In this document: positions 1-64,000 of the stretch, piece after piece
How positions within the stretch are numbered: the stretch's first letter is position 1
Layout: each line of letters starts with the position of its first letter
Assembly: GCA_017509255.1 (NCBI GenBank)
Contig: JAFWQA010000037.1
Coordinates: 35,992 to 99,991 of the forward strand
DNA length: 64,000 bases
From: Clostridia bacterium
GTDB lineage: Bacteria; Bacillota; Clostridia; Christensenellales; Aristaeellaceae
Reading direction: 5' to 3'
Made by a program: the position numbers and the translations under genes
The notes under the pieces: model-generated
What the model was told of the DNA's origin: nothing
Database searches by the model: none
What the model saw: only the letters and a program-made list of their open reading frames with translations

Positions 1-8
1 CTCAGGTA

Positions 9-37
9 TTTACAAAAAAGGCCGGATAGTGTAAAAT
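9..37 (+). promoter_or_regulatory. Sigma-A-type promoter of the CUT2 sugar transporter operon
   Basis: TTTACA at 9-14 and TAAAAT at 32-37 are separated by 17 bp. Downstream, TTCCGGA (51-57) and TCCGGAA (65-71) can form a leader hairpin just ahead of the AAAGGAG ribosome site at 78-84. The promoter is read from sequence alone. Confidence 0.6.
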
Positions 38-92
38 ACGGTCAGAAATTTTCCGGAAAGATAATCCGGAAGTAAAAAAAGGAGATGTGTCC

Positions 93-1169
93 ATGAAAAA
101 GATTCTTGCTCTGGTACTTGCTCTTGCTCTGTGCATCAGCTGCGCATCCGCTCTGGCCGCGGGTGAGAAGGTCGGTGTGTCCATGCCCACCAAGGACCTG
201 CAGCGCTGGAATCAGGATGGCGCCAACATGGAAGCCAAACTGAAGGAAGCCGGCTACGAAGTCGAACTGCAGTTCGCGTCCAATGACCCCCAGCAGCAGC
301 TGGCTCAGGTTGAGACCATGATCGACAACGGCTGCGCCGTGGTCGTTATCGCTGCTATCGAAGGCAAGTCCCTGGGCGCTGCCCTGGACAAGGCCGCTGA
401 AAAGGGCGTCAAAGTTATCGCTTACGACCGTCTGCTGATGAACAGCGCGGCTGTTGACTACTATGCCACTTTCGATAACTTCAAGGTTGGTGTCATTCAG
501 GGCACCTACGTGAAGGATGCTCTGAAACTGGACGAAGCTGAAGGACCCTTCGTGATCGAATTCACCGCCGGTGACCCCGGTGACAACAACGCGGGCTTCT
601 TCTTCGACGGCGCTATGTCCGTTCTGAAGCCCTACATTGACGCCGGCAAGCTGGTTGTGACCTCCGGCCAGATCGAGTTCGAGAAGGTTGCTACCCCCGA
701 ATGGAAGCCGGACACTGCTCAGGCCCGTGCTGAGAACATCCTGTCTTCCTACTATGCCGATGGCACCAAGCTGGATGCCTGGCTGTGCTCCAACGACTCC
801 ACCGCTCTGGGCGTGACCAACGCTCTGGAAGCCAACTATGACATCGCTACCTATGGCTGGCCGATCATTACCGGTCAGGACTGCGACGTTACCAACACCA
901 ACAACATGATCGATGGCAAGCAGGCTATGTCCGTGTTCAAAGACACCCGTACCCTGGCTGCTCAGGTTGTGAAGATGGTTGGCCAGATCCTGAAGGGTGA
1001 AAAAGTCGACGTGAACGACGAGAAGACCTACGACAACGGCGTGAAGGTTGTTCCTTCCTTCCTGTGCGATCCCGTTATCGGCACTGCGGAGAACTACAAG
1101 GAACTGCTGATCGAATCCGGCTACTACATCCTGCTGGATGACGGCCATGTCGACAAGCTTCCCGAATAA
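93..1169 (+). CDS. chvE: CUT2 monosaccharide ABC transporter substrate-binding protein (ChvE-like)
   Basis: Extracellular binding protein that delivers a monosaccharide to the ATPase and permeases encoded next. The protein starts with a signal peptide (MKKILALVLALALC, then an A-rich cleavage region ending ASALAAG). It continues as a periplasmic-binding-protein/LacI-like fold: GVSMPTKDLQRWNQDG, then a DPQQQ.AQVETMIDNG segment, and the ligand-binding CSNDSTALGVTNAL and TGQDCD segments typical of ChvE/XylF proteins. Start: ATG at 93 sits 8 nt after AAAGGAG; an in-frame GTG at 87 lies too close to it. At 358 aa it has the usual family length. The Cys near the signal end could be a lipidation site, but the context is not a clean lipobox. 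The sugar (xylose, galactose, arabinose or several) cannot be told from sequence. Confidence 0.9.
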   Translation: MKKILALVLALALCISCASALAAGEKVGVSMPTKDLQRWNQDGANMEAKLKEAGYEVELQFASNDPQQQLAQVETMIDNGCAVVVIAAIEGKSLGAALDKAAEKGVKVIAYDRLLMNSAAVDYYATFDNFKVGVIQGTYVKDALKLDEAEGPFVIEFTAGDPGDNNAGFFFDGAMSVLKPYIDAGKLVVTSGQIEFEKVATPEWKPDTAQARAENILSSYYADGTKLDAWLCSNDSTALGVTNALEANYDIATYGWPIITGQDCDVTNTNNMIDGKQAMSVFKDTRTLAAQVVKMVGQILKGEKVDVNDEKTYDNGVKVVPSFLCDPVIGTAENYKELLIESGYYILLDDGHVDKLPE

Positions 1170-1191
1170 TTAACCCCGTATCATGATTTAA

Positions 1192-1220
1192 GATGCAGGC
1201 GGGCCCAGCCCGCCTGCATC
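1192..1220 (+). other. Intercistronic hairpin after the binding-protein gene
   Basis: GATGCAGGCGGGC (1192-1204) pairs perfectly with GCCCGCCTGCATC (1208-1220) around a 3-nt loop. There is no U-run, so it is more likely an mRNA 3'-end stabiliser or partial attenuator. Such an element would allow more binding protein than ATPase/permease to be made. Confidence 0.6.
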
Positions 1221-1311
1221 GTTTAAGGAGAAAGACAATTACTGATTTTTTGTCCAATTCATACGTCCTGCAGACCGCCGGGCGGTCTGAGAGGAAAGCT
1301 GGAGGAGAGCC

Positions 1312-2856
1312 ATGGCAAAGATATTGCTTGAAATGAAGAATATCACAAAGACTTTCCCGGGCGTAAAAGCACTGGATAACGTGAATTTCCAGGTCGAAGA
1401 GGGAGAGATCCATGCGCTGGTAGGTGAAAACGGCGCCGGAAAATCCACTCTGATGAACGTGCTGAGCGGTATTTATCCCTACGGAACCTACGAAGGGGAT
1501 ATCATCTACGACGGTAAAGTCTGTGAATTCCATAACATTAAAGACTCTGAAAAACTGGGTATTGTCATTATCCATCAGGAGCTGGCACTGGTTCCGGAGA
1601 TGACGATCGGTGAAAACATGTACCTGGGCAACGAACGCGGCCACAAATACGCGATCGACTGGAACACCACCTATGCCGAAGCTGATAAATACCTGAGAAT
1701 GGTCGGGCTTTCCGAAAGTTCCAAGGTTCAGGTCAAAACCATCGGCACCGGCAAACAGCAGCTGGTTGAAATTGCCAAGGCGCTGGCAAAGAAAGCGCGG
1801 CTGCTGATTCTGGATGAGCCCACATCCTCCCTGAATGAAGAAGATTCCCGCGCATTGCTGGATCTCATGCTGGAGTTCAAAAAGCAAGGGATGACGATGA
1901 TCATCATCTCCCACAAACTCAACGAGGTCGCTTATGTCGCGGATACGATAACGGTGGTCCGCGATGGTGCCACCATTGAGACCATCGACAACCACGGCAC
2001 TGAACAGGTTTCCGAAGAGCGGATCATCAAAGGCATGGTCGGCCGTGAGATTACCAACCGCTTCCCGAAACGGGACAATGTACAGATCGGTGATATCCAG
2101 CTGGAAGTGGATCACTGGACAGTTCATCATCCGCTGTATCCGGAACGCAAAGTGGTTGACGACGTATCCATGTACGTCCGCAAGGGCGAAGTCGTCGGTA
2201 TCTACGGCCTGATGGGCGCCGGACGGACGGAATTGGCCATGAGTATTTTCGGGCAGAGCTATGGAACCAATTTTTCCGGTGAACTGAAGATCGACGGAAA
2301 ACCGGTTAAGATGAAGAAGAGCGAAGCAGACGCGATCAAGCATAAGATTGCTTATGTAACTGAAGACCGGAAGGGCAACGGACTTGTATTGAGCCAGTCC
2401 ATCAAGGTCAACACTTCCCTGGCTCATCTGGATGCGATTTCCAGCCATACGGTCATCGACGGCGACAAGGAATACGCCGTTGCAGAAGAGTACCGCGACA
2501 AGCTGAAAATTAAAACCCCGACTGTGGAACAGCTGGTGGGCAACCTCTCCGGCGGTAACCAGCAGAAGGTACTGCTGGCTAAGTGGATGTTTGCGGAACC
2601 GGACATCATGCTGCTGGACGAGCCGACACGCGGTATTGACGTCGGCGCCAAGTATGAGATCTACTGCATCATCAATGACCTGGCTGCTGCCGGAAAATCG
2701 GTGGTGATGATCTCTTCCGAACTGCCGGAAGTTCTGGGCCTGTGCGACCGGATCTACATCATGAATGAAGGTAAGATGGTCGGCGAAATGAAAGGCTCTG
2801 AAGCGACACAGGAAAGCATCATGGCTGTAATCCTTAAATCCGGAAGGGGTGAATAA
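1312..2856 (+). CDS. mmsA: CUT2 sugar ABC transporter, double ATP-binding protein (MmsA/GguA-like)
   Basis: Cytoplasmic ATPase powering sugar uptake, with two fused ABC domains in 514 aa as in RbsA/XylG/MmsA. Domain 1 has Walker [10 protein letters not shown] near residue 42, an [21 protein letters not shown]-loop region and Walker [12 protein letters not shown]. Domain 2 has the degenerate [11 protein letters not shown]-loop usual for the second half, [14 protein letters not shown] (signature) and [16 protein letters not shown] (Walker B). ATG is preceded by GGAGGAGAGCC. The next permease gene starts 2 bp after the stop, so the two are translationally linked. Family assignment is firm; substrate is not known. 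Confidence 0.95.
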
Positions 2857-2858
2857 CG

Positions 2859-4097
2859 ATGAGTGAAAATGTTAAGAAAGCCCCGAATTTCAGGAAAAAT
2901 GCAACTGCATTTATGCAGAAGTACAAGGCGGGCGAGTTTTTTCAGAAGTACACGATGGTGCTTGCCCTGGTTGTCGTGATTGCGTTCTTTGCACTCCGGA
3001 CCGGCGGAAAGACTCTGCTCCCCGCCAATATCAATAACCTGATTGCCCAGAATGCTTACGTATTCGTGCTGGCAGCCGGTATGCTGCTCTGTATCCTGAC
3101 CGGCGGTAACATCGACCTGTCTGTCGGTTCCGTGGTTTGCTTCGCCGCTGCAGTCGGTACCGTTTTGATGCAGGCGGGCGTGAACATGTGGATAGCAGTG
3201 CTTGCCATGCTGGCGATCGGCCTGGCAGTAGGCACTTTCCAGGGATTCTGGATTGCAAAGGTGCATGTGCCTGCGTTTATCGCCACGCTGTCCGGTATGT
3301 ATGCCTTCCGCGGCTTCTCCAATGTGGTGCTGGGCGGTTATCAGGTATCCATCACGAACCAGAGCTTCCTGGATCTGTTCGGCGGCGGTGCAGGCTGCTA
3401 TGTACCGGATTATCTTCGTCAGCTGTTCGGACTTGCCAACGGCAAGCCCAATATTACCTGCCTTGCGGTGGGCGGACTGGCAGTCGTCATCTATATCCTG
3501 ATGACGATCAGGAAGGTACATATCCAGAAGAAACTGCAAATCCATCAGTCTATTATCGGCACGGCGATCACCACTGTTCTCATCTCCGCTGTCATTATCT
3601 GGCTGACGCTGAAACTGGCCAGTCACAGAGGTATCCCGACTGTGATGATCTGGATCTGCATGGTTCTCGGTATCTATCAATATATTACCACCCGGACTGC
3701 TATCGGACGTCATCTGTATGCGGTAGGCGGCAATGAAAAGGCAACAGCGCTGTCCGGTGTCAAGACCAGAAACGTGTTCTGGTTTGCATATGCCAGTATC
3801 GGCCTGATGGCCGGTCTGGCCGGCATCCTTACAGCTGCGCGGGCGAGAGGTATTGATCCGACCTACGGTGAAGGCTATGAAATGGACGCTATCGCATCCT
3901 GCTTCATCGGCGGCGCATCCGCGTACGGCGGAATCGGTAAAGTATCCGGAATGATTATCGGTGCTGTGCTGATGGGTGTTATCAACCAGGGCATGGGTAT
4001 TCTGGGCGTTGACTCCAACTACCAGAAAGTGGTTAAAGGTATCGTGCTGCTGATTGCCGTTATGTTTGACGTGCTGAGCAAGCGGCAGAAACGGTAA
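2859..4097 (+). CDS. mmsB: CUT2 sugar ABC transporter permease, first copy (MmsB/GguB-like)
   Basis: Integral membrane permease of 412 aa. Many hydrophobic segments follow a 35-residue polar N-terminus. Family hallmarks are LTGGNIDLSVGSVVCFAAA, VHVPAFIATLSGMYAFRG and ATALSGVKTRNVFWFAY, plus ASCFIGGASAYGGIGKVSG near the C-terminus (ATPase-coupling region). A charged insert around residues 205-225 (RKVHIQKKLQ) matches the longer MmsB/GguB subgroup rather than the short RbsC/XylH form. It follows the ATPase by 2 bp and precedes a second, different permease by 9 bp, which suggests a heterodimeric pore. Confidence 0.9.
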   Translation: MSENVKKAPNFRKNATAFMQKYKAGEFFQKYTMVLALVVVIAFFALRTGGKTLLPANINNLIAQNAYVFVLAAGMLLCILTGGNIDLSVGSVVCFAAAVGTVLMQAGVNMWIAVLAMLAIGLAVGTFQGFWIAKVHVPAFIATLSGMYAFRGFSNVVLGGYQVSITNQSFLDLFGGGAGCYVPDYLRQLFGLANGKPNITCLAVGGLAVVIYILMTIRKVHIQKKLQIHQSIIGTAITTVLISAVIIWLTLKLASHRGIPTVMIWICMVLGIYQYITTRTAIGRHLYAVGGNEKATALSGVKTRNVFWFAYASIGLMAGLAGILTAARARGIDPTYGEGYEMDAIASCFIGGASAYGGIGKVSGMIIGAVLMGVINQGMGILGVDSNYQKVVKGIVLLIAVMFDVLSKRQKR

Positions 4098-4106
4098 GGA
4101 AGGAGG

Positions 4107-5285
4107 ATGACAAAAATGGATAAGAAAGTACTTGCTTCCACACTGAAAAAGAACGCCATGCTCGTCGTCCTGGTCCTCGTATATCTGTTCTTTATGGTTC
4201 TGACCGGAGGCGGTATCTTCAGACCGACAAGCTTTAATGCTTTGATCAGCCAGAATGCCTATGTATATATTCTTGGCTGCGGTATGCTGATGTGCATGCT
4301 GACCGGCGGCAACATCGACCTTTCCTGCGGCGCTTTCGTCTGCCTGCTGGGCGCAATTGGCGGCGTGCTGATGGTCATCCAGGGATGGGGTACAGGTATT
4401 TCGCTCCTGGTGGTCCTGCTGATCGGTATTGTATACGGCTGCGGACTGGGCGCACTGGTGGCTTATGTACGTGTTCCGCCGTGGATCGCGACCCTGGCCG
4501 GTTATCTGGCATTCCGCGGACTGGGCACCGCTATACTGCGCGCCAATTCTTCCACGGGTTCGATCGGACCGTTCCCTGACAGCTTCCTGGATATCTTCTC
4601 TCGCATTGTTTTTAAGACTCCGGAGGGAGTAATGAATATTCCGTGCATTGTTGCGGGTATTGTTGCGGCGGCACTGGTTGTGCTTCTGGTGTTCCGGAAC
4701 CGTGCGGTACGTCTGAAGAAAGGGTATGAAGCGGATTCATTTGGCGCTGCGGCTGCCAAGAGCGGCATTGGCGCAGCTGTGATTCTGCTTGTGATGTACA
4801 AGCTGTCCCTGGCCGGTGGTATTCCTACCGTGCTGCTGTGGGTGACAGGTATTGTGCTGATTTATTCCTTCATTACCAGTAAAACAACGATCGGCCGTCA
4901 CTTCTACGTGGTAGGCGGCAACATTGAGGCAGCCCGGCTGTCCGGTGTGAACACCAAGCGGATTATGTTCCTGGCTTACCTGAATATGGCGGTGCTGACA
5001 TCCATTTCCGCCATGACGGTTATTGCCCGGTTTACCGCTGCCAATGCAAACGCAGGTAAGAACTTCGAAATGGACGCTATTTCCGCGTGTGTGGTGGGCG
5101 GTGTTTCCGCCAGCGGCGGTGCAGGTTCCATCCTGGGTATGGTGATCGGCGCTACGCTGATCGGCGTGATCAACCTGGGCATGTTCCAGATCAGCCTGGA
5201 CGCGAACTACCAGCGCGTGGTCAAGGGCTTCGTGCTGCTGGCCGCCGTGGTGTTCGACATCCTGTCCAAGCAGAAGCAGAAGTAA
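4107..5285 (+). CDS. CUT2 sugar ABC transporter permease, second paralogous copy
   Basis: Second permease of 392 aa, clearly a paralogue of the preceding one: the same LTGGNIDLSCGAFVCLLGA, VRVPPWIATLAGYLAFRG, AARLSGVNTKRIMFLAY and SACVVGGVSASGGAGSILG blocks occur in the same order. Like its neighbour it carries a polar insert (RNRAVRLKKGYEAD). AAGGAGG stands ahead of the start; the first ATG at 4107 gives MTKMDKK, and ATG 4116 is possible. CUT2 transporters usually have one permease gene; two neighbouring divergent copies imply a heterodimer or alternative pores. Last gene of the transporter operon. Confidence 0.9.
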   Translation: MTKMDKKVLASTLKKNAMLVVLVLVYLFFMVLTGGGIFRPTSFNALISQNAYVYILGCGMLMCMLTGGNIDLSCGAFVCLLGAIGGVLMVIQGWGTGISLLVVLLIGIVYGCGLGALVAYVRVPPWIATLAGYLAFRGLGTAILRANSSTGSIGPFPDSFLDIFSRIVFKTPEGVMNIPCIVAGIVAAALVVLLVFRNRAVRLKKGYEADSFGAAAAKSGIGAAVILLVMYKLSLAGGIPTVLLWVTGIVLIYSFITSKTTIGRHFYVVGGNIEAARLSGVNTKRIMFLAYLNMAVLTSISAMTVIARFTAANANAGKNFEMDAISACVVGGVSASGGAGSILGMVIGATLIGVINLGMFQISLDANYQRVVKGFVLLAAVVFDILSKQKQK

Positions 5286-5312
5286 GACCCGCAGGTAAAG
5301 AAGCTGCAAGCA

Positions 5313-5342
5313 CCCCCCGTGGCCGCGGTCACGGGGGTCTTG
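5313..5342 (+). terminator. Probable terminator of the CUT2 transporter operon
   Basis: CCCCCCGTG (5313-5321) pairs with CACGGGGGT (5330-5339). Only a short T-rich tail follows, so termination may be incomplete and some transcripts may reach the small downstream gene. Confidence 0.5.
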
Positions 5343-5369
5343 TGGATAAAGGAACGAAGGTGTTTTTGA

Positions 5370-5618
5370 TTGAACCGGAACAAAACGAGATCCAGCCTGC
5401 TGGGCATTGCCGGCGGCTATCTGGTCTACCTGGCCTATGAGCTTTTCCGGGACCGGAATATAGCGGAAACCACCATGACGCCCTTTGCGCGCTGGCTGTT
5501 TATCGCGCTGTTCGTGCTCTTCGGCGGCGGGCTGATGGTCTACGCCTTCCTCCAGTGGAAAAAGGCGGATAAGGCGGAGGAAGAGGAAAAGAAGGACGAT
5601 CCGGAAAGCCTGAAATAA
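5370..5618 (+). CDS. Small membrane protein of unknown function
   Basis: 82 aa with two hydrophobic stretches (about residues 8-22 and 40-62) and a strongly charged tail (KKADKAEEEEKKDDPESLK). The start is TTG at 5370 with GAAGG 10 nt upstream; no ATG fits. I recognise no family. It is followed after 24 bp by two paralogous soluble proteins and may be co-transcribed with them. Confidence 0.6.
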   Translation: MNRNKTRSSLLGIAGGYLVYLAYELFRDRNIAETTMTPFARWLFIALFVLFGGGLMVYAFLQWKKADKAEEEEKKDDPESLK

Positions 5619-5642
5619 CCCCCGGAAGGACGCTGGTGACAC

Positions 5643-6086
5643 ATGAATGAACAGATCCTGAAAATAGAGGAAGCCTTCGGAGCCTACCGGAGGGAGCTGG
5701 AGGAAGGCCTGAAAAAGGCGAAGCCGACGGACGGGCTGCTGGGCTTCGGAAGGTCCGTGAAGGACGACGCCTGTCACGACCGGTTTGACGAAAGGATCGC
5801 GCAGGCGGTGAGCGAAATGACCGCCGGAGCGCCCGCCGCGGAGGACGCGGAAAGGGCGCTGCGCCTGATCCTGATGCGCAGCCGGGAAGCGGAGTGGCAC
5901 CTGTCCGCGCAGTGGATGCTGCGCGCGGCGGAGCGGCACGCGCTGGCCCTGGTGCCTTTCCTGAAGCCGGAAGCGGCGGAAACGCTCTGCCGGGAGTACG
6001 GGGAGTGCTACAGGCGGTGGGACCGGCTGCCGGCCCAGAAGGAGATATACAAAGCCCTGAAGGCACGGGGAAGGAGCGGAAAATGA
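5643..6086 (+). CDS. Unknown protein, first of a paralogous pair (DGLLGFGR motif)
   Basis: 147 aa, soluble and predicted helical. It shares with the next protein the ordered signature DG-[LV]-LGFGR-x4-DD-x-CH-x-R-x-D near residues 29-52, and a C-terminal pattern in which R..L..QAERHALA is followed by W/F, Q and K-[EK]-I. The conserved Cys-His and Asp residues could bind metal or be structural; this is a guess. The end overlaps the next start by ATGA, so the pair is translationally coupled. I do not recognise the family. Confidence 0.7.
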   Translation: MNEQILKIEEAFGAYRRELEEGLKKAKPTDGLLGFGRSVKDDACHDRFDERIAQAVSEMTAGAPAAEDAERALRLILMRSREAEWHLSAQWMLRAAERHALALVPFLKPEAAETLCREYGECYRRWDRLPAQKEIYKALKARGRSGK

Positions 6087-6520
6087 GCGAACTGAGTCTG
6101 AAGGCATCCCTGCAGGCTGTGCTGGACACCTATGACGGGGATGTGCGCGAGGTGGAAAAGAAACGCCGCCCGATGGACGGCGTGCTGGGCTTCGGGCGCG
6201 CGCCGGCGGACGACCCCTGCCACGGCAGGATGGACAAAGCTGTGGAGGAGCTCCTCGCGGCGGCCGGGGACGCGCCCGCGGAGGAAGCAGCGGACGCGCT
6301 GGAGCTGCTGCTGGGCGCGGCGGGGGCATACGAGGGCCCGGAATACGCGAAGCTGTCCCTGGTCGCGGCGCAGCGGCACGCCCTGGCACAGGCTGCCCGG
6401 CTGAGGGCGGAGGACGCTGCGCGCCTGCTGGACGCCTATATGAAGGCGTATCCGCGCAAAAGGCAGTTCCCCATCCAGAAGAAGATCGTCCAGGCGCTGG
6501 AAAAGGCGGCGCGCGGATGA
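6083..6520 (+). CDS. Unknown protein, second of a paralogous pair (DGVLGFGR motif)
   Basis: 145 aa from the ATG at 6083, which overlaps the preceding stop (ATGA) and has GGAGCGG upstream; longer in-frame starts inside the neighbour are shadows. It aligns end to end with the previous protein (RRPMDGVLGFGRAPADDPCHGRMD versus its DGLLGFGR...DDACHDRFD, then AAQRHALAQAARL). Tandem duplication with divergence, kept as an overlapping pair, suggests two subunits of one complex. Function unknown. Confidence 0.7.
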   Translation: MSELSLKASLQAVLDTYDGDVREVEKKRRPMDGVLGFGRAPADDPCHGRMDKAVEELLAAAGDAPAEEAADALELLLGAAGAYEGPEYAKLSLVAAQRHALAQAARLRAEDAARLLDAYMKAYPRKRQFPIQKKIVQALEKAARG

Positions 6521-6573
6521 AAAAACCGCAAAAAACGCGTACGACCCGGAAAAGAACCGGGAAAGGAAGCGGG

Positions 6574-6600
6574 AACGGGAGTGGCAAAGCCGCTCCCGTT
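6574..6600 (+). terminator. Strong hairpin ending the paralogous-pair operon
   Basis: AACGGGAGTGGC (6574-6585) pairs with GCCGCTCCCGTT (6589-6600) across an AAA loop. A TATAAT box follows directly at 6605-6610 and probably belongs to the promoter of the WG-repeat gene; no good -35 is visible. Confidence 0.55.
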
Positions 6601-6646
6601 GTGCTATAATCGTTTCTGCAAATATGAAGAATATCGGAGGAGGCAC

Positions 6647-8107
6647 ATGATGAAACGTTTTATCGCATGGATACTGGTACTCCTGATGGTCTTTGCCGTG
6701 GCGACGGCGTCCGCGGCGGATAAGAAAAAGAAGGACCCCGGCTACATCGATCTGAAGCTGAGGGGCGTTGTGATCAACAGACATACGGCGTATATCGGTT
6801 ACCAAGACTGGGATACCTCCCTGTACGGCATCATGACCAACAAGGGCAAGGTCGTGCTCGAGCCGACCTACTACCGGATGAGCGCCGTGTATGATTACCC
6901 AATGTTCACCGTGGAAGCGAATGTGAATGACCCCCAGAGGGAAGGCGTCATCGACAAAAAGGGCGAGGTGATCGTCCCGGCGGAATACATGGACGTCAAG
7001 GTTCTGTCCGACCGCTGGATGATCGGTATCAAGGTGGAGGAATGCAAGGCGGAGGACAAGGAGTACACCGTTAACTACATCGACGCGGATCCCGTCTTCT
7101 ACAGGCTCTCGTCCGTGGACGTCTATTACAAGGGCAAGAAGGTCGGCGATTTTTCCCGCGCCCAATACGACAGCGCCAGCGCGTGGGGCGACTATATCAA
7201 GATCACCGCGCGCGACAAGACCCAGTCCGTGTACAACAAGAAGCTGAAGAAGTCCGCCTTTAAGGGAGATTACATCAGCGAATACGACTCCAGCTACTAC
7301 AAGGGTAAATATACCTACACCCACACCGGCACCAACAAGCCGGCCTTTACCGAAGGCTGCACGCTGAAAAAGGAAAACGTGAACAAGTACATCCTGTACA
7401 ACAAAGGCGAGGCCATCGGCCTGGACGGCACGGTCCTTTTCAAGTCGGACTTCGAATACCTGGACGAATTCAGGGGCGGCTACGCCGTGGGCAGAATGAA
7501 CGACAACAAGAGAGGCGTGATCAACGAAGCCGGTGAGGTGATCATTCCGGCGGAATACGACCAGATCGGCAACACCGAGAAAAAGCCCTTTGAATACGGC
7601 TGCATCAGCGTGGTGAAGGACGGCAAGTTCGGCTTTGTGAACGACAAGAACCAGGTCACCTGCGCCTTTATCTACGGCAAGGACAGCGTACAGAACTACA
7701 CGACCTTCGCCAAGGTCAAGAACCCGGACGGCACCGTGACCGTGATGAGCGGCCTGATCGGCGTCCTGCCGGACACGTACAAGAGCGCGGACATCATGGG
7801 CGGCGGCGCCCGCTGCTTTGAGGCGGAGGACGCGGACGGGAAGGCAGCCCTGATCGACATTCTCGGCAATGTGATGATCCCGTGGACGGAAACCTACAAC
7901 ATCAGCTACAACCTGCTGGGCACCGTGGCGGCCTACCAGCTGGAATACGGCACCTACCGCATCTATCACTTTGACGCCTTCGATCCCAAGACGATCCCGG
8001 AACCCACGGAGCAGACCGTTCCCACCTGCCCGAAATGCGGCTATGTGTTCCCGGACGGCCATGTGACGAACTACTGCCCCGACTGCGGCACCAAACAGAA
8101 GAAGTAA
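6647..8107 (+). CDS. Secreted WG-repeat protein with C-terminal zinc ribbon
   Basis: 486 aa from ATG 6647, 4 nt after GGAGGAG; the signal peptide (MMKRFIAWILVLLMVFAVATASA) begins here, so the longer ORF is not used. The body has repeated WG/KWG-like units of the form G.I...G.VV.P..Y, such as GVIDKKGEVIVPAEYMDV, RGVINEAGEVIIPAEYDQIG and GKFGFVNDKNQVTC, which fold as beta-propeller-like repeats of unknown role. The C-terminus is a double-CxxC zinc ribbon (CPKCGYVF...CPDCG). A secreted protein ending in a zinc ribbon is odd, since these are usually cytoplasmic; it may be anchored and not fully exported. Confidence 0.75.
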   Translation: MMKRFIAWILVLLMVFAVATASAADKKKKDPGYIDLKLRGVVINRHTAYIGYQDWDTSLYGIMTNKGKVVLEPTYYRMSAVYDYPMFTVEANVNDPQREGVIDKKGEVIVPAEYMDVKVLSDRWMIGIKVEECKAEDKEYTVNYIDADPVFYRLSSVDVYYKGKKVGDFSRAQYDSASAWGDYIKITARDKTQSVYNKKLKKSAFKGDYISEYDSSYYKGKYTYTHTGTNKPAFTEGCTLKKENVNKYILYNKGEAIGLDGTVLFKSDFEYLDEFRGGYAVGRMNDNKRGVINEAGEVIIPAEYDQIGNTEKKPFEYGCISVVKDGKFGFVNDKNQVTCAFIYGKDSVQNYTTFAKVKNPDGTVTVMSGLIGVLPDTYKSADIMGGGARCFEAEDADGKAALIDILGNVMIPWTETYNISYNLLGTVAAYQLEYGTYRIYHFDAFDPKTIPEPTEQTVPTCPKCGYVFPDGHVTNYCPDCGTKQKK

Positions 8108-8126
8108 TCGACAAGCCGATCCCCGG

Positions 8127-8165
8127 GACCGGCCGGAACGCTCCGGCCGGTCTCTTTTTTTGTTT
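8127..8165 (+). terminator. Rho-independent terminator of the WG-repeat gene
   Basis: GACCGGCCGGA (8127-8137) and TCCGGCCGGTC (8142-8152) form a very GC-rich stem. It is followed by TCTTTTTTTGTTTTT. Confidence 0.85.
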
Positions 8166-8192
8166 TTATGCGGTACCTTTCCTCCCGTTTCA

Positions 8193-8221
8193 TTGTCAAA
8201 GCAGGGGCGCTGTGTTATACT
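8193..8221 (+). promoter_or_regulatory. Promoter of the transglutaminase/pilus gene cluster
   Basis: TTGTCA (8193-8198) and TATACT (8216-8221) with a 17-bp spacer, placed 61 bp before the ATG at 8282. Confidence 0.7.
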
Positions 8222-8281
8222 CAAACTGGTTGAAAATGGGAACGTTTGAGCGAGTGCTTTCGGAGACGGGGGGACGCTGCA

Positions 8282-9100
8282 ATGACGTGGAGGACCGGCA
8301 AAAGACGCGTATTACTGACGTGTGTTTTGCTTGCCCTTTTTTCCGCTCTGCTGGCGGTCGGCGTTTCCGAGCTGCTGCTGCCGAAGAGCACGAAAAACCT
8401 GAAGAAGAACGGCGACCTGACGGTGGATATCGGCAACGCCTCCGAGGGCTATATCATGGCCTGCGGCAAAAAGTCCGGCCGGCGGATGAAGCTGCGCGTC
8501 CGGTACGGGAACGACACGCTGACCTATGACCTGAACGGCGGCGGCGACTATGAGGTGTTCCCCCTGCAGTACGGCAGCGGGGAATACACGGTGATCCTGT
8601 ACCAGAACACCAGCGGCAAGCGCTATACCGAGGAGGGCCGCCTGTCCTTCACCGTGAAAATGCAGGACGAGCTGCGCTGCTTCCTGTATCCGAACCAGTA
8701 TGTGAACTACGACGAAAAGACCAAAGCCGTGGCCGAGGCGGAAAAGCTCTGCGCCGGCCTGACCGGCCAGCGGGAGATCTATGACGCCGTGGTGAGATAT
8801 ATCAAGGAGAACTTCAAATACGACTATATGAAGAGCAGCAGGGTCCAGCCCGGGCAGCTGCCCCAGATCGGGGAGGCCTGGGACAAAAAGATGGGCATCT
8901 GCCAGGACCTGGCGGCCATCACGGTGGCCATGCTGCGCAGCCGGGGCGTGCCGGCGCGCCTGATGATCGGATACCTGGGCAACACCTATCACGCCTGGGT
9001 GACCGCCGTGGTGGACGGGACGGAGCAGTTCTTCGACCCGACCGTGGAGATCGGCGGCGCCCGGAACGGCATGGAGTATACGCTGGAGCGGTATTACTGA
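8282..9100 (+). CDS. Membrane-anchored transglutaminase-like protein
   Basis: 272 aa. An N-terminal hydrophobic anchor (RRVLLTCVLLALFSALLAVG) precedes a beta-rich linker and a transglutaminase-like core. The catalytic triad is visible: Cys in GICQDLAAI, His in NTYHAWV and Asp in FFDPTVE. Such proteins act as cysteine proteases or protein cross-linkers at the cell surface. ATG 8282 is preferred over an upstream TTG because the latter adds a polar piece ahead of the membrane segment. The type IV pilus genes follow 30 bp later, so it could process or cross-link surface proteins of that system (inference). Confidence 0.8.
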   Translation: MTWRTGKRRVLLTCVLLALFSALLAVGVSELLLPKSTKNLKKNGDLTVDIGNASEGYIMACGKKSGRRMKLRVRYGNDTLTYDLNGGGDYEVFPLQYGSGEYTVILYQNTSGKRYTEEGRLSFTVKMQDELRCFLYPNQYVNYDEKTKAVAEAEKLCAGLTGQREIYDAVVRYIKENFKYDYMKSSRVQPGQLPQIGEAWDKKMGICQDLAAITVAMLRSRGVPARLMIGYLGNTYHAWVTAVVDGTEQFFDPTVEIGGARNGMEYTLERYY

Positions 9101-9130
9101 TCCGGACGGATCGGGGAGGATGGGATACAC

Positions 9131-10192
9131 ATGGCCACAAAGACGGAAAACGGCATTCTGCTGGAGTCGGAAGAGCTGAGCAGCTTCTGCGATCAGATCG
9201 CGCTGATGCTGGAGTCCGGCATGACGCTGCGGGACGGCATCGGGATGCTGGCGGACGACGAGGAGAAGAACGGCGGCCGGATCCGGCCCTATTCCACGCT
9301 GAGGGATACCGTGGAGGAAACGGGCTCCCTGTATATCGCCATGCGCGAGCGGGAAAAGGAATGGCCGCATTATATGACGGAGATGGTCGGTATCGGCGAG
9401 GAGACCGGCCGGCTGGAGGAGATCATGAAGAACCTCTCCGTCTATTACCGCAGGGAAGGGCGCATCCGTGACGCGGCCTCCAGCGCGGTGACCTATCCGC
9501 TGATCCTGGGCGGCATGATGGTGATCATCATAGCGGTTCTGCTGTGGCGGGTGCTGCCGGTGTTCCGCCGGGTGCTGGATTCCCTGGGCGTGGACCGGGA
9601 CGGGCCGGCGGTGCGCCTGATGAACCTCGGCGCCGCCGCGGGCTGGGTCGTGCTGGGGCTGACCGCGCTGGCCGTGATCGCCGTGGCGGTGATCCTGCTC
9701 CTGCTCAAGAGCGGCGCCCGGGAAAAGGTGCTGAGCTTCCTGCGCAAAGCGCTGCCGACCGTGCGGCGCATCACCGGCAAGCTGTCCGCATCCCGGATCG
9801 CCGGGATGCTCGGGCTGATGCTGGGCGGCGGGTTCCCCATCGGGAACGCGCTGGACATGTCCGCCGGGGCGCTGAGCGACGATGACGCGGCGGAAAAGGT
9901 GAAGGAGATCCGCGACCGGGTCAGGAGCGGCGAGACCTTTGCCGACAGCATGGCGGAGAGCGGCCTGTATTCCGACTTCCACAACAGGATGCTGAAGATC
10001 GGCTCGGCGTCCGGCCATGAGCCGCAGGTGCTCAGCCGGATCGCGGAGATCTATGAGGAGCAGGCGGAGGACGACATGGCCAAGGCCGTCTCCCTGATCG
10101 AGCCGGTGCTGGTGGCCCTGCTGAGCATCGTGATCGGCGCCGTGCTGCTGAGCATGATCCTGCCCATGGCGGGGGTCATGAGCAGCCTGTGA
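9131..10192 (+). CDS. Type IV pilus / type II secretion inner-membrane platform protein (PilC/GspF)
   Basis: 353 aa. It has the duplicated GspF fold: two cytoplasmic helical domains (about residues 14-115 and 215-310) and three long hydrophobic segments (about 120-145, 165-190, 320-350). Family features include ALMLESGMTLRDGIGML, VGIGEETGRLEEIMKNL, MLGLMLGGGFPIGNALD and MLKIGSASGHEPQVLSRIAE. It forms the platform on which the ATPase drives pseudopilin polymerisation. GGAGG precedes the ATG. Its ATPase partner is encoded five genes downstream; the pair is separated by a tandem-repeat block. Confidence 0.88.
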   Translation: MATKTENGILLESEELSSFCDQIALMLESGMTLRDGIGMLADDEEKNGGRIRPYSTLRDTVEETGSLYIAMREREKEWPHYMTEMVGIGEETGRLEEIMKNLSVYYRREGRIRDAASSAVTYPLILGGMMVIIIAVLLWRVLPVFRRVLDSLGVDRDGPAVRLMNLGAAAGWVVLGLTALAVIAVAVILLLLKSGAREKVLSFLRKALPTVRRITGKLSASRIAGMLGLMLGGGFPIGNALDMSAGALSDDDAAEKVKEIRDRVRSGETFADSMAESGLYSDFHNRMLKIGSASGHEPQVLSRIAEIYEEQAEDDMAKAVSLIEPVLVALLSIVIGAVLLSMILPMAGVMSSL

Positions 10193-10206
10193 TAACGGAG
10201 CGTGGG

Positions 10207-10610
10207 GCCGCCTGCAGCGGGGTATTACCTCGGCGGCACGCCTCCCGGCTACGTTCAGGGCTGCATCGGTTCTAAGCTCTGTCCGCGCTGCGCTTGCCAA
10301 TCGCTAAGAACCGGCGCCCTTCAAGTGCCGCTACGGCAATACACCCGCACGGCGGCCATTATCGTTGAACGGCCTGCCGGGCCGCCTGCAGCGGGGTATT
10401 ACCTCGGCGGCACGCCTCCCGGCTACGTTCAGGGCTGCATCGGTTCTAAGCTCTGTCTGCGCTGCGCTTGCCAGTCGCTAAGAACCGGCGCCCTTCAAGT
10501 GCCGCTACGGCAATACACCCGCACGGCGGCCAGTATCGATGAACAGCCTGCCGGGCCGCCTGCAGCGGGGTATGACCCCGGCGGCACGCTTTACCCGCTG
10601 CAGGCGGCCA
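10207..10610 (+). repeat. 174-bp tandem repeat (2.3 copies) inside the pilus operon
   Basis: Units begin GCCGCCTGCAGCGGGGTAT at 10207, 10381 and 10555, exactly 174 bp apart. The first two copies are nearly identical and the third is cut after about 40 bp. The block ends with CCGCTGCAGGCGGCC, an inverted copy of the unit start, so the truncated third unit folds into a long hairpin. Each full unit contains a further stem, GGTTCT...AGAACC. 174 is a multiple of three and the units have an open frame, but no start signal fits, so coding is unlikely. The block separates pilC from the pilin-like gene. Confidence 0.85.
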
Positions 10611-10649
10611 AAACTATAAAACATCTATTCCACGAAAGGAGCGGCAGCA

Positions 10650-10961
10650 ATGAAACTCTCCAGGCGCGATATCACGGCAGGGATCATCTTTGTCGCTCTG
10701 ATCGCCGTATTCATCATCACGGTCAACGCGGTGACCGACGCGGGCGGGGAGCAGGAGCTGAACATCGTGCGCGACGCGGTGAAGAACGCGGCGCTGACCT
10801 GCTACGCCGCGGAGGGCGCGTATCCGCAGGACCTGGAATACCTGCGCAAATACTATCATCTGGCATATAACGAAGAGAAGTACCTGGTGCACTACGACGC
10901 CTTCGCGTCCAACGTGATGCCGGACATCTCCGTGGTGGAAAGGGGGAAGTCCGCGCCGTGA
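10650..10961 (+). CDS. Small pseudopilin-like protein
   Basis: 103 aa with a polar N-terminus (MKLSRRDITAG), one long hydrophobic helix (IIFVALIAVFIITVNAV), then a GspG/ComGC-like soluble part containing ALTCYAAEGAYPQDLEYLRKYY. This layout is that of a pseudopilin, but the usual G/[FM]xxxE prepilin peptidase motif is not present in canonical form. AAAGGAG stands 6 nt before the ATG. The last codons overlap the next gene (GTGA). Confidence 0.7.
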   Translation: MKLSRRDITAGIIFVALIAVFIITVNAVTDAGGEQELNIVRDAVKNAALTCYAAEGAYPQDLEYLRKYYHLAYNEEKYLVHYDAFASNVMPDISVVERGKSAP

Positions 10962-11455
10962 GCGATCCTGTGAAGCTGCCGCAGAGGCGGATCCAGAACC
11001 TTTTCATCGTGCTGCTGCTGGCGGTGTTCGCCGTCTCCTGCATCCTGATCACCGCCATGGGCGCCCGGGCGTACCGGAGCACCGTGGCCGCGTCGAACCG
11101 GGAGAACAGCGGGCGCATCCTGGCCGCGGTGGTCCGCGGGGCCGCTCGGAGCGGGGACGGGGACCGGGTGAGCATCGAGAGGAACGAGGAGCTGGGCATC
11201 TCCTGCCTGGCCTTTACCGAGGAGGAGCCGGAGGGCTCCGGCTGCCGCCGGCTGTACTGCCGGGACGGGTATCTGATGGAAAGCTATACCTCCGGGGAAC
11301 GGGAGTTCGACTGGGAATCCGGTGAGGCCCTCTGCCCCGCCGCGGCCTTTGAGCCCCGGCTGGAGGGCAGCCTGCTGGCCGTGACCGTGACCGACGCGGA
11401 GGGGAACACGCAGGAGATCCGGACAGTGCTGCGCGTGGGAGGTGGAAGCAGATGA
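10958..11455 (+). CDS. Pilus-operon membrane protein (DUF4860-like)
   Basis: 165 aa starting with GTG in a GTGA overlap with the preceding stop. A short basic N-terminus is followed by one hydrophobic helix (LFIVLLLAVFAVSCILITAMGARAY), then a beta-rich extracellular domain. It resembles DUF4860 proteins found in clostridial type IV pilus clusters; this is from memory of the family layout and needs a profile search. Probably a minor pseudopilin. Confidence 0.6.
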   Translation: MSDPVKLPQRRIQNLFIVLLLAVFAVSCILITAMGARAYRSTVAASNRENSGRILAAVVRGAARSGDGDRVSIERNEELGISCLAFTEEEPEGSGCRRLYCRDGYLMESYTSGEREFDWESGEALCPAAAFEPRLEGSLLAVTVTDAEGNTQEIRTVLRVGGGSR

Positions 11456-11853
11456 AGGAAACGAACCGCGCGAATACGCTGCTGCTGGAGCTGCTGCTGG
11501 TGATCCTGTTCTTCATGCTCGCGTCCACGGCCATCGTGGAGGTGTTCGCTGGCGCGCGGCAGAAGAGCCTGCGCTCCCGGGCGGAGAACGGAGCGCTGCT
11601 GCTGGCGCAGAACCTGAGCGAGGACCTGTACGCCGCGGAGGATCCCCGGGCGCGGCTGGCAGAGGCCGGCTTCACCGCGGAGGGAGAGGACTGGCTGCTG
11701 GCGGAGGAGGAATACAGCCTGAAGGCGGAGATCCGCGAGGAAAAGACGGAGGCCGGGCTGCTGCGCACGGTGCTGCTGACGGCTGAGAGGAACGGGGAGA
11801 CGCTTTTCGCGCTGCCGTCCCCGAAATATATCCCCGGGGAGGTGGAGCCATGA
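11452..11853 (+). CDS. Pilus-operon minor pseudopilin-like protein
   Basis: 133 aa with an ATGA overlap on each side. N-terminal helix LLLELLLVILFFMLASTAIVEVF sits directly after a 9-residue polar leader. The Glu at the fifth hydrophobic-segment position (LLLELLL) echoes the conserved pilin Glu5. The soluble part (about residues 30-133) has no recognised family. Tight overlap with its neighbours supports a shared assembly. Confidence 0.6.
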   Translation: MKETNRANTLLLELLLVILFFMLASTAIVEVFAGARQKSLRSRAENGALLLAQNLSEDLYAAEDPRARLAEAGFTAEGEDWLLAEEEYSLKAEIREEKTEAGLLRTVLLTAERNGETLFALPSPKYIPGEVEP

Positions 11854-12293
11854 GCGGACGGAAGATCGCGGCCGGGCCGGGGGCTTCCTCCCTGATCCTG
11901 ATCGCCGTGCTGCTGGCCCTGTGCGTGCTGGCGGTGCTGACGGCCCTGTCCGCCGGGAACGAGGCATCCCTGGGCGACCGGGGCACGGCCGCCGCGGAGC
12001 AGGCGGCGCAGCTTTCCGCCGGGGCGGAGCTGACCCTGTCGGAGATCGACGCGATGCTGGTGAGATGCGCCGGGGGCGCAAAGGATGAATCCGCATACCT
12101 GACGGCGGTGCTGGACAGCCTGCCGGACGGGATGACCCTGCGGGAGGGGCAGATCTTCTGGAACGAGTCCGGCGACGGGCGCACCCTGATGTGCGGCATC
12201 CGGATCCTGCCGCCCGGCTCGGAAAAAAGATACGAGTGGACGAGGCACAAGCTGGTTTCCTCGGAGGAATCGTGGGAGGATGACTGGGAATGA
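11850..12293 (+). CDS. Pilus-operon membrane protein of unknown family
   Basis: 147 aa, ATGA overlaps at both ends. One N-terminal hydrophobic helix (SSLILIAVLLALCVLAVLTALSAG) and a soluble part with two Cys residues (CAGG and CGIR). Topology fits a minor pseudopilin or anchor. No domain recognised; the assignment rests on topology and operon position. Confidence 0.6.
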   Translation: MSGRKIAAGPGASSLILIAVLLALCVLAVLTALSAGNEASLGDRGTAAAEQAAQLSAGAELTLSEIDAMLVRCAGGAKDESAYLTAVLDSLPDGMTLREGQIFWNESGDGRTLMCGIRILPPGSEKRYEWTRHKLVSSEESWEDDWE

Positions 12294-13354
12294 TCAAAAC
12301 ACTGGACGACCTGCTGCGCGCCGCGCTGACCATGGACGGCTCGGATGTATTTATCATCCCGGGCTCCCCGGTCACGGTCAAGGCCAAGGGGCAGATGATC
12401 CCCGTGACCGAATCGCGCGTGAACCTGGACGAGATCAACACCCTGATCGACCGGGCGTATGAGATCGCCGGGCGGGATAAAAAGCACCTGAACCGGGACG
12501 GCGACGACGACTTTTCCTTCGCCATCAAGGACGTGAGCCGCTTCCGCTGCAATATCTACCGTCAGAGGGGCACGCTGGCGGCCACCCTGCGCGTGGTGGC
12601 CTTCGGCCTGCCGGACCCGGAGGAGAGGCATATCCCGCCGCTGGTGATGAAGCTGGCGGAGCTGCGCAGCGGCATGGTGCTGGTCACCGGGCCCGCCGGC
12701 AGCGGCAAGAGCACCACCCTGGCCTGTATCGTGGACCGGATCAACCGGACCCGCAGCGGGCACATCATCACCATCGAGGATCCCATCGAATACCTGCACC
12801 CGCACAAAAAGTGCCTGGTGAGCCAGCGGGAGGTGCCGGAGGACGCGGTGAACTTCGCCCGGGCCCTGCGGGCGTCCCTGCGGCAGGCGCCGGACGTGAT
12901 CATGCTGGGCGAGATGCGGGACATCGAGACGATCTCCACCGCCATCACCGCGGCGGAGACCGGACACCTGCTCTTTTCCACCCTGCACACCCTGGGCGCG
13001 GCCAAGACCATCGACCGCGTGATCGACGCCTTCCCGGCGGAGCAGCAGAACCAGATCCGTACCCAGCTGAGCATGGTGCTGCGCGCCGTGGTGTCCCAGC
13101 GCCTGATCCCCACGGAGGACGGCGGGCTCATTCCCGTTTTCGAGGTCATGAGCGTGAACCCGGCCATCCAGAACCTGATCCGCGAGGGCAAGACCCATCA
13201 GATCGACAACGCCATTTTCGGCGGCGGCGAGAACATGCTGTCCATGGACAGCGAGCTGGCGCGCCTGGTCCGCGAGGGGAAGATCACCCGCGAGGCGGCC
13301 CGCGCCTATGCCATCCATCCCGAGACGCTGGAGCGCCAGATGCGGTTCGGATGA
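12290..13354 (+). CDS. pilT: PilT-type type IV pilus ATPase
   Basis: Hexameric secretion ATPase of 354 aa. It carries an N-terminal PAS-like domain, Walker A GPAGSGKST (residues 134-142), the Asp box IEDPIEYLH, Walker B DVIMLGEMRD (about 202-211) and the His box HLLFSTLHT. The AIRNLIRE motif typical of PilT retraction ATPases appears as AIQNLIREGKTHQI. No PilB-type extension ATPase is encoded in this cluster, so it may power assembly as well as retraction. Start overlaps the previous stop (ATGA). Confidence 0.88.
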   Translation: MIKTLDDLLRAALTMDGSDVFIIPGSPVTVKAKGQMIPVTESRVNLDEINTLIDRAYEIAGRDKKHLNRDGDDDFSFAIKDVSRFRCNIYRQRGTLAATLRVVAFGLPDPEERHIPPLVMKLAELRSGMVLVTGPAGSGKSTTLACIVDRINRTRSGHIITIEDPIEYLHPHKKCLVSQREVPEDAVNFARALRASLRQAPDVIMLGEMRDIETISTAITAAETGHLLFSTLHTLGAAKTIDRVIDAFPAEQQNQIRTQLSMVLRAVVSQRLIPTEDGGLIPVFEVMSVNPAIQNLIREGKTHQIDNAIFGGGENMLSMDSELARLVREGKITREAARAYAIHPETLERQMRFG

Positions 13355-13355
13355 G

Positions 13356-13431
13356 AACGTTTGCACAGCTTGCTGTTACTTTGTAAATTTATTTTTTAAC
13401 TCTTGCATGTAAACGTTTGCCGTGTTATCAT
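13356..13431 (+). promoter_or_regulatory. Promoter with two LacI/CcpA-family operator-like sites ahead of GH94
   Basis: AACGTTTGC at 13356-13364 and AAACGTTTGC at 13411-13420 are near-identical and centred about 55 bp apart. Both contain the central CG of LacI/CcpA operators. The second lies in the spacer between TTGCAT (13403-13408) and TATCAT (13426-13431), so binding would block polymerase. The regulator is not encoded in this window. Confidence 0.6.
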
Positions 13432-13487
13432 GATGCCAGCAAAGAGGGGAAAGAAAAAACGAACCGCCCTGAAGGAGGAATACACGC

Positions 13488-15875
13488 ATGCAGTACGGCT
13501 ATTTTGATGAAAAAGCCCGGGAGTATGTGATCACCAACCCGAACACGCCCGCCCCGTGGGCCAATTATCTGGGCTCCCCGGATTACGGCGCGATCATCAC
13601 GGTGAACGCCGGCGGCTACAGCTTCGTCAAGAGCGGCGCCGCGGGCCGCATCACCCGCTACATCTTCAACCAGTTTGACGAGCCCGGCCGGTATATCTAC
13701 CTGCGGGACGAGGAGACCGGCGAGTTCTGGTCCGCCAGCTGGCGGCCCGTGCGGAAGCCGCTGGAGGAGTACAAGACCGAGTGCCGCCACGGCACCAGCT
13801 ATACCGAGTTCATCAGCGAATACAAGGGCATCCGCTCCCGCGCGCTGTACTACGTGCCCATGGGCGCCACCCACGAGGTGTGGCGGATCTCCCTGGAGAA
13901 CCTGTCCGGCCGCCCGCGGAAGATCAGCGTGTTCGGCTACGTGGAGTTCACCTGTGACAGCTTCTACACCCAGGACCTGGTGAACATGCAGTACACGCAG
14001 TTCATCACCCGCACCGATTTCAAGGACAGCTTCATCCTGGAGCACATCAACGAATTCTGCCACGTCAACCCGGACGGCAGCAACGGCAGCGAGCGCTTCT
14101 TCGGCGTGGCCGGCGCGAAGGTCGCCTCCTACACCGGCCGGCGCGACGCATTCCTGGGCAGGCAGCGGTTTGACGCGCCCCAGGCCGTGCTGGACGGAAA
14201 GTGCGACAACAGCCTGAACTACAACGCCAACCCCTGCGGCGCGCTGCAGGTGAGCCTGGATCTGTTTGCCGGCGAAAAGAAGACTGCCGCCTTCCTGATG
14301 GGGCAGAAGACCGAGAGCCAGGCGAAGGAGATCATCGCCCGGTACGACGACACGGAGAAGACCGTGAACGCCGAGCTGGCCGAGCTGATCGCCTACTGGC
14401 ACGGCGAGCTGGAAAACCTGAAGGTGAAGACGCCGGACGCACGCTTTGACAGCATGGTGAACACCTGGAATGCCTTCCAGTGCTTCACCACCTTCGTGTG
14501 GAGCCGCGCCGCCAGCCTGATCTACTGCGGCGAGCGCAACGGCTACGGCTACCGCGACACCGTGCAGGACATCCAGGGCATCATCCATCTGGATCCCGAG
14601 CTGGCCCGGAAGCAGCTGACCTTCATGCTCAGCGCCCAGGTGCATCACGGCGCGGGCCTGCCCCTGGTCAAGTATTCCCACAACGCCGGCCACGAGGACA
14701 CCCCGGAGCAGGAAAGCTACGTCCGGGAGACCGGGCATCCGCACTACCGCGCGGACGACGCCCTGTGGCTCTTCCCCACGGTGTACAAGTATGTGGCGGA
14801 GACCGGCAACACCGCCTATCTGGATGAGGAGATCCCCTTTGCCGACAAGGATACCGGCACCGTGCGCGAGCATCTCAAGCGCGCCATCAACTTCAGCATG
14901 ACCCACCTGGGCACCCACGGCATGCCCGCCGGCCTGCACGCGGACTGGAACGACTGCCTGCGCCTGGGCGCCACCGGCGAGAGCGTTTTCGTGGCCTTCC
15001 AGCTGTATTACGCCCTGCGCATCATGCAGGAGTTCTGCAAGAACGAGCCGGACTACGTGAAGTATCTGCAGGACGAGGCCGAAAAGCTGCTGAAGATCAT
15101 CAACGAGAACTGCTTCGAGGATGACCGCTACATCCGCGGCTTCACCGAGGACGGGCAGATCATCGGCAGCAAGAAGGACAACGAGGCCTCCATGTGGATG
15201 AACCCGCAGAGCTGGGCCGTCATCTCCGGCGGCGCCACGCCCGAGCAGGCGGACGTCATCCTGCAGACCGCCTATGACAAGCTGAACACGCCCTACGGCG
15301 TGGAGCTGATGACCCCCGCCTACCGCTACGAGGCCTTTGACGGCGCGGCGATGATCCTCTTCAACCCCGGCACCAAGGAGAACGGCGGCATCTTCTGCCA
15401 GATCCAGGGCTGGGCGATCCTGGCCGAGGCCCTGCGCGGGCACGGCGACCGGGCCTTCCAGTACTTTGCGGAGAGCAGCCCCGCCTCCTTCAATGAGGAC
15501 GCGGACCGCCGCGTGATCGAGCCCTATGTCCACGGCCAGTTCATCGAGGGTCACGACAGCCCGTACGCCGGCCGCAGCCACGTGCACTGGCTGACCGGCA
15601 CCGCCAGCACCGTCATGGTCGGCTGCGTGGAGGGCATCCTGGGCCTGCGGCCCACCATCGAGGGCATCAACATCTGCCCGGCGATCCCCGCCGAGTGGGA
15701 CGGCTTCACCATGGAGAAGGTCTTCCGCGGAAAGCAGCTGAAGATCACCGTGGACAACGCCGCCCACAAGCAGGGTAACCCGGAGAAGATCGTCCTCAAC
15801 GGCGAGGAGCGTCCCGCCGGCCTGATCAGGGAATCCGAGCTGAAGGACGTCAACTACATCACCGTGGTGATGTAA
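13488..15875 (+). CDS. GH94 beta-glycoside phosphorylase (cellobiose or diacetylchitobiose type)
   Basis: 795 aa, full length for glycoside hydrolase family 94. It splits a beta-linked disaccharide with phosphate, giving a sugar-1-phosphate without spending ATP. N-terminal beta-sandwich (YGYFDEKAREYVITNP, PWANYLG, NAGGYSF), helical linker, (alpha/alpha)6 barrel and C-terminal sheet. The barrel carries GYGYRDTVQDIQGIIHL and the catalytic-acid motif ADWNDCLRLG with Asp486. A C-terminal IKGC-like block (STVMVGCVEGILGLRP) is present. The protein is cytoplasmic (no signal), so uptake must precede it. Substrate cannot be fixed by eye: the N-terminus is compatible with both cellobiose and chitobiose enzymes. 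AAGGAGGA precedes the ATG. Confidence 0.88.
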   Translation: MQYGYFDEKAREYVITNPNTPAPWANYLGSPDYGAIITVNAGGYSFVKSGAAGRITRYIFNQFDEPGRYIYLRDEETGEFWSASWRPVRKPLEEYKTECRHGTSYTEFISEYKGIRSRALYYVPMGATHEVWRISLENLSGRPRKISVFGYVEFTCDSFYTQDLVNMQYTQFITRTDFKDSFILEHINEFCHVNPDGSNGSERFFGVAGAKVASYTGRRDAFLGRQRFDAPQAVLDGKCDNSLNYNANPCGALQVSLDLFAGEKKTAAFLMGQKTESQAKEIIARYDDTEKTVNAELAELIAYWHGELENLKVKTPDARFDSMVNTWNAFQCFTTFVWSRAASLIYCGERNGYGYRDTVQDIQGIIHLDPELARKQLTFMLSAQVHHGAGLPLVKYSHNAGHEDTPEQESYVRETGHPHYRADDALWLFPTVYKYVAETGNTAYLDEEIPFADKDTGTVREHLKRAINFSMTHLGTHGMPAGLHADWNDCLRLGATGESVFVAFQLYYALRIMQEFCKNEPDYVKYLQDEAEKLLKIINENCFEDDRYIRGFTEDGQIIGSKKDNEASMWMNPQSWAVISGGATPEQADVILQTAYDKLNTPYGVELMTPAYRYEAFDGAAMILFNPGTKENGGIFCQIQGWAILAEALRGHGDRAFQYFAESSPASFNEDADRRVIEPYVHGQFIEGHDSPYAGRSHVHWLTGTASTVMVGCVEGILGLRPTIEGINICPAIPAEWDGFTMEKVFRGKQLKITVDNAAHKQGNPEKIVLNGEERPAGLIRESELKDVNYITVVM

Positions 15876-15904
15876 GCCGTGCCAAAGCACCCCAAAACAT
15901 ACCA

Positions 15905-15935
15905 AGCGCCCCTGTCTTCCGACAGGGGCGCTTTT
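15905..15935. terminator. Bidirectional terminator between GH94 and the TlpA-like gene
   Basis: AGCGCCCCTGTC (15905-15916) and GACAGGGGCGCT (15921-15932) form a perfect 12-bp stem with loop TTCC. TTT follows on the plus strand. It serves two convergent genes. Confidence 0.8.
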
Positions 15936-15945
15936 CCGTGTCCGC

Positions 15946-16941
15946 TTATTTGTTGAGCAGCGAATCCAGGACGCGGCGGTACTCGGGCAGATACGCGCCG
16001 ACCACCGGGGCGGCGAGCACTGTTCCGTCACGCCCGACAAAGAGCGTGGTGGGCACAGCTTCGATATAGACGAGGTTATGGAGGACGGCCGGGGACATGA
16101 CGACGGGATATTCGACGCCGTTTTCCCTGATCAGCCGGAGGGCGGTGTCCACATCATCGTCATCCAGCAGGCCGATGATGCCGGCGCCCTTCTCCCGCAG
16201 GCCGGCGTGGAGCTTCTGCAATTCGGGCAGCTCCCCGATGCACGGGCCGCACCAGCTGGTCCAGATATTGACCATGGTGACCTCGTTCTGGGAGAAGAGC
16301 TCTTCTGAGGTGACCGGGTTCCCGTCCAGGTCCGTCGTTTCAAACTCCAGTTTTTTGCCGGGCAGGTCCGCGTTCGGGACCGGCTTCTCCGTCGGCTCAA
16401 ATACCTCAAAGGCTTTGGCGAACGTCTCCGCCGCGCCGGTGATGGCTGTGTATTCCCCGGCGAACAACGGATCGACGGCGTCGATGAATTCCGGGATCAG
16501 CTCTTCCATATACAGGCAGAAGGACCAGTCCCCGGCCTTGCCGATCTCTGTCACATTCTCTTCCGGGAGCGGTTTCCTGAGCATGGCGTTGAGATCCTGA
16601 AACGTCCTCCCGTTCCCGATCGAAAACACCATGAAGACCGGAATGATCCGGTTTTCCGCCGGCGCGTCCGGGCTGCGGTCAGCCATGTACGCTTCCAGCT
16701 CCGCCTCCGTCATGCCGTAATAGGCCCATACGGCGTAATAGATCCCGTCGGTGAGCTCCGCGGCGCCTTCAAAGGCGACCGTACCGACGACATCCCGGAA
16801 TTCCTCCGGCGGAACAAAGCGGAAGCCGGCATAGGGGATCTCCACGGAGCCGGGGATATCAGAGGGCTCTTCCGCGAAGGAGACGAGACAGAAGGAAAGG
16901 ACCAGAACCAGGACCAGGATCAAACCGAACAGTCTTTTCAT
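15946..16941 (-). CDS. Secreted TlpA-like thiol-disulfide oxidoreductase
   Basis: 331 aa from the ATG at 16941, which has AAAGGA upstream and starts the signal peptide (MKRLFGLILVLVLVLSFCLVSFA). Residues about 25-190 form an unrecognised beta-rich domain. The C-terminal part is a thioredoxin fold with active site WTSWCGPCIGELPEL and the cis-Pro segment EAVPTTLFVGRDGTV. It would act outside the membrane as a disulfide reductase or redox resistance protein. The 165-residue N-terminal domain is larger than in standard TlpA proteins. Confidence 0.8.
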   Translation of the reverse strand: MKRLFGLILVLVLVLSFCLVSFAEEPSDIPGSVEIPYAGFRFVPPEEFRDVVGTVAFEGAAELTDGIYYAVWAYYGMTEAELEAYMADRSPDAPAENRIIPVFMVFSIGNGRTFQDLNAMLRKPLPEENVTEIGKAGDWSFCLYMEELIPEFIDAVDPLFAGEYTAITGAAETFAKAFEVFEPTEKPVPNADLPGKKLEFETTDLDGNPVTSEELFSQNEVTMVNIWTSWCGPCIGELPELQKLHAGLREKGAGIIGLLDDDDVDTALRLIRENGVEYPVVMSPAVLHNLVYIEAVPTTLFVGRDGTVLAAPVVGAYLPEYRRVLDSLLNK

Positions 16942-17178
16942 CGCTGTTTTTCCTTTCACCGTTCTGAACGCCGGGCAGGCGCTGTCCGACAGGATCAGTT
17001 TAAAGGACTCCCGCGGCCCTGTCAACAGAGGGGAAAGCTGTCAGCGGGGACCGTCCCCATAGCCCCCGTAGACACAATGACAATTGACGGCAGAGAAGGA
17101 ATTTGTGCGGACAGTATCGAAATTTACACAAATTGGTCTTTGCTGAAGGACCGCGGAAAACAGGAAGGGGAAACCGGT

Positions 17179-17673
17179 ATGGGACGGAAATCCACGAAAG
17201 AAAACAAATCCATTTATCAGCTGACGCGCGAGGAGCTGGGCCTCACGCGGGAAAAGGCGGGGGAGCTCATCCCCGGCTTTTCCCAGGAAAAGATCGAAAA
17301 GATCGAGAATGACCGGGTGCAGGTCCGTCCGGACGACGTGAAGCTGCTGGCAGAATACTATAAAAAGCCAGGCCTGTGCAATTACTACTGCAGCACCGAA
17401 TGCCCCATCGGCATCGGCAGGACGCCGCGCGTGGAGTCCAAGGACCTGGTGCAGCTGGTGGTGGAGATCATCAACGGCGTGAACAAGCTGAGCGCGGAGA
17501 AGGCCCGCCTGCTGGAGATCGCCGAGGACGGCACCGTCGACCCCGACGGCGAGCTGGAGGATTTCCTGCGCATCCGGGAATCCCTGCAGAAGATCCAGAT
17601 CTCCGCGGCGGGGCTGCAGCTGTGGGTCGAGGAAAAGATCGCGCAGGGAGAGCTGGAAAAGGAAGACTTCTGA
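17179..17673 (+). CDS. HTH-like regulator with a Cys-rich segment
   Basis: 164 aa. An XRE-like helix-turn-helix is seen at about residues 13-60 (LTREELGLTREKAGELIPGF then SQEKIEKIENDRVQVRPDDVKLLAEYY). A CNYYCSTECPIG cluster follows, which could bind a metal or Fe-S centre, and then a helical C-terminal half. Start at ATG 17179 after AGGAAGGGG; upstream in-frame codons lack a ribosome site. The next gene, trmO, begins 1 bp after its stop, so this regulator heads a four-gene operon. Target unknown. Confidence 0.7.
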   Translation: MGRKSTKENKSIYQLTREELGLTREKAGELIPGFSQEKIEKIENDRVQVRPDDVKLLAEYYKKPGLCNYYCSTECPIGIGRTPRVESKDLVQLVVEIINGVNKLSAEKARLLEIAEDGTVDPDGELEDFLRIRESLQKIQISAAGLQLWVEEKIAQGELEKEDF

Positions 17674-17674
17674 C

Positions 17675-18340
17675 ATGAAGGTCATCGCGCATATCGAGAA
17701 CGACTTTACCGGCAAGTTCGCCGTGCCGCGGCAGAGCGGCCTGGCGGACGAGGTCATCTCCACCGTCGTGTTTGAGCCGGAGTACCGCGTGCCGGAGGCA
17801 CTGCGAGGCATCGAGGAGTTCAGCCACCTCTGGCTGATCTGGTCCTTCCATCTTTCGGAGCGGGAGGACTGGTCGCCCACGGTGCGCCCGCCGGTGCTGG
17901 GAGGCAATACCCGCGTGGGCGTTTTCGCCACGCGCTCGCCCTTCCGGCCCAACGCCATCGGCCTGAGCTGCGTGCGCCTGATCGCCAAGGAGGAGGAGAA
18001 GGGGAGGGGCACCGTGCTGAAGGTCGCCGGAGCAGACCTGGTCAACGGCACCCCCATCTATGACATCAAGCCCTACCTCCCGTACGCGGACTGCAAACCG
18101 GACGCCGCGGGCGGCTTTACGGAGACGCACCCGAAGCGCACGGTGACCGTAAGCATACCTGAGGAACAGGCGAAAAAGCTGGAGCCGGACCGGCTCAGCG
18201 CCCTGAGACGCGTGCTGGAGCAGGACCCGCGCCCCGCCTATCAGGACGACGGGCGGGTCTATGCCTTTGAATACGGAAAAAACAACATCCGTTTCACCGT
18301 GCGGGACGGCGTCCTCACGGTGACGGAAATCTCGGAATAA
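17675..18340 (+). CDS. trmO: tRNA (N6-threonylcarbamoyladenosine-37) methyltransferase TrmO
   Basis: 221 aa of the TsaA/YaeB/TrmO beta-barrel SAM-dependent methyltransferase family, which methylates t6A37 in tRNA-Thr. Family motifs: HIENDFTGKFAVPRQSG, FSHLWLIWSFHL, RPPVLGGNTRVGVFATRSPFRPNAIGLS and DLVNGTPIYDIKPYLPYAD. The C-terminal domain follows. Lies between a regulator and two hydrolases in one operon. Confidence 0.92.
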   Translation: MKVIAHIENDFTGKFAVPRQSGLADEVISTVVFEPEYRVPEALRGIEEFSHLWLIWSFHLSEREDWSPTVRPPVLGGNTRVGVFATRSPFRPNAIGLSCVRLIAKEEEKGRGTVLKVAGADLVNGTPIYDIKPYLPYADCKPDAAGGFTETHPKRTVTVSIPEEQAKKLEPDRLSALRRVLEQDPRPAYQDDGRVYAFEYGKNNIRFTVRDGVLTVTEISE

Positions 18341-18352
18341 AGGAGAAAAAAC

Positions 18353-18898
18353 ATGAAAAAGATCGCGATACTGTTTCCCGGCCTCGGCTATACCTGCGTC
18401 AGGCCCCTGATGTATTACAGCGGAAAGCTGGCACAGTCCCTGGGATATGAGACCGTTCCCTGCCAGTACAACGTGACGGAGGAGCAGGCGCAGGCCGGCC
18501 GCGCCGTGGAAGCCGCCCTGGAGCAGGCGGAGGAGATCCTGAAGGATATCCGCTGGGAGGAATGGGACGAGATCCTCTTCCTGTCCAAGAGTATCGGGAC
18601 CTACATCTCCTGCGCCTTCGCGCAGGCCCACGGCCTGAACGTACGCAACGCGCTCTTCACCCCGCTGACCGACACCTTCAGGTTTCCGCAGCCCCGGTCC
18701 ATCGCCTTCCACGGCACCGGCGACCCCGTCGCGAAAACGCCGGACGTCAGGGCAGCCTGCGAAAAGGGAAACATCCCGCTTTACACATATGAAAACGCCA
18801 ACCACTCCCTGGAGACCGGGGACGTGGACACGGACCTGAAGAACATCCGCTCCGCCATGCAGACGCTGAAGGACTGGCTGGAGGAAGAAAGGAACTGA
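18353..18898 (+). CDS. Small alpha/beta-hydrolase-fold protein
   Basis: 181 aa. Strand-loop ILFPGLGYTC at the N-terminus, a nucleophile-elbow-like SKSIGTY (G-x-S-x-G variant: LSKSIGT), IAFHGTGDPVAKTP before an acidic residue and a C-terminal His in YENANHSLE. These are the expected triad positions of a serine hydrolase. AAAGGAG overlaps the trmO stop. Substrate unknown. Confidence 0.7.
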   Translation: MKKIAILFPGLGYTCVRPLMYYSGKLAQSLGYETVPCQYNVTEEQAQAGRAVEAALEQAEEILKDIRWEEWDEILFLSKSIGTYISCAFAQAHGLNVRNALFTPLTDTFRFPQPRSIAFHGTGDPVAKTPDVRAACEKGNIPLYTYENANHSLETGDVDTDLKNIRSAMQTLKDWLEEERN

Positions 18899-18903
18899 CG
18901 GAC

Positions 18904-19875
18904 ATGGAAAAGATCGAGATCTGGGAAAAGGGCGAATACAGCTATCCTCTGGCCTTCGGCTTCACCCCCAACCTGCGCCCCTACCTGCTGGAGGACGGGG
19001 AGACCCATCCCTGCATGCTGATCCTGCCCGGCGGCGGCTACGCCGTGGTCGTGCCACCGGAGGGCGAGGTCGTGGCAAAGGTGTTCAACAAGCTGGGCTA
19101 CAGCTGCTTTGTCATGACCTATACCACCAATCAGCTGATGCGTTCCCCGCTCATGGAGCAGCCCATGAACGACCTGGCCCGCGCCATCCGCCATGTGCGC
19201 AAAAACGCGGAGAAATACCGCGTCGACCCGGACAGGCTGACCATCTGCGGCTTCTCCGCCGCGGGGCACCTGTGCGCCTCCCTCTGCGACTATTTTGACG
19301 AGCTCCCGGACAGCAACCCGGCCTACGCCGGCATCTCCTGCCGCCCGGACGCCGCCATCCTGTCCTACCCGGTCATCACCTCCGGGAAGTACGCGCATCA
19401 GGATTCCTTCCGCTTCCTGCTGGGCGCGGACATCTATGAACGGCAGGATGAGGAGGGCAGGGCCCTCCTGGACCGCTTCTCCCTGGAAAAGCATGTAAAG
19501 GAAAACACGCCCCCCTGCTTTGTCTGGCAGACGGTGCCGGACGACCTGGTTCCGGTGGAAAACAGCTACCTCTACGCCGCGGCCCTGAAGGAGAAAAACA
19601 TCCGCCACGCCCACCACGTCTTTTCCTCCGGCGCGCACGGCCTGTCCGTGCCCAATGAGGACTGGGCATACGGCCGCTTCGGCGAGCCCTATACCATGGA
19701 GCAGACCTTCGCCATCGTCGAGGCCATCAAGACCGGGAAGGTGGACGTGCCCCAGTCCGTCAAGGACCAGATGCTCGCCCCGCCGCCCCCTCCGCCCGCC
19801 GACTGGAAGCCCGCCACCAACGAGGAGGCCGTGATCTGGCCCGACCTCGCGGACCGCTTCCTCAGATCCCTGTAA
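18904..19875 (+). CDS. Alpha/beta-hydrolase, BD-FAE-like carbohydrate esterase
   Basis: 323 aa, no signal peptide. Oxyanion loop LPGGGYAVV, nucleophile GFSAAGHLCAS, Asp in WQTVPDDLVPV and catalytic His in FSSGAHGLSV follow the order seen in cytoplasmic acetyl-xylan/feruloyl-type esterases (BD-FAE family). A role in removing acyl groups from imported oligosaccharides would fit the GH39 and GH94 genes nearby. An unusual Pro stretch, APPPPPPADW, sits near the C-terminus. Begins 5 bp after the preceding gene. Confidence 0.75.
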   Translation: MEKIEIWEKGEYSYPLAFGFTPNLRPYLLEDGETHPCMLILPGGGYAVVVPPEGEVVAKVFNKLGYSCFVMTYTTNQLMRSPLMEQPMNDLARAIRHVRKNAEKYRVDPDRLTICGFSAAGHLCASLCDYFDELPDSNPAYAGISCRPDAAILSYPVITSGKYAHQDSFRFLLGADIYERQDEEGRALLDRFSLEKHVKENTPPCFVWQTVPDDLVPVENSYLYAAALKEKNIRHAHHVFSSGAHGLSVPNEDWAYGRFGEPYTMEQTFAIVEAIKTGKVDVPQSVKDQMLAPPPPPPADWKPATNEEAVIWPDLADRFLRSL

Positions 19876-19919
19876 AGCATAGAGGTTCGCCCCTGCCGCA
19901 AAATATCCGCCCGTAATTT

Positions 19920-19951
19920 GCGCAAACAGTTGTATACAGTTTGCGCTTTTT
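19920..19951 (+). terminator. Terminator of the regulator-trmO-hydrolase operon
   Basis: GCGCAAAC (19920-19927) pairs with GTTTGCGC (19939-19946), followed by five T residues. Confidence 0.75.
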
Positions 19952-20017
19952 CATGTAGGATGGGATCACAGGGAAACTGGACCCAGGAAGGACACCCCCG
20001 AAAAAGGAGGAGGAAAA

Positions 20018-21457
20018 ATGAAGAAGCTGTTATCCCTTCTGCTGTGCACGGCGCTGCTGTGCGCCGCGCTGCCCGCCGCGGCGGACCCGGACGCGGCCTT
20101 TGAGGCCGGTACCCTGAAGCTGGCGGAGACAGCGACCCCCTACACCCCCGCGGTCTCGGACTTCGAGCTGACGGACGGTATGCTCGCCGCCCTGAAGGAG
20201 CTGGCACCGGAAACGGATGTTTCCGCAATGCTGGAGGAAGCCCTCGCGGGCGGCCCCCCGACCGTTCTCTCCCTGGCGCCCTCGGGCAATGCCGCCATCC
20301 TGGAGCTGGCCGGCTTCGGCGTCTGCTGCTATGAGGGAAAATACCACGTGATCTGGCCCGGCGCCGACAGGGGCGCGGAGGATACCTACGGCAACCGGAA
20401 GGACTTTTTTATGAGGTTCGCGGGCAAGTACCGCACGAGCATAGACGATTACTCCGGTGTGATCTGGTCCCCGGACGGGCGGTATGTCGCCGTGAGTAAT
20501 ATGTATGTGCTGTTCGCAGGCCCGAAAGTCGGGATCCTTGCCCCCATGGTCATCGACGCTGCCACCGGCGGGATGATCCTGCTGGAGGCCTTCCCGACGG
20601 ACCAGAGCATCAAGCGCTCCGTGGCCTCGGCGTGCTTCTCCCGGGACGGCAGATATCTTTACTATGTTGTCTACTGCAGGTCTGAGGACGGCCGCACCCG
20701 CCTGTGCCGCTGTGACCTTGCTACCGGCGAAACGGAGACCCTGCTGAAGTCGGAGGAGCGCGCTTTCTTGCCCCCGCTGCGCGAGCTGGCTGACGGGAGT
20801 CTGCTGATCAGCGACGACAACGTGACAAGGCTCAGGGAGTACGACACGGTCTTCCGCTATGCGGAAAAGGACGGGGAGTGGACCCTTGAACATATTGAAG
20901 GACCCGCCACCGTCCGCTATGTTTCACCGAACAGGCTGTTTTATTCCGAAAAGACCGGATACGCGGTCACCCTGAACAGGACCCTGCTGCGCAGCATCTA
21001 TTCCTTCCAGGTATTCCGGCCGGAGGAGGACTTCGCCGGCTTTGACCGCATCCTCTGCCTTTCCGAGGAAAAGGATGAAGTGCTTGCCCTGACGGGAGCG
21101 GAATTCGAAGACGCTGTGAACGCCGCCATGGATCAGAACAGCGATAAGCCCAGCGACAGCAGCAGGTTCGAAACCGGTGACCTGCTGCCATACCGGAGCA
21201 TCGAGTACGCGGTCATGTCCCCGGACGGAAGCTGCCTCCTGGCCGTGACGAACAGCACCGCGGATCCGACGGCCGGGCGCGCCTGGGATCTGCTCATGAT
21301 CCGTCTGTCCGACCTGGCCGTCCGCAAGGTCGAAGGGCCGGACGCCAGATCCATCGCCCTGGGCGCCCTGCTCGGCTGGCGCAGAGCCATCGAATGGAAC
21401 ACGGACACCCTGGTCATCGTCTCCGAGGCCGGCGTCAAAACCTATCAGTTTGAATAA
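20018..21457 (+). CDS. Secreted beta-propeller-like protein
   Basis: 479 aa with a signal peptide (MKKLLSLLLCTALLCAALPAAA). The body holds several blade-like units of the WD40/TolB kind: VIWSPDGRYVAVS, ACFSRDGRYLYYV and AVMSPDGSCLLAVT, each followed by D....T on a neighbouring strand. No enzymatic motif seen. It stands alone between two terminators, with AAGGAGGAGG ahead of the ATG. Function unknown. Confidence 0.7.
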   Translation: MKKLLSLLLCTALLCAALPAAADPDAAFEAGTLKLAETATPYTPAVSDFELTDGMLAALKELAPETDVSAMLEEALAGGPPTVLSLAPSGNAAILELAGFGVCCYEGKYHVIWPGADRGAEDTYGNRKDFFMRFAGKYRTSIDDYSGVIWSPDGRYVAVSNMYVLFAGPKVGILAPMVIDAATGGMILLEAFPTDQSIKRSVASACFSRDGRYLYYVVYCRSEDGRTRLCRCDLATGETETLLKSEERAFLPPLRELADGSLLISDDNVTRLREYDTVFRYAEKDGEWTLEHIEGPATVRYVSPNRLFYSEKTGYAVTLNRTLLRSIYSFQVFRPEEDFAGFDRILCLSEEKDEVLALTGAEFEDAVNAAMDQNSDKPSDSSRFETGDLLPYRSIEYAVMSPDGSCLLAVTNSTADPTAGRAWDLLMIRLSDLAVRKVEGPDARSIALGALLGWRRAIEWNTDTLVIVSEAGVKTYQFE

Positions 21458-21472
21458 GCGCCAAAGCGAAGC

Positions 21473-21506
21473 AAGTCCCTCAGCACATAGGCTGAGGGAC
21501 TTTTCC
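21473..21506 (+). terminator. Terminator of the beta-propeller gene
   Basis: AAGTCCCTCAGC (21473-21484) and GCTGAGGGACTT (21491-21502), then TTCC. Confidence 0.75.
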
Positions 21507-21527
21507 TGTCAGCTTAGGCGATAAATG

Positions 21528-21550
21528 TCCCGCCGGCAGAGCCGGCGGGA
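21528..21550 (-). terminator. Hairpin ending the GH39 transcript
   Basis: TCCCGCCGG and CCGGCGGGA flank a CAGAG loop directly after the GH39 stop. On the minus strand a weak ATTTAT tail follows. Confidence 0.5.
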
Positions 21551-21559
21551 TAAAGATCT

Positions 21560-23209
21560 TCAGATACAGGAGTCCTTTTCGGCGCCCTGCTCTGTTCCGG
21601 GCCGGAGCTCCAGCAGCGAGACCGCGTGAGCGGGCAGGGTGAACCGGAGACTGAGCCGTCCGCCGCGGATCTCCGCCGGCTCCGGCGGGCATAACAGCTC
21701 CAGGTCGGACCGCGCGAGGATCGCCGCCCGCTGCGCGTCATCCGGCCAGTCCGGCCGGCCCAGGCGCTCCCATTCCGCACAGGCGTTGGAATGATCCCGG
21801 TCGATCCGGTAATGGGTGACGAGCGCAGGACCGTTCACAGGCAGGTTTTCCAGGTCCAGGGAAACGACGGCGGCGTCTTCCCGGTCCCAGTCGTCGTGAT
21901 GGCGGTAGAGCAGCACCTGCAGGGTATCGCCCCTGAGACAGGCCCAGCCGCCGGTTTCAGGCATATCCGCTTCGCCGCTTTCCCGGCGGATGTCCAGCGC
22001 GATCCGCTTCGTGCCGAGCCGGGCGAGCAGCCGGAACAGGTTCATCACGGCCTTGTCGATCCCCTGGGTGGAGAGGGAACGGGTCCCTTCAAAGCAGCGC
22101 TCGCCTTCAAACATGAATGCCCAGGCCAGCGGCCGGAGATCCATGTCCAGCTCCGCCGCCAGGTCAAACAGGTTTTTGTAGGCGCACATCACCCAGGAAG
22201 CGTAATATTCCGTATTCCGGAAATTGAGGTTGAAGTTGTCGAACCGCCCGCCGGCAGCCCAGCCGTCCGGGTCCGCTTCCGACAGGACACACTCCAGGCC
22301 GGCATACCCGCATTCCCGGATGACGGCGCACTGGGTGCGGATATTGGCAAGGAAGGTCCGGACCGACGGGGTCTGCTTTTCCGCCAGCGCGTCGAAGCGG
22401 TAGTTTCCGCCCTTGGAGTGGAAGGACGTGAAATCCAGGCGGGTCCCTGTTTTCCCGGAATAATGGTTGGTCCCGCCGCGGGTGTGCTCCAGGAAGGTCC
22501 GCAGGAAGCGGGCGGCGTTCCCCTCCGGATCGTCGCCGCCGGTGGTCGCCGGACCGCCGAGCCGCGCGCGGGGGAGCGCCCTGTGCAGTGCGGCTTCCGT
22601 ATAGTCGAACAGCCTGCAGTATTCCTCCGGCGTTCCGTGCCAGTAGAAGATGTCCGGCTCGTTCCACAGCTCAAAATACCATTTCGCGGTCTCTTCCTCA
22701 CCGTACCGGTCCCGCAGGTGGACCGCCAGGCGGAATATCAGGTCGAACCATCGGCCGTAGTCCTTCGGCGGCTGACACCAGCCCCGCAGGCGGTACTCGT
22801 CCACGGAGCCGTAGGAGGCGCTGTAGGAAACGGCGTTCTCCGCCTCCCGGGGATCCGCCAGGTCCTTGGGCATGAAGCCCAGTTCAAAGAAGGGAATGCA
22901 GTTGTTCTCCAGCCAGGTATCGACGATCCGGTCAACGGTCTCAAAGTCATAGACGGGCCTTCCGTCCGGATCCTCGGTATAGACGTTGGTGGAGCCCCAT
23001 TTGTAGAAGCCGTGCCGGATCCCCGTGCACAGCAGGTGGTGCGTCCGGATATAGAACGGCCGGCCGAGCGCGCCGATCTTCCGGATCAGGGCCGTTCCGC
23101 CGGGAGAATGGGTATAGTTGCATTCGTCATAGCCGATGTAGTTCCAGCGGTGCTTCAGTTCTCCGGCACCGCGGGATACGTCCACCCGCGCCTGGATATT
23201 CTCTTGCAT
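21560..23209 (-). CDS. GH39 family glycoside hydrolase, probable beta-xylosidase
   Basis: 549 aa, cytoplasmic (no signal). The TIM-barrel catalytic motifs are clear: acid/base Glu184 in YFELWNEPDIFYW and the probable nucleophile Glu311 in CVLSEADPDGW. RWNYIGYDECNYTHS and YKWGSTNVYTED are typical of GH39 enzymes that release xylose from xylo-oligosaccharides. ATG 23209 is chosen because GGAGGAG lies 7 nt before it; a longer upstream extension would be polar and runs into the divergent promoter. The divergent neighbour is the CUT1 binding protein, so uptake and cleavage are likely linked. Confidence 0.85.
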   Translation of the reverse strand: MQENIQARVDVSRGAGELKHRWNYIGYDECNYTHSPGGTALIRKIGALGRPFYIRTHHLLCTGIRHGFYKWGSTNVYTEDPDGRPVYDFETVDRIVDTWLENNCIPFFELGFMPKDLADPREAENAVSYSASYGSVDEYRLRGWCQPPKDYGRWFDLIFRLAVHLRDRYGEEETAKWYFELWNEPDIFYWHGTPEEYCRLFDYTEAALHRALPRARLGGPATTGGDDPEGNAARFLRTFLEHTRGGTNHYSGKTGTRLDFTSFHSKGGNYRFDALAEKQTPSVRTFLANIRTQCAVIRECGYAGLECVLSEADPDGWAAGGRFDNFNLNFRNTEYYASWVMCAYKNLFDLAAELDMDLRPLAWAFMFEGERCFEGTRSLSTQGIDKAVMNLFRLLARLGTKRIALDIRRESGEADMPETGGWACLRGDTLQVLLYRHHDDWDREDAAVVSLDLENLPVNGPALVTHYRIDRDHSNACAEWERLGRPDWPDDAQRAAILARSDLELLCPPEPAEIRGGRLSLRFTLPAHAVSLLELRPGTEQGAEKDSCI

Positions 23210-23361
23210 GGGCTTCTCCTCCGGATCAGGGATATCAGTTTCTTTTTTTCCATTATACCTCATCCGCGATATGAATTGGAACTGTCTGTCCGGAGCAGGA
23301 CGAAAAAGCGGAGAAAAATCCGGAAATTTGGAAAAAACCATATGTTTTTTTCCCAAATCGC

Positions 23362-23390
23362 TTGAAAAAGTACGTACTTAAAAGTATAAT
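23362..23390 (+). promoter_or_regulatory. Strong promoter with a palindromic operator for the CUT1 operon
   Basis: TTGAAA (23362-23367) and TATAAT (23385-23390) are 17 bp apart. The spacer contains a perfect 12-bp palindrome, AAGTACGTACTT (23368-23379), touching the -35 box, as expected for a repressor site. The regulator is unknown. Confidence 0.75.
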
Positions 23391-23453
23391 ACTGTTAAGC
23401 ACTGCGCAGATGCGCAGAATAGAAACTTCATATCTTGAAAGGAGAGAAGAAAG

Positions 23454-24695
23454 ATGAAGAAACTGTTGGCTGTTGCGTTGGCTGTGGCGATGCTGCTTGG
23501 CATGGTGTCCATTGCGAGCGCCGATGAACCCGTCGTGCTGAAGGTGGCGTCCATCTGGTCCGCTGAGTCTGAAGCGAACCGCGCCCCCATGCTGAAGACT
23601 CTGGAACAGTTTAAAGAGGCTCATCCGGAGATCGTGCTGGAGGTCGAATGGTACGAAGCGAACGCCTGGAAGGATCAGGGCGAGACCCTGGCCCTGTCCG
23701 ACAGCCTGCCGGACGTGTTCTACTGGAACGCCGGCGGCGTGCTCTGGAACCTGGTCAGCTCCGGCGACATCCTGCCCCTGAATGATTATCTGACCGAAGA
23801 CATCTCCAGTCAGCTGATCGGCGGCGCGCTGGCGAACATGACCTTCGACGGCAAGGTCTACCAGCTGCCCTACACCAACGCCTGCTCCTGCCTGTACTGC
23901 AACACCGAGCTGTTCGAAAAGTACGGCGTGAAGATCCCCGAGACCCTGGACGAGCTGTACGCGGCTGTCGAAGCCTTCAAGGCCGCGGGCGTGACCCCCA
24001 TGGCTCTGGGCGGCGGCGACAAGTGGCCGACCAACATGTACACCGACATCATCACCCTGCGCTTTGTGGGTGACGCTGCCGCGCGTGCCTGCTACTATAA
24101 GGAAGACGGCGCGACCTTCAAGACCCAGGACTGGATCGACGGCATGGCCGCGTTCAAGAAGCTGATCGATCTGGGCGCCTTCCCGGACAACGCGATCGAA
24201 CTGACCCGTGATGAATCCGAAGTGCCTTACTTCAACGGCGAGATCCCGATGTATGTGCACGGCCAGTGGTTCTCCGGCTCCCTGTCTGCGGAAATGCAGG
24301 CCAAGGTCAAGGCCGTTCCGTTCCCCGCCGTGGGCAAGGGATACGACAACATGTGGATGGGCGGCCCCGCTGAAGGCTTCAGCATCGCGGCCTACACCCA
24401 GCATCCCGATGAAGCGTTCATCGCCTGCCAGTTCCTGGCTCAGCATCAGTCTGACAACGGCTTCGAGTGCGGCGCCGGACTGCCCGCCTGGAAGACCGAA
24501 GTGCAGTGCGGCAACCCCGTCATGAACCAGATCGCCGCGGCTGTTGCCAATGCTGACACCATCCTGCTGTGGGGCAACACCGCCCTGAGCGGCGACGACG
24601 CGACCCTGATCGGCGACACCGTGTACGACGTCCTGGCCGGCACGCTCACTCCCGAACAGTGGTGCGAAGACATGGAGACCATTTTCGCGAAGTAA
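23454..24695 (+). CDS. CUT1 sugar ABC transporter substrate-binding protein
   Basis: 413 aa, extracellular. Signal peptide MKKLLAVALAVAMLLGMVSIASA, then the family-1 solute-binding fold: VFYWNAGGVLWNLV, GGALANMTFDGKVYQLPY, ELFEKYGVKIPETLDEL, YFNGEIPMYVHGQWFSGSL and FIACQFLAQHQSDNGF. These proteins bind oligosaccharides. GGAGAGAAGAAAG precedes the ATG. A terminator-like hairpin follows, so most transcripts would stop here and give excess binding protein over permeases. Confidence 0.9.
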   Translation: MKKLLAVALAVAMLLGMVSIASADEPVVLKVASIWSAESEANRAPMLKTLEQFKEAHPEIVLEVEWYEANAWKDQGETLALSDSLPDVFYWNAGGVLWNLVSSGDILPLNDYLTEDISSQLIGGALANMTFDGKVYQLPYTNACSCLYCNTELFEKYGVKIPETLDELYAAVEAFKAAGVTPMALGGGDKWPTNMYTDIITLRFVGDAAARACYYKEDGATFKTQDWIDGMAAFKKLIDLGAFPDNAIELTRDESEVPYFNGEIPMYVHGQWFSGSLSAEMQAKVKAVPFPAVGKGYDNMWMGGPAEGFSIAAYTQHPDEAFIACQFLAQHQSDNGFECGAGLPAWKTEVQCGNPVMNQIAAAVANADTILLWGNTALSGDDATLIGDTVYDVLAGTLTPEQWCEDMETIFAK

Positions 24696-24705
24696 TGGAT
24701 CTTCC

Positions 24706-24742
24706 ACGGGAGTGACGGGCATTTCCGTCACTCCCGTTTTTT
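24706..24742 (+). terminator. Attenuating terminator between binding protein and permease genes
   Basis: ACGGGAGTGACGG (24706-24718) pairs with CCGTCACTCCCGT (24725-24737), then TTTTTT. Read-through must supply the permeases, since no strong promoter is seen between here and 24774. Confidence 0.85.
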
Positions 24743-24773
24743 CACTTTCCGAAACCCGATGGGAGGTCCGCTC

Positions 24774-25679
24774 ATGAAGCGCGTTCTGTCGAACAAGTGG
24801 AGCATCATGGTCTTTGTACTGCCGACTGTGGTGTTCTTTACCTATATCGTGATCTTTCCGATCTTTAAAACGCTGTGGTACAGCCTGCTGAACGAGATCC
24901 CGGCCAAGGTGGGTGACGCGTCGTATTTCTCCTGGCTTGAGCATTATATCGCCATGTTTACCCCGGGACGCCGCAATCCCTTCCCGGGAGCGGTGGTCAA
25001 TTCCCTGCTGTACGCGGCGCTGTCCATCTTTGTCCAGCTGCCCTTCTCCATGTTCATCGCCCTGCTGCTGGCCAACGGCGCCAAAGGGGAGAGCATGTAC
25101 CGGAACATCTTTTTTATCCCGGTGGTCATCTCCTCCGTCGTGGTGAGCCTTCTGTGGGGGCGCCTTTACAAGGGCCTGCTGCCTCAGATCTTTGAGTCCC
25201 TGGGCTGGAGCGTACCGAAGAACGGCTTCCTGGGCAACCCGCAGACGAAGATCTGGTTCTCCTTTATCCCCAGCCTGTGGCAGTATGTGGGCTACCATAT
25301 GCTGCTGATGTACGGGGCGCTCAAGTCGATCCCGGAGGATGTGATCGAGGCGGCGACCGTGGACGGCGCTTCCGGGGCGAAAATGGCTTTCCGGATCCAG
25401 ATCCCGATGATCAAGCCCATGCTGAAGGTCTGCCTGTCCTTCTCCCTGATCGGCTCCTTCAAGCTGTTCGATACGCCCTGGGTCCTGCTGGAGCGCTCCA
25501 ACCGGGACCTGCCGGCGCTGTCCATGTATGTGGATATGTTCTCCAACCACAACTACAGCTACGCCAGCGCCCAGGCAATCTTCATCGTACTGGAATGCCT
25601 GGTGTTCACCATCCTGCTGAACGTTGTGTTCAGTGATCGGGATGAGCGGAACCTGCGGCGGAGAAAGGAACGGGTCTGA
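24774..25679 (+). CDS. CUT1 sugar ABC transporter permease (MalF/UgpA-like)
   Basis: 301 aa with six hydrophobic segments. The coupling EAA motif appears as EAATVDGASGAKMAFRIQIPMI. ATG 24774 is chosen because GGGAGG (24761-24766) lies ahead; the longer reading would bury that ribosome site inside the gene. Pairs with the next permease, which starts 1 bp after its stop. Confidence 0.9.
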   Translation: MKRVLSNKWSIMVFVLPTVVFFTYIVIFPIFKTLWYSLLNEIPAKVGDASYFSWLEHYIAMFTPGRRNPFPGAVVNSLLYAALSIFVQLPFSMFIALLLANGAKGESMYRNIFFIPVVISSVVVSLLWGRLYKGLLPQIFESLGWSVPKNGFLGNPQTKIWFSFIPSLWQYVGYHMLLMYGALKSIPEDVIEAATVDGASGAKMAFRIQIPMIKPMLKVCLSFSLIGSFKLFDTPWVLLERSNRDLPALSMYVDMFSNHNYSYASAQAIFIVLECLVFTILLNVVFSDRDERNLRRRKERV

Positions 25680-25680
25680 T

Positions 25681-26508
25681 ATGAAGAAGAAATGGAGTGT
25701 CGGGAAGGTCCTGACGCAGTTGTTCCTGATCATATGGCTGTTCCTGTGCCTTTTCCCGCTGTACTGGATGTTTACCATGTCCCTGAAGGACACCAACGAG
25801 ATCTTCGGGCCGAACCCGGTGGGACTGCCGAGCCAGTGGCTCTGGGGGAACTACGCCAGCGCCTGGGGCAGCGGCGGACGGATCAGCAATTACATGGTGA
25901 ACAGCGTGATCGATACGTTCGTTTCGCTGGCCTTCACGAGCTTGCTGGGCTTCATGTGCGCCTACGGCCTGCTGCGGATGAAGTGGCGGGGCCAGAAGGC
26001 GGTCTATACCTACATCCTGCTGGGAATGATGATCCCGATGCACGCGGCGCTGTATCCGCTGACCGAGATCCTCATGTCCCTGACCAAAACCCACTGGGCC
26101 CTGATCATTCCCTATGTGGCGTTCAACATCCCGATCACGATCCTGATCCTGAGCGGCTTCATCACGAACATCCCCTATGAGATGGAGGAGGCTGCCTGCA
26201 TCGACGGCAGCGGGATCTACCGCACCGCGTTCACGATCATCCTGCCGATGATGGTCCCCGCGCTGATCACCGCGGCGATCTTTGTCTTCCTGCAGGTGTG
26301 GAACGAGCTGCTGCTGGCCTCGCTGTTTACCACGGACAATGTCCGGACCCTGACCGTCGGTATCAAGCAGATGAGCGGCCAGTACCAGACAGACTACGGA
26401 TCCATGGGTGCGGGCCTGGTCATTGCCACGCTGCCCACGCTGATCCTGTATATGTGCATGTCCAGCCAGGTCCAGAAGAGCCTGATCGCCGGCGCGGTCA
26501 AGGGCTGA
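25681..26508 (+). CDS. CUT1 sugar ABC transporter permease (MalG/UgpE-like)
   Basis: 275 aa from ATG 25681, with AAAGGAA upstream. Six hydrophobic segments; the EAA motif appears as EEAACIDGSGIYRTAFTIILPMM. MalG-type N-terminus LCLFPLYWMFTMSLKDTNEIF. No ATPase gene is present in the operon, so a shared MsmX-type ATPase encoded elsewhere probably drives the transporter. Confidence 0.9.
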   Translation: MKKKWSVGKVLTQLFLIIWLFLCLFPLYWMFTMSLKDTNEIFGPNPVGLPSQWLWGNYASAWGSGGRISNYMVNSVIDTFVSLAFTSLLGFMCAYGLLRMKWRGQKAVYTYILLGMMIPMHAALYPLTEILMSLTKTHWALIIPYVAFNIPITILILSGFITNIPYEMEEAACIDGSGIYRTAFTIILPMMVPALITAAIFVFLQVWNELLLASLFTTDNVRTLTVGIKQMSGQYQTDYGSMGAGLVIATLPTLILYMCMSSQVQKSLIAGAVKG

Positions 26509-26520
26509 GAGATATGCTGC

Positions 26521-26557
26521 CAAAGGGTGATGTCCTGAGCATCACCCTTTGCTTTTT
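26521..26557 (+). terminator. Attenuator hairpin between permease and glycosidase genes
   Basis: CAAAGGGTGATG (26521-26532) and CATCACCCTTTG (26540-26551), then CTTTTT. Confidence 0.8.
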
Positions 26558-26587
26558 CCAGCGAAACGATACGTACGGAGGATGGAT

Positions 26588-28744
26588 ATGGAACGGGGCG
26601 TCTATTTTGACGGATGGTATAAACACAACCATTGCTATCATCCAAGCCTGCCGATCCGCAGTATGCAGATGCTGGAGGACCTGGAACGGTACCACGCGAC
26701 GGTGCTGGCCTGGGCGGGACTGGGCGGCGGAAGCATCAGCCTGCCGTACCTGGCGCATGAAGCCTTCGGCCCCGTGGATCCGCGAATGCAGATCTATGGC
26801 TATATGAACGACAGTGAGTTCGTCGCGGAGTGCACACGCCGCGGCATCCGCCTCTTCGGCATCGTGTTCGAGGTGCAGGGCTGGGAATACCCGGCCGTGT
26901 TCGACGGACAGGGCCGCCTGATCCGCATGAACAAGCGGGCGGAAGAACAGGAGGACCATGCCTGGTACGGACTGCGGGAATTCAGCCGGGATGAATACCC
27001 GGAGGCGTTTCCCACCGGCCTGAGGGACTGGTATCCCGACGGGATCCGGGATGAGGACGGAAATCCGGTGGAGGATCTGTGGGAAGAGTGCTGCATCCGG
27101 GACCGCTTCGGCAACCCGATCCACGCCCAATGGGTGGAGGTGAAGGGGCATGAGGAGACCTGCTACCAGATGTGCCGGAACAACCCGGTCTGGCGCGGAT
27201 ACCTGAAGAAGATCATGGAGCTCCAGATCGACGCCGGAGTGCCCGGCATCCAGCTGGACGAGTGCGAGCTGCCTATGACTGCCATCAGCTCCGGCGGATG
27301 CTTCTGCAAAAGCTGCATGAAGCAGTTCACCGGCTACCTGCGGGAGCGGAGGGCGGAGGGAAAGCTCGGAGCGGAATGGGACGGCATCGACCTGGATACC
27401 TTCCACTACGGTGAATACCTGAAGGAGCACGGCTGCACCTATCCGGAGGGCGCGCCGTTCTACCGGGATTACTGGGAGTTCCAGGTGCGGCAGGTGCGGA
27501 AGTATTTCGGCGAGCTGGCGGATCACGCCCGGCGGTACGCCCTGGAGAAATACGGGCGGAAGCTGGAAATATCCGGCAACTTCTACAACATGCAGCCGGC
27601 GTATTACCCGATCTCCGACAAGGTGGATATCGTCATCACGGAGATGGAGCATACGCTTTTCCGCCAGCCGTACTATTACCGCTACTGCGCGGGCTTCGTA
27701 CCCGGAAAACCGGTCATCATCGCGGAGAATCCCTACGGCGGGATCATTCCCCGGCTGCTGGAGCTGCTGGACCGGGGGAAGGGGTATGACCTGTACCGGA
27801 TCTTCCTGCTGGAGGCTTCCGTCTACGGCTGCAATATGTCCGTACCCTACGGCGGGTGGATGGGCAACACGATCAAAGACTCCTTCTGGGCGCCGCGGGA
27901 GCTGACCGCAGGCGTACAGGACTTCCTGGCAGAGCATGAGGAGTGCTTCCCCCGCACGAGGTCCCGGGGCGCTGCCGTGCTGTATTCCTACGGCAGCTAT
28001 TACTGGCGGGATTCCAACAAGGGCAGCGGCGCCAACGGCATGCAGGACGCCTACGGGACCCTGCTGGACGCTACGGCGGCGGAATGGCTGGATCCGGACC
28101 TGAAGCCGGTCCCGTTCTGGGATATCATCCGGGCGATGAGCGATATCAACGCGCAGTACGACGTGGTGATGATGCCGGACGGGGACTTCCGGGCGGACGA
28201 TTTCACGGCGGAACAGCTGGAAGGCTATCCGCTGGTCATCGTGCCGGACTGCCGGATCCTCACGGAGAACCAGCGGAATATCCTGCTGGCGTACGCGCGG
28301 AATGGCGGAAGGGTGCTTGTTGCCGGCCGCCTGGCGGAGGGAACAGACCTGGCGGAGGAGCTCCGCCGGACCGGAAACGCATCCTTTGTTTCCCTGGAAG
28401 GCGGGAAGGAAGCATATGTCCCGCGCTTTATGGAAGCCTTCGGAAGGGCGTTCGCTCCGGTCTCTCCGCTGGAATGCCGGACGGAGAAGATCGGCGCCCA
28501 GCGCTATGACCGGGACGGGAAGACCTGGGTCCATCTGCTGAACTACCGGTATGACGAGCAGGCGGACCGTGTCCTGCCGGCGGAACGGGTGGAGCTGGAG
28601 CTCCGGGACGTGGATGCCGGAAAGCTGCGGATCCTGGCGCCGGCAGGAGACCCGCTCCCGGACTGTGACGTGTCCCGGGAGGGGGAGACCGTAAAGGTCG
28701 TGCTCCGGAACGCCGGCCTCTATACGGTGCTTGCTTTCGGATAA
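26588..28744 (+). CDS. Large putative glycoside hydrolase with GH42-like trimerisation domain
   Basis: 718 aa, cytoplasmic. The N-terminal 400 or so residues look like a TIM barrel (GVYFDGWYKHNH, GIVFEVQGWEYP, GIQLDECELPM with candidate catalytic Glu, IVITEMEHTLF with a second candidate Glu). A two-Cys-pair segment, GGCFCKSCMKQF, recalls the Cys cluster of GH42 enzymes. Residues about 510-640 (PLVIVPDCRILTENQRNILLAYARNGGRVLVAG) resemble the class-I amidotransferase-like trimerisation domain of GH42 beta-galactosidases. ATG 26588 lies 6 nt after GGAGG; 26582 is too close. A CUT1 operon gene, so it probably acts on the imported sugar. Confidence 0.7.
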   Translation: MERGVYFDGWYKHNHCYHPSLPIRSMQMLEDLERYHATVLAWAGLGGGSISLPYLAHEAFGPVDPRMQIYGYMNDSEFVAECTRRGIRLFGIVFEVQGWEYPAVFDGQGRLIRMNKRAEEQEDHAWYGLREFSRDEYPEAFPTGLRDWYPDGIRDEDGNPVEDLWEECCIRDRFGNPIHAQWVEVKGHEETCYQMCRNNPVWRGYLKKIMELQIDAGVPGIQLDECELPMTAISSGGCFCKSCMKQFTGYLRERRAEGKLGAEWDGIDLDTFHYGEYLKEHGCTYPEGAPFYRDYWEFQVRQVRKYFGELADHARRYALEKYGRKLEISGNFYNMQPAYYPISDKVDIVITEMEHTLFRQPYYYRYCAGFVPGKPVIIAENPYGGIIPRLLELLDRGKGYDLYRIFLLEASVYGCNMSVPYGGWMGNTIKDSFWAPRELTAGVQDFLAEHEECFPRTRSRGAAVLYSYGSYYWRDSNKGSGANGMQDAYGTLLDATAAEWLDPDLKPVPFWDIIRAMSDINAQYDVVMMPDGDFRADDFTAEQLEGYPLVIVPDCRILTENQRNILLAYARNGGRVLVAGRLAEGTDLAEELRRTGNASFVSLEGGKEAYVPRFMEAFGRAFAPVSPLECRTEKIGAQRYDRDGKTWVHLLNYRYDEQADRVLPAERVELELRDVDAGKLRILAPAGDPLPDCDVSREGETVKVVLRNAGLYTVLAFG

Positions 28745-28765
28745 CGGGAGACAAGGAGGGGTTTT

Positions 28766-29974
28766 GTGAAACGTTCAGAGATCGAACAGGCCATCTCCTG
28801 GGCCCGGGGCTGGCAGGACGCGCCCAAAGCGCGGCAAAGCGGAATGAAAAAGACCTTTCCGGTACTGCTTCTGACACTGATATTCTCCCTGGCACTCTGC
28901 GCCTGCGCACTCGCCGGGGATTTCACGCTGCCCGCCGGCCTGAGGACGGTCGAAGACTATGCCTTTTACGGCGATACCGCCCTCACGGAGGTGACTGTTC
29001 CGAAGGGCGTCAAGACCATCGGGGAAAAGGCCTTCGCCGATACCGGCCTGAAGCGCATCGACCTCCCGGCCACGGTCACGTCCATTGCGGACAGTGCCTT
29101 TGACGGCATCACGGATCTCAAGATAGCCGCGCCCTCCGACTCCTATGCCCGGCAGTACGCCGACAGCCATGAAAACATCACCTGGATCAGCAATGCGGCG
29201 GTCCTGCCGGATGCCCCGCTGACGCGGGACAACATCCTCACGCTGCTGGACGACATCGACCCCGACGGCGCGTACATCGTCCGGAACAGCGACGAAGACG
29301 ATCTGCTCGTCTGGTTCAGCGGCGCGGAAACGATTGGGGACGGAATGAACAGCCTGCATACCGCCGTGCATGAGCAGTGCCACGACTACTGCGGCACGAA
29401 CTCCGGATTCATGTACAGCAGCATCCAGGGGAAATACCTGTCCGCCCGCGAATGGATCTACACCGGGGACGGGCAGCACATCGAGGTCACCTTCACGGAC
29501 GTCTTCCCCTCCAGCGAGATGGTCAGCACCGTCCCGGACAGCCTGAAGACCTACCGCTTTGATACCTATGTCGACGGCGATGCCAGCATGGCCTCCATCC
29601 AGTACGGGATCTACGGCCTGATGGACGAGTTCACCGCCTACTGCTGGGGAAACCACAACATGGTCACGCAGGTCAGCTACCGACAGGACAACGGCCTGCC
29701 CGGTCTGCCGAACAGCAATCAATATCTCGCCTACGCCGAGTTCCGCTATTACATCCTGCACTATATGCTCTACGCGAAGGACCATTACCCGGACGTCTAT
29801 ACAAGTATCCTGAACAACGCCTCCCTCCGCAGCGCCTTCAGGACCATAGACAACAAATTCGCCGTCTATGCCGAGCATAATAAAAACTACTACGCCCTCA
29901 GCGACTGGAACGCCCTGATGACGGAAATGCAGAAGACCGAATACGTCAGCATCGCCAGCCTGCTGAAGAAGTAA
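28766..29974 (+). CDS. Secreted BspA-type LRR protein with HExxH-like domain
   Basis: 402 aa read from GTG 28766, 5 nt after AAGGAGGGG. A signal peptide only begins at residue 27 (MKKTFPVLLLTLIFSLALCACALA, ATG 28844), which has no ribosome site of its own. Residues about 50-125 are LRR_5 repeats (DYAFYGDTALTEVTVPKGVKTIGEKAF). The C-terminal domain holds HTAVHEQCHDYC, a possible HExxH-variant metal site, and GLMDEFTAYCWG with an acidic partner. The first 22 residues (MKRSEIEQAISWA...) resemble the start of D-lyxose isomerases, hinting that the gene fused to a remnant. Confidence 0.65.
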   Translation: MKRSEIEQAISWARGWQDAPKARQSGMKKTFPVLLLTLIFSLALCACALAGDFTLPAGLRTVEDYAFYGDTALTEVTVPKGVKTIGEKAFADTGLKRIDLPATVTSIADSAFDGITDLKIAAPSDSYARQYADSHENITWISNAAVLPDAPLTRDNILTLLDDIDPDGAYIVRNSDEDDLLVWFSGAETIGDGMNSLHTAVHEQCHDYCGTNSGFMYSSIQGKYLSAREWIYTGDGQHIEVTFTDVFPSSEMVSTVPDSLKTYRFDTYVDGDASMASIQYGIYGLMDEFTAYCWGNHNMVTQVSYRQDNGLPGLPNSNQYLAYAEFRYYILHYMLYAKDHYPDVYTSILNNASLRSAFRTIDNKFAVYAEHNKNYYALSDWNALMTEMQKTEYVSIASLLKK

Positions 29975-30086
29975 AAAACCAAAACCCCAAAATAAAAAAT
30001 ACAGACCCCCGTCTCCCAAAAAAGAACAGCTCACCCAAATAACCCAAACACCCCCAACAACCATAAAAACCCAAAAGACCCCAAAT

Positions 30087-30111
30087 GTCGCCCGAAGGGC
30101 GACCTTTTTCC
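30087..30111 (+). terminator. First of two tandem terminators
   Basis: GTCGCCC (30087-30093) and GGGCGAC (30097-30103) with a GAA loop, then CTTTTT. Confidence 0.8.
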
Positions 30112-30118
30112 TCCTTCC

Positions 30119-30148
30119 GACAGCTAATATCAAGCTGTCCTTTTTTTT
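30119..30148 (+). terminator. Second of two tandem terminators
   Basis: GACAGCT (30119-30125) and AGCTGTC (30133-30139), then CTTTTTTTT. Confidence 0.85.
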
Positions 30149-30370
30149 ACCCACCAAATTTTTTATCCTTAAGGGGAACAAAGAGAAAGGGAACACCGGC
30201 TGCAAAAGGAACCGAAACCCCCGGCAAAAAGAAATGCGGAAACAGAGCCCGCGGAGCCGGGAATGGAAAAAGACCAGACGCGGAAGCAGACCGGCAAAGA
30301 ACCGGAGAACACCAACCGCGAACACCAACCGCGAACACCAGCCCCCAACGACTGAGAAGGAGGAACACCC

Positions 30371-30688
30371 ATGAAAAAGCTTTATTTCACCGTCACCGGC
30401 ACCGACCACCGCCACGGCCAGGACTTCGTTGAGCCGAAGATGACCGTCCTCCTGGAAAAGGAGCCGGACAACGAATACGACACGGAAGCCATCAAGGTGA
30501 GCATGGAGGGCATCGGCCAGATCGGCTATGTGGCCAACAGCCCCTACACCGTGGTGGGCGAGAGCTACAGCGCCGGCCGCCTGTATGACAAGATCGGCGA
30601 CAAAGCCGAGGGCACCGTCCTCTACGTCCTCCCCAAGGGTCTCCTGTGCTATCTCACCGTGAAGAGCCCGAAGGACGAGGACAGGTAA
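30371..30688 (+). CDS. Stand-alone HIRAN-domain protein
   Basis: 105 aa, essentially one HIRAN domain: FTVTGTDHRHG, VLLEKEPDNEYDTEAIKV and IGYVANSPYTVV are its hallmark strands. HIRAN domains recognise damaged DNA or free 3' ends and are usually fused to helicases or nucleases; short free versions occur in Firmicutes. AAGGAGG lies 7 nt before the ATG. It stands just outside the AT-rich defence island. Confidence 0.8.
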   Translation: MKKLYFTVTGTDHRHGQDFVEPKMTVLLEKEPDNEYDTEAIKVSMEGIGQIGYVANSPYTVVGESYSAGRLYDKIGDKAEGTVLYVLPKGLLCYLTVKSPKDEDR

Positions 30689-30858
30689 GACAAAAACGGA
30701 CCAAGGAAAGGACGCACAGCAAACCAGGAGACCCGCCCCGGACAACGAGACGGACACACCGGGCGCAGGCAGGCAAAAAGACTGCCTGCGCCCACGCGAC
30801 CCCAAAAGCAGCTCAGCAGAAGAGCTGCTCTGCCGACCGACAGCAAGGAGGGGACAGA

Positions 30859-31875
30859 ATGACTTTTGATGAGATCATGCAGGAGATCACCGGCGGCCTG
30901 ACAGGGGATCCGGTAAAGGATTTCAGATATCTGCAGGAGCAGATGGAGGAATACAGGAACCATGAGCTTTCCAGGGAGATCCTGCGCGAGTGCGGCCGCA
31001 GGATGTATGAGCTGCTGCCCGACGACCTGAAAAAGGAACTGGACAAGAACATGGACAGGGACCGGAAAAAGCTCAACGATACCCTGGACAGGATCCGTTT
31101 CCATATCTGCAAAAAGGATTTTCAAAAAGCCAAAGACCTGACCGACAAGCTCGTCCGGAAGATCGAGAGCCTGCCCATGTTTGAGAGCGACCAGGTCAGC
31201 GATTACTATACCTTCCATGAATCCTTTGAGGAAATGCTGTACAGGAAGCTCATCGGGACGGAAAAGGAGCTCCGCAGGGCATCCATCCCCTATGATGAGA
31301 TCTATGCCCTCCAGGGGAGCATCCTGATCGACCTGAAGGACATCAAAGGCGCGCAGAATGCCCTGGCCAGGGCCTTCCGCTGGAACCCGGCCAGGGCGGA
31401 GATTCTGTATGAATACGCGGAGACCTGCAAGCTGGCGGGAGACATGGAGACCTTCCTGAAAAAGACAAAGAAAGCACTAAAGCTCTCCTTCCGCCCTCAG
31501 ACCGTCGCAAGGGGCTTCCGGAACCTCGGCTATTACTTCTCGGAAAAGGAACTCTACGAAGAAGCAGCAGCCTGCATCTATCTCAGTCTGCCCTATGACA
31601 GCGAAAACACTGTCGCCCAGTCCGAGCTCTATTACATCACTCAAAAATCCGGACAGAAGCTCACCCCGCCCACAGAAGACTTCCTGAAAAGCATGGCGGA
31701 AAAATACGGCATCGAAACAGGCCCCAACCCCGAGATCCTGAACCTCGCCTATGCCGCCGGCAGCTATTACTACACCCAGAAGCAATGGAATGCAGCCCGC
31801 TACTACCTGGACATCCTCTACTCCCTCACAGACGACGAGGACATCCGGAAAATGCTGGAGAAGATACCGGAGTGA
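30859..31875 (+). CDS. TPR-like helical protein of unknown function
   Basis: 338 aa from ATG 30859 after AAGGAGGGG. All-helical, with TPR-like repeats in the second half (YALQGSILIDLKDIKGAQNALARAFRWNPARAEILYEYAETCKLAGD, then GFRNLGYYFSEKELYEEAAACIYLSLPYD and AYAAGSYYYTQKQWNAARYYLDILYSL). Such proteins act as scaffolds. No catalytic motif. The coding composition is still GC-rich but the sequence turns AT-rich directly after the stop. Confidence 0.7.
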   Translation: MTFDEIMQEITGGLTGDPVKDFRYLQEQMEEYRNHELSREILRECGRRMYELLPDDLKKELDKNMDRDRKKLNDTLDRIRFHICKKDFQKAKDLTDKLVRKIESLPMFESDQVSDYYTFHESFEEMLYRKLIGTEKELRRASIPYDEIYALQGSILIDLKDIKGAQNALARAFRWNPARAEILYEYAETCKLAGDMETFLKKTKKALKLSFRPQTVARGFRNLGYYFSEKELYEEAAACIYLSLPYDSENTVAQSELYYITQKSGQKLTPPTEDFLKSMAEKYGIETGPNPEILNLAYAAGSYYYTQKQWNAARYYLDILYSLTDDEDIRKMLEKIPE

Positions 31876-32017
31876 GGGGAAATACAGAGAAAAACCTGTG
31901 ACACAGAGAAAGGGAGGAATAAAATAAAAGAACAGGATAAAGAAAATAAGGAATTCTAAATGCTGATGAAATTGCCGGAAAAAAGTCTGCTGAAAAAGAA
32001 AGGAATAGTGAATCACA

Positions 32018-32326
32018 ATGATTGAAGGAATGGATGAGTTTGTTGGTCGCAGGCTCAAAGAGAGTGCAGTACAGCACAAACAAAAAGTAACGAACGGAGA
32101 GGATTACTACATCATCACCAGGCCGTATTTTTACAGCGATTCTATGCATATTAACATGTATATCTTTTTTGATGAAAACCGATTTATCACTGGCTTTGAC
32201 GGTGATAAGTGTTATTCGGTCTACAGAGGAATGTATAACAGATCATCCAACGTTTATGATAGAGACTTCACTAAGCGGGACATACAGTATCTCCGTAGAT
32301 TTGTTAAAGAGAATACCGAAGCCTGA
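32018..32326 (+). CDS. Small hypothetical protein at the left edge of the AT-rich island
   Basis: 102 aa, Tyr- and Asp-rich (RPYFYSDSMHINMYIFFDENRFITGFDGDKCYSVYRG). No family recognised. AAAGGAA lies some 13 nt before the ATG, a loose spacing; ATG 32030 is an alternative. Composition matches the island, not the left flank. Confidence 0.5.
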   Translation: MIEGMDEFVGRRLKESAVQHKQKVTNGEDYYIITRPYFYSDSMHINMYIFFDENRFITGFDGDKCYSVYRGMYNRSSNVYDRDFTKRDIQYLRRFVKENTEA

Positions 32327-32440
32327 TGAAGGAAGCAAAAACCTCACGGCTGTTATAAAATACTAACTAATTATACTTGGAATAATATAATAGTCGTATT
32401 CGGATAATATAAAAAACTGTGATAAATGGAGGTGCTATTT

Positions 32441-32695
32441 ATGCCGTTCCCTGGAAGGACAGGCCCATTCAGATCAGAAGAAAAGGGTATCTGCACTTTG
32501 TGCGGTAAAGAAGCAGATGCTCTGACGTGGGTAACAGATGAAGATCATGTCTGTGATGAATGCCTGGAAGAAAACTACGAACAGTGTGACCTCTGCGGAG
32601 AATACTATGATATTTCCATGACCGAGTTCTATGACACGGATGATGGTCACGTATGCGAGTATTGCTATGAAGATGATGAAAACGGGGAAACCTAA
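32441..32695 (+). CDS. Small Cys-rich zinc-ribbon protein
   Basis: 84 aa from ATG 32441 with GGAGG 7 nt upstream (an earlier ATG overlaps that site). It has four CxxC knuckles: CTLCGKE, CDECLE, CDLCGEYY and CEYCYED, enough for two zinc sites. The tail is acidic. Probably a protein-binding or DNA-binding accessory; function unknown. Confidence 0.65.
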   Translation: MPFPGRTGPFRSEEKGICTLCGKEADALTWVTDEDHVCDECLEENYEQCDLCGEYYDISMTEFYDTDDGHVCEYCYEDDENGET

Positions 32696-32952
32696 ATATA
32701 TATAATTGACTATAGAATCTGCACTCTCTGCATACAACAATACATTTCTTCTACTTTCTGACAAACAGCTAGGCTATCCGGAGAATGCTGAATCAGATAG
32801 CATAGTGCGAAAAGGCGGGTTTGGTACACTATAAGCTGAAAAAGTTGTTTGTCGGCTAATGCTGGTGAAGGAAACAAGCAGCACGATTTTGAATAATACT
32901 TTTATACTATTTTTTGCTTCTACCATCCTTTATTATGATTCATGGAAGGACT

Positions 32953-35900
32953 ATGGCACAAACAGTATATTTAAAAGATTTATGTGAATATTATCTGGAT
33001 TGTCTGAGACAGGAAAACAGCAATGAAGTTTCCCTGCCCCTGTATAAGTCTGTGCCTCAATATATGTTACTGAATGGCATCAGCAAAGAATCGTTCTTGA
33101 CTGAAAATGTTAGTGCCTTTATCAACCAAGTTGCTCAAACTAAACAATATCAGTTTTATCTGGGATATCCGATTCTTATCCATCAGGAAAAAGATAATAA
33201 AGGAAAATGGGTTAAACATGTATTACCTGTTTTTTCTTTCCCGATACAAATCCAGTCTTCATTAATTGAGGTAGTACCGGAACCGTCCCTAAATCTGGCC
33301 GTATTCAAAGCCTTCCATACAGGGATAACGGATTCTCTTATAGATGACTGGATGTCTTTGGAAAGTGAACTTGGAATAGACGGTAATGACAATCTGCCGG
33401 ATGTAAATGATCTAGTTAAACAACTTCAAAAAATCCGGGAATGGAACTGGAAAGAAGAAATCGATCCGGCACTTATTCCAAGGGACAGGGACGTTCTCGA
33501 ACTGAAAGACGGTATATATAATCAACCCATTGTTTTCGTTTCCGAGGAAGGAATTTATACAGCAGGTCTAATACAGGAACTGACTAAAATATCAAAGTTG
33601 CCGCCGAGCAGATGGGAAGGGACTGCATTATACAAGTGGGTCTGTCAAGAGAAGAAAGAAACCGAAGGCTCTGACAACCTTCTGGAGATATTGCCGCTCA
33701 ATCGGGAACAGAGAATAGCAGTCAGAAAAGCCTTGCACTCAGATGTGACGATCATCACCGGTCCTCCCGGAACCGGGAAATCACAGGTGGTGACGGATTT
33801 ACTTGCCAATATATCCCGAAGCGGAAAGATGGCTCTTTTCTCCAGCAAAAATCATAAAGCTGTGGATGTTGTCGTTGAACGGATGAATCAACTGAACGAT
33901 ACCCCTGCTTTGCTGAAATTGGATAATAAGCTACAGGATATGAGTGAGTCTGTAAAGCAGATGCTTGCCTTTGTCCCGGGCGCGGGGGATGCTGTTGAAT
34001 TACGGGCCAATGAAATGGAGTATTCCTGGCTCATAAGCCAAATCAGCGGTTTACAGGCTGAACGGGAAAGAATAATAGATCTTAGAAATAAGACAGATCT
34101 TTTAGAAGAGAAATACTCAAATGTCCGGCATTTAATGAAGCCATATTTTTCATCGATAGAAAAGGCTGAAGCCGATCATCTGATGAACAGCTTGGAAGCT
34201 TATCAGCTTTCACACAGGCTGACAAAAAGACAAAACAATCCCCTTTTTACACGATTGATCTGGCCTTTCATGCGGAGCAGGAAAAGAACAGAGTGCATGG
34301 AAGCTGCATTAAAATATAATGCTATTGCCGGAAAGTTTTCTTTACCAAGAGCAACTGCTGATCTGACAGAAGTACAGGTTCAAGAAGCAACAGCAAAAGT
34401 AAGAGAGTTCTGTGATGCTGTTCCGATTACGTGCGAATACAGAGAATCTCTGTTGAAATTGAAGCAAGCAGGGGAACCTGGAAAAGCGGATCAGGCCCTG
34501 GCAGCGCTTTATGAAAAACAGGTCCAACTTGCGAAAAAAGTGTGGAAGCAATGGCAGAATCATGAAACCGGTCGCCTGACTGATGACGATAGAATGAAGC
34601 TCACAAACTTTATGCTTGGAATAAAAGGCGCCGGTGATGGCTTTGTATGGAATAAAAAAATAAAGGATTCAGCTGAAGAAGTCGAAAAGATCCTTGGCAA
34701 ATGCGGAAAAAACTGGGCGGTAACTTCTCTGTCAGCCAGAGGCAGAATTCCTTTTGTGCCGGGCTTTTTTGACTATTTGATTATCGATGAAGCGAGTCAG
34801 TGCGATATAGCTTCTGCCCTGCCGCTGCTGTTCCGGGCAAAACAGGTGATTATTATCGGAGACCCAAATCAGCTTAATCCGATTTACCGGATGAAAGAAG
34901 AACAGGACAACAAGCTTCTGGAGGAAAGACACATTCTTCCGGCGTGGGGATATACAAAGAACTCCCTATACGGGGTTGCTGTGGCACTGTTCGGATCCAA
35001 TTCGAAGATTCTCCTCCGGGACCATTTCAGAAGCAATGAGGATATTATCGGCTTTTCCAATAAAGAATACTACAGTGAATCTTTACGTATTCGGACCAAA
35101 ACGGAATTGATCCCTGTTCCACAAAACAAAGATCAGGATTTAAAAGGAATTATTTGGGATGACTGTTCAGGACCGATAACAGATCCGCCGACAGGCAGTG
35201 AATATAACGACAAAGAAATTGACCGGATCATTCGCCTGCTATGCCGGCTGGATGAACTGGATTATAAGGGTACCATTGGAGTGACGACCCCTTTCCGTGC
35301 ACAGGCAGATCGCATTTATGAAAAGCTTTGTGCAAGATATAAGGCCCTATATGATAAATTGAAAGACAACAATCAGTTGTTGATCCGGACAATTCACGGT
35401 TTTCAGGGAGATGAGAGAGATACGATCATCTTCTCCACGGTGGTATCTGATGAGACTCCGGCATCAAAACTGAAATTCCTGATGAGGACTGGAAACCTGT
35501 TCAACGTAGCCATAACCCGTGCAAGAGGTCTTTTGCTTGTTGTTGGCAATAAAGACTATTGCAAAAAATGCGACGTCCCTTATCTGAAACGCTTTGCCCT
35601 TTATTGCGATGATATACAAAGTCGAGGCGAGCCTGTTCCGCTCACATTGCCCATTGGCCGGGAATATCCGAAAGTCGATAATCCTGATCAGGTGTCAGAA
35701 TGGGAGAAAACACTCTATTCAGCTTTATATGAGCGTGGAATAGAAACCATTCCTCAATATCCGGTTGACAAGTACAAGCTGGACCTTGCTGTCATCCTGG
35801 AAAACGGAGCAAAGCTTGATATTGAAATCGATGGGGAGATGTACCACAACCAATGGAACGGTGATCTCAGTTATCGAGATCAGATCAGAAATCAGCGATT

Positions 35901-36021
35901 GATGGAATTGGGCTGGGATGTAAAACGCTTCTGGGTATGCCAGATAAGAGACGAAACCGGATGGTGCATCGAACAGATAGAAAAATGGAAAGGAAAAAAA
36001 GAAAAGATAGAGTCAGAATGA
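32953..36021 (+). CDS. SF1 (DNA2/NAM7-type) helicase with C-terminal Vsr/DUF559-like nuclease
   Basis: 1022 aa. Walker A GPPGTGKSQ begins at residue 270, motif II is IIDEASQCD near 612 and motif III is IIIGDPNQLNPIY. Motif V appears as IHGFQGDERDTIIF and motif VI as FNVAITRARGLLLVVG. A long coiled region separates the RecA halves. The last ~115 residues (EKTLYSALYERGIETIPQYPVDKYKLDLAVILENGAKLDIEIDGE...) match the DUF559/Vsr-like PD-(D/E)xK fold with catalytic D and E-x-D. Start uncertain: ATG 32953 has GGAAGGA very close, and ATG 32935 is also possible. Likely anti-phage, by analogy with other helicase-nuclease fusions. Confidence 0.8.
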   Translation: MAQTVYLKDLCEYYLDCLRQENSNEVSLPLYKSVPQYMLLNGISKESFLTENVSAFINQVAQTKQYQFYLGYPILIHQEKDNKGKWVKHVLPVFSFPIQIQSSLIEVVPEPSLNLAVFKAFHTGITDSLIDDWMSLESELGIDGNDNLPDVNDLVKQLQKIREWNWKEEIDPALIPRDRDVLELKDGIYNQPIVFVSEEGIYTAGLIQELTKISKLPPSRWEGTALYKWVCQEKKETEGSDNLLEILPLNREQRIAVRKALHSDVTIITGPPGTGKSQVVTDLLANISRSGKMALFSSKNHKAVDVVVERMNQLNDTPALLKLDNKLQDMSESVKQMLAFVPGAGDAVELRANEMEYSWLISQISGLQAERERIIDLRNKTDLLEEKYSNVRHLMKPYFSSIEKAEADHLMNSLEAYQLSHRLTKRQNNPLFTRLIWPFMRSRKRTECMEAALKYNAIAGKFSLPRATADLTEVQVQEATAKVREFCDAVPITCEYRESLLKLKQAGEPGKADQALAALYEKQVQLAKKVWKQWQNHETGRLTDDDRMKLTNFMLGIKGAGDGFVWNKKIKDSAEEVEKILGKCGKNWAVTSLSARGRIPFVPGFFDYLIIDEASQCDIASALPLLFRAKQVIIIGDPNQLNPIYRMKEEQDNKLLEERHILPAWGYTKNSLYGVAVALFGSNSKILLRDHFRSNEDIIGFSNKEYYSESLRIRTKTELIPVPQNKDQDLKGIIWDDCSGPITDPPTGSEYNDKEIDRIIRLLCRLDELDYKGTIGVTTPFRAQADRIYEKLCARYKALYDKLKDNNQLLIRTIHGFQGDERDTIIFSTVVSDETPASKLKFLMRTGNLFNVAITRARGLLLVVGNKDYCKKCDVPYLKRFALYCDDIQSRGEPVPLTLPIGREYPKVDNPDQVSEWEKTLYSALYERGIETIPQYPVDKYKLDLAVILENGAKLDIEIDGEMYHNQWNGDLSYRDQIRNQRLMELGWDVKRFWVCQIRDETGWCIEQIEKWKGKKEKIESE

Positions 36022-36135
36022 AAAAGATTATTTGTTCAAAAGATGCATGCCATTAATCATATCCGTATACTACTGCTAAAATCAAAGCATTGGAAATAAA
36101 AGCAATTCTCGCTTAACTGAAAATAAGGATGTAAA

Positions 36136-36981
36136 ATGATTTATACAGATAACGACAAAAGAAAAGCAGTTGTTGACATCATGAAGGACATTGGTATAGG
36201 CGTATCTGTAACTCAAAGAATAGGCATGATAAAACAGCCACGGGGCGGATATCTTCCTCCATCGATGTTCAGAGAAATTTATCTGGAATCAGAAGAATAT
36301 CTCTATCCGATAGTTTTGGAACCAGAAGAGCTTTATCCAGAAGAAAACGTTTTTCCTTCTTTAGTTGGAACTGCAGTAGAGTATCTTGGTAAGTTCATGG
36401 CTGGCGTTCCAAAGGAAGAAGCTTTCAGGATATCAATCAAAGGTGCGCGGCGAATCGGAGAAGAAGAGAATGCAGAACAATTGCTAAAGGAGATCCAGAA
36501 CCTTGATGAAAACTCTGTAAAAAGCGCTCTGAAGATCGCTACATATGATACTGCAACAAGGGGAAGAATCAGGGAGGTGATTCCGACTAGAGCCATAAAC
36601 CCTGATAAAAAAACCATCAAGAACGCAAAAATCATGGTAAAGCGTTTTCTTTCTTTTCTGGACAAATACGGCCCTATGGTTCTGAGTGGTTTTAATTTTG
36701 AAGGTGGTTATTCAGAAACAGTGGACAGAGGTGACGCTGACTTTTCAACAGCAGATACTATCTGGGACATGAAGGTCCTCAGAGGAGCAATCACAACAAA
36801 GCATACTCTGCAGCTTCTGATGTATTGGATCATGGGAGAAAGATCAGTTCATCCAGAACTGCATAATATAAAACATCTTGGCATATTCAACCCGCGAAAA
36901 AACCTGGTATATCGTATAAATACTGCAGATATTCCCCCAAAGACTATTCAGCAAGTAGAAAAGAAGGTCATAGAGTACTGA
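36136..36981 (+). CDS. RecB-family PD-(D/E)xK nuclease-like protein
   Basis: 281 aa. The core is RGDADFSTADTIWDMKVL (Asp, then D-x-K of the nuclease site) followed by HTLQLLMYWIMG, which matches the Q-x3-Y motif of RecB/Cas4-type nucleases. An N-terminal ~150-residue domain (PPSMFREIYLESEEYLYP...) is not recognised. AAGGATG precedes the ATG. It sits between the two SF1 helicases with intergenic gaps of 115 and 224 bp, and may belong to either. Confidence 0.65.
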   Translation: MIYTDNDKRKAVVDIMKDIGIGVSVTQRIGMIKQPRGGYLPPSMFREIYLESEEYLYPIVLEPEELYPEENVFPSLVGTAVEYLGKFMAGVPKEEAFRISIKGARRIGEEENAEQLLKEIQNLDENSVKSALKIATYDTATRGRIREVIPTRAINPDKKTIKNAKIMVKRFLSFLDKYGPMVLSGFNFEGGYSETVDRGDADFSTADTIWDMKVLRGAITTKHTLQLLMYWIMGERSVHPELHNIKHLGIFNPRKNLVYRINTADIPPKTIQQVEKKVIEY

Positions 36982-37030
36982 TTCTTATTACAGAAAATGA
37001 GAAGAAAACTCATATAAAACAACTCATTTG

Positions 37031-37059
37031 TTGTCAAATAGAACACATTCGAGTAAAAT
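37031..37059 (+). promoter_or_regulatory. Promoter of the four-gene helicase-methylase operon
   Basis: TTGTCA (37031-37036) and TAAAAT (37054-37059) with a 17-bp spacer, 146 bp before the GTG start of the next gene. Confidence 0.65.
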
Positions 37060-37204
37060 AACATGTAAAGTGCAATTCCTAGGATAATCACGAAAAATGA
37101 TAACGCACAAAAAATTTTACAAAGTAAATGAAATGATTTTTTGTTTGAAATGATAAAGATTAGGAAAAACACAGAATTCCTAAGCTGATTGGAGGTCATC
37201 CCCT

Positions 37205-40200
37205 GTGCAAACCGATAACATGCAGGAACTTGCGCATTCCTTATTTGAATATATCAAGGAAGTCTGTCAGCTTACTCAGCAAAAGGTGCGGGATGTTACA
37301 AAGCAGCCAGGTTATGTTGAGATGCGCAAATTGGATGATCCGTCCTGTATTAAACTTTATAGCAGGGATACGGTAGATGATGCTGCAGAAAATGTAAGCG
37401 ATGTACTGCTCACCTTTCATAAGCCGGACTTTACTCCTTGTCCGACACCGGATGCATCGTTTGAACGGTGGATTTTACCAGGCTGGCACGATTACCGGAA
37501 ACCTTTAGAGCATCGTACTGAAATCGAGTTGCCTAAAGAAGATTCGGAGGGAGAAGAAACAGAATCATCAATAACGGAAGGACAGTTGGCCATTCCTGGC
37601 GCTTTGGACCAGCCTCCGTTACTTGATAATGTGGAAGAGACAAATGAAAAGCAGCCAGAGGTCGAGCTTTTTACGGATGACCCGGAACGTGTGGCAAAAT
37701 ATGAACGATGGGCTGCTATACGTGAAAATTGGGTTGTAAAAGAAAAGCATACAGCACAAATCCGAAATGTATTCAATGATTTATTCGATATTTATAATAT
37801 ATACCGACAGACCCCGGATACTATGGAAATTGACATAGGTAACGGATTCTTGACGGATAAACAGAAACATGATATAAGGCATCCCATTCTTCTTAAAAGA
37901 GTAAATCTGTCTCTTGACCCCGTAAATAATGTAATTACCGTTACAGATTCAGAAGATCCTGCTTCTTTTAATTTGCCTTTATTCAGCGAAATGGAGAAAG
38001 TAAACCTTGATATAATAAGTTCTTTGGAAAAGCTTGCAGAAGATAAAAACATACATCCGCTGGATCATCATGAAGGTAGAGATTTACTAAAAGCTGTTGC
38101 GCATCAGTTAGATTCCAGCAGCTGTTATATAGATGAAGGTGAAGAAGCTGTACGTAGCGAAGAACGTATTATCATTCGTTGGGAACCTTATATTATTCTA
38201 CGCAAACAGCCCGATGGGACTGTTAAGGCGGTCCAATCAATCCTGGATGCTCTGGCAGCAGGTGCAGAGATCCCTGACTCTCTAACAGGGATCCTTGGTG
38301 GATTTAATAATCTCTCTATCGCTTCCAGTACAGAAAATATCGGGAATGTTTTTGGAGGAGGGGATGTAGACGTTGGCATCTGGGATGAACCAAAACTGGA
38401 GCCTTTGGAGGATGAAGAAATCCTTCTTCCGAAACCAGCCAACAGAGAACAGATGCAGATCGTACGGCAGATAGAGCATTCTCCTGCAGTCCTTGTGCAG
38501 GGACCGCCCGGCACAGGTAAAACTCATACGATTGCTAATTTGCTGGGGCATTTCCTTGCACAGGGAAAGACTGTTCTAGTGACAAGCCATACATCAAAAG
38601 CATTGACGGTTCTAAAAGAAAAAGTTCCTACGGATCTGCAAGCCTTATGCGTTGCTGTCTTCGGAGACAACAGGGCAGATATGGAGGAAGCTGTCAATAC
38701 GATTATTGAGCGAACAAGTATTACCCCCCTGGAAGTACAGATCGCTAAGATAAATAAACTTCGGCAGCAGAGACAAGAAACGCTTGATAAGCTTAATAAA
38801 GCTCGTGATCTGGTATATGCTATCCGTCATAAAGAATTTGAACCGATTGTATATGAAGGCGATAGTTGGTCGCCGTCAAAAGCTGCTGAATACGTTTCTC
38901 AACGGGAAAGCTTAATTGGCCTGATACCTGGGACTGTTCGCAAAAACGCTCCATTCCCGTTAGATCAGCAGGAACTCGAATGGCTGTATGCTAGCAATGC
39001 CTCACTGTCAGCTAATGAAGAAGAAGAACTTGCAATGAATCTTCCGGATGCTGAGGACCTTATGACACCTGAGCAGATGGCAGATGGCATTGATTTGCTG
39101 AACAGGCTGAATATTATGCTCCAGAGCATGAACAGCGGAGGTCATATCAATCTGTCCTGGCAACAGAATCGATACGCTGTTGTTGATTTGTTTTCTGATC
39201 GGGTTTTTGCCAAGCAGGGAGAATATACTGCTGAAAAAGCACTTCGCAGTTCTTTATCTGTTTATGAAGAGCCTATTCCTGATTGGGCTGTGTTTGCTAT
39301 GTCAGATGGCGCAGACAATGGCTTGGCAAAAAAACGTTGGGAACAAATGCTCAACCTGATTGAAGAAGCATACATTAAAGGAGAGCCAGTTCTAGAAAAG
39401 CAGCTGAAGCATCCGATTAAGATCAATTCTTCTTCCTATACTGCGCTGCTGCCTCATTATAAGACACTTCTCGAAGAAGCAGAAAAAAATGGACGTGTCA
39501 AAGTAGGCGTATTTACAAAAAAAGAAAAAAAGGAAGCTTTGGGTGCTATTACTATTGGTGGGAACATGCCGGAATCTCTTGAGGATATCAAAGATATTTT
39601 GGCTTATTTTGAACTGTTGAATCTTCGCGAACAATTGGAATCATTATGGGATAATCTGATTGCTTCTCATGGTGGACAAAAGTTTTCAGATCTCGGTGAT
39701 GATCCGGAACGTATTTGCCATCAACAGTCCAAGACAATAGATTTTTGGTTAAACTGGGACAAAGATTCAAGAAATGAATTATATAAACAGGCTCAGAAAG
39801 CGGGCATTGGCGATATAGTGCTGAAACCTATTTCCAACTTTATTGTCCCGACAAATGACAAAGCGGCTAAGATTCTCAAACATATTAAAGAACAGCTTAT
39901 TCCTGCGGTGGATTTGCTTCATCTTGTAAATTCATTGTATGTCTATACACATAGCAAAGAAAACACATTGGAGCTTTTGATGGATTATCAAAAGTCCACA
40001 ATCTGCAGCAGCATTCAAAACGCAATCGATGAAGCTTCGACTGAACGGTATGAACATGCGATTGAAAGCTTAAAAACGCTGTTGAAAAAAACAGAGGTCC
40101 AAATACATCGTGAAGAATTGCTCAAGCGGATTGCAGTCAGTGCTCCGGAATGGGCAGAAGCTATCAGAAGTCGCAACGGATGCCATGGATATGTAATGGT

Positions 40201-42289
40201 GCCGGAGGATATTCAGACGGCATGGAAGGTACGTCAACTTGCATATGCAGTAGATGAAATCACATCTACTTCACTTTCAGAAGCCGAGAAACAAGTTTTT
40301 GATTTTACTATTCAGTACAGGAAGGATACTGAAAAACTTGCAACAGCACAGGCTTGGTGTCATCTTCAGAAACGTGTGGATGTGAATCCACAGATCCGAA
40401 TGTCTTTGAATGCGTGGAAACAGACTATAGCAAAAATAGGAAAGGGTACCGGCAAAAAAGCTCCTGCGTTACTCAAGGAAGCTCGAAAATTGATGAAGGA
40501 ATGTCAAAAGGCCGTGCCGGCATGGATCATGCCGGTATCCGGTGTGATGAATTCAATCGATCCTGCTACAACAAAATTTGATGTAGTTATCGTAGACGAG
40601 GCAAGTCAATCTGACATTACAGCATCTGTAATTCTTTACTTGGGTAAAAAAATCATTATCGTCGGTGATGATGAACAGGTCAGTCCGCTGGCTGTTGGAA
40701 TTGATGAAACCAAAATGCAGAATTTGATGAATATGCTCATCAAGGACAAGATTCCCAATTCACATCTGTGGGATACCAGAACATCTCTATATGATATTGC
40801 TGCCCAGGTTTATCAACCGCTTATGCTTCGCGAGCATTTCCGCTGTGTGCCGGATATCATCGGATACAGCAATATGCTCTCCTACAATGGGAAAATCAAA
40901 CCTCTGCGTGAAGCGAGCAGTTCTCATCTCAAGACCGCTACGATATCCTATCGTGTGCATGGTATGAGAAGAGGCCGTTCCAAAACCAATCTGGAAGAAG
41001 CAGATGCAATAGTTGCTCTTATTACTGCCTGCCTGGAACAACCTGAATATTCCAATAAAACGATCGGAGTCATTTCCATGGTCGGAGAAGATCAGGCCAA
41101 ACTGATCAACAGAAAACTACTGGAAGCTTTACCACTCGCTGAGCATGAAAAGCATCGCATTCTTTGCGGAAATGCTTCAAATTTTCAGGGTGATGAAAGG
41201 GATGTTATTTTCCTGTCCCTTGTAGACAGTAACGATTCAGACGGGCCACTCTCTATGGCATCAGGCGAAGGACAGGGTTCAAACGGAAAGCCCATGAAAC
41301 AACGTTACAACGTTGCTGTCAGTCGCGCCAAAGATCAGCTCTGGGTTGTTCATTCCTTGGATATGCATGCTGATCTGAAGCCCGGCGATATGCGACGCAG
41401 ACTATTGGAGTATGCATCAGATCCTCATGCTATCACGACGAAAATCCAGGGGATAGAAGAAGATTCCGATTCGCCTTTTGAGGCTGAGGTTGCAACTGCT
41501 CTTGTTGCACAAGGATATCATATTGTTCAACAATGGCAAGTGGGCGCATACCGTATTGATATGATCGCGATATGCGGAAAAAATCGTATTGCCATTGAGT
41601 GTGACGGAGAACAGTGGCATAGCGGAGCGGAAAAGATACGTGAGGATATGGAGAGGCAGTCGATTCTCGAAAGGCTCGGATGGAAATTCATTCGCATACG
41701 CGGCAGTGAATACTACAAGGGAAAGGAACAGACTATTTCTCGTGTCATCACCGAACTGAATCAGTATGGGATCATTCCGGAGACTTCATTTGTTAATACA
41801 GATACGGATGAGAGCGATTCTCTGCTGCAAAAGGTAAAACATAGAGCTATGCAGTTGATGGAGAATAATGGTTATATGGATGCTCCACCTCCGCCTGCTC
41901 CAATCAGTGAAACGATCTCTTTGCCGCTTAAGGATACTGTTGAAGACTTACCGTATATATCTGAAACATTACAAGAAGAAGCATCAATTCCGGATGATAT
42001 TGTTGAAACCTCTTTACAAATGCCGGAACCAGTTGCTCCGCAAAAGGAACCTGTTCAAATATCAATGAATTTACCGGATGATGATTTATTGGCTGCATTC
42101 CAGAGGTCTGGGTTTATCTGTATTGATAACAGGAAAAAATCTGGTATTCTCTGGGTTATCTATGACAGCACAAGAGCAAACCGATTCGCTGAAATCTCAC
42201 GCAGATACAACCTGACATCAGCCCTTGAAAGGCGCGGCGCTATTGCAACGAATGGTGCACCTGCATGGCGTGTAAAGACATCAAAATAA
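37205..42289 (+). CDS. Giant SF1 helicase with DUF559-type nuclease and C-terminal accessory domain
   Basis: 1694 aa, GTG start 9 nt after GGAGG. Residues 1-420 are an unrecognised N-terminal region. Walker A GPPGTGKT begins at 433 and motif II VDEASQSD lies near 1131. The other motifs are IIIVGDDEQVSPLAVG, NFQGDERDVIFLSLV and YNVAVSRAKDQLWVVHS. Residues about 1424-1525 are a DUF559/Vsr-like nuclease (FEAEVATALVAQGYHIVQQW, RIDMIAICGKNRIAIECDGE, LGWKFIRIRGS). The final ~65 residues (SGFICIDNRKKSGILWVIYDS...) form a small domain also seen at the ends of such helicases. Followed after 20 bp by the ssDNA-binding protein, then the PLD helicase and methylase. Confidence 0.8.
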   Translation: MQTDNMQELAHSLFEYIKEVCQLTQQKVRDVTKQPGYVEMRKLDDPSCIKLYSRDTVDDAAENVSDVLLTFHKPDFTPCPTPDASFERWILPGWHDYRKPLEHRTEIELPKEDSEGEETESSITEGQLAIPGALDQPPLLDNVEETNEKQPEVELFTDDPERVAKYERWAAIRENWVVKEKHTAQIRNVFNDLFDIYNIYRQTPDTMEIDIGNGFLTDKQKHDIRHPILLKRVNLSLDPVNNVITVTDSEDPASFNLPLFSEMEKVNLDIISSLEKLAEDKNIHPLDHHEGRDLLKAVAHQLDSSSCYIDEGEEAVRSEERIIIRWEPYIILRKQPDGTVKAVQSILDALAAGAEIPDSLTGILGGFNNLSIASSTENIGNVFGGGDVDVGIWDEPKLEPLEDEEILLPKPANREQMQIVRQIEHSPAVLVQGPPGTGKTHTIANLLGHFLAQGKTVLVTSHTSKALTVLKEKVPTDLQALCVAVFGDNRADMEEAVNTIIERTSITPLEVQIAKINKLRQQRQETLDKLNKARDLVYAIRHKEFEPIVYEGDSWSPSKAAEYVSQRESLIGLIPGTVRKNAPFPLDQQELEWLYASNASLSANEEEELAMNLPDAEDLMTPEQMADGIDLLNRLNIMLQSMNSGGHINLSWQQNRYAVVDLFSDRVFAKQGEYTAEKALRSSLSVYEEPIPDWAVFAMSDGADNGLAKKRWEQMLNLIEEAYIKGEPVLEKQLKHPIKINSSSYTALLPHYKTLLEEAEKNGRVKVGVFTKKEKKEALGAITIGGNMPESLEDIKDILAYFELLNLREQLESLWDNLIASHGGQKFSDLGDDPERICHQQSKTIDFWLNWDKDSRNELYKQAQKAGIGDIVLKPISNFIVPTNDKAAKILKHIKEQLIPAVDLLHLVNSLYVYTHSKENTLELLMDYQKSTICSSIQNAIDEASTERYEHAIESLKTLLKKTEVQIHREELLKRIAVSAPEWAEAIRSRNGCHGYVMVPEDIQTAWKVRQLAYAVDEITSTSLSEAEKQVFDFTIQYRKDTEKLATAQAWCHLQKRVDVNPQIRMSLNAWKQTIAKIGKGTGKKAPALLKEARKLMKECQKAVPAWIMPVSGVMNSIDPATTKFDVVIVDEASQSDITASVILYLGKKIIIVGDDEQVSPLAVGIDETKMQNLMNMLIKDKIPNSHLWDTRTSLYDIAAQVYQPLMLREHFRCVPDIIGYSNMLSYNGKIKPLREASSSHLKTATISYRVHGMRRGRSKTNLEEADAIVALITACLEQPEYSNKTIGVISMVGEDQAKLINRKLLEALPLAEHEKHRILCGNASNFQGDERDVIFLSLVDSNDSDGPLSMASGEGQGSNGKPMKQRYNVAVSRAKDQLWVVHSLDMHADLKPGDMRRRLLEYASDPHAITTKIQGIEEDSDSPFEAEVATALVAQGYHIVQQWQVGAYRIDMIAICGKNRIAIECDGEQWHSGAEKIREDMERQSILERLGWKFIRIRGSEYYKGKEQTISRVITELNQYGIIPETSFVNTDTDESDSLLQKVKHRAMQLMENNGYMDAPPPPAPISETISLPLKDTVEDLPYISETLQEEASIPDDIVETSLQMPEPVAPQKEPVQISMNLPDDDLLAAFQRSGFICIDNRKKSGILWVIYDSTRANRFAEISRRYNLTSALERRGAIATNGAPAWRVKTSK

Positions 42290-42308
42290 CAGAGAGGAGA
42301 AAACGAAA

Positions 42309-42557
42309 ATGCCTAAGGAAGACAATGATCTTAAGTATGAAATTATCAATGAAATCGCGGTCATCTCTGATGATGGAAAGTGGCGTCTGGAACTGAACCG
42401 TATCAGTTGGAATGGCAGGGATCCTAAATATGATTTGCGCAAATGGTCTCCTAATCATGAGAAAATGAGCAAAGGGATCACTCTTTCTGATGATGAAATC
42501 ATCAAACTTGCGGATGCTTTCACAAAAGAAAAAGAGTTTCTTATTCAAGAAAACTAA
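42309..42557 (+). CDS. PC4/YdbC-type single-stranded nucleic-acid-binding protein
   Basis: 82 aa. WRLELNRISWNGRDPKYDLRKWSPNHEKMSKGITLSDDEI is the clear signature of YdbC-like PC4-fold proteins, which dimerise and bind ssDNA. GAGAGGAG precedes the ATG. Its place between two helicase-nucleases suggests it handles the single strands they expose; such a pairing inside a defence operon is not one I recall. Confidence 0.85.
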   Translation: MPKEDNDLKYEIINEIAVISDDGKWRLELNRISWNGRDPKYDLRKWSPNHEKMSKGITLSDDEIIKLADAFTKEKEFLIQEN

Positions 42558-42627
42558 TATGCTAAAACAAGCATGCTTCATGCTTAAGTTTCTCATGTAA
42601 AGCGATAGTGCACAAGGAGACAATGCA

Positions 42628-45600
42628 ATGCCTATTACAAATGATTTGAAATTCTTTACCAATGAACCAGAGCGTGATCTTTACAGTAGATTTGCTACGA
42701 TTTTGAAAAGCAATACGCAGTTTTTTGATGTTCTGGTTGGATATTTCAGAACAAGTGGCTTTTTCAGAATGCATGAAGCCATGGGAGACGTTGATAAAAT
42801 TCGTATCCTTGTCGGGCTGAATGTGGATCGATTTACTGTCAAGCTTATTGATCGTATGAAAGAAGAGGTCAAATATGCCGCCATCTCCGCCAAAGAAGGA
42901 AAAGACATTATTTCGGAAGAAATTGAAAGAGAGTTTGAGCACGCTGAAACTTCTGAAGTAGTGGAAAAAGGCGTGCGTGTCTTTATCGAATGGCTGAAAT
43001 CTGGCAAACTGGAGATGCGAATGTATACAGAGGCACCAATTCATGCAAAAGTATACATTATGCGTAAAGATCCTGACAAGGTTCCAGATACTTTTGGCAG
43101 CGTAATCACCGGATCTAGCAACTTCTCAGAAGCAGGATTATGCAATAATTTGGAATTCAATGTAGAATTGAAGGATGCTGCTGATGTAAAGTTTGCTCTT
43201 GAACGGTTTGAAGCACTGTGGGCAAAGGCAACTGACATTCGTGAAGCATATATCGAAGCTGTGGAAATGAATACTTGGCTGCGAGGTGACATAACGCCCT
43301 ACCAGCTATACCTTAAAACGCTGTATGAATTCTTCAAAGAAGAGATCAATGCCGATAAAGAAAACTTCCAAACACTACTTCCGGAAGGCTATATGCGACT
43401 GCAATACCAGATTGATGCTGTGATGCAGGCCAGGCAAAAGCTGGAAGCCTACAATGGCGTGTTTATTTCTGACGTTGTTGGCTTGGGTAAGACATATATT
43501 TGTGCAATGCTTGCCAATAGCTTCAACCGCAATACTTATAAGTTGATTATCTGTCCGCCTGTGCTTGTAGACTATTGGAGAAGCGTCATGCAGGAATTTG
43601 ATGTATCACGCTGTGATGTAGAATCTCTTGGCAAATTAGATAAAATCATTGCCAAGGGGACAGACAAATACCAGTACGTCTTTGTGGATGAAGCCCACCG
43701 CTTCCGCAACAGTGGTACAGAGAGTTTTACGGAATTACATCAGATTTGTCACGGTAAAAAGGTGATTCTGATTTCTGCAACACCGATAAACAACTATACA
43801 AGCGACATAGAGAATCAGTTGTACCTTTTCCAGAACAAGCAGAGCGGCACCATAAACGGCATTCGCAATCTGGATGGTTTTTTCCGTGCCCTTGATTCAG
43901 ATCTGCACAAGCATATCAAGGGCAGTCCTGAATACATGGCTCAACTGCGGGCAAACTCTGAGATCATTCGTGACAGGCTTTTGCGGGAAATCATGATTCG
44001 ACGCACACGTAGTGAGATAGCAAAATATTACGAAACCGATCTGACAAAACAAGGACTGACTTTCCCAAAGGTTGGTAAGCCAGAACCAATCCTATATGCT
44101 TTTGATGACCAAACTGACGAGGCATTCACCGAAACCATTGAGGATATCAAGGCTTTCAAGTATTCGCGCTATACACCTTTGCTGTATCTGAAAGACAAGA
44201 AAAAATATGCCACTTTGTTAGCAGGCCAGCATAACATGGGCGGTTTCATGAAGGGTGTGCTGGTCAAACGCCTGGAAAGCAGCTTTTACGCATTCAGAAA
44301 AACGCTGGGGCGGTTCATCGAATCCTATGAACGATTCATCAAAATGTATAAAACCGGTACTGTCTATGTTGGAAAGTATAAGAATCTGTATGACATGCTG
44401 GATAACGGTGATGATGAAAAGCTCATGTATCTGATAGAGCAGGGCGACTTGTGGAAATTTGATTCCTCAGAGTTTTCTCCTGCCTTCATTCGCGATCTGA
44501 ACTCTGATCTTTCTCAGCTAAGAACCTGGCAGACTCTTTGGGATATGATCAAGGTTGATCCAAAACTGGTGGAGTTCAAGAGTCAATTGACTGCTAACGC
44601 TGACATCAAAGGCAAAAAGGTCATTGTTTTTACAGAGTCCATGGAAACCGCCGAATACCTTTATGACAATCTGTGCACATTGTATAGTGGAAGGGTGGTA
44701 TATTACAGTGGCAAGAGTGGCGCTGGTGCAAAGATTGACATTGAAGATAGCTTCAATCCCAAAAACAAGGGCAAAAACAATGATAAATATGATCTGCTCA
44801 TTACTACAGATATCCTAGCAGAAGGTATCAATCTGCACAGAGCAAACATATTGATCAACTACGACCTCCCATGGAATCCGACAAGAATCATGCAGCGAGT
44901 TGGACGTATCAATCGAGTGGGTACTGAGCATGAAAGGATTTTCGTTTTCAACTTCTTCCCAACAGCTCAAAGCAAACGTCAAATGCCGTTGGAGGAACGC
45001 ATTCTTGAGAAACTGCAAGCCTTCCATGATACACTTGGCGAAGATATCAAATATCTGTCAGACGAGGAAGAAGTATCACCCAAGAAACTGTTTAGCGATC
45101 TGAGCAAGGATCTGGATGACGATGAGGAAAGCACCAACCCTGAATTAGCTTACCTTGCTGTTATCCGTCAAATTCGCGATAACGATCCAAAACTCTTTGA
45201 AACCGTCAAGCGTCTACCCAAAAAGTGCAAGGCGGGTAGGCATACAGACTTGATTCAGAATAGCGAAACAATTAGCTTTATTCGCAAAGGCGCACTAAAA
45301 ACCTTCTATTGCTGTGACGGCTCTGCCTCAACTCAGATGACCTTCATGGAAGCAATCAAGTTGATCGAGGCAACTCCTGATGAAAAACAGGTTACCATAC
45401 ATAGTGATTATTATGATCAGCTTTCTGCCAATGAAACTGCTTTTGATAATATGGTGGTGGAAGACGAACAGGTCAGTACGGAAAAACCGATGATTACAGG
45501 CAATGACGCGAAAGTGATCCGAATGTTGAAAGCTATCAAAGATGAGCCACGTCTGACAGATGATCAGGAAGGCACGATTGAACTGTTGATACAGCGGTGG

Positions 45601-45804
45601 GAGAATGGTGAAATCCCCGCCAAGATTTCCAAGGATGTTGTAAAGAAAATCACCATCACTACAGATGTGCTAGAACTGTATTATGAAATCTTGAAGCTGG
45701 TTCCTGAAACTTATTTGGCAGAGCAAAAAAACATCAAGAGCCTGGTTGATGGCGAAAAGCAAGTGATTCTCAGTTGTTATCTGGAAGGCGGGACATGCAA
45801 ATGA
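42628..45804 (+). CDS. PLD-family nuclease fused to SNF2-type helicase
   Basis: 1058 aa. The N-terminal ~190 residues are a phospholipase-D-like nuclease: H139 and K141 in APIHAKVYIM, then ITGSSNFSEAG at about 160-170. The SF2/SNF2 motor follows, with Walker A VVGLGKT (K288), DEAH box FVDEAHRFRN (D354-H357), ISATPINN, VFTESMETAEYL, DILAEGINLHRANILINYDLPWNPTRIMQRVGRINR (motifs V-VI). The C-terminal third is unrecognised. The downstream methylase overlaps its last codons. Together they look like an ATP-dependent restriction-modification pair in which this protein translocates and cuts. It is not a DISARM set, since no DUF1998 gene is present. Confidence 0.82.
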   Translation: MPITNDLKFFTNEPERDLYSRFATILKSNTQFFDVLVGYFRTSGFFRMHEAMGDVDKIRILVGLNVDRFTVKLIDRMKEEVKYAAISAKEGKDIISEEIEREFEHAETSEVVEKGVRVFIEWLKSGKLEMRMYTEAPIHAKVYIMRKDPDKVPDTFGSVITGSSNFSEAGLCNNLEFNVELKDAADVKFALERFEALWAKATDIREAYIEAVEMNTWLRGDITPYQLYLKTLYEFFKEEINADKENFQTLLPEGYMRLQYQIDAVMQARQKLEAYNGVFISDVVGLGKTYICAMLANSFNRNTYKLIICPPVLVDYWRSVMQEFDVSRCDVESLGKLDKIIAKGTDKYQYVFVDEAHRFRNSGTESFTELHQICHGKKVILISATPINNYTSDIENQLYLFQNKQSGTINGIRNLDGFFRALDSDLHKHIKGSPEYMAQLRANSEIIRDRLLREIMIRRTRSEIAKYYETDLTKQGLTFPKVGKPEPILYAFDDQTDEAFTETIEDIKAFKYSRYTPLLYLKDKKKYATLLAGQHNMGGFMKGVLVKRLESSFYAFRKTLGRFIESYERFIKMYKTGTVYVGKYKNLYDMLDNGDDEKLMYLIEQGDLWKFDSSEFSPAFIRDLNSDLSQLRTWQTLWDMIKVDPKLVEFKSQLTANADIKGKKVIVFTESMETAEYLYDNLCTLYSGRVVYYSGKSGAGAKIDIEDSFNPKNKGKNNDKYDLLITTDILAEGINLHRANILINYDLPWNPTRIMQRVGRINRVGTEHERIFVFNFFPTAQSKRQMPLEERILEKLQAFHDTLGEDIKYLSDEEEVSPKKLFSDLSKDLDDDEESTNPELAYLAVIRQIRDNDPKLFETVKRLPKKCKAGRHTDLIQNSETISFIRKGALKTFYCCDGSASTQMTFMEAIKLIEATPDEKQVTIHSDYYDQLSANETAFDNMVVEDEQVSTEKPMITGNDAKVIRMLKAIKDEPRLTDDQEGTIELLIQRWENGEIPAKISKDVVKKITITTDVLELYYEILKLVPETYLAEQKNIKSLVDGEKQVILSCYLEGGTCK

Positions 45805-48800
45805 GTGCAGTAGTTGATAAAATTGAAAGTATCTTGACAGATGCATATTCTGTTCCCAATTACGTTGATCTGATTCAGGAAATACTGAATGATGTACACA
45901 TTGTCGCACCGAATAGTCCACGTAAGGAATACACCAATTTTTCTTCTCACATAGAGAGCTATACTCATGTAGGTACCTATACCAGCCCTGATGGTAAGAA
46001 AATTATTGTGCTGGCTGTGGAACTGAAAAACCAGACTTATGTGGAAAACTCAAGAAGCACGCAGCGAAGCTATGCGAAGAAGCTTATTGAAAATGCCAAT
46101 GCGGATGCAGCGCTGGTTGCATTCTATACTCCTGGTGATCCTCGCTGGCGTTTGTCGTTTGTTCGTCTGGATTATGAAATTAAAATCGAAAACGGAAAAC
46201 TCAAAAACCAAGAAAACATGACCCCGGCGCGACGGTTTTCCTTCTTGGTTGGCAAGGATGAACCGTGTCATACCGCAATTGAACGTTTTCGCTTGTTCCT
46301 GGAAAAACATAATTCTTATCCATCACTAGATGATTTGGAAAATGCTTTTAGTGTGGAAGCAGTTACAAAAGAATTCTTTGGATTATACTGCGAGAAATTT
46401 CATCAATTACGTGAAGCTCTCGAAAAGAATACTGATTTTGTGGAAGAAGCAAAGCTGCACAATTACACATCTGCTCAGTTCGCAAAGAAGCTAATGGGGC
46501 AGATAGTCTTTCTATATTTTCTGCAGAAAAAGGGCTGGCTGGGCGTCAGTGCATGGCCGCGCCAGTTATCTGAAACAGAATACAAAACTGCTTTCTATGC
46601 AAGAGGTACAAAATCCCGCGAACTGATTCCGATGGTATATGCAAAAGCGGATGAAAATACCTATCGTATCAATGCTACTGCCTTAAATCGACTTTCAGAT
46701 GAAGATGAAACCTTCTTAAGCACGTGCGTACGTGGTGAGCCTTGGGGTACAGGACCACATAATTTCATGCGCAAACTCTTTGAACAGTCAGAAAAAAAGA
46801 GCGCGAACTTCTATGATGATTATCTGGAACCATTATTTTACGAAGCGCTGAATGTCAATCGTGGAGAACAAGGATATGATCCTGCATTACATTGTCGCAT
46901 TCCTTTCTTAAGTGGTGGTTTGTTCGAACCGATTGACGGTTATGATTGGAAGCATAATCGCTTTGCAATTCCCAATAATATTTTTTCTAATAAAAAAGAT
47001 CATAAGGATAGGTTGGCTGATGGCATACTGGATATTTTTGATCGCTACAACTTCACCATGAGCGAGGACGAACCTCTTGAACGTGAAGTAGCAATTGATC
47101 CTGAAATGCTGGGGAAGGTGTTTGAAAACCTGCTGGATGTGAATGACCGCAAGGGTAAAGGGGCATTCTATACACCGCGTGAAATCGTACATTACATGTG
47201 TCAGGAAAGTTTGATCAATTACTTGACTAATTCGATGAATGTCTCTGAGGCAGCAATCCGTGATTTTATTCTCTATGGCGATTTCATGAAGGATGAAGAT
47301 GCAAGCGTTTTGCAGCGTGCTAAAAATGGTGACTCTTATGATCTGTGGGTGTCAGAAGAGTTATATGCGTTGAATTCCAATGGATCCATAAAAACAGACC
47401 GTATGATTGAATTAGATAAGGCGTTGCAGAATGTTCGCGTTGCTGATCCTGCTGTGGGTTCCGGTGCTTTTCCTCTTGGAATGTTAAATGAGATTGTTCG
47501 TGCACGGCAAAACATTACAACCTACCTAGATATTACACAAAAAATAATCGATCCAAAGGGAGCATCAAGAGAAATTCGTTATAGGCGTATCAATGACCGC
47601 AGTGCCCATCAATTGAAATACGACACTATTCGCAATTGCATTTTTGCCGTGGATATCGAGCCTTCTGCTGTGGACATCGCTCAATTACGTCTTTGGCTTG
47701 CACTTGTAATTGACGACGAAATTGATCCTAATGCTGCTACTGCACTGGAAGGACACAGAAATCCCCTGCCCTTGCCCAACCTGGAATGCAATATACTATG
47801 TGGGAACAGTTTGATTGATGAATTTGAAGGCATTAAGCTGATAAATGAAAGTGATATCATCCGCACTGCAAACAAAGAGATGCAGGTAAATATTTATCAG
47901 AGTGCCTTTGATGCAACGCTGCTTAGATTAATTGAAAAGCAGCAAGAGTTATTCAAATGCACTAGCACTGATAATAAATACCAACTCTTGCAGGATATTG
48001 AAGCACTACGTGATGATGTAATAATGTCACAGTTGCGCGGTACAGCTACGGCTGAACAAATACAAAAATATGAAGAAACAAAAGGATTATCATCCAAACC
48101 CTTTGTGCTTTGGCAACTGGATTTTGCAAGGGTCTTCAGGGAAAAGGGTGGGTTTGATATTATTATTGGAAATCCTCCATACATACAATTACAAAAAACG
48201 ATTAATGAGGAAACTGGTGAAAAACTTGGTGATCAGTATGAATCCCTCAGATTTGCTTCTTATACAAAAACAGGTGATATATATTGCCTTTTCTATGAAA
48301 AGGGACTGTGGTTACTTCATGATAAAGGAGTACTTACTTTCATAACTAGTAATAAATGGATGCGGGCGGGTTATGGCGAAAAGCTACGCGGCTTATTTGC
48401 AAAGCAAACAAATCCCATCGCTTTAATAGACTTTGCCGGACAAAAAGTATTTGAGTCTGCTACGGTTGATGTAAACATATTGACCTTCACTAAAGAAAAA
48501 AACGCGGGAAAAACAGAAGCTTGTATCATTAAGGAAAAGTGTACAGGCTATATGAGCGTTTATTTTAAGCAACATAGCACAACTTCTTCTTTCATTGGTT
48601 CTTCAGCATGGAGTATTTTGTCGAATGTAGAAGCTAGTATCCAAGAAAAAATAAAGAAAGTTGGTCTTCCACTTGCACAATGGCAAGTAAATATTTATCG
48701 TGGAATTCTAACTGGTTACAACCAAGCTTTTATTATTGACGATGGCATCAAAGAACAATTGATAAAAGAAGACCCTCGATCGGCTGAATTAATACGACCG

Positions 48801-49442
48801 ATTTTGAGAGGCCGTGATATACAACGCTTTGCTTATAACTATGCAAATCTATGGGTGATAAACGTCCACAATGGAATCAAAGAGCTTGGTATACCGCCTA
48901 TCGATATTGATGATTATCCCGCAATAAAAGCGCATCTTGATCAATTCTATCCCAAACTAGCAATTAGAGCTGATCGTGGAGTGACTCCTTACAATCTTCG
49001 TAACTGTGCTTATTTGAACGATTTATCTATGCAAAAGATTGTATGGGGAGAAATATCCGATAAGCCTAAATTTGCCATAGATATCAACGGTGAGTATATA
49101 CCAGAAGCAACTACATTTATGATGACCGGAGATCATCTTAAATATTTGCTTTGTATCCTCAATTCTACTTTTTCTGAGTATTATTTTGCTAAGATTGGTA
49201 CAACTACAGGCATGGGAACATTGAGATGGAAAAAATATTTGATAGAAACTCTTCCTATACCGAAAACTTCTGAAAAAGACATATATGAATGCGAACACAT
49301 GCTTGATCTTATTTTAGAGTCTTCAGAAAACGATAGAGCTTTGTATATTCATATGCTAAATGAGACAATTTATAGTATGCTGGGATTCACAGATGAAGAA
49401 ATTGCAGCCATTGAAGAGATTGTTGCTCAAGGAGCACATTAA
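45795..49442 (+). CDS. Eco57I-type N6-adenine DNA methylase with invertible specificity domain
   Basis: 1215 aa. SAM motif I DPAVGSGAF starts at 551 and catalytic motif IV NPPYIQ at 793. The N-terminal ~150 residues (IIVLAVELKNQTYVENSRSTQR, AALVAFYTPGDPRW) are typical of large Eco57I/type IIG-like proteins; a nuclease role for them is only possible. Residues from ~920 on form the TaqI-like target-recognition domain (WQVNIYRGILTGYNQAF, LIRPILRGRDIQRF, TTGMGTLRWKKYLIETLPIPK). That last part lies inside an invertible segment. ATG 45795 has GGAAGG 6 nt upstream; ATG 45801 (ATGA overlap) is equally plausible. Confidence 0.85.
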   Translation: MQMSAVVDKIESILTDAYSVPNYVDLIQEILNDVHIVAPNSPRKEYTNFSSHIESYTHVGTYTSPDGKKIIVLAVELKNQTYVENSRSTQRSYAKKLIENANADAALVAFYTPGDPRWRLSFVRLDYEIKIENGKLKNQENMTPARRFSFLVGKDEPCHTAIERFRLFLEKHNSYPSLDDLENAFSVEAVTKEFFGLYCEKFHQLREALEKNTDFVEEAKLHNYTSAQFAKKLMGQIVFLYFLQKKGWLGVSAWPRQLSETEYKTAFYARGTKSRELIPMVYAKADENTYRINATALNRLSDEDETFLSTCVRGEPWGTGPHNFMRKLFEQSEKKSANFYDDYLEPLFYEALNVNRGEQGYDPALHCRIPFLSGGLFEPIDGYDWKHNRFAIPNNIFSNKKDHKDRLADGILDIFDRYNFTMSEDEPLEREVAIDPEMLGKVFENLLDVNDRKGKGAFYTPREIVHYMCQESLINYLTNSMNVSEAAIRDFILYGDFMKDEDASVLQRAKNGDSYDLWVSEELYALNSNGSIKTDRMIELDKALQNVRVADPAVGSGAFPLGMLNEIVRARQNITTYLDITQKIIDPKGASREIRYRRINDRSAHQLKYDTIRNCIFAVDIEPSAVDIAQLRLWLALVIDDEIDPNAATALEGHRNPLPLPNLECNILCGNSLIDEFEGIKLINESDIIRTANKEMQVNIYQSAFDATLLRLIEKQQELFKCTSTDNKYQLLQDIEALRDDVIMSQLRGTATAEQIQKYEETKGLSSKPFVLWQLDFARVFREKGGFDIIIGNPPYIQLQKTINEETGEKLGDQYESLRFASYTKTGDIYCLFYEKGLWLLHDKGVLTFITSNKWMRAGYGEKLRGLFAKQTNPIALIDFAGQKVFESATVDVNILTFTKEKNAGKTEACIIKEKCTGYMSVYFKQHSTTSSFIGSSAWSILSNVEASIQEKIKKVGLPLAQWQVNIYRGILTGYNQAFIIDDGIKEQLIKEDPRSAELIRPILRGRDIQRFAYNYANLWVINVHNGIKELGIPPIDIDDYPAIKAHLDQFYPKLAIRADRGVTPYNLRNCAYLNDLSMQKIVWGEISDKPKFAIDINGEYIPEATTFMMTGDHLKYLLCILNSTFSEYYFAKIGTTTGMGTLRWKKYLIETLPIPKTSEKDIYECEHMLDLILESSENDRALYIHMLNETIYSMLGFTDEEIAAIEEIVAQGAH
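48554..48579 (+). repeat. Left inversion site inside the methylase gene
   Basis: A 26-bp segment beginning GAGCGTTTATTTTAAGC. It matches, inverted, 22 of 26 positions of 50338-50363, with 16 of the first 17 identical. It encodes SVYFKQHS, the point where the specificity domain starts. Confidence 0.75.
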
Positions 49443-49444
49443 AA

Positions 49445-50332
49445 TCATCGAAATGCTTCAGTAGCAAAATCAATAACATATTGTCGTTCCTCTACAGACA
49501 AGCCATAAGCATCGAAAACCAAACTATTAAGTTTATACTCAAGATCTTCGCAATCCTTGCCTTGAGCGATTCGTTCAAGAATTAAAGCAAGTAATTCTTT
49601 GTACGGTTCTTGATCGTGCTCTTGTAGTTTGGGTATTCGAATAGGTTCAAGTGCTTGTACACTTATGATTAGGTCCCCGGTACCTGTCTTAGGAGATTCT
49701 TTCAACAGATAATTTCCCATTATCGAATTCAATACAGCTACAAGATACTCTATACCATCACCAGTTGCAAAACAAGTACTGTCCAAGCAAAGGAGGCCTG
49801 TATTATCATAACTAAAACGCAACTTTGAACCTATACGTTTCCATATTATCTTTTGCCTGCTAAAATCGTTCCAATAATTGATACTATCTTGCGTTTCAAA
49901 CCACATATTGTTTGTTTTCTTTCTTGCTTTAACTTCACGACCTGCAATTATATACCTTTTTCCGCTCTGTTCTAATCGTTCAATTCCATATGATAGCAAG
50001 TATTTTTTGATGGCGGGATAATCATCAATGTTATAATGCCGACTTGGGAATGTACAAATAAGCCATAAATTTGCAAAATCGTATGAGAAGCGCTGTATAT
50101 CACGACCTCTTAAAATTGGTCGAATTATCTCAGCAGATTTGGGGTCTTCTGCAATAAGTGCATTCTTTTGTTCTGTTGTTATAATAAAAGCATCGTTGAA
50201 TCCTGTTTTAATACCAAAGTTAATACGTATGTTCCAATCACAGAGTGGTACACCTTTTTCTTTTATCTTCTGCTTGATTCTAGCTTCGACTGGATTATAA
50301 ATAATCCATGCAGTATCGTAATCCAAGTTCAT
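49445..50332 (-). CDS. Silent alternative methylase specificity domain (inverted cassette)
   Basis: 295 codons from the first ATG, but homology starts upstream. The same frame is open back to 50392 and reads SVYIKRYGIF before MNLDYDTAWIIYNPVEARIKQKIKEKGVPL. This aligns with SVYFKQHS...SSAWSILSNVEASIQEKIKKVGLPL of the methylase. Later blocks also match (FGIKTGFNDAFII, AEIIRPILRGRDIQRFSYDFANLWLI, LKESPKTGTGDLIISVQALEPIRIP). It lacks methylase motifs and a proper start, and its stop is 2 bp from the methylase stop, tail to tail. After inversion it would replace the current target-recognition domain in frame. Confidence 0.85.
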   Translation of the reverse strand: MNLDYDTAWIIYNPVEARIKQKIKEKGVPLCDWNIRINFGIKTGFNDAFIITTEQKNALIAEDPKSAEIIRPILRGRDIQRFSYDFANLWLICTFPSRHYNIDDYPAIKKYLLSYGIERLEQSGKRYIIAGREVKARKKTNNMWFETQDSINYWNDFSRQKIIWKRIGSKLRFSYDNTGLLCLDSTCFATGDGIEYLVAVLNSIMGNYLLKESPKTGTGDLIISVQALEPIRIPKLQEHDQEPYKELLALILERIAQGKDCEDLEYKLNSLVFDAYGLSVEERQYVIDFATEAFR

Positions 50333-50337
50333 AAAGA

Positions 50338-50363
50338 TGCCATATCGCTTAATATAAACGCTC
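50338..50363 (-). repeat. Right inversion site at the head of the silent cassette
   Basis: On the minus strand it begins GAGCGTTTATATTAAGC, pairing with the site at 48554-48579. The two copies bound a 1.8-kb segment holding both specificity domains. Confidence 0.75.
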
Positions 50364-50388
50364 CTTATAAATAAGCAAAAAGGAGCGT
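50358..50388 (+). promoter_or_regulatory. Inverted repeat over the invertase ribosome site
   Basis: ACGCTCCTT (50358-50366) and AAGGAGCGT (50380-50388) are complementary. The right arm contains the AGGAG ribosome site of the invertase and is also a partial third copy of the inversion-site head (AGGAGCGTATAT). It could hide the ribosome site in mRNA, or serve as an extra recombinase site. Confidence 0.6.
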
Positions 50389-50394
50389 ATATCT

Positions 50395-51000
50395 ATGAAT
50401 TATGGCTACATTCGTGTCAGTAGTGACAAACAGACAGTGGAGAACCAACGGTTTGAAATCAAGCGCTTTGCTGAGCAACAAGACATTCATATCAATGGAT
50501 GGATCGAGGAAACCATCAGTGGCACCAAGAACTATGACAAAAGAGAATTAGGAAAGTTGTTAAATAAGGTAACGAAAGGGGATTTAATCATCTGCGCAGA
50601 ATTAAGCCGCTTGGGACGTAACTTATTTATGATTATGGAGATACTGAATATCTGCATGACAAAAGAATGCAAGGTTTGGACAATCAAAGATAACTACCGC
50701 TTGGGTGATGACATTCAAAGTAAGGTACTTGCTTTTGCCTTTGGTCTGTCAGCAGAAATTGAAAGAAATCTAATCAGTCAAAGAACTAAAGAAGCTTTAG
50801 CTCGAAAAAAGGCAGAAGGAGTTGTTCTTGGACGACCAAAGGGAAGAAAGTCAGAACATGTCAAACTATCAGGAAAAGAAGAAATAGTAAGAGATTTACG
50901 GAAACAAGGTTTATCCCAACGCCAAATTGCGGTTATTTACAAAGTGAACAGAATGACTGTTGCTAAGTTTATTAAGGAACATGGCTTGGATGTTTTATGA
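50395..51000 (+). CDS. Mpi-family serine DNA invertase
   Basis: 201 aa serine recombinase. Catalytic Ser9 lies in YGYIRVSSDKQTVENQRFEI, followed by LIICAELSRLGRNLFMIMEIL, AFGLSAEIERNLISQRTKEAL and ARKKAEGVVLGRPKGRK. A C-terminal helix-turn-helix is present (EIVRDLRKQGLSQRQIAVIYKVNRMTVAKFI). It matches the Mpi 'master invertase' type, which can act on several loci. It lies 32 bp outside the right inversion site and does not itself invert. AGGAG is 9 nt before the ATG. Confidence 0.9.
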   Translation: MNYGYIRVSSDKQTVENQRFEIKRFAEQQDIHINGWIEETISGTKNYDKRELGKLLNKVTKGDLIICAELSRLGRNLFMIMEILNICMTKECKVWTIKDNYRLGDDIQSKVLAFAFGLSAEIERNLISQRTKEALARKKAEGVVLGRPKGRKSEHVKLSGKEEIVRDLRKQGLSQRQIAVIYKVNRMTVAKFIKEHGLDVL

Positions 51001-51201
51001 AATATGAATATTATATTCAGAACTGTTGAAGCGAATCAAATGAGGGAAAAGAGATATTACCTATTTCCTGTGGATTTATACAACAAAACACGTGCGTATC
51101 ACAACAAAACAGGAAGGAATCAGAAGCTCAGCCTTTGAATAGTAGCAATGACATAAATAACCAAAGATTGATATATCATCCGAAAGGAGGAGAATCCATA
51201 A

Positions 51202-51750
51202 ATGGTAAACGAAACAGAGAAAGAAGCTTTTGAACAGCTGAAGGTAAAGAATCAGACGGTCAATGCTGTCTATTTCCATAAACCAGAGGAAGATAACGGA
51301 TACCTGAGCAACTGGTATCCAGCGACCTTCGTTCTGGATGGACAAACCTTCACCTCCACCGAGCAGTACATCATGTATTCCAAATGTAAGCTCTGCGGGC
51401 ATGAGGAACACATGGCCCAAATCATGAATACCGATGATCCTGCTGTACAGCAGGCTATCGGTCAGAGCAAGGATATGGGCTATATCTTTGTGGATCAGGC
51501 ATGGAGAGGCATGAGGTAGGCTGTAGCTCACCGTTGCCTAAAGGCTAAGTTTGCTCAGAATGAAGACCTGCTTAGAAAACTCCTCGCTACCGGCGATGCC
51601 TGGCTGGTGGAATGTGTAAACTTCGACAAGAACTGGGCATGCGGTATCTCCCTGTATGACGAAGCCAGAAAGGATACCGCCAACTGGCAGGGCACCAATA
51701 TCCTCGGCTTTACCCTGATGGAAGTCAGGGAAGAACTGAGGAAAGGATGA
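51202..51750 (+). pseudogene. NADAR-domain gene interrupted by one in-frame TAG
   Basis: Codons 1-105 read FHKPEEDNGYLSNWYPATFVLDGQTFTSTEQYIMYSK, the NADAR/YbiA start (ADP-ribosylated-nucleotide or riboflavin-intermediate hydrolase superfamily). TAG stands at 51517-51519. The same frame continues for 77 codons as AVAHRCLKAKFAQNEDLLRKLLATGDAWLVE, then DTANWQGTNILGFTLMEVREEL, the normal C-terminal half. A single CAG-to-TAG change explains the break. Either a fresh pseudogene or translated by suppression. AAAGGAGG precedes the ATG. Confidence 0.8.
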
Positions 51751-51785
51751 CATTTCTGCTTATGCTGCAGAACCGGAGGAACAAT

Positions 51786-52103
51786 ATGACTGGTAAGTAT
51801 AAAGTAATTACCCTTTGCGGCAGTACCCGATTCAAGGATGCTTTTATGGAAGCACAGAAGCGGCTGACACTGGAAGGAAATATCGTTATCAGTGTCGGTA
51901 TGTTCGGACACTCCGGAGATGAAGAAGTCTGGAGCGAAGGAACCAAGGAAATGCTGGACGATATGCACAAAAGGAAGATCGATATGGCTGACGAGATCTA
52001 CGTGATCAACGTCGGAGGTTATATCGGCTCCAGCACCAGGTCAGAAATCGAGTATGCTGCTGCGGCCGGGAAACCCGTCAGGTATCTGGAACCAATGTCA
52101 TGA
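51786..52103 (+). CDS. Nucleoside 2-deoxyribosyltransferase-like protein
   Basis: 105 aa from ATG 51786 with GGAGG 6 nt upstream. ITLCGSTRFKDAFMEAQKRLTLEGNIVISVGMFGHSGD, KRKIDMADEIYVINVGGYIGSSTRSEIEYAAAAGKPVRYL is the Rossmann-like core of the family (catalytic Glu probably in SEIEYA). Neighbouring a NADAR gene, it may act on nucleotide-derived metabolites; actual substrate unknown. Confidence 0.75.
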   Translation: MTGKYKVITLCGSTRFKDAFMEAQKRLTLEGNIVISVGMFGHSGDEEVWSEGTKEMLDDMHKRKIDMADEIYVINVGGYIGSSTRSEIEYAAAAGKPVRYLEPMS

Positions 52104-52142
52104 GACAGGATCCGGCGGATTTGGAGAGTACCGACAATATAA

Positions 52143-52190
52143 AATGGCATCCTGAAAACTCACAGTGAGTCAGCAGGATGCCATTATTTT
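52143..52190. terminator. Terminator between convergent genes
   Basis: AATGGCATCCTG (52143-52154) and CAGGATGCCATT (52174-52185), enclosing a smaller ACTCAC/GTGAGT stem, then TTTTC. Confidence 0.75.
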
Positions 52191-52212
52191 CTATGAGAGA
52201 GGCGCAGGCGCA

Positions 52213-53229
52213 TTATTGTAATCTGCGGATAGCGCGCTCTATTTCATCGAGTTCTTCTCCGCTCACGATACCCCATTCCTCGCGCAGCAATCGCAGCTGT
52301 TCCCGGTAGGCTTCTATGGCCTTGGGCGCATTGCCAAGGATCTCATAGATATGCGCAATGCTGTTGGCGCTGTCGGTAAACTTGGGCGAAGGCTGAAGCT
52401 CCTGACCCCTGCGATACCAGGCAACAGCCTTATCATATTCCTGACGCAGGGTATAGATGTCTGCTATAGTGACCGCCCAGCACCATTCTTGGTTTTCCAT
52501 GTTTTCCAGCTCATCCAGGAAGGATGCGGCCTCTTCTTTTTCACCTGCCGCCTGCGCGATCATGTATCGGTACATGGGTACGCGGAACGTGCTGTCCATA
52601 CATGCCAGCTTCTTCATCCATTGGCGCGCCTCCGGGAGACGCCGGTCATCGATCAGATTATCCAGCAGCCACATCAGAGCAGCGCGGTTATCGGGATTGC
52701 GGCTGCAGTAATCGCTGAACCATTCGATCAGCGCATGGTGATTTCGTACATTCCAATCAGATATATAGCTGCCCCAGGCGTTTGCCAGCTCACTGATTGC
52801 GTCCCGATCACCGCCCGTTTTCTCTACAGCTTCTTTGCCATATTTTACTGCCAGCAAACGATACTGTTCTGCCTGATGGTTATAAAGCTTTGTCAGCAAA
52901 GTATTCGCCTGCCCGGCATGTTCAGGCAGCTCCAGGAAAGAAGTGAGATGCTGTACTAGCTGCCGTTCCTCTGCTCCTTCAAGCAAGCCCATACTGTAGA
53001 TTCGGTTTTCAATGCGCTCCATTTGCTGTTCTGGGGCCATAGCAAAGAGCTGATCGATCGTGACGCCAAAGAAGACGGCAATACGAGGCAGCATTTGCAC
53101 GTCCGGCATACTGGTGCCACGCTCCCATTTGCTGATGGACTGCGCTGTCACGTTCAACGCTTCCGCAAGAGCCTCCTGCGTGAGTCCCCGATCTTCCCGC
53201 AGACGGCGAATTTCTTTTCCCATTTCCAT
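52213..53229 (-). CDS. XRE-family regulator with TPR-like sensor region
   Basis: 338 aa from ATG 53229 with AAGGAGG 8 nt upstream. The N-terminal HTH is MGKEIRRLREDRGLTQEALAEALNVTAQSISKWERGTSMPDVQMLPRIAVFFGVTIDQLF. The rest is helical with TPR-like repeats (YTLRQEYDKAVAWYRRGQELQPSPKF, IAHIYEILGNAPKAIEAYREQL). Such proteins sense peptides or partner proteins. Located at the right border of the AT-rich island; target unknown. Confidence 0.85.
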   Translation of the reverse strand: MEMGKEIRRLREDRGLTQEALAEALNVTAQSISKWERGTSMPDVQMLPRIAVFFGVTIDQLFAMAPEQQMERIENRIYSMGLLEGAEERQLVQHLTSFLELPEHAGQANTLLTKLYNHQAEQYRLLAVKYGKEAVEKTGGDRDAISELANAWGSYISDWNVRNHHALIEWFSDYCSRNPDNRAALMWLLDNLIDDRRLPEARQWMKKLACMDSTFRVPMYRYMIAQAAGEKEEAASFLDELENMENQEWCWAVTIADIYTLRQEYDKAVAWYRRGQELQPSPKFTDSANSIAHIYEILGNAPKAIEAYREQLRLLREEWGIVSGEELDEIERAIRRLQ

Positions 53230-53371
53230 GATGAAGACCTCCTTCCTTTTGTAATTCCATCGTATCAGAAACATGGACAGTAAAACAGCGACTGGCACGT
53301 CAGACCACTCGCTTGTCAGTTGAATTCATGATCCATCGCAGATCGCTGCATGGGTATAGTTTTACCCTGTA

Positions 53372-53557
53372 TTAAATGTCGATCTCGAAGATGAGGTCGA
53401 GTTCCTTGAACTTGCCGTAATCGGAGATATCGGTGGGGATGAAGCCGACGTAGCGGAAGCCTTTCTTGGCGTATTCGTCAATGATCAGGCGATGGTCCTC
53501 GGACTTGGCGCCGATGAATTTGGAGATCTCAATGTGGACGTACTCGTATTTTTTCAT
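53372..53557 (-). CDS. DUF4177-type small protein
   Basis: 61 aa, MKKYEYVHIEISKFIGAKSEDHRLIIDEYAKKGFRYVGFIP. This is the DUF4177 layout (amphipathic strand-helix, then GFRYVG). AAAGGA precedes the ATG. Function unknown. Confidence 0.75.
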   Translation of the reverse strand: MKKYEYVHIEISKFIGAKSEDHRLIIDEYAKKGFRYVGFIPTDISDYGKFKELDLIFEIDI

Positions 53558-53627
53558 GGGAATTCAGTCCTTTCGATGGATGTTACGGATGTATTATAGC
53601 GGGGAAGAGGGAGGGAGACAAGAGGAT

Positions 53628-53702
53628 GATTCGTTAGCAGATATGTGCTAGCCCCCTCATCCGTCAGCTTCGCTGACACCTTCTCCACCAAGGAGAAGGC
53701 TT
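53628..53702 (+). repeat. Dispersed stem-loop repeat, copy 1 (left of ImmA-like gene)
   Basis: Starts GATTCGTTAGCAG and reaches GCCCCCTCATCC. It ends in two stems: GTCAGC/GCTGAC and CCTTCTCC/GGAGAAGG. It has the same length and order as the copy at 55720-55794, in direct orientation. Confidence 0.8.
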
Positions 53703-53828
53703 ATGCCGTCTTTCTTTTCATAGAATCTTAAGAGAACGGAAATGGAACGTTCCTTTACAGCACAAAAATTTTGTGCTATTGTAGGTGCGAATGAAGGGGA
53801 ACAGAGTGAAAAGGAAGGAGGGGAGCGC

Positions 53829-55721
53829 ATGACGGAGGCGGCGCGGAGCGGGAGCGTGACGGGAGGTGCGGAGAAGATCGTGGAGGCGCGCGTGCCGGCG
53901 ATGACCTCGATGACGAAGGTCTTCTTCCGGAAATACCGGCTGTATCTGTATACGGCGCTGAACCGCCTGATGAGATCCGGGCAGCTGGGGGCCTGTGTGC
54001 CCTTTGCCTTTGAACGCTGTGTGCTGAGGAAGGAGAACTGCTGCTTTCCCTCCGTGAGCTTCTGGAGGACGGGGAGGACGACGCTGCTGGCGGACGTGGA
54101 CGTGAGGCTGAGGCTGCCGGTATCCGGCGGGGAGCGGGAATGGAACGGCTATATGGCGCTGGCGCTGGACGCGGAGCGGGATTTCGCGGGCAGCCTGGAG
54201 GAATGGGGAAGCGCGGAGGAGAGGACGGAGCGGGAGGAGCTTTTTGCGCGGCTGAGCCCTTTCCTGCTGCCCATTTACAAAGCCGGGGAGCTGGATGAGG
54301 AAGGGGAAAGGCTGTGGCGGTGCTATCTGCCGGAGGCGCTGACGGACCCCGGAAGGCGGAATCCCCGGGAGCTGGCGGAGCGCATGGGGCTGAAGGTGAT
54401 GCCGGTATACCTGCCGCGGGAGAACCGGGCCAGAGGGATCGTGTTTTTCCGGGACGGGGAGCTGACCGTGCTGGACCGGCCGGAGAAGGAGGGCGGGAAG
54501 CCCTTCCGGACGCGGGTGGAAAAGGGCACGGTGATCGTGAACCTGAACCGGGTGAAGGGGGAGCGCTGCGGCGTGGACATCCTGCACGAGTGCATGCACT
54601 GGGAGGAGCATTACATGGCCTTCCGCCTGCAGGAGCTGGACACCGGGGACCTGAAGCGGCTGCAGGCGGAGACGGTGCGCCTGCCGAGGAGCCGGCGGAG
54701 GCTGCAGCCGGACAGGATGACGGAATGGCAGGCCAACCGCGGGGCCATGGCGCTGCTGCTGCCGAGGACGGACTTCCTGCGCCGCATGGAGGAAAAGAGA
54801 GAACGCCTGGCCGGGCAGAAAATGAAGAACCGGGGAGCGCTGTACCAGAGGATCGGGAAGGAGCTGGCCGTGGAGCTGGAGGTGCCGGAATATATAGTAA
54901 GGATGCGGATGATCCAGCTGGGGCATATCGCCGCCCGGGGCGCGATGAACGTGGTGGATCGGGTGGAGATCCCGCCCTTCGCCTTCCGGGAGGAGGCGCT
55001 GCCGACACCGGAGCAGACCTTTGTGATCAAAAGACAGGATCTGGAGGAGCTGACGGAGAGCAGCAGCGCGCTCAGGAGCCTGGTGGACGGCAGGACGTTC
55101 CTTTACGCGGACGGGCACCTGGTGATCAACCACCCGAAATACGTGAGCAGGAGGGGACTTTTCCCGCACCTGACGGACTGGGCCAATGCGCATATCGACG
55201 AGTGCTGCCTGCGCTTTAACCGGGAGTATGAGGAAAGGGAGGACAGCGAGCCGCCGGAGGACGGGCAGATGTATTTCGACCGGGAATATGCCGCCCGGTC
55301 CGAGTTCTACATGGACGATGAGATCAACCGGAGGGAGCTGCGGTTCGTGCAGGCGCAGAGGGAATACAGGGAAACGTTCCCGAAGGGGCTGCGGGAGGCC
55401 TTCAATGTGCTGAACAGGCGGTGCGGACTGAGCCAGGAGAAGACGGCGGAGCTGATGCACATGGAGCCCAGGACGCTGAGAAGGCGGCTGGCCGGGGACG
55501 GGAAAGGAATCACGCTGGACATGGCCGTGGCGCTGTGCCTGATCTGGCAGACGCCGGACTGGATATCCGAGCTGTTCCTGAACGCGGCGCATCTGTATCT
55601 GAGAGAGGATGACGGAAGGGACCGGGCGCTGGCGCTGATCCTGCGGATGATGTGGACGGACGGCGTGGAAGAGGCGGACAGGTTTCTGAGGAAGGAAGGG
55701 TATGAGGGGTTGGGGTGGTGA
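53829..55721 (+). CDS. ImmA/IrrE-type metalloprotease with C-terminal HTH
   Basis: 630 aa from ATG 53829 with AAGGAGGGG upstream. Zinc site HECMHWEEH (HExxH) at about residue 256, with a following E in MTEWQANRGAM acting as third ligand. These features define the M78/ImmA-IrrE family, which cleaves repressors. The C-terminus (NRRCGLSQEKTAELMHMEPRTLRRRL) is a helix-turn-helix, reversed relative to the usual HTH-then-protease order. The gene is flanked by direct repeats of ~75 bp, a possible mobility sign. Very G-rich codon use. Confidence 0.75.
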   Translation: MTEAARSGSVTGGAEKIVEARVPAMTSMTKVFFRKYRLYLYTALNRLMRSGQLGACVPFAFERCVLRKENCCFPSVSFWRTGRTTLLADVDVRLRLPVSGGEREWNGYMALALDAERDFAGSLEEWGSAEERTEREELFARLSPFLLPIYKAGELDEEGERLWRCYLPEALTDPGRRNPRELAERMGLKVMPVYLPRENRARGIVFFRDGELTVLDRPEKEGGKPFRTRVEKGTVIVNLNRVKGERCGVDILHECMHWEEHYMAFRLQELDTGDLKRLQAETVRLPRSRRRLQPDRMTEWQANRGAMALLLPRTDFLRRMEEKRERLAGQKMKNRGALYQRIGKELAVELEVPEYIVRMRMIQLGHIAARGAMNVVDRVEIPPFAFREEALPTPEQTFVIKRQDLEELTESSSALRSLVDGRTFLYADGHLVINHPKYVSRRGLFPHLTDWANAHIDECCLRFNREYEEREDSEPPEDGQMYFDREYAARSEFYMDDEINRRELRFVQAQREYRETFPKGLREAFNVLNRRCGLSQEKTAELMHMEPRTLRRRLAGDGKGITLDMAVALCLIWQTPDWISELFLNAAHLYLREDDGRDRALALILRMMWTDGVEEADRFLRKEGYEGLGW

Positions 55722-55794
55722 TTCGTTAGTAGCAAGATGATAGCCCCCTCATCCGGCCCTTCGGGCCACCTTCCCCACCAGGGGGAAGGCTTTT
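55720..55794 (+). repeat. Dispersed stem-loop repeat, copy 2 (right of ImmA-like gene)
   Basis: Starts GATTCGTTAGTAG and reaches GCCCCCTCATCC. Stems are GGCCC/GGGCC and CCTTCCCC/GGGGGAAGG. The stem bases differ from copy 1 on both sides, so pairing is preserved. It abuts the stop codon of the ImmA-like gene. Confidence 0.8.
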
Positions 55795-55802
55795 GGTATG
55801 TG

Positions 55803-55831
55803 AAAACCCCGGAGCGTGAATGCTCCGGGGT
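55803..55831 (-). terminator. Terminator of serA
   Basis: ACCCCGGAGC (55806-55815) and GCTCCGGGGT (55822-55831), followed on the minus strand by TTTT. Confidence 0.75.
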
Positions 55832-55851
55832 GAACGGTTTTTGGGGGATGA

Positions 55852-57027
55852 TCAGTTGGCGGCGAAGGCGCGGACGCGGATGATGCCGGGGAGCTGGGCC
55901 AGGTAGTTCATGGCTTCCTGGGAGGGCAGCTCGGCCATTTCCATCACGGTGACGGCGTTTTCCTTCTTGCTCTTGTTGATCATGTTCTCGATGTTGATGC
56001 CTTCCTGCGCGGCGGCGGAGGTGATGGTGCTGATCATGTTCGGGATGTTCTCATGCAGCACGAGCACGCGGGCAGCTTCCGGCGGGGTCAGCTGGACCTC
56101 CGGGAAGTTGACGCTGTTGTGGATGGCGCCGAACTCCAGATAATCGCGGATCTCGGCGGCAGCCATGCTGGCGCAGTTCTCTTCGCTCTCGGGGGTGGAG
56201 GCGCCCAGATGGGGGATGCAGACCACCTTGTCCTGGCAGAGGAGATCGTCGCTGGGGAAGTCGGTGACGTAGCTGGAGAGCTTGCCGCTCTGCAGGGCTT
56301 CCAGTACGGCGGCGGTGTCAGCCAGCTCGCCGCGGCTGAAGTTCAGGATGCCGGCGCCGTCCTTCATCTTGGCGATCATATCGGCGTTGATGCTTCCGCG
56401 GGTGCTGTCATTCAGCGGGACGTGGAAGGTGATGTAATCGGCAGCGGCGAGGACTTCGTCCGCGGATGCAGCGCGGTGGATGGTGGTGCTCAGGCTCCAG
56501 GCGCTTTCAACGGAAATGAAGGGGTCATAGCCGATGACCTTCATGCCCAGGCCGCGGCTGGCAGCGTTGGCCACGATGGCGCCGATGGCGCCCAGGCCGA
56601 TAACGCCCAGCGTCTTGCCACGCATTTCGGGTCCGACGAACTGGCTCTTGCCCTTTTCGACCAGCTTGCCGACCTGGTCGCCCTGGCCCTTGAGGGTCTT
56701 GGCCCAGTCAATGCCGCCGGCGATGTTGCGTCCGCTGAGCATGAGGCCCGCGACGACCAGCTCGGCCACGGCGTTGGCGTTGGCGCCGGGGGTGTTGAAG
56801 ACGACGATGCCTTCCTTGGAGCAGCGGTCCAGCGGGATGTTGTTGACGCCGGCGCCGGCGCGGCCGATGGCGAGCAGCTCCTTGTTGAACTGCATGTCAT
56901 GCATGGCGGCGGAACGGACCAGGATCGCATCCGGGACGGGCTCTTCCTTGCTGACGGTGTAGGTGTCGGCGGAAAGCTGGGTATGGATGATATCGGAAAT
57001 CGCATTCAGGGTCTGGATCTTGAACAT
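55852..57027 (-). CDS. serA: D-3-phosphoglycerate dehydrogenase
   Basis: 391 aa. Catalyses the first step of serine synthesis, 3-phosphoglycerate to 3-phosphohydroxypyruvate. NAD site GVIGLGAIGAIVANAASRGLGM, substrate-binding RAGAGVNNIPLD, catalytic HLGAST, and a short C-terminal ACT domain (NAVTVMEMAELPSQEAMNYL). Belongs to the shorter SerA form with an ACT domain. Together with serC upstream on the same strand it supplies two of three serine-pathway enzymes; serB is not in the window. A 360-bp repeat-rich gap separates them. Confidence 0.92.
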   Translation of the reverse strand: MFKIQTLNAISDIIHTQLSADTYTVSKEEPVPDAILVRSAAMHDMQFNKELLAIGRAGAGVNNIPLDRCSKEGIVVFNTPGANANAVAELVVAGLMLSGRNIAGGIDWAKTLKGQGDQVGKLVEKGKSQFVGPEMRGKTLGVIGLGAIGAIVANAASRGLGMKVIGYDPFISVESAWSLSTTIHRAASADEVLAAADYITFHVPLNDSTRGSINADMIAKMKDGAGILNFSRGELADTAAVLEALQSGKLSSYVTDFPSDDLLCQDKVVCIPHLGASTPESEENCASMAAAEIRDYLEFGAIHNSVNFPEVQLTPPEAARVLVLHENIPNMISTITSAAAQEGINIENMINKSKKENAVTVMEMAELPSQEAMNYLAQLPGIIRVRAFAAN

Positions 57028-57132
57028 AGCGAGTCATCTCCTTTGATCGATATTTAGTTCAGGGGGCTTTCCGGTCGCCCCCTGAGACCCCTTCGGCCTT
57101 TCGTAAGGAAGGGAGGAAGAAGGTACGGCTTG

Positions 57133-57330
57133 CCCCCCCATCAGTCAGCCTTCGGCTGACAGCTGCCGCAAGCTCAATCGTCGTACAGACACCTTGGAGC
57201 GGTGTCTGTACTTGTTTCGCTTGAGAAGCTCAGGTCGCTTCACCTACGGTGACAGCCCACAGGGCTGACGCTTCCTTCACTTCCCCCACCAGGGGGAAGC
57301 CTTTGGCTGACACCTGGTGGGGAAGGCTTT
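57133..57330 (+). repeat. Rearranged stem-loop repeat with inserted hairpin
   Basis: The left half of the dispersed repeat (CCCCCCATCAGTCAGCC, stem GTCAGCC/GGCTGAC) lies at 57133-57160. The right half (CTTCCCCCACCAGGGGGAAG) lies at 57280-57300, and another end copy follows to 57330. Between the halves are ~120 bp containing a perfect 11-bp stem, GTACAGACACC/GGTGTCTGTAC (57183-57211). This fills most of the gap between serA and serC. Confidence 0.7.
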
Positions 57331-57338
57331 TAAGGGTT

Positions 57339-57368
57339 GCCCCCTTTTCTGTCTGAGGAAAAGGGGGC
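57339..57368 (-). terminator. Terminator-like hairpin of serC
   Basis: GCCCCCTTTT (57339-57348) and AAAAGGGGGC (57359-57368). The U-run is built into the stem, so it can act in either direction. Confidence 0.6.
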
Positions 57369-57388
57369 TTTGCCATGGATCAGGTGAA

Positions 57389-58465
57389 TTAAGCGTTTTC
57401 GGCTTCGAACTTCTTCATGAAGGCGATGAGCTTCCGGACGCCTTCCATGGGCATGGCGTTGTAGATGCTGGCGCGCATGCCGCCCACGGAGCGGTGGCCC
57501 TTCAGGTTGACCAGGCCTTCGGCAGCGGCGGCCTTGACGAAGGCGGCATCCTTATCGGCATCGCCGGTGATGAAGGTCACGTTCATGCGGCTGCGGTACT
57601 TGGGCTGAGCGGTGGTCTTGAACAGCTTGCTGTTGTCCAGGAACTCATACAGGGCGGCAGCCTTTTCAATGTTGACCTTTTCCATGGCTTCCACGCCGCC
57701 GACGGACTTGAGCCACTCGAAGGTGAGGCCGGCCAGATAGATGCCCCAGGTGTTGGGGGTGTTGTACATGCTCTGCTTTTCGACCTGGACCTGCCAGTTG
57801 AGCAGCTTGGGGCAGATATCCATGGTGCGGCCGAGCAGGTCCTTGCGGACGATCAGGAGGCACAGGCCGGAGGGGCCGATGTTCTTCTGCGCGCCGGCGT
57901 AGATCACGCCGTACTTGCTGACGTCCATGACCTCGGAGAGGATCATGGAGCTGGCGTCGCACACGATGGGAGCCTTGCACTTGGGCAGCTCGACGAAGCG
58001 GGTGCCGTAGATGGTGTTGTTCTGGGTGATGTGGACATAGTCCGCGTCATCGTCAAAGGTGATGGCGTTCACATCCGGAACATAGGTGTAGGTATCTTCA
58101 CGGCTGGAGGCGACCACGTTGACCTGCCCGTAGCGCTTGCCTTCCTCGGCGGCCAGGTGGGCGAAGTTGCCGGAATCGATGTAGTCAGCCTTTTTGTTGA
58201 CCATCAGGTTCAGCGGGACAGCGGAGAACTGCTGGGTGGCGCCGCCCTGCAGGAACACGACCTCGTAATCCTCGGGGATGTTCATCAGGTCACGGATATC
58301 GGCGACGGTTTTATCGTAAATATCGGTGTACATCTTGCTGCGATGGGACATTTCCATCACGGACATACCGGTGTCACCGTAGATCAGCAAATCTTTCTGT
58401 GCCTTTTCGAGAACAGGCAGTGCGAGCTGGGAAGGTCCCGGGGAAAAGTTGTATACGCGTTCCAT
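57389..58465 (-). CDS. serC: Phosphoserine aminotransferase
   Basis: 358 aa from ATG 58465 after GAAGGAGG; the longer reading would include the leader. Converts 3-phosphohydroxypyruvate and glutamate to phosphoserine. Class-V aminotransferase fold, with N-terminal YNFSPGPSQLALPVLEKAQ, FLQGGATQQF, PLP-binding Lys in GVIYAGAQKNIGPSG and C-terminal HRSVGGMRASIYNAMP. Complete and typical in length. Confidence 0.95.
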   Translation of the reverse strand: MERVYNFSPGPSQLALPVLEKAQKDLLIYGDTGMSVMEMSHRSKMYTDIYDKTVADIRDLMNIPEDYEVVFLQGGATQQFSAVPLNLMVNKKADYIDSGNFAHLAAEEGKRYGQVNVVASSREDTYTYVPDVNAITFDDDADYVHITQNNTIYGTRFVELPKCKAPIVCDASSMILSEVMDVSKYGVIYAGAQKNIGPSGLCLLIVRKDLLGRTMDICPKLLNWQVQVEKQSMYNTPNTWGIYLAGLTFEWLKSVGGVEAMEKVNIEKAAALYEFLDNSKLFKTTAQPKYRSRMNVTFITGDADKDAAFVKAAAAEGLVNLKGHRSVGGMRASIYNAMPMEGVRKLIAFMKKFEAENA

Positions 58466-58490
58466 CTTGAGTGTTCCTCCTTCAGTGGTG

Positions 58491-58508
58491 CGGGACAAAT
58501 ATGTCCCG
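58491..58508 (-). promoter_or_regulatory. Palindromic hairpin in the serC leader
   Basis: CGGGACA (58491-58497) and TGTCCCG (58502-58508) form a perfect 7-bp stem in the 5' untranslated region, between promoter and ribosome site. It may be an operator or an mRNA-stabilising hairpin. Confidence 0.5.
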
Positions 58509-58533
58509 GTGGGATAAAATTGACCATGCACGT

Positions 58534-58561
58534 ATTATAGCTCTTTTTCAGAAAAAAGCAA
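58534..58561 (-). promoter_or_regulatory. Promoter of serC
   Basis: On the minus strand TTGCTT (58561-58556) and TATAAT (58539-58534) with a 16-bp spacer. Confidence 0.7.
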
Positions 58562-58645
58562 GAGGAAAAAAGAATATATATTGTTTTTTTTCGGGAGAAG
58601 GCTTTTGGTCCGTCCTTCACGAGAGAGAAGACTCATCAAGAGGAT

Positions 58646-58750
58646 AAAAAATAGCGATGGCTCAATCGTTTTTACCGACGATGAGAGCCCCACTCCAGTG
58701 AAAACAAACTGGCGGAACTCTCAAGTCGATAAAATCAAGAGTATCGCTAC
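58646..58750 (-). ncRNA. Unidentified structured small RNA, copy A
   Basis: About 105 nt, transcribed on the minus strand and ending in UUUUUU (58651-58646). A closing helix AGCGAU/AUCGCU (58748-58743 with 58658-58653) encloses three hairpins: ACUCU/AGAGU, CCAGU/ACUGG and GGCUC/GAGCC, giving a cloverleaf-like shape. No open reading frame of note. It differs from copy B mainly in hairpin loops while the stems are kept. The family is not known to me. Confidence 0.7.
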
Positions 58751-58756
58751 ATGAAA

Positions 58757-58785
58757 AATATACCCGAAGAAATGACTGATGTCAA
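58757..58785 (-). promoter_or_regulatory. Consensus promoter of small RNA copy A
   Basis: Minus-strand TTGACA (58785-58780), 17-bp spacer, TATATT (58762-58757). The predicted start is about 7 nt on, just before the closing helix. Confidence 0.75.
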
Positions 58786-58850
58786 TATCTGATCTGTTCA
58801 AACGATATTTGAAGTCGAAGACTGTCTTTTACAAGTGGATGATTCTAGAG

Positions 58851-58953
58851 AAAAAATAGCGATGGCTCTAAAGTATTTCATCGATGAGAGCACCACTCCA
58901 GTAGCTACAAACTGGCGGAACTCTCAAGTCGATAAAATCAAGAGTATCGCTAC
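58851..58953 (-). ncRNA. Unidentified structured small RNA, copy B
   Basis: About 103 nt, same architecture as copy A: AGCGAU/AUCGCU closing helix (58951-58946 with 58863-58858), ACUCU/AGAGU, CCAGU/ACUGG with a changed loop, and a third hairpin rebuilt as GCUCU/AGAGC. Terminal UUUUUU at 58856-58851. It lies 203-205 bp from copy A; between them is ~60 bp of unrelated sequence. Confidence 0.7.
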
Positions 58954-58959
58954 ATGAAA

Positions 58960-58988
58960 AATATATCCGAAGAAATGACTGATGTCAA
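58960..58988 (-). promoter_or_regulatory. Consensus promoter of small RNA copy B
   Basis: Minus-strand TTGACA (58988-58983), 17-bp spacer, TATATT (58965-58960), conserved base for base with the copy A boxes. Confidence 0.75.
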
Positions 58989-59000
58989 TATCTGATCCGT

Positions 59001-59032
59001 AAAAAACAGAGCCTTCCGGGGGGAAGGCTCTG
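59001..59032 (-). terminator. Terminator of the rpoBC operon
   Basis: ACAGAGCCTTCC and GGAAGGCTCTGT form a 12-bp stem (59006-59032). TTTTTT follows on the minus strand (59006-59001). Confidence 0.9.
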
Positions 59033-59048
59033 TTGGGGTTATTGGGAA

Positions 59049-62618
<3,570 letters not shown>

Positions 62619-62635
62619 TGAGTGACACTCCTTTC

Positions 62636-64000
62636 TTACAGGTCGTCATCCAGATTCAGGTCATCGGAATCGAGATCATCCAGCGCGTCGGGATCGATGC
62701 CCAGGTCGTCCGGTCCGAGGTCCAGGCCGGAGGAGCCCAGATCCAGATCATCGCTGTCCAGGTCGAGGTCGTCATCGCCGCCGAGGGACAGATCGTCGTC
62801 AGACATGCTGAAGGCTTCGTCCGCGGCACGCTCGGTATCCTCGTCCTCTTCCTCAGGCAGCATGGCTTCCTCGGCACGCTCCGCGCCGCGGTCGGGGCGG
62901 ACGGAAGCGACCGGCATGGCCATGTCCTCGGGATCCAGCTCGGGGATCTCGATCTCGTTCTTGTTGGCATCCAGCACGCGGATATCCAGGCTCAGAGCCT
63001 GCATTTCCTTCAGCAGGACCTTGAAGCTCTCCGGCACGCCGGGGGTCGGGATGTTCTGGCCCTTGATGATGGCTTCGTAGGTCTTGACGCGGCCGACGGT
63101 ATCGTCCGACTTGACGGTCAGGATCTCCTGCAGGGTGTTGGCGGCGCCGTAGGCTTCCAGCGCCCAGACTTCCATTTCGCCGAAGCGCTGGCCGCCGAAC
63201 TGGGCCTTGCCGCCCAGAGGCTGCTGGGTCACCAGGCTGTAGGGGCCGGTGGACCGGGCATGCATCTTGTCATCGACCAGGTGATGCAGCTTGAGGAAGT
63301 ACATGATGCCGACGGTGACGGGGTTCTCGAAATAGTCGCCGGTGCGGCCGTCGCGGACGCGGATCTTGCCCTGGCGGAAGAGCTCCTTGCCCTCCTCATC
63401 CAAGTCCAGGCGCAGCGGGCGACCGTTGTGGAAGTGATACTCGGTCACGTGCGGATCGTTCTCATCCTCGGGAGCGGACATCTTGGCTTCCGCCGCGGTG
63501 AGCTGCTCCAGGATCTCTTCATAGTTGGCGCCGTCGAAAACGGGGGTGGCGATGTGCCAGCCCAGAGCGCGGCAGGCAAGGCCCAGATGGACCTCCAGCA
63601 CCTGGCCCAGGTTCATACGGCTGGGAACGCCCAGGGGGTTCAGCACGATCTGCAGGGGAGTGCCGTCCGGCAGGAAGGGCATATCCTCCTCACGCAGGAT
63701 GCGGGACACGACGCCCTTGTTGCCGTGGCGGCCGGACATCTTGTCGCCGACGGAGATCTTTCTCTTCTGCGCAATGTAAATGCGGACCATTTCATTGACG
63801 CCGGGAGAAAGCTCATCCTTGTTCTCACGGGTGAAGATCTTGACATCGACGACGATGCCGCCTTCGCCGTGGGGCACGCGCAGGGAGGTGTCGCGCACCT
63901 CGCGCGCCTTTTCGCCGAAGATGGCGCGCAGCAGGCGCTCTTCAGCGGTGAGCTCGGTCTCGCCCTTGGGCGTGACCTTGCCGACCAGGATATCTCCCGC
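62636..64000 (-). CDS. rpoB: RNA polymerase beta subunit, C-terminal part (cut by window edge)
   Basis: 455 codons, open to the right end of the window (first residues [37 protein letters not shown]). Conserved [30 protein letters not shown] and [24 protein letters not shown] near the end. After the standard end (about DPEDMAMP) it carries an unusual ~80-residue acidic tail with repeated DDL-type units ([20 protein letters not shown]...), ending DDDL. The tail is in frame up to the stop and rpoC follows normally. Confidence 0.97.

Follow-up and report, generated by a model that had tools for sequence, protein, structure and literature searches.

Two adjacent, highly similar candidate small-RNA genes between rpoC and serC in a Clostridia bacterium

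One complete transcription unit occurs twice in tandem between rpoC and serC in the genome of a Clostridia bacterium of the family Aristaeellaceae (assembly GCA_017509255.1). The two copies are read here as sibling small-RNA genes that arose by duplication of this unit and that would encode trans-acting regulatory RNAs; this joint reading, in which we infer transcription, start site, function and target of both copies, appears reasonably probable. The window, i.e. the whole stretch of DNA that was analysed, comprises 64,000 nucleotides, and all positions refer to it.

Results

Layout of the locus

Both units lie in the 583-bp gap between rpoC and serC (Table 1). The initial annotation had placed two tandem minus-strand units of about 105 nt at this site, each ending in six U residues; coordinates, parts and both U-runs were as described. 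The hairpin of the rpoC terminator is located directly upstream of the copy A promoter and separates the units from rpoC. The promoter had been given as TTGACA-N17-TATATT, exactly alike in both copies, and a promoter scan recovered it in each with 11 of 12 consensus bases. These promoters were two of four promoter-like sites found by the scan within 58450-59100, while shuffled versions of the region contained 1.1 sites at ≥9/12 on average; sites with 11-12 of 12 bases numbered 22 in 329,804 bases of the same genome, counted on both strands. The start of each RNA was placed at the usual spacing from the -10 box, at the G that is the seventh base past it, and in both copies the closing helix opens with this predicted +1.

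Table 1. Features of the rpoC-serC region and their positions in the window
Feature	Position	Strand	Description
rpoC (RNA polymerase beta' subunit)	59049..62618	minus	upstream neighbour
rpoC intrinsic terminator hairpin	59005..59034	minus	13-nt perfect inverted repeat, 4-nt loop, then T6
Copy A promoter	58960..58988	minus	-35 TTGACA 58988-58983, 17-nt spacer, -10 TATATT 58965-58960
Copy A small RNA, 103 nt	58851..58953	minus	predicted +1 G at 58953, rod fold, U6 end
Copy B promoter	58757..58785	minus	-35 TTGACA 58785-58780, 17-nt spacer, -10 TATATT 58762-58757
Copy B small RNA, 105 nt	58646..58750	minus	predicted +1 G at 58750, rod fold, U6 end
serC ribosome-binding stretch GGAGGAACACTCAAG, tentative target	58466..58480	minus	13/15 complementary to RNA nt 26-40, both copies
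serC (phosphoserine transaminase)	57389..58465	minus	next downstream gene

Each copy thus has its own promoter and a closing stem with U6, the stem and the U-run being read directly from the letters. The scanner listed no terminator of the canonical short type here, because the stem that would act as one forms the foot of a hairpin of about 100 nt. A small peptide encoded by the unit was considered and rejected, as inspection by eye revealed just TTG-started frames lacking a Shine-Dalgarno sequence.

Copies A and B are a closely similar pair of candidate small-RNA genes of the same genome, with about 90% identity. Between them, 7 of 10 bases matched in the block from -50 to -41 and 9-10 of 10 in the blocks closer to the start, while the match fell to 2-4 of 10 farther upstream and to 0-5 of 10 past U6; upstream of about -47 and past U6, similarity is at chance level. 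The similarity is confined to the stretch from about -47 through U6, and what was repeated is therefore the transcription unit.

Predicted RNA fold

Minimum-energy and centroid folding with ViennaRNA gave one long irregular hairpin, or rod, for both copies, with -42.5 kcal/mol for copy A (103 nt) and -46.4 kcal/mol for copy B (105 nt). For stretches of 107 nt the energies were -42.5 (A) and -46.8 kcal/mol (B), with z scores of -5.67 and -7.81, and none of 200 dinucleotide shuffles folded as well for either copy. The pairs of the rod had a mean probability of 0.96 in each copy. A cloverleaf of three hairpins within a closing helix, as originally proposed, was ruled out on energy: the pairs of its first local hairpin had ensemble probabilities of about 1e-9 to 1e-12, and forcing this hairpin cost 13-18 kcal/mol (-24.8 versus -42.5 kcal/mol in copy A and -33.7 versus -46.4 kcal/mol in copy B), copy A also losing its closing helix under the constraint. 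No tRNA or tmRNA genes were detected in the window by ARAGORN, and the fold is a rod instead of a cloverleaf. When growing chains were folded, the first local hairpins were seen until the chain reached about 60-65 nt, the change to the rod fell at about 65-70 nt, and chains of about 70 nt or more gave the rod; the first two of the proposed hairpins may therefore exist briefly, the cloverleaf not being the end state.

So stable and nearly closed a rod, with an upper hairpin and an AG bulge that are identical in both copies, would also suit a decoy or scaffold in which the rod, its small internal loops and the bulge bind a protein and no sequence-specific pairing with mRNA takes place. We regard such a role as unlikely, as the minus strand of the units matched no protein-binding RNA of Rfam at E up to 10 and the 5' arm is conserved beyond the needs of pairing. 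On the other hand, the predicted rod would leave little single-stranded sequence for pairing with mRNA, and this counts against the reading as a trans-acting regulator.

Comparison of the two copies

In an alignment of the copies over 163 columns, differences were found in 2 of the 47 columns that precede the start, in none of the 47 columns of the first half of the transcript, in 13 of the 58 columns of the second half up to U6 and in 8 of 11 columns beyond. The two halves of the transcript differ in their divergence (Fisher p 4.5e-4), which could stem from a constrained 5' arm or from a gene-conversion tract. A replaced segment in the 3' half, 13 nt long in A and 15 nt in B, pairs with the same unchanged 5' arm in both. 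When this segment was shuffled, equal stability was reached in 19 of 1000 cases for A and in 4 of 1000 for B; with an equal number of random edits converting one copy into the other, the folds were as stable in 6 and 32 of 1000 cases. The retained pairing favours a constraint on pairing, as far as a single comparison of two copies can suggest one.

Among the 29 pairs shared by both copies (RNAalifold, two sequences), none had changed on both sides. Of the earlier proposal that structure is under selection, a real but modest part stood, namely that the 3' segment keeps its pairing, whereas compensatory change was lacking. The related statement that stems are conserved while loops vary was correct for the apical loop, in which four bases vary between the copies, but a stretch of the 3' stem varies too. 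An unchanged 5' arm and a 3' arm that drifts yet still pairs fit a functional 5' arm with the 3' arm as cover and terminator.

Distribution of the unit

A model, R1, was built from copies A and B and used alongside blastn. Both searches recovered these two copies, and no further ones, from the genome to which the window belongs, which is 73.9% complete. With R1, this was the only genome to match in samples of 45 genus, 150 family, 391 class and 398 phylum genomes; these samples overlap, and searches over more than 40 genomes use stricter filters. The search of related Clostridia suggested by the initial annotation thus returned its own source alone. The blastn searches gave matches in 2 genomes out of 61 relatives and in 9 out of 396 from the order, own genome included in both counts. 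The other 395 order genomes gave just eight partial matches of 19-40 nt (E 4e-4 to 9e-3) that lacked the unit; one of them, in G039, also appeared in the search of the 61 relatives, and R1 found nothing at these eight loci.

The flanking regions of relatives were also read. rpoC was found in 35 of the 45 genus genomes and serC in 36; the flanks of 29 rpoC genes, one of them just 51 nt long, and 29 regions upstream of serC were read, and the unit was absent from all 58 loci. Two R1 matches at these loci (E 1.1 and 1.7) were judged to be chance. An exact 18-mer of the unit occurred in 26 stretches of the genome collection and an exact 20-mer once in viral contigs, and R1 found nothing at these 27 loci. 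Other patterns gave 0, 0, 0 and 7 hits in viral contigs, the seven showing no match to R1. Phages yielded three weak matches of 26-27 nt, and plasmids yielded no match to the unit. Within the window, besides the two copies, R1 reported the plus-strand self-complement of copy A (E 0.011) and another match at E 1.9. Its own genome carries the unit twice, and none of the other genomes searched yielded it; it is therefore a lineage-restricted sibling pair rather than a widespread new class.

Both genes share a contig in 24 genomes; in 16 of these, serC is located no more than 5 kb downstream from rpoC, and in 15 of these 16 it is on the opposite strand; the rpoC-serC locus has therefore been rearranged in the present genome. 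Downstream of rpoC, four loci of relatives (L049, L050, L058 and L059) contained repeat-like GTCATTCTGAGCAAGGCCGAAGGCCGCGTCGAAGAATCTC-type sequence, by eye an apparently dispersed element.

Occurrence in one genome only, in a rearranged neighbourhood, would also be expected of a non-functional duplicated hairpin or of a mobile-element remnant at the point of rearrangement. This explanation is doubtful: the genome holds just two copies, both with exact promoters, the similarity stops at functional edges, and pairing was kept despite change. The AT-richness of the gap (0.41) is also unexceptional, 12 of 79 gaps being at 0.42 or less.

Candidate targets

Nucleotides 26-40 of the RNA (CUUGAGAGUUCCGCC) complement the stretch GGAGGAACACTCAAG directly before the serC ATG at 13 of 15 positions. 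The siblings might thus repress serC, with these nucleotides pairing from the Shine-Dalgarno sequence up to the start codon and the 5' arm held constant because it is antisense. The complementarity was first spotted by eye and then tested with ungapped scoring. Against serC by itself, a score this high arose in 3 of 1000 shuffled 5' arms and in 11 of 1000 shuffled full RNAs (1 and 4 of 200, respectively, in a smaller run). Among 273 start regions serC ranked second, and first among the 183 with a Shine-Dalgarno match, these regions being a sample from 329,804 of 2,496,757 bases with starts called by a simple script. An excerpt of PMC11878033 further names serC as a direct target of the small RNA GcvB in E. 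coli. However, the best score among the 41 start regions of the window was not unusual, being reached by 171 of 1000 arm shuffles and 90 of 1000 full-RNA shuffles; serC was the top gene of the window in neither ranking, and two genes outscored it with the full RNA.

Energetics also spoke against repression of serC. The pairing is predicted to yield about -17 to -18 kcal/mol, whereas opening nucleotides 26-40 costs 18.3 and 22.1 kcal/mol in the two copies and opening the serC leader another 5.7 kcal/mol; in a nascent chain the opening cost is about 9 kcal/mol, and only such a chain could pay for the pairing. Moreover, a relative without the unit (L107) has a similar serC spacer, GGAGGAACACACATG, and the leader upstream of the serC start resembles those of relatives without the unit. 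The complementarity is a weak lead, since predicted thermodynamics opposes pairing by the finished RNA, and we consider direct repression of serC quite improbable. A second lead concerned the type IIG restriction-methylase gene of the window, in which 45812-45833 (codons 4-11) can pair with RNA nucleotides 6-27 at 21 of 22 positions, three of them G-U. Here the hybrid gains -20.5 kcal/mol against 18.5 kcal/mol for opening the RNA, and 35 of 200 arm shuffles scored as high somewhere in the window. Both targets are leads only.

A short GGGACA...TGTCCC hairpin was observed before the serC Shine-Dalgarno sequence in many of 30 leaders (L090-L119) and is perhaps a conserved control element of serC. 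The units lie on the serC strand, upstream of serC, and end in U-runs, as a pair of cis-acting leaders, riboswitches or attenuators of serC would. This arrangement is nevertheless very unlikely to act in cis: 180 nt separate the end of copy B from the serC start, a TATAAT at 58539-58534 with a weak -35, seen by eye and not listed by the scanner, lies in between, the leader hairpin is common to many relatives without the unit, no riboswitch match was obtained and the rod persists in a predicted read-through transcript.

Elsewhere in the window, the type IIG gene lies on the plus strand within 45795-51000. Next comes an additional TaqI_C specificity piece, inverted and thus on the minus strand (49445-50332), and after it a resolvase-family serine recombinase (50395-51000). 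Inverted repeats span both specificity parts, e.g. 26-nt arms at 48554-48579/50338-50363 (85%) and 93-nt arms (77%), and the region 45795-51000 looks like an invertible, phase-variable specificity cassette. The stretch 32914-49442, with two helicase-nuclease proteins (AAA_11/AAA_12 with MTES_1575), a PDC-S61 match, an HKD+Snf2-type helicase and the type IIG enzyme, is an apparent defence island.

Known RNA families

Rfam 15 gave no matches in the window at the gathering threshold. At E up to 10 two matches appeared, both outside the units and judged to be chance, so that the original remark that the units do not match 6S, SRP, tmRNA, RNase P or common riboswitches holds; riboswitch matches in the units were likewise not found. 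6S RNA (RF00013) is similarly a closed rod with paired ends, but its model has 187 positions as against about 105 nt here, and the predicted fold has no large central bubble. None of the 45 genus genomes matched RF00013, the control being positive in 5 of 14 known genomes; the genus may lack 6S RNA, or its 6S RNA may be too diverged for the model under strict filters. The hfq family was also matched by none of the 45 genomes, again with the control positive in 5 of 14. The small bacterial SRP RNA (4.5S) is a single hairpin of about 100 nt and in this resembles the predicted RNAs, which however lack an Rfam match to it even at E up to 10.

Discussion

The pair is a new orphan small RNA, while adjacent sibling small RNAs are themselves of an already known kind. 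No published description of this RNA was found, which is weak evidence of absence as the literature searches were partly off-topic. According to excerpts of PMC9973317, NgncR_162 and NgncR_163 of Neisseria are encoded by adjacent, similar genes with shared conserved parts (78% identity), form three stem-loops with single-stranded seed regions, bind Hfq and, as known siblings, regulate metabolism, amino-acid genes included, through pairing at ribosome-binding sites. As far as these excerpts go, the likeness lies in two similar small-RNA genes side by side; the RNAs here differ in forming one closed rod, in a genus without a match to the Hfq family. The same excerpts describe LhrC-type multicopy small RNAs of Listeria, with several homologous genes per genome, a likeness that was followed through Rfam only.

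The unit most likely encodes a regulatory RNA. One complete unit, from about -47 to U6, would have been duplicated to give two sibling genes, each transcribed from its own housekeeping-type promoter into an RNA whose first base would probably be the one opening the closing helix and whose end would be the U-run that follows this helix. During synthesis the first two local hairpins are predicted to prevail until the chain reaches about 70 nt, when the 3' half would displace them and the whole RNA would zip into the rod. The 5' arm may carry the functional sequence and the 3' arm may serve as cover and terminator, and we infer a trans-acting regulator that works without Hfq, through base pairing with mRNA or binding of a protein. 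A more elaborate version is hardly probable: the 5' arm would be used twice, during transcription as a local hairpin or as an antisense sequence to serC, perhaps also to the type IIG start, and would later be shut into the rod by a fast-evolving 3' arm, making the recent RNA pair a self-limiting, transcription-coupled regulator.

If the units are transcribed, they would be a young, lineage-restricted small-RNA pair in a group in which 45 genomes gave no match to the Hfq family or to 6S RNA, and they would present a case of a duplicated RNA in which one arm stays constant and the other drifts.
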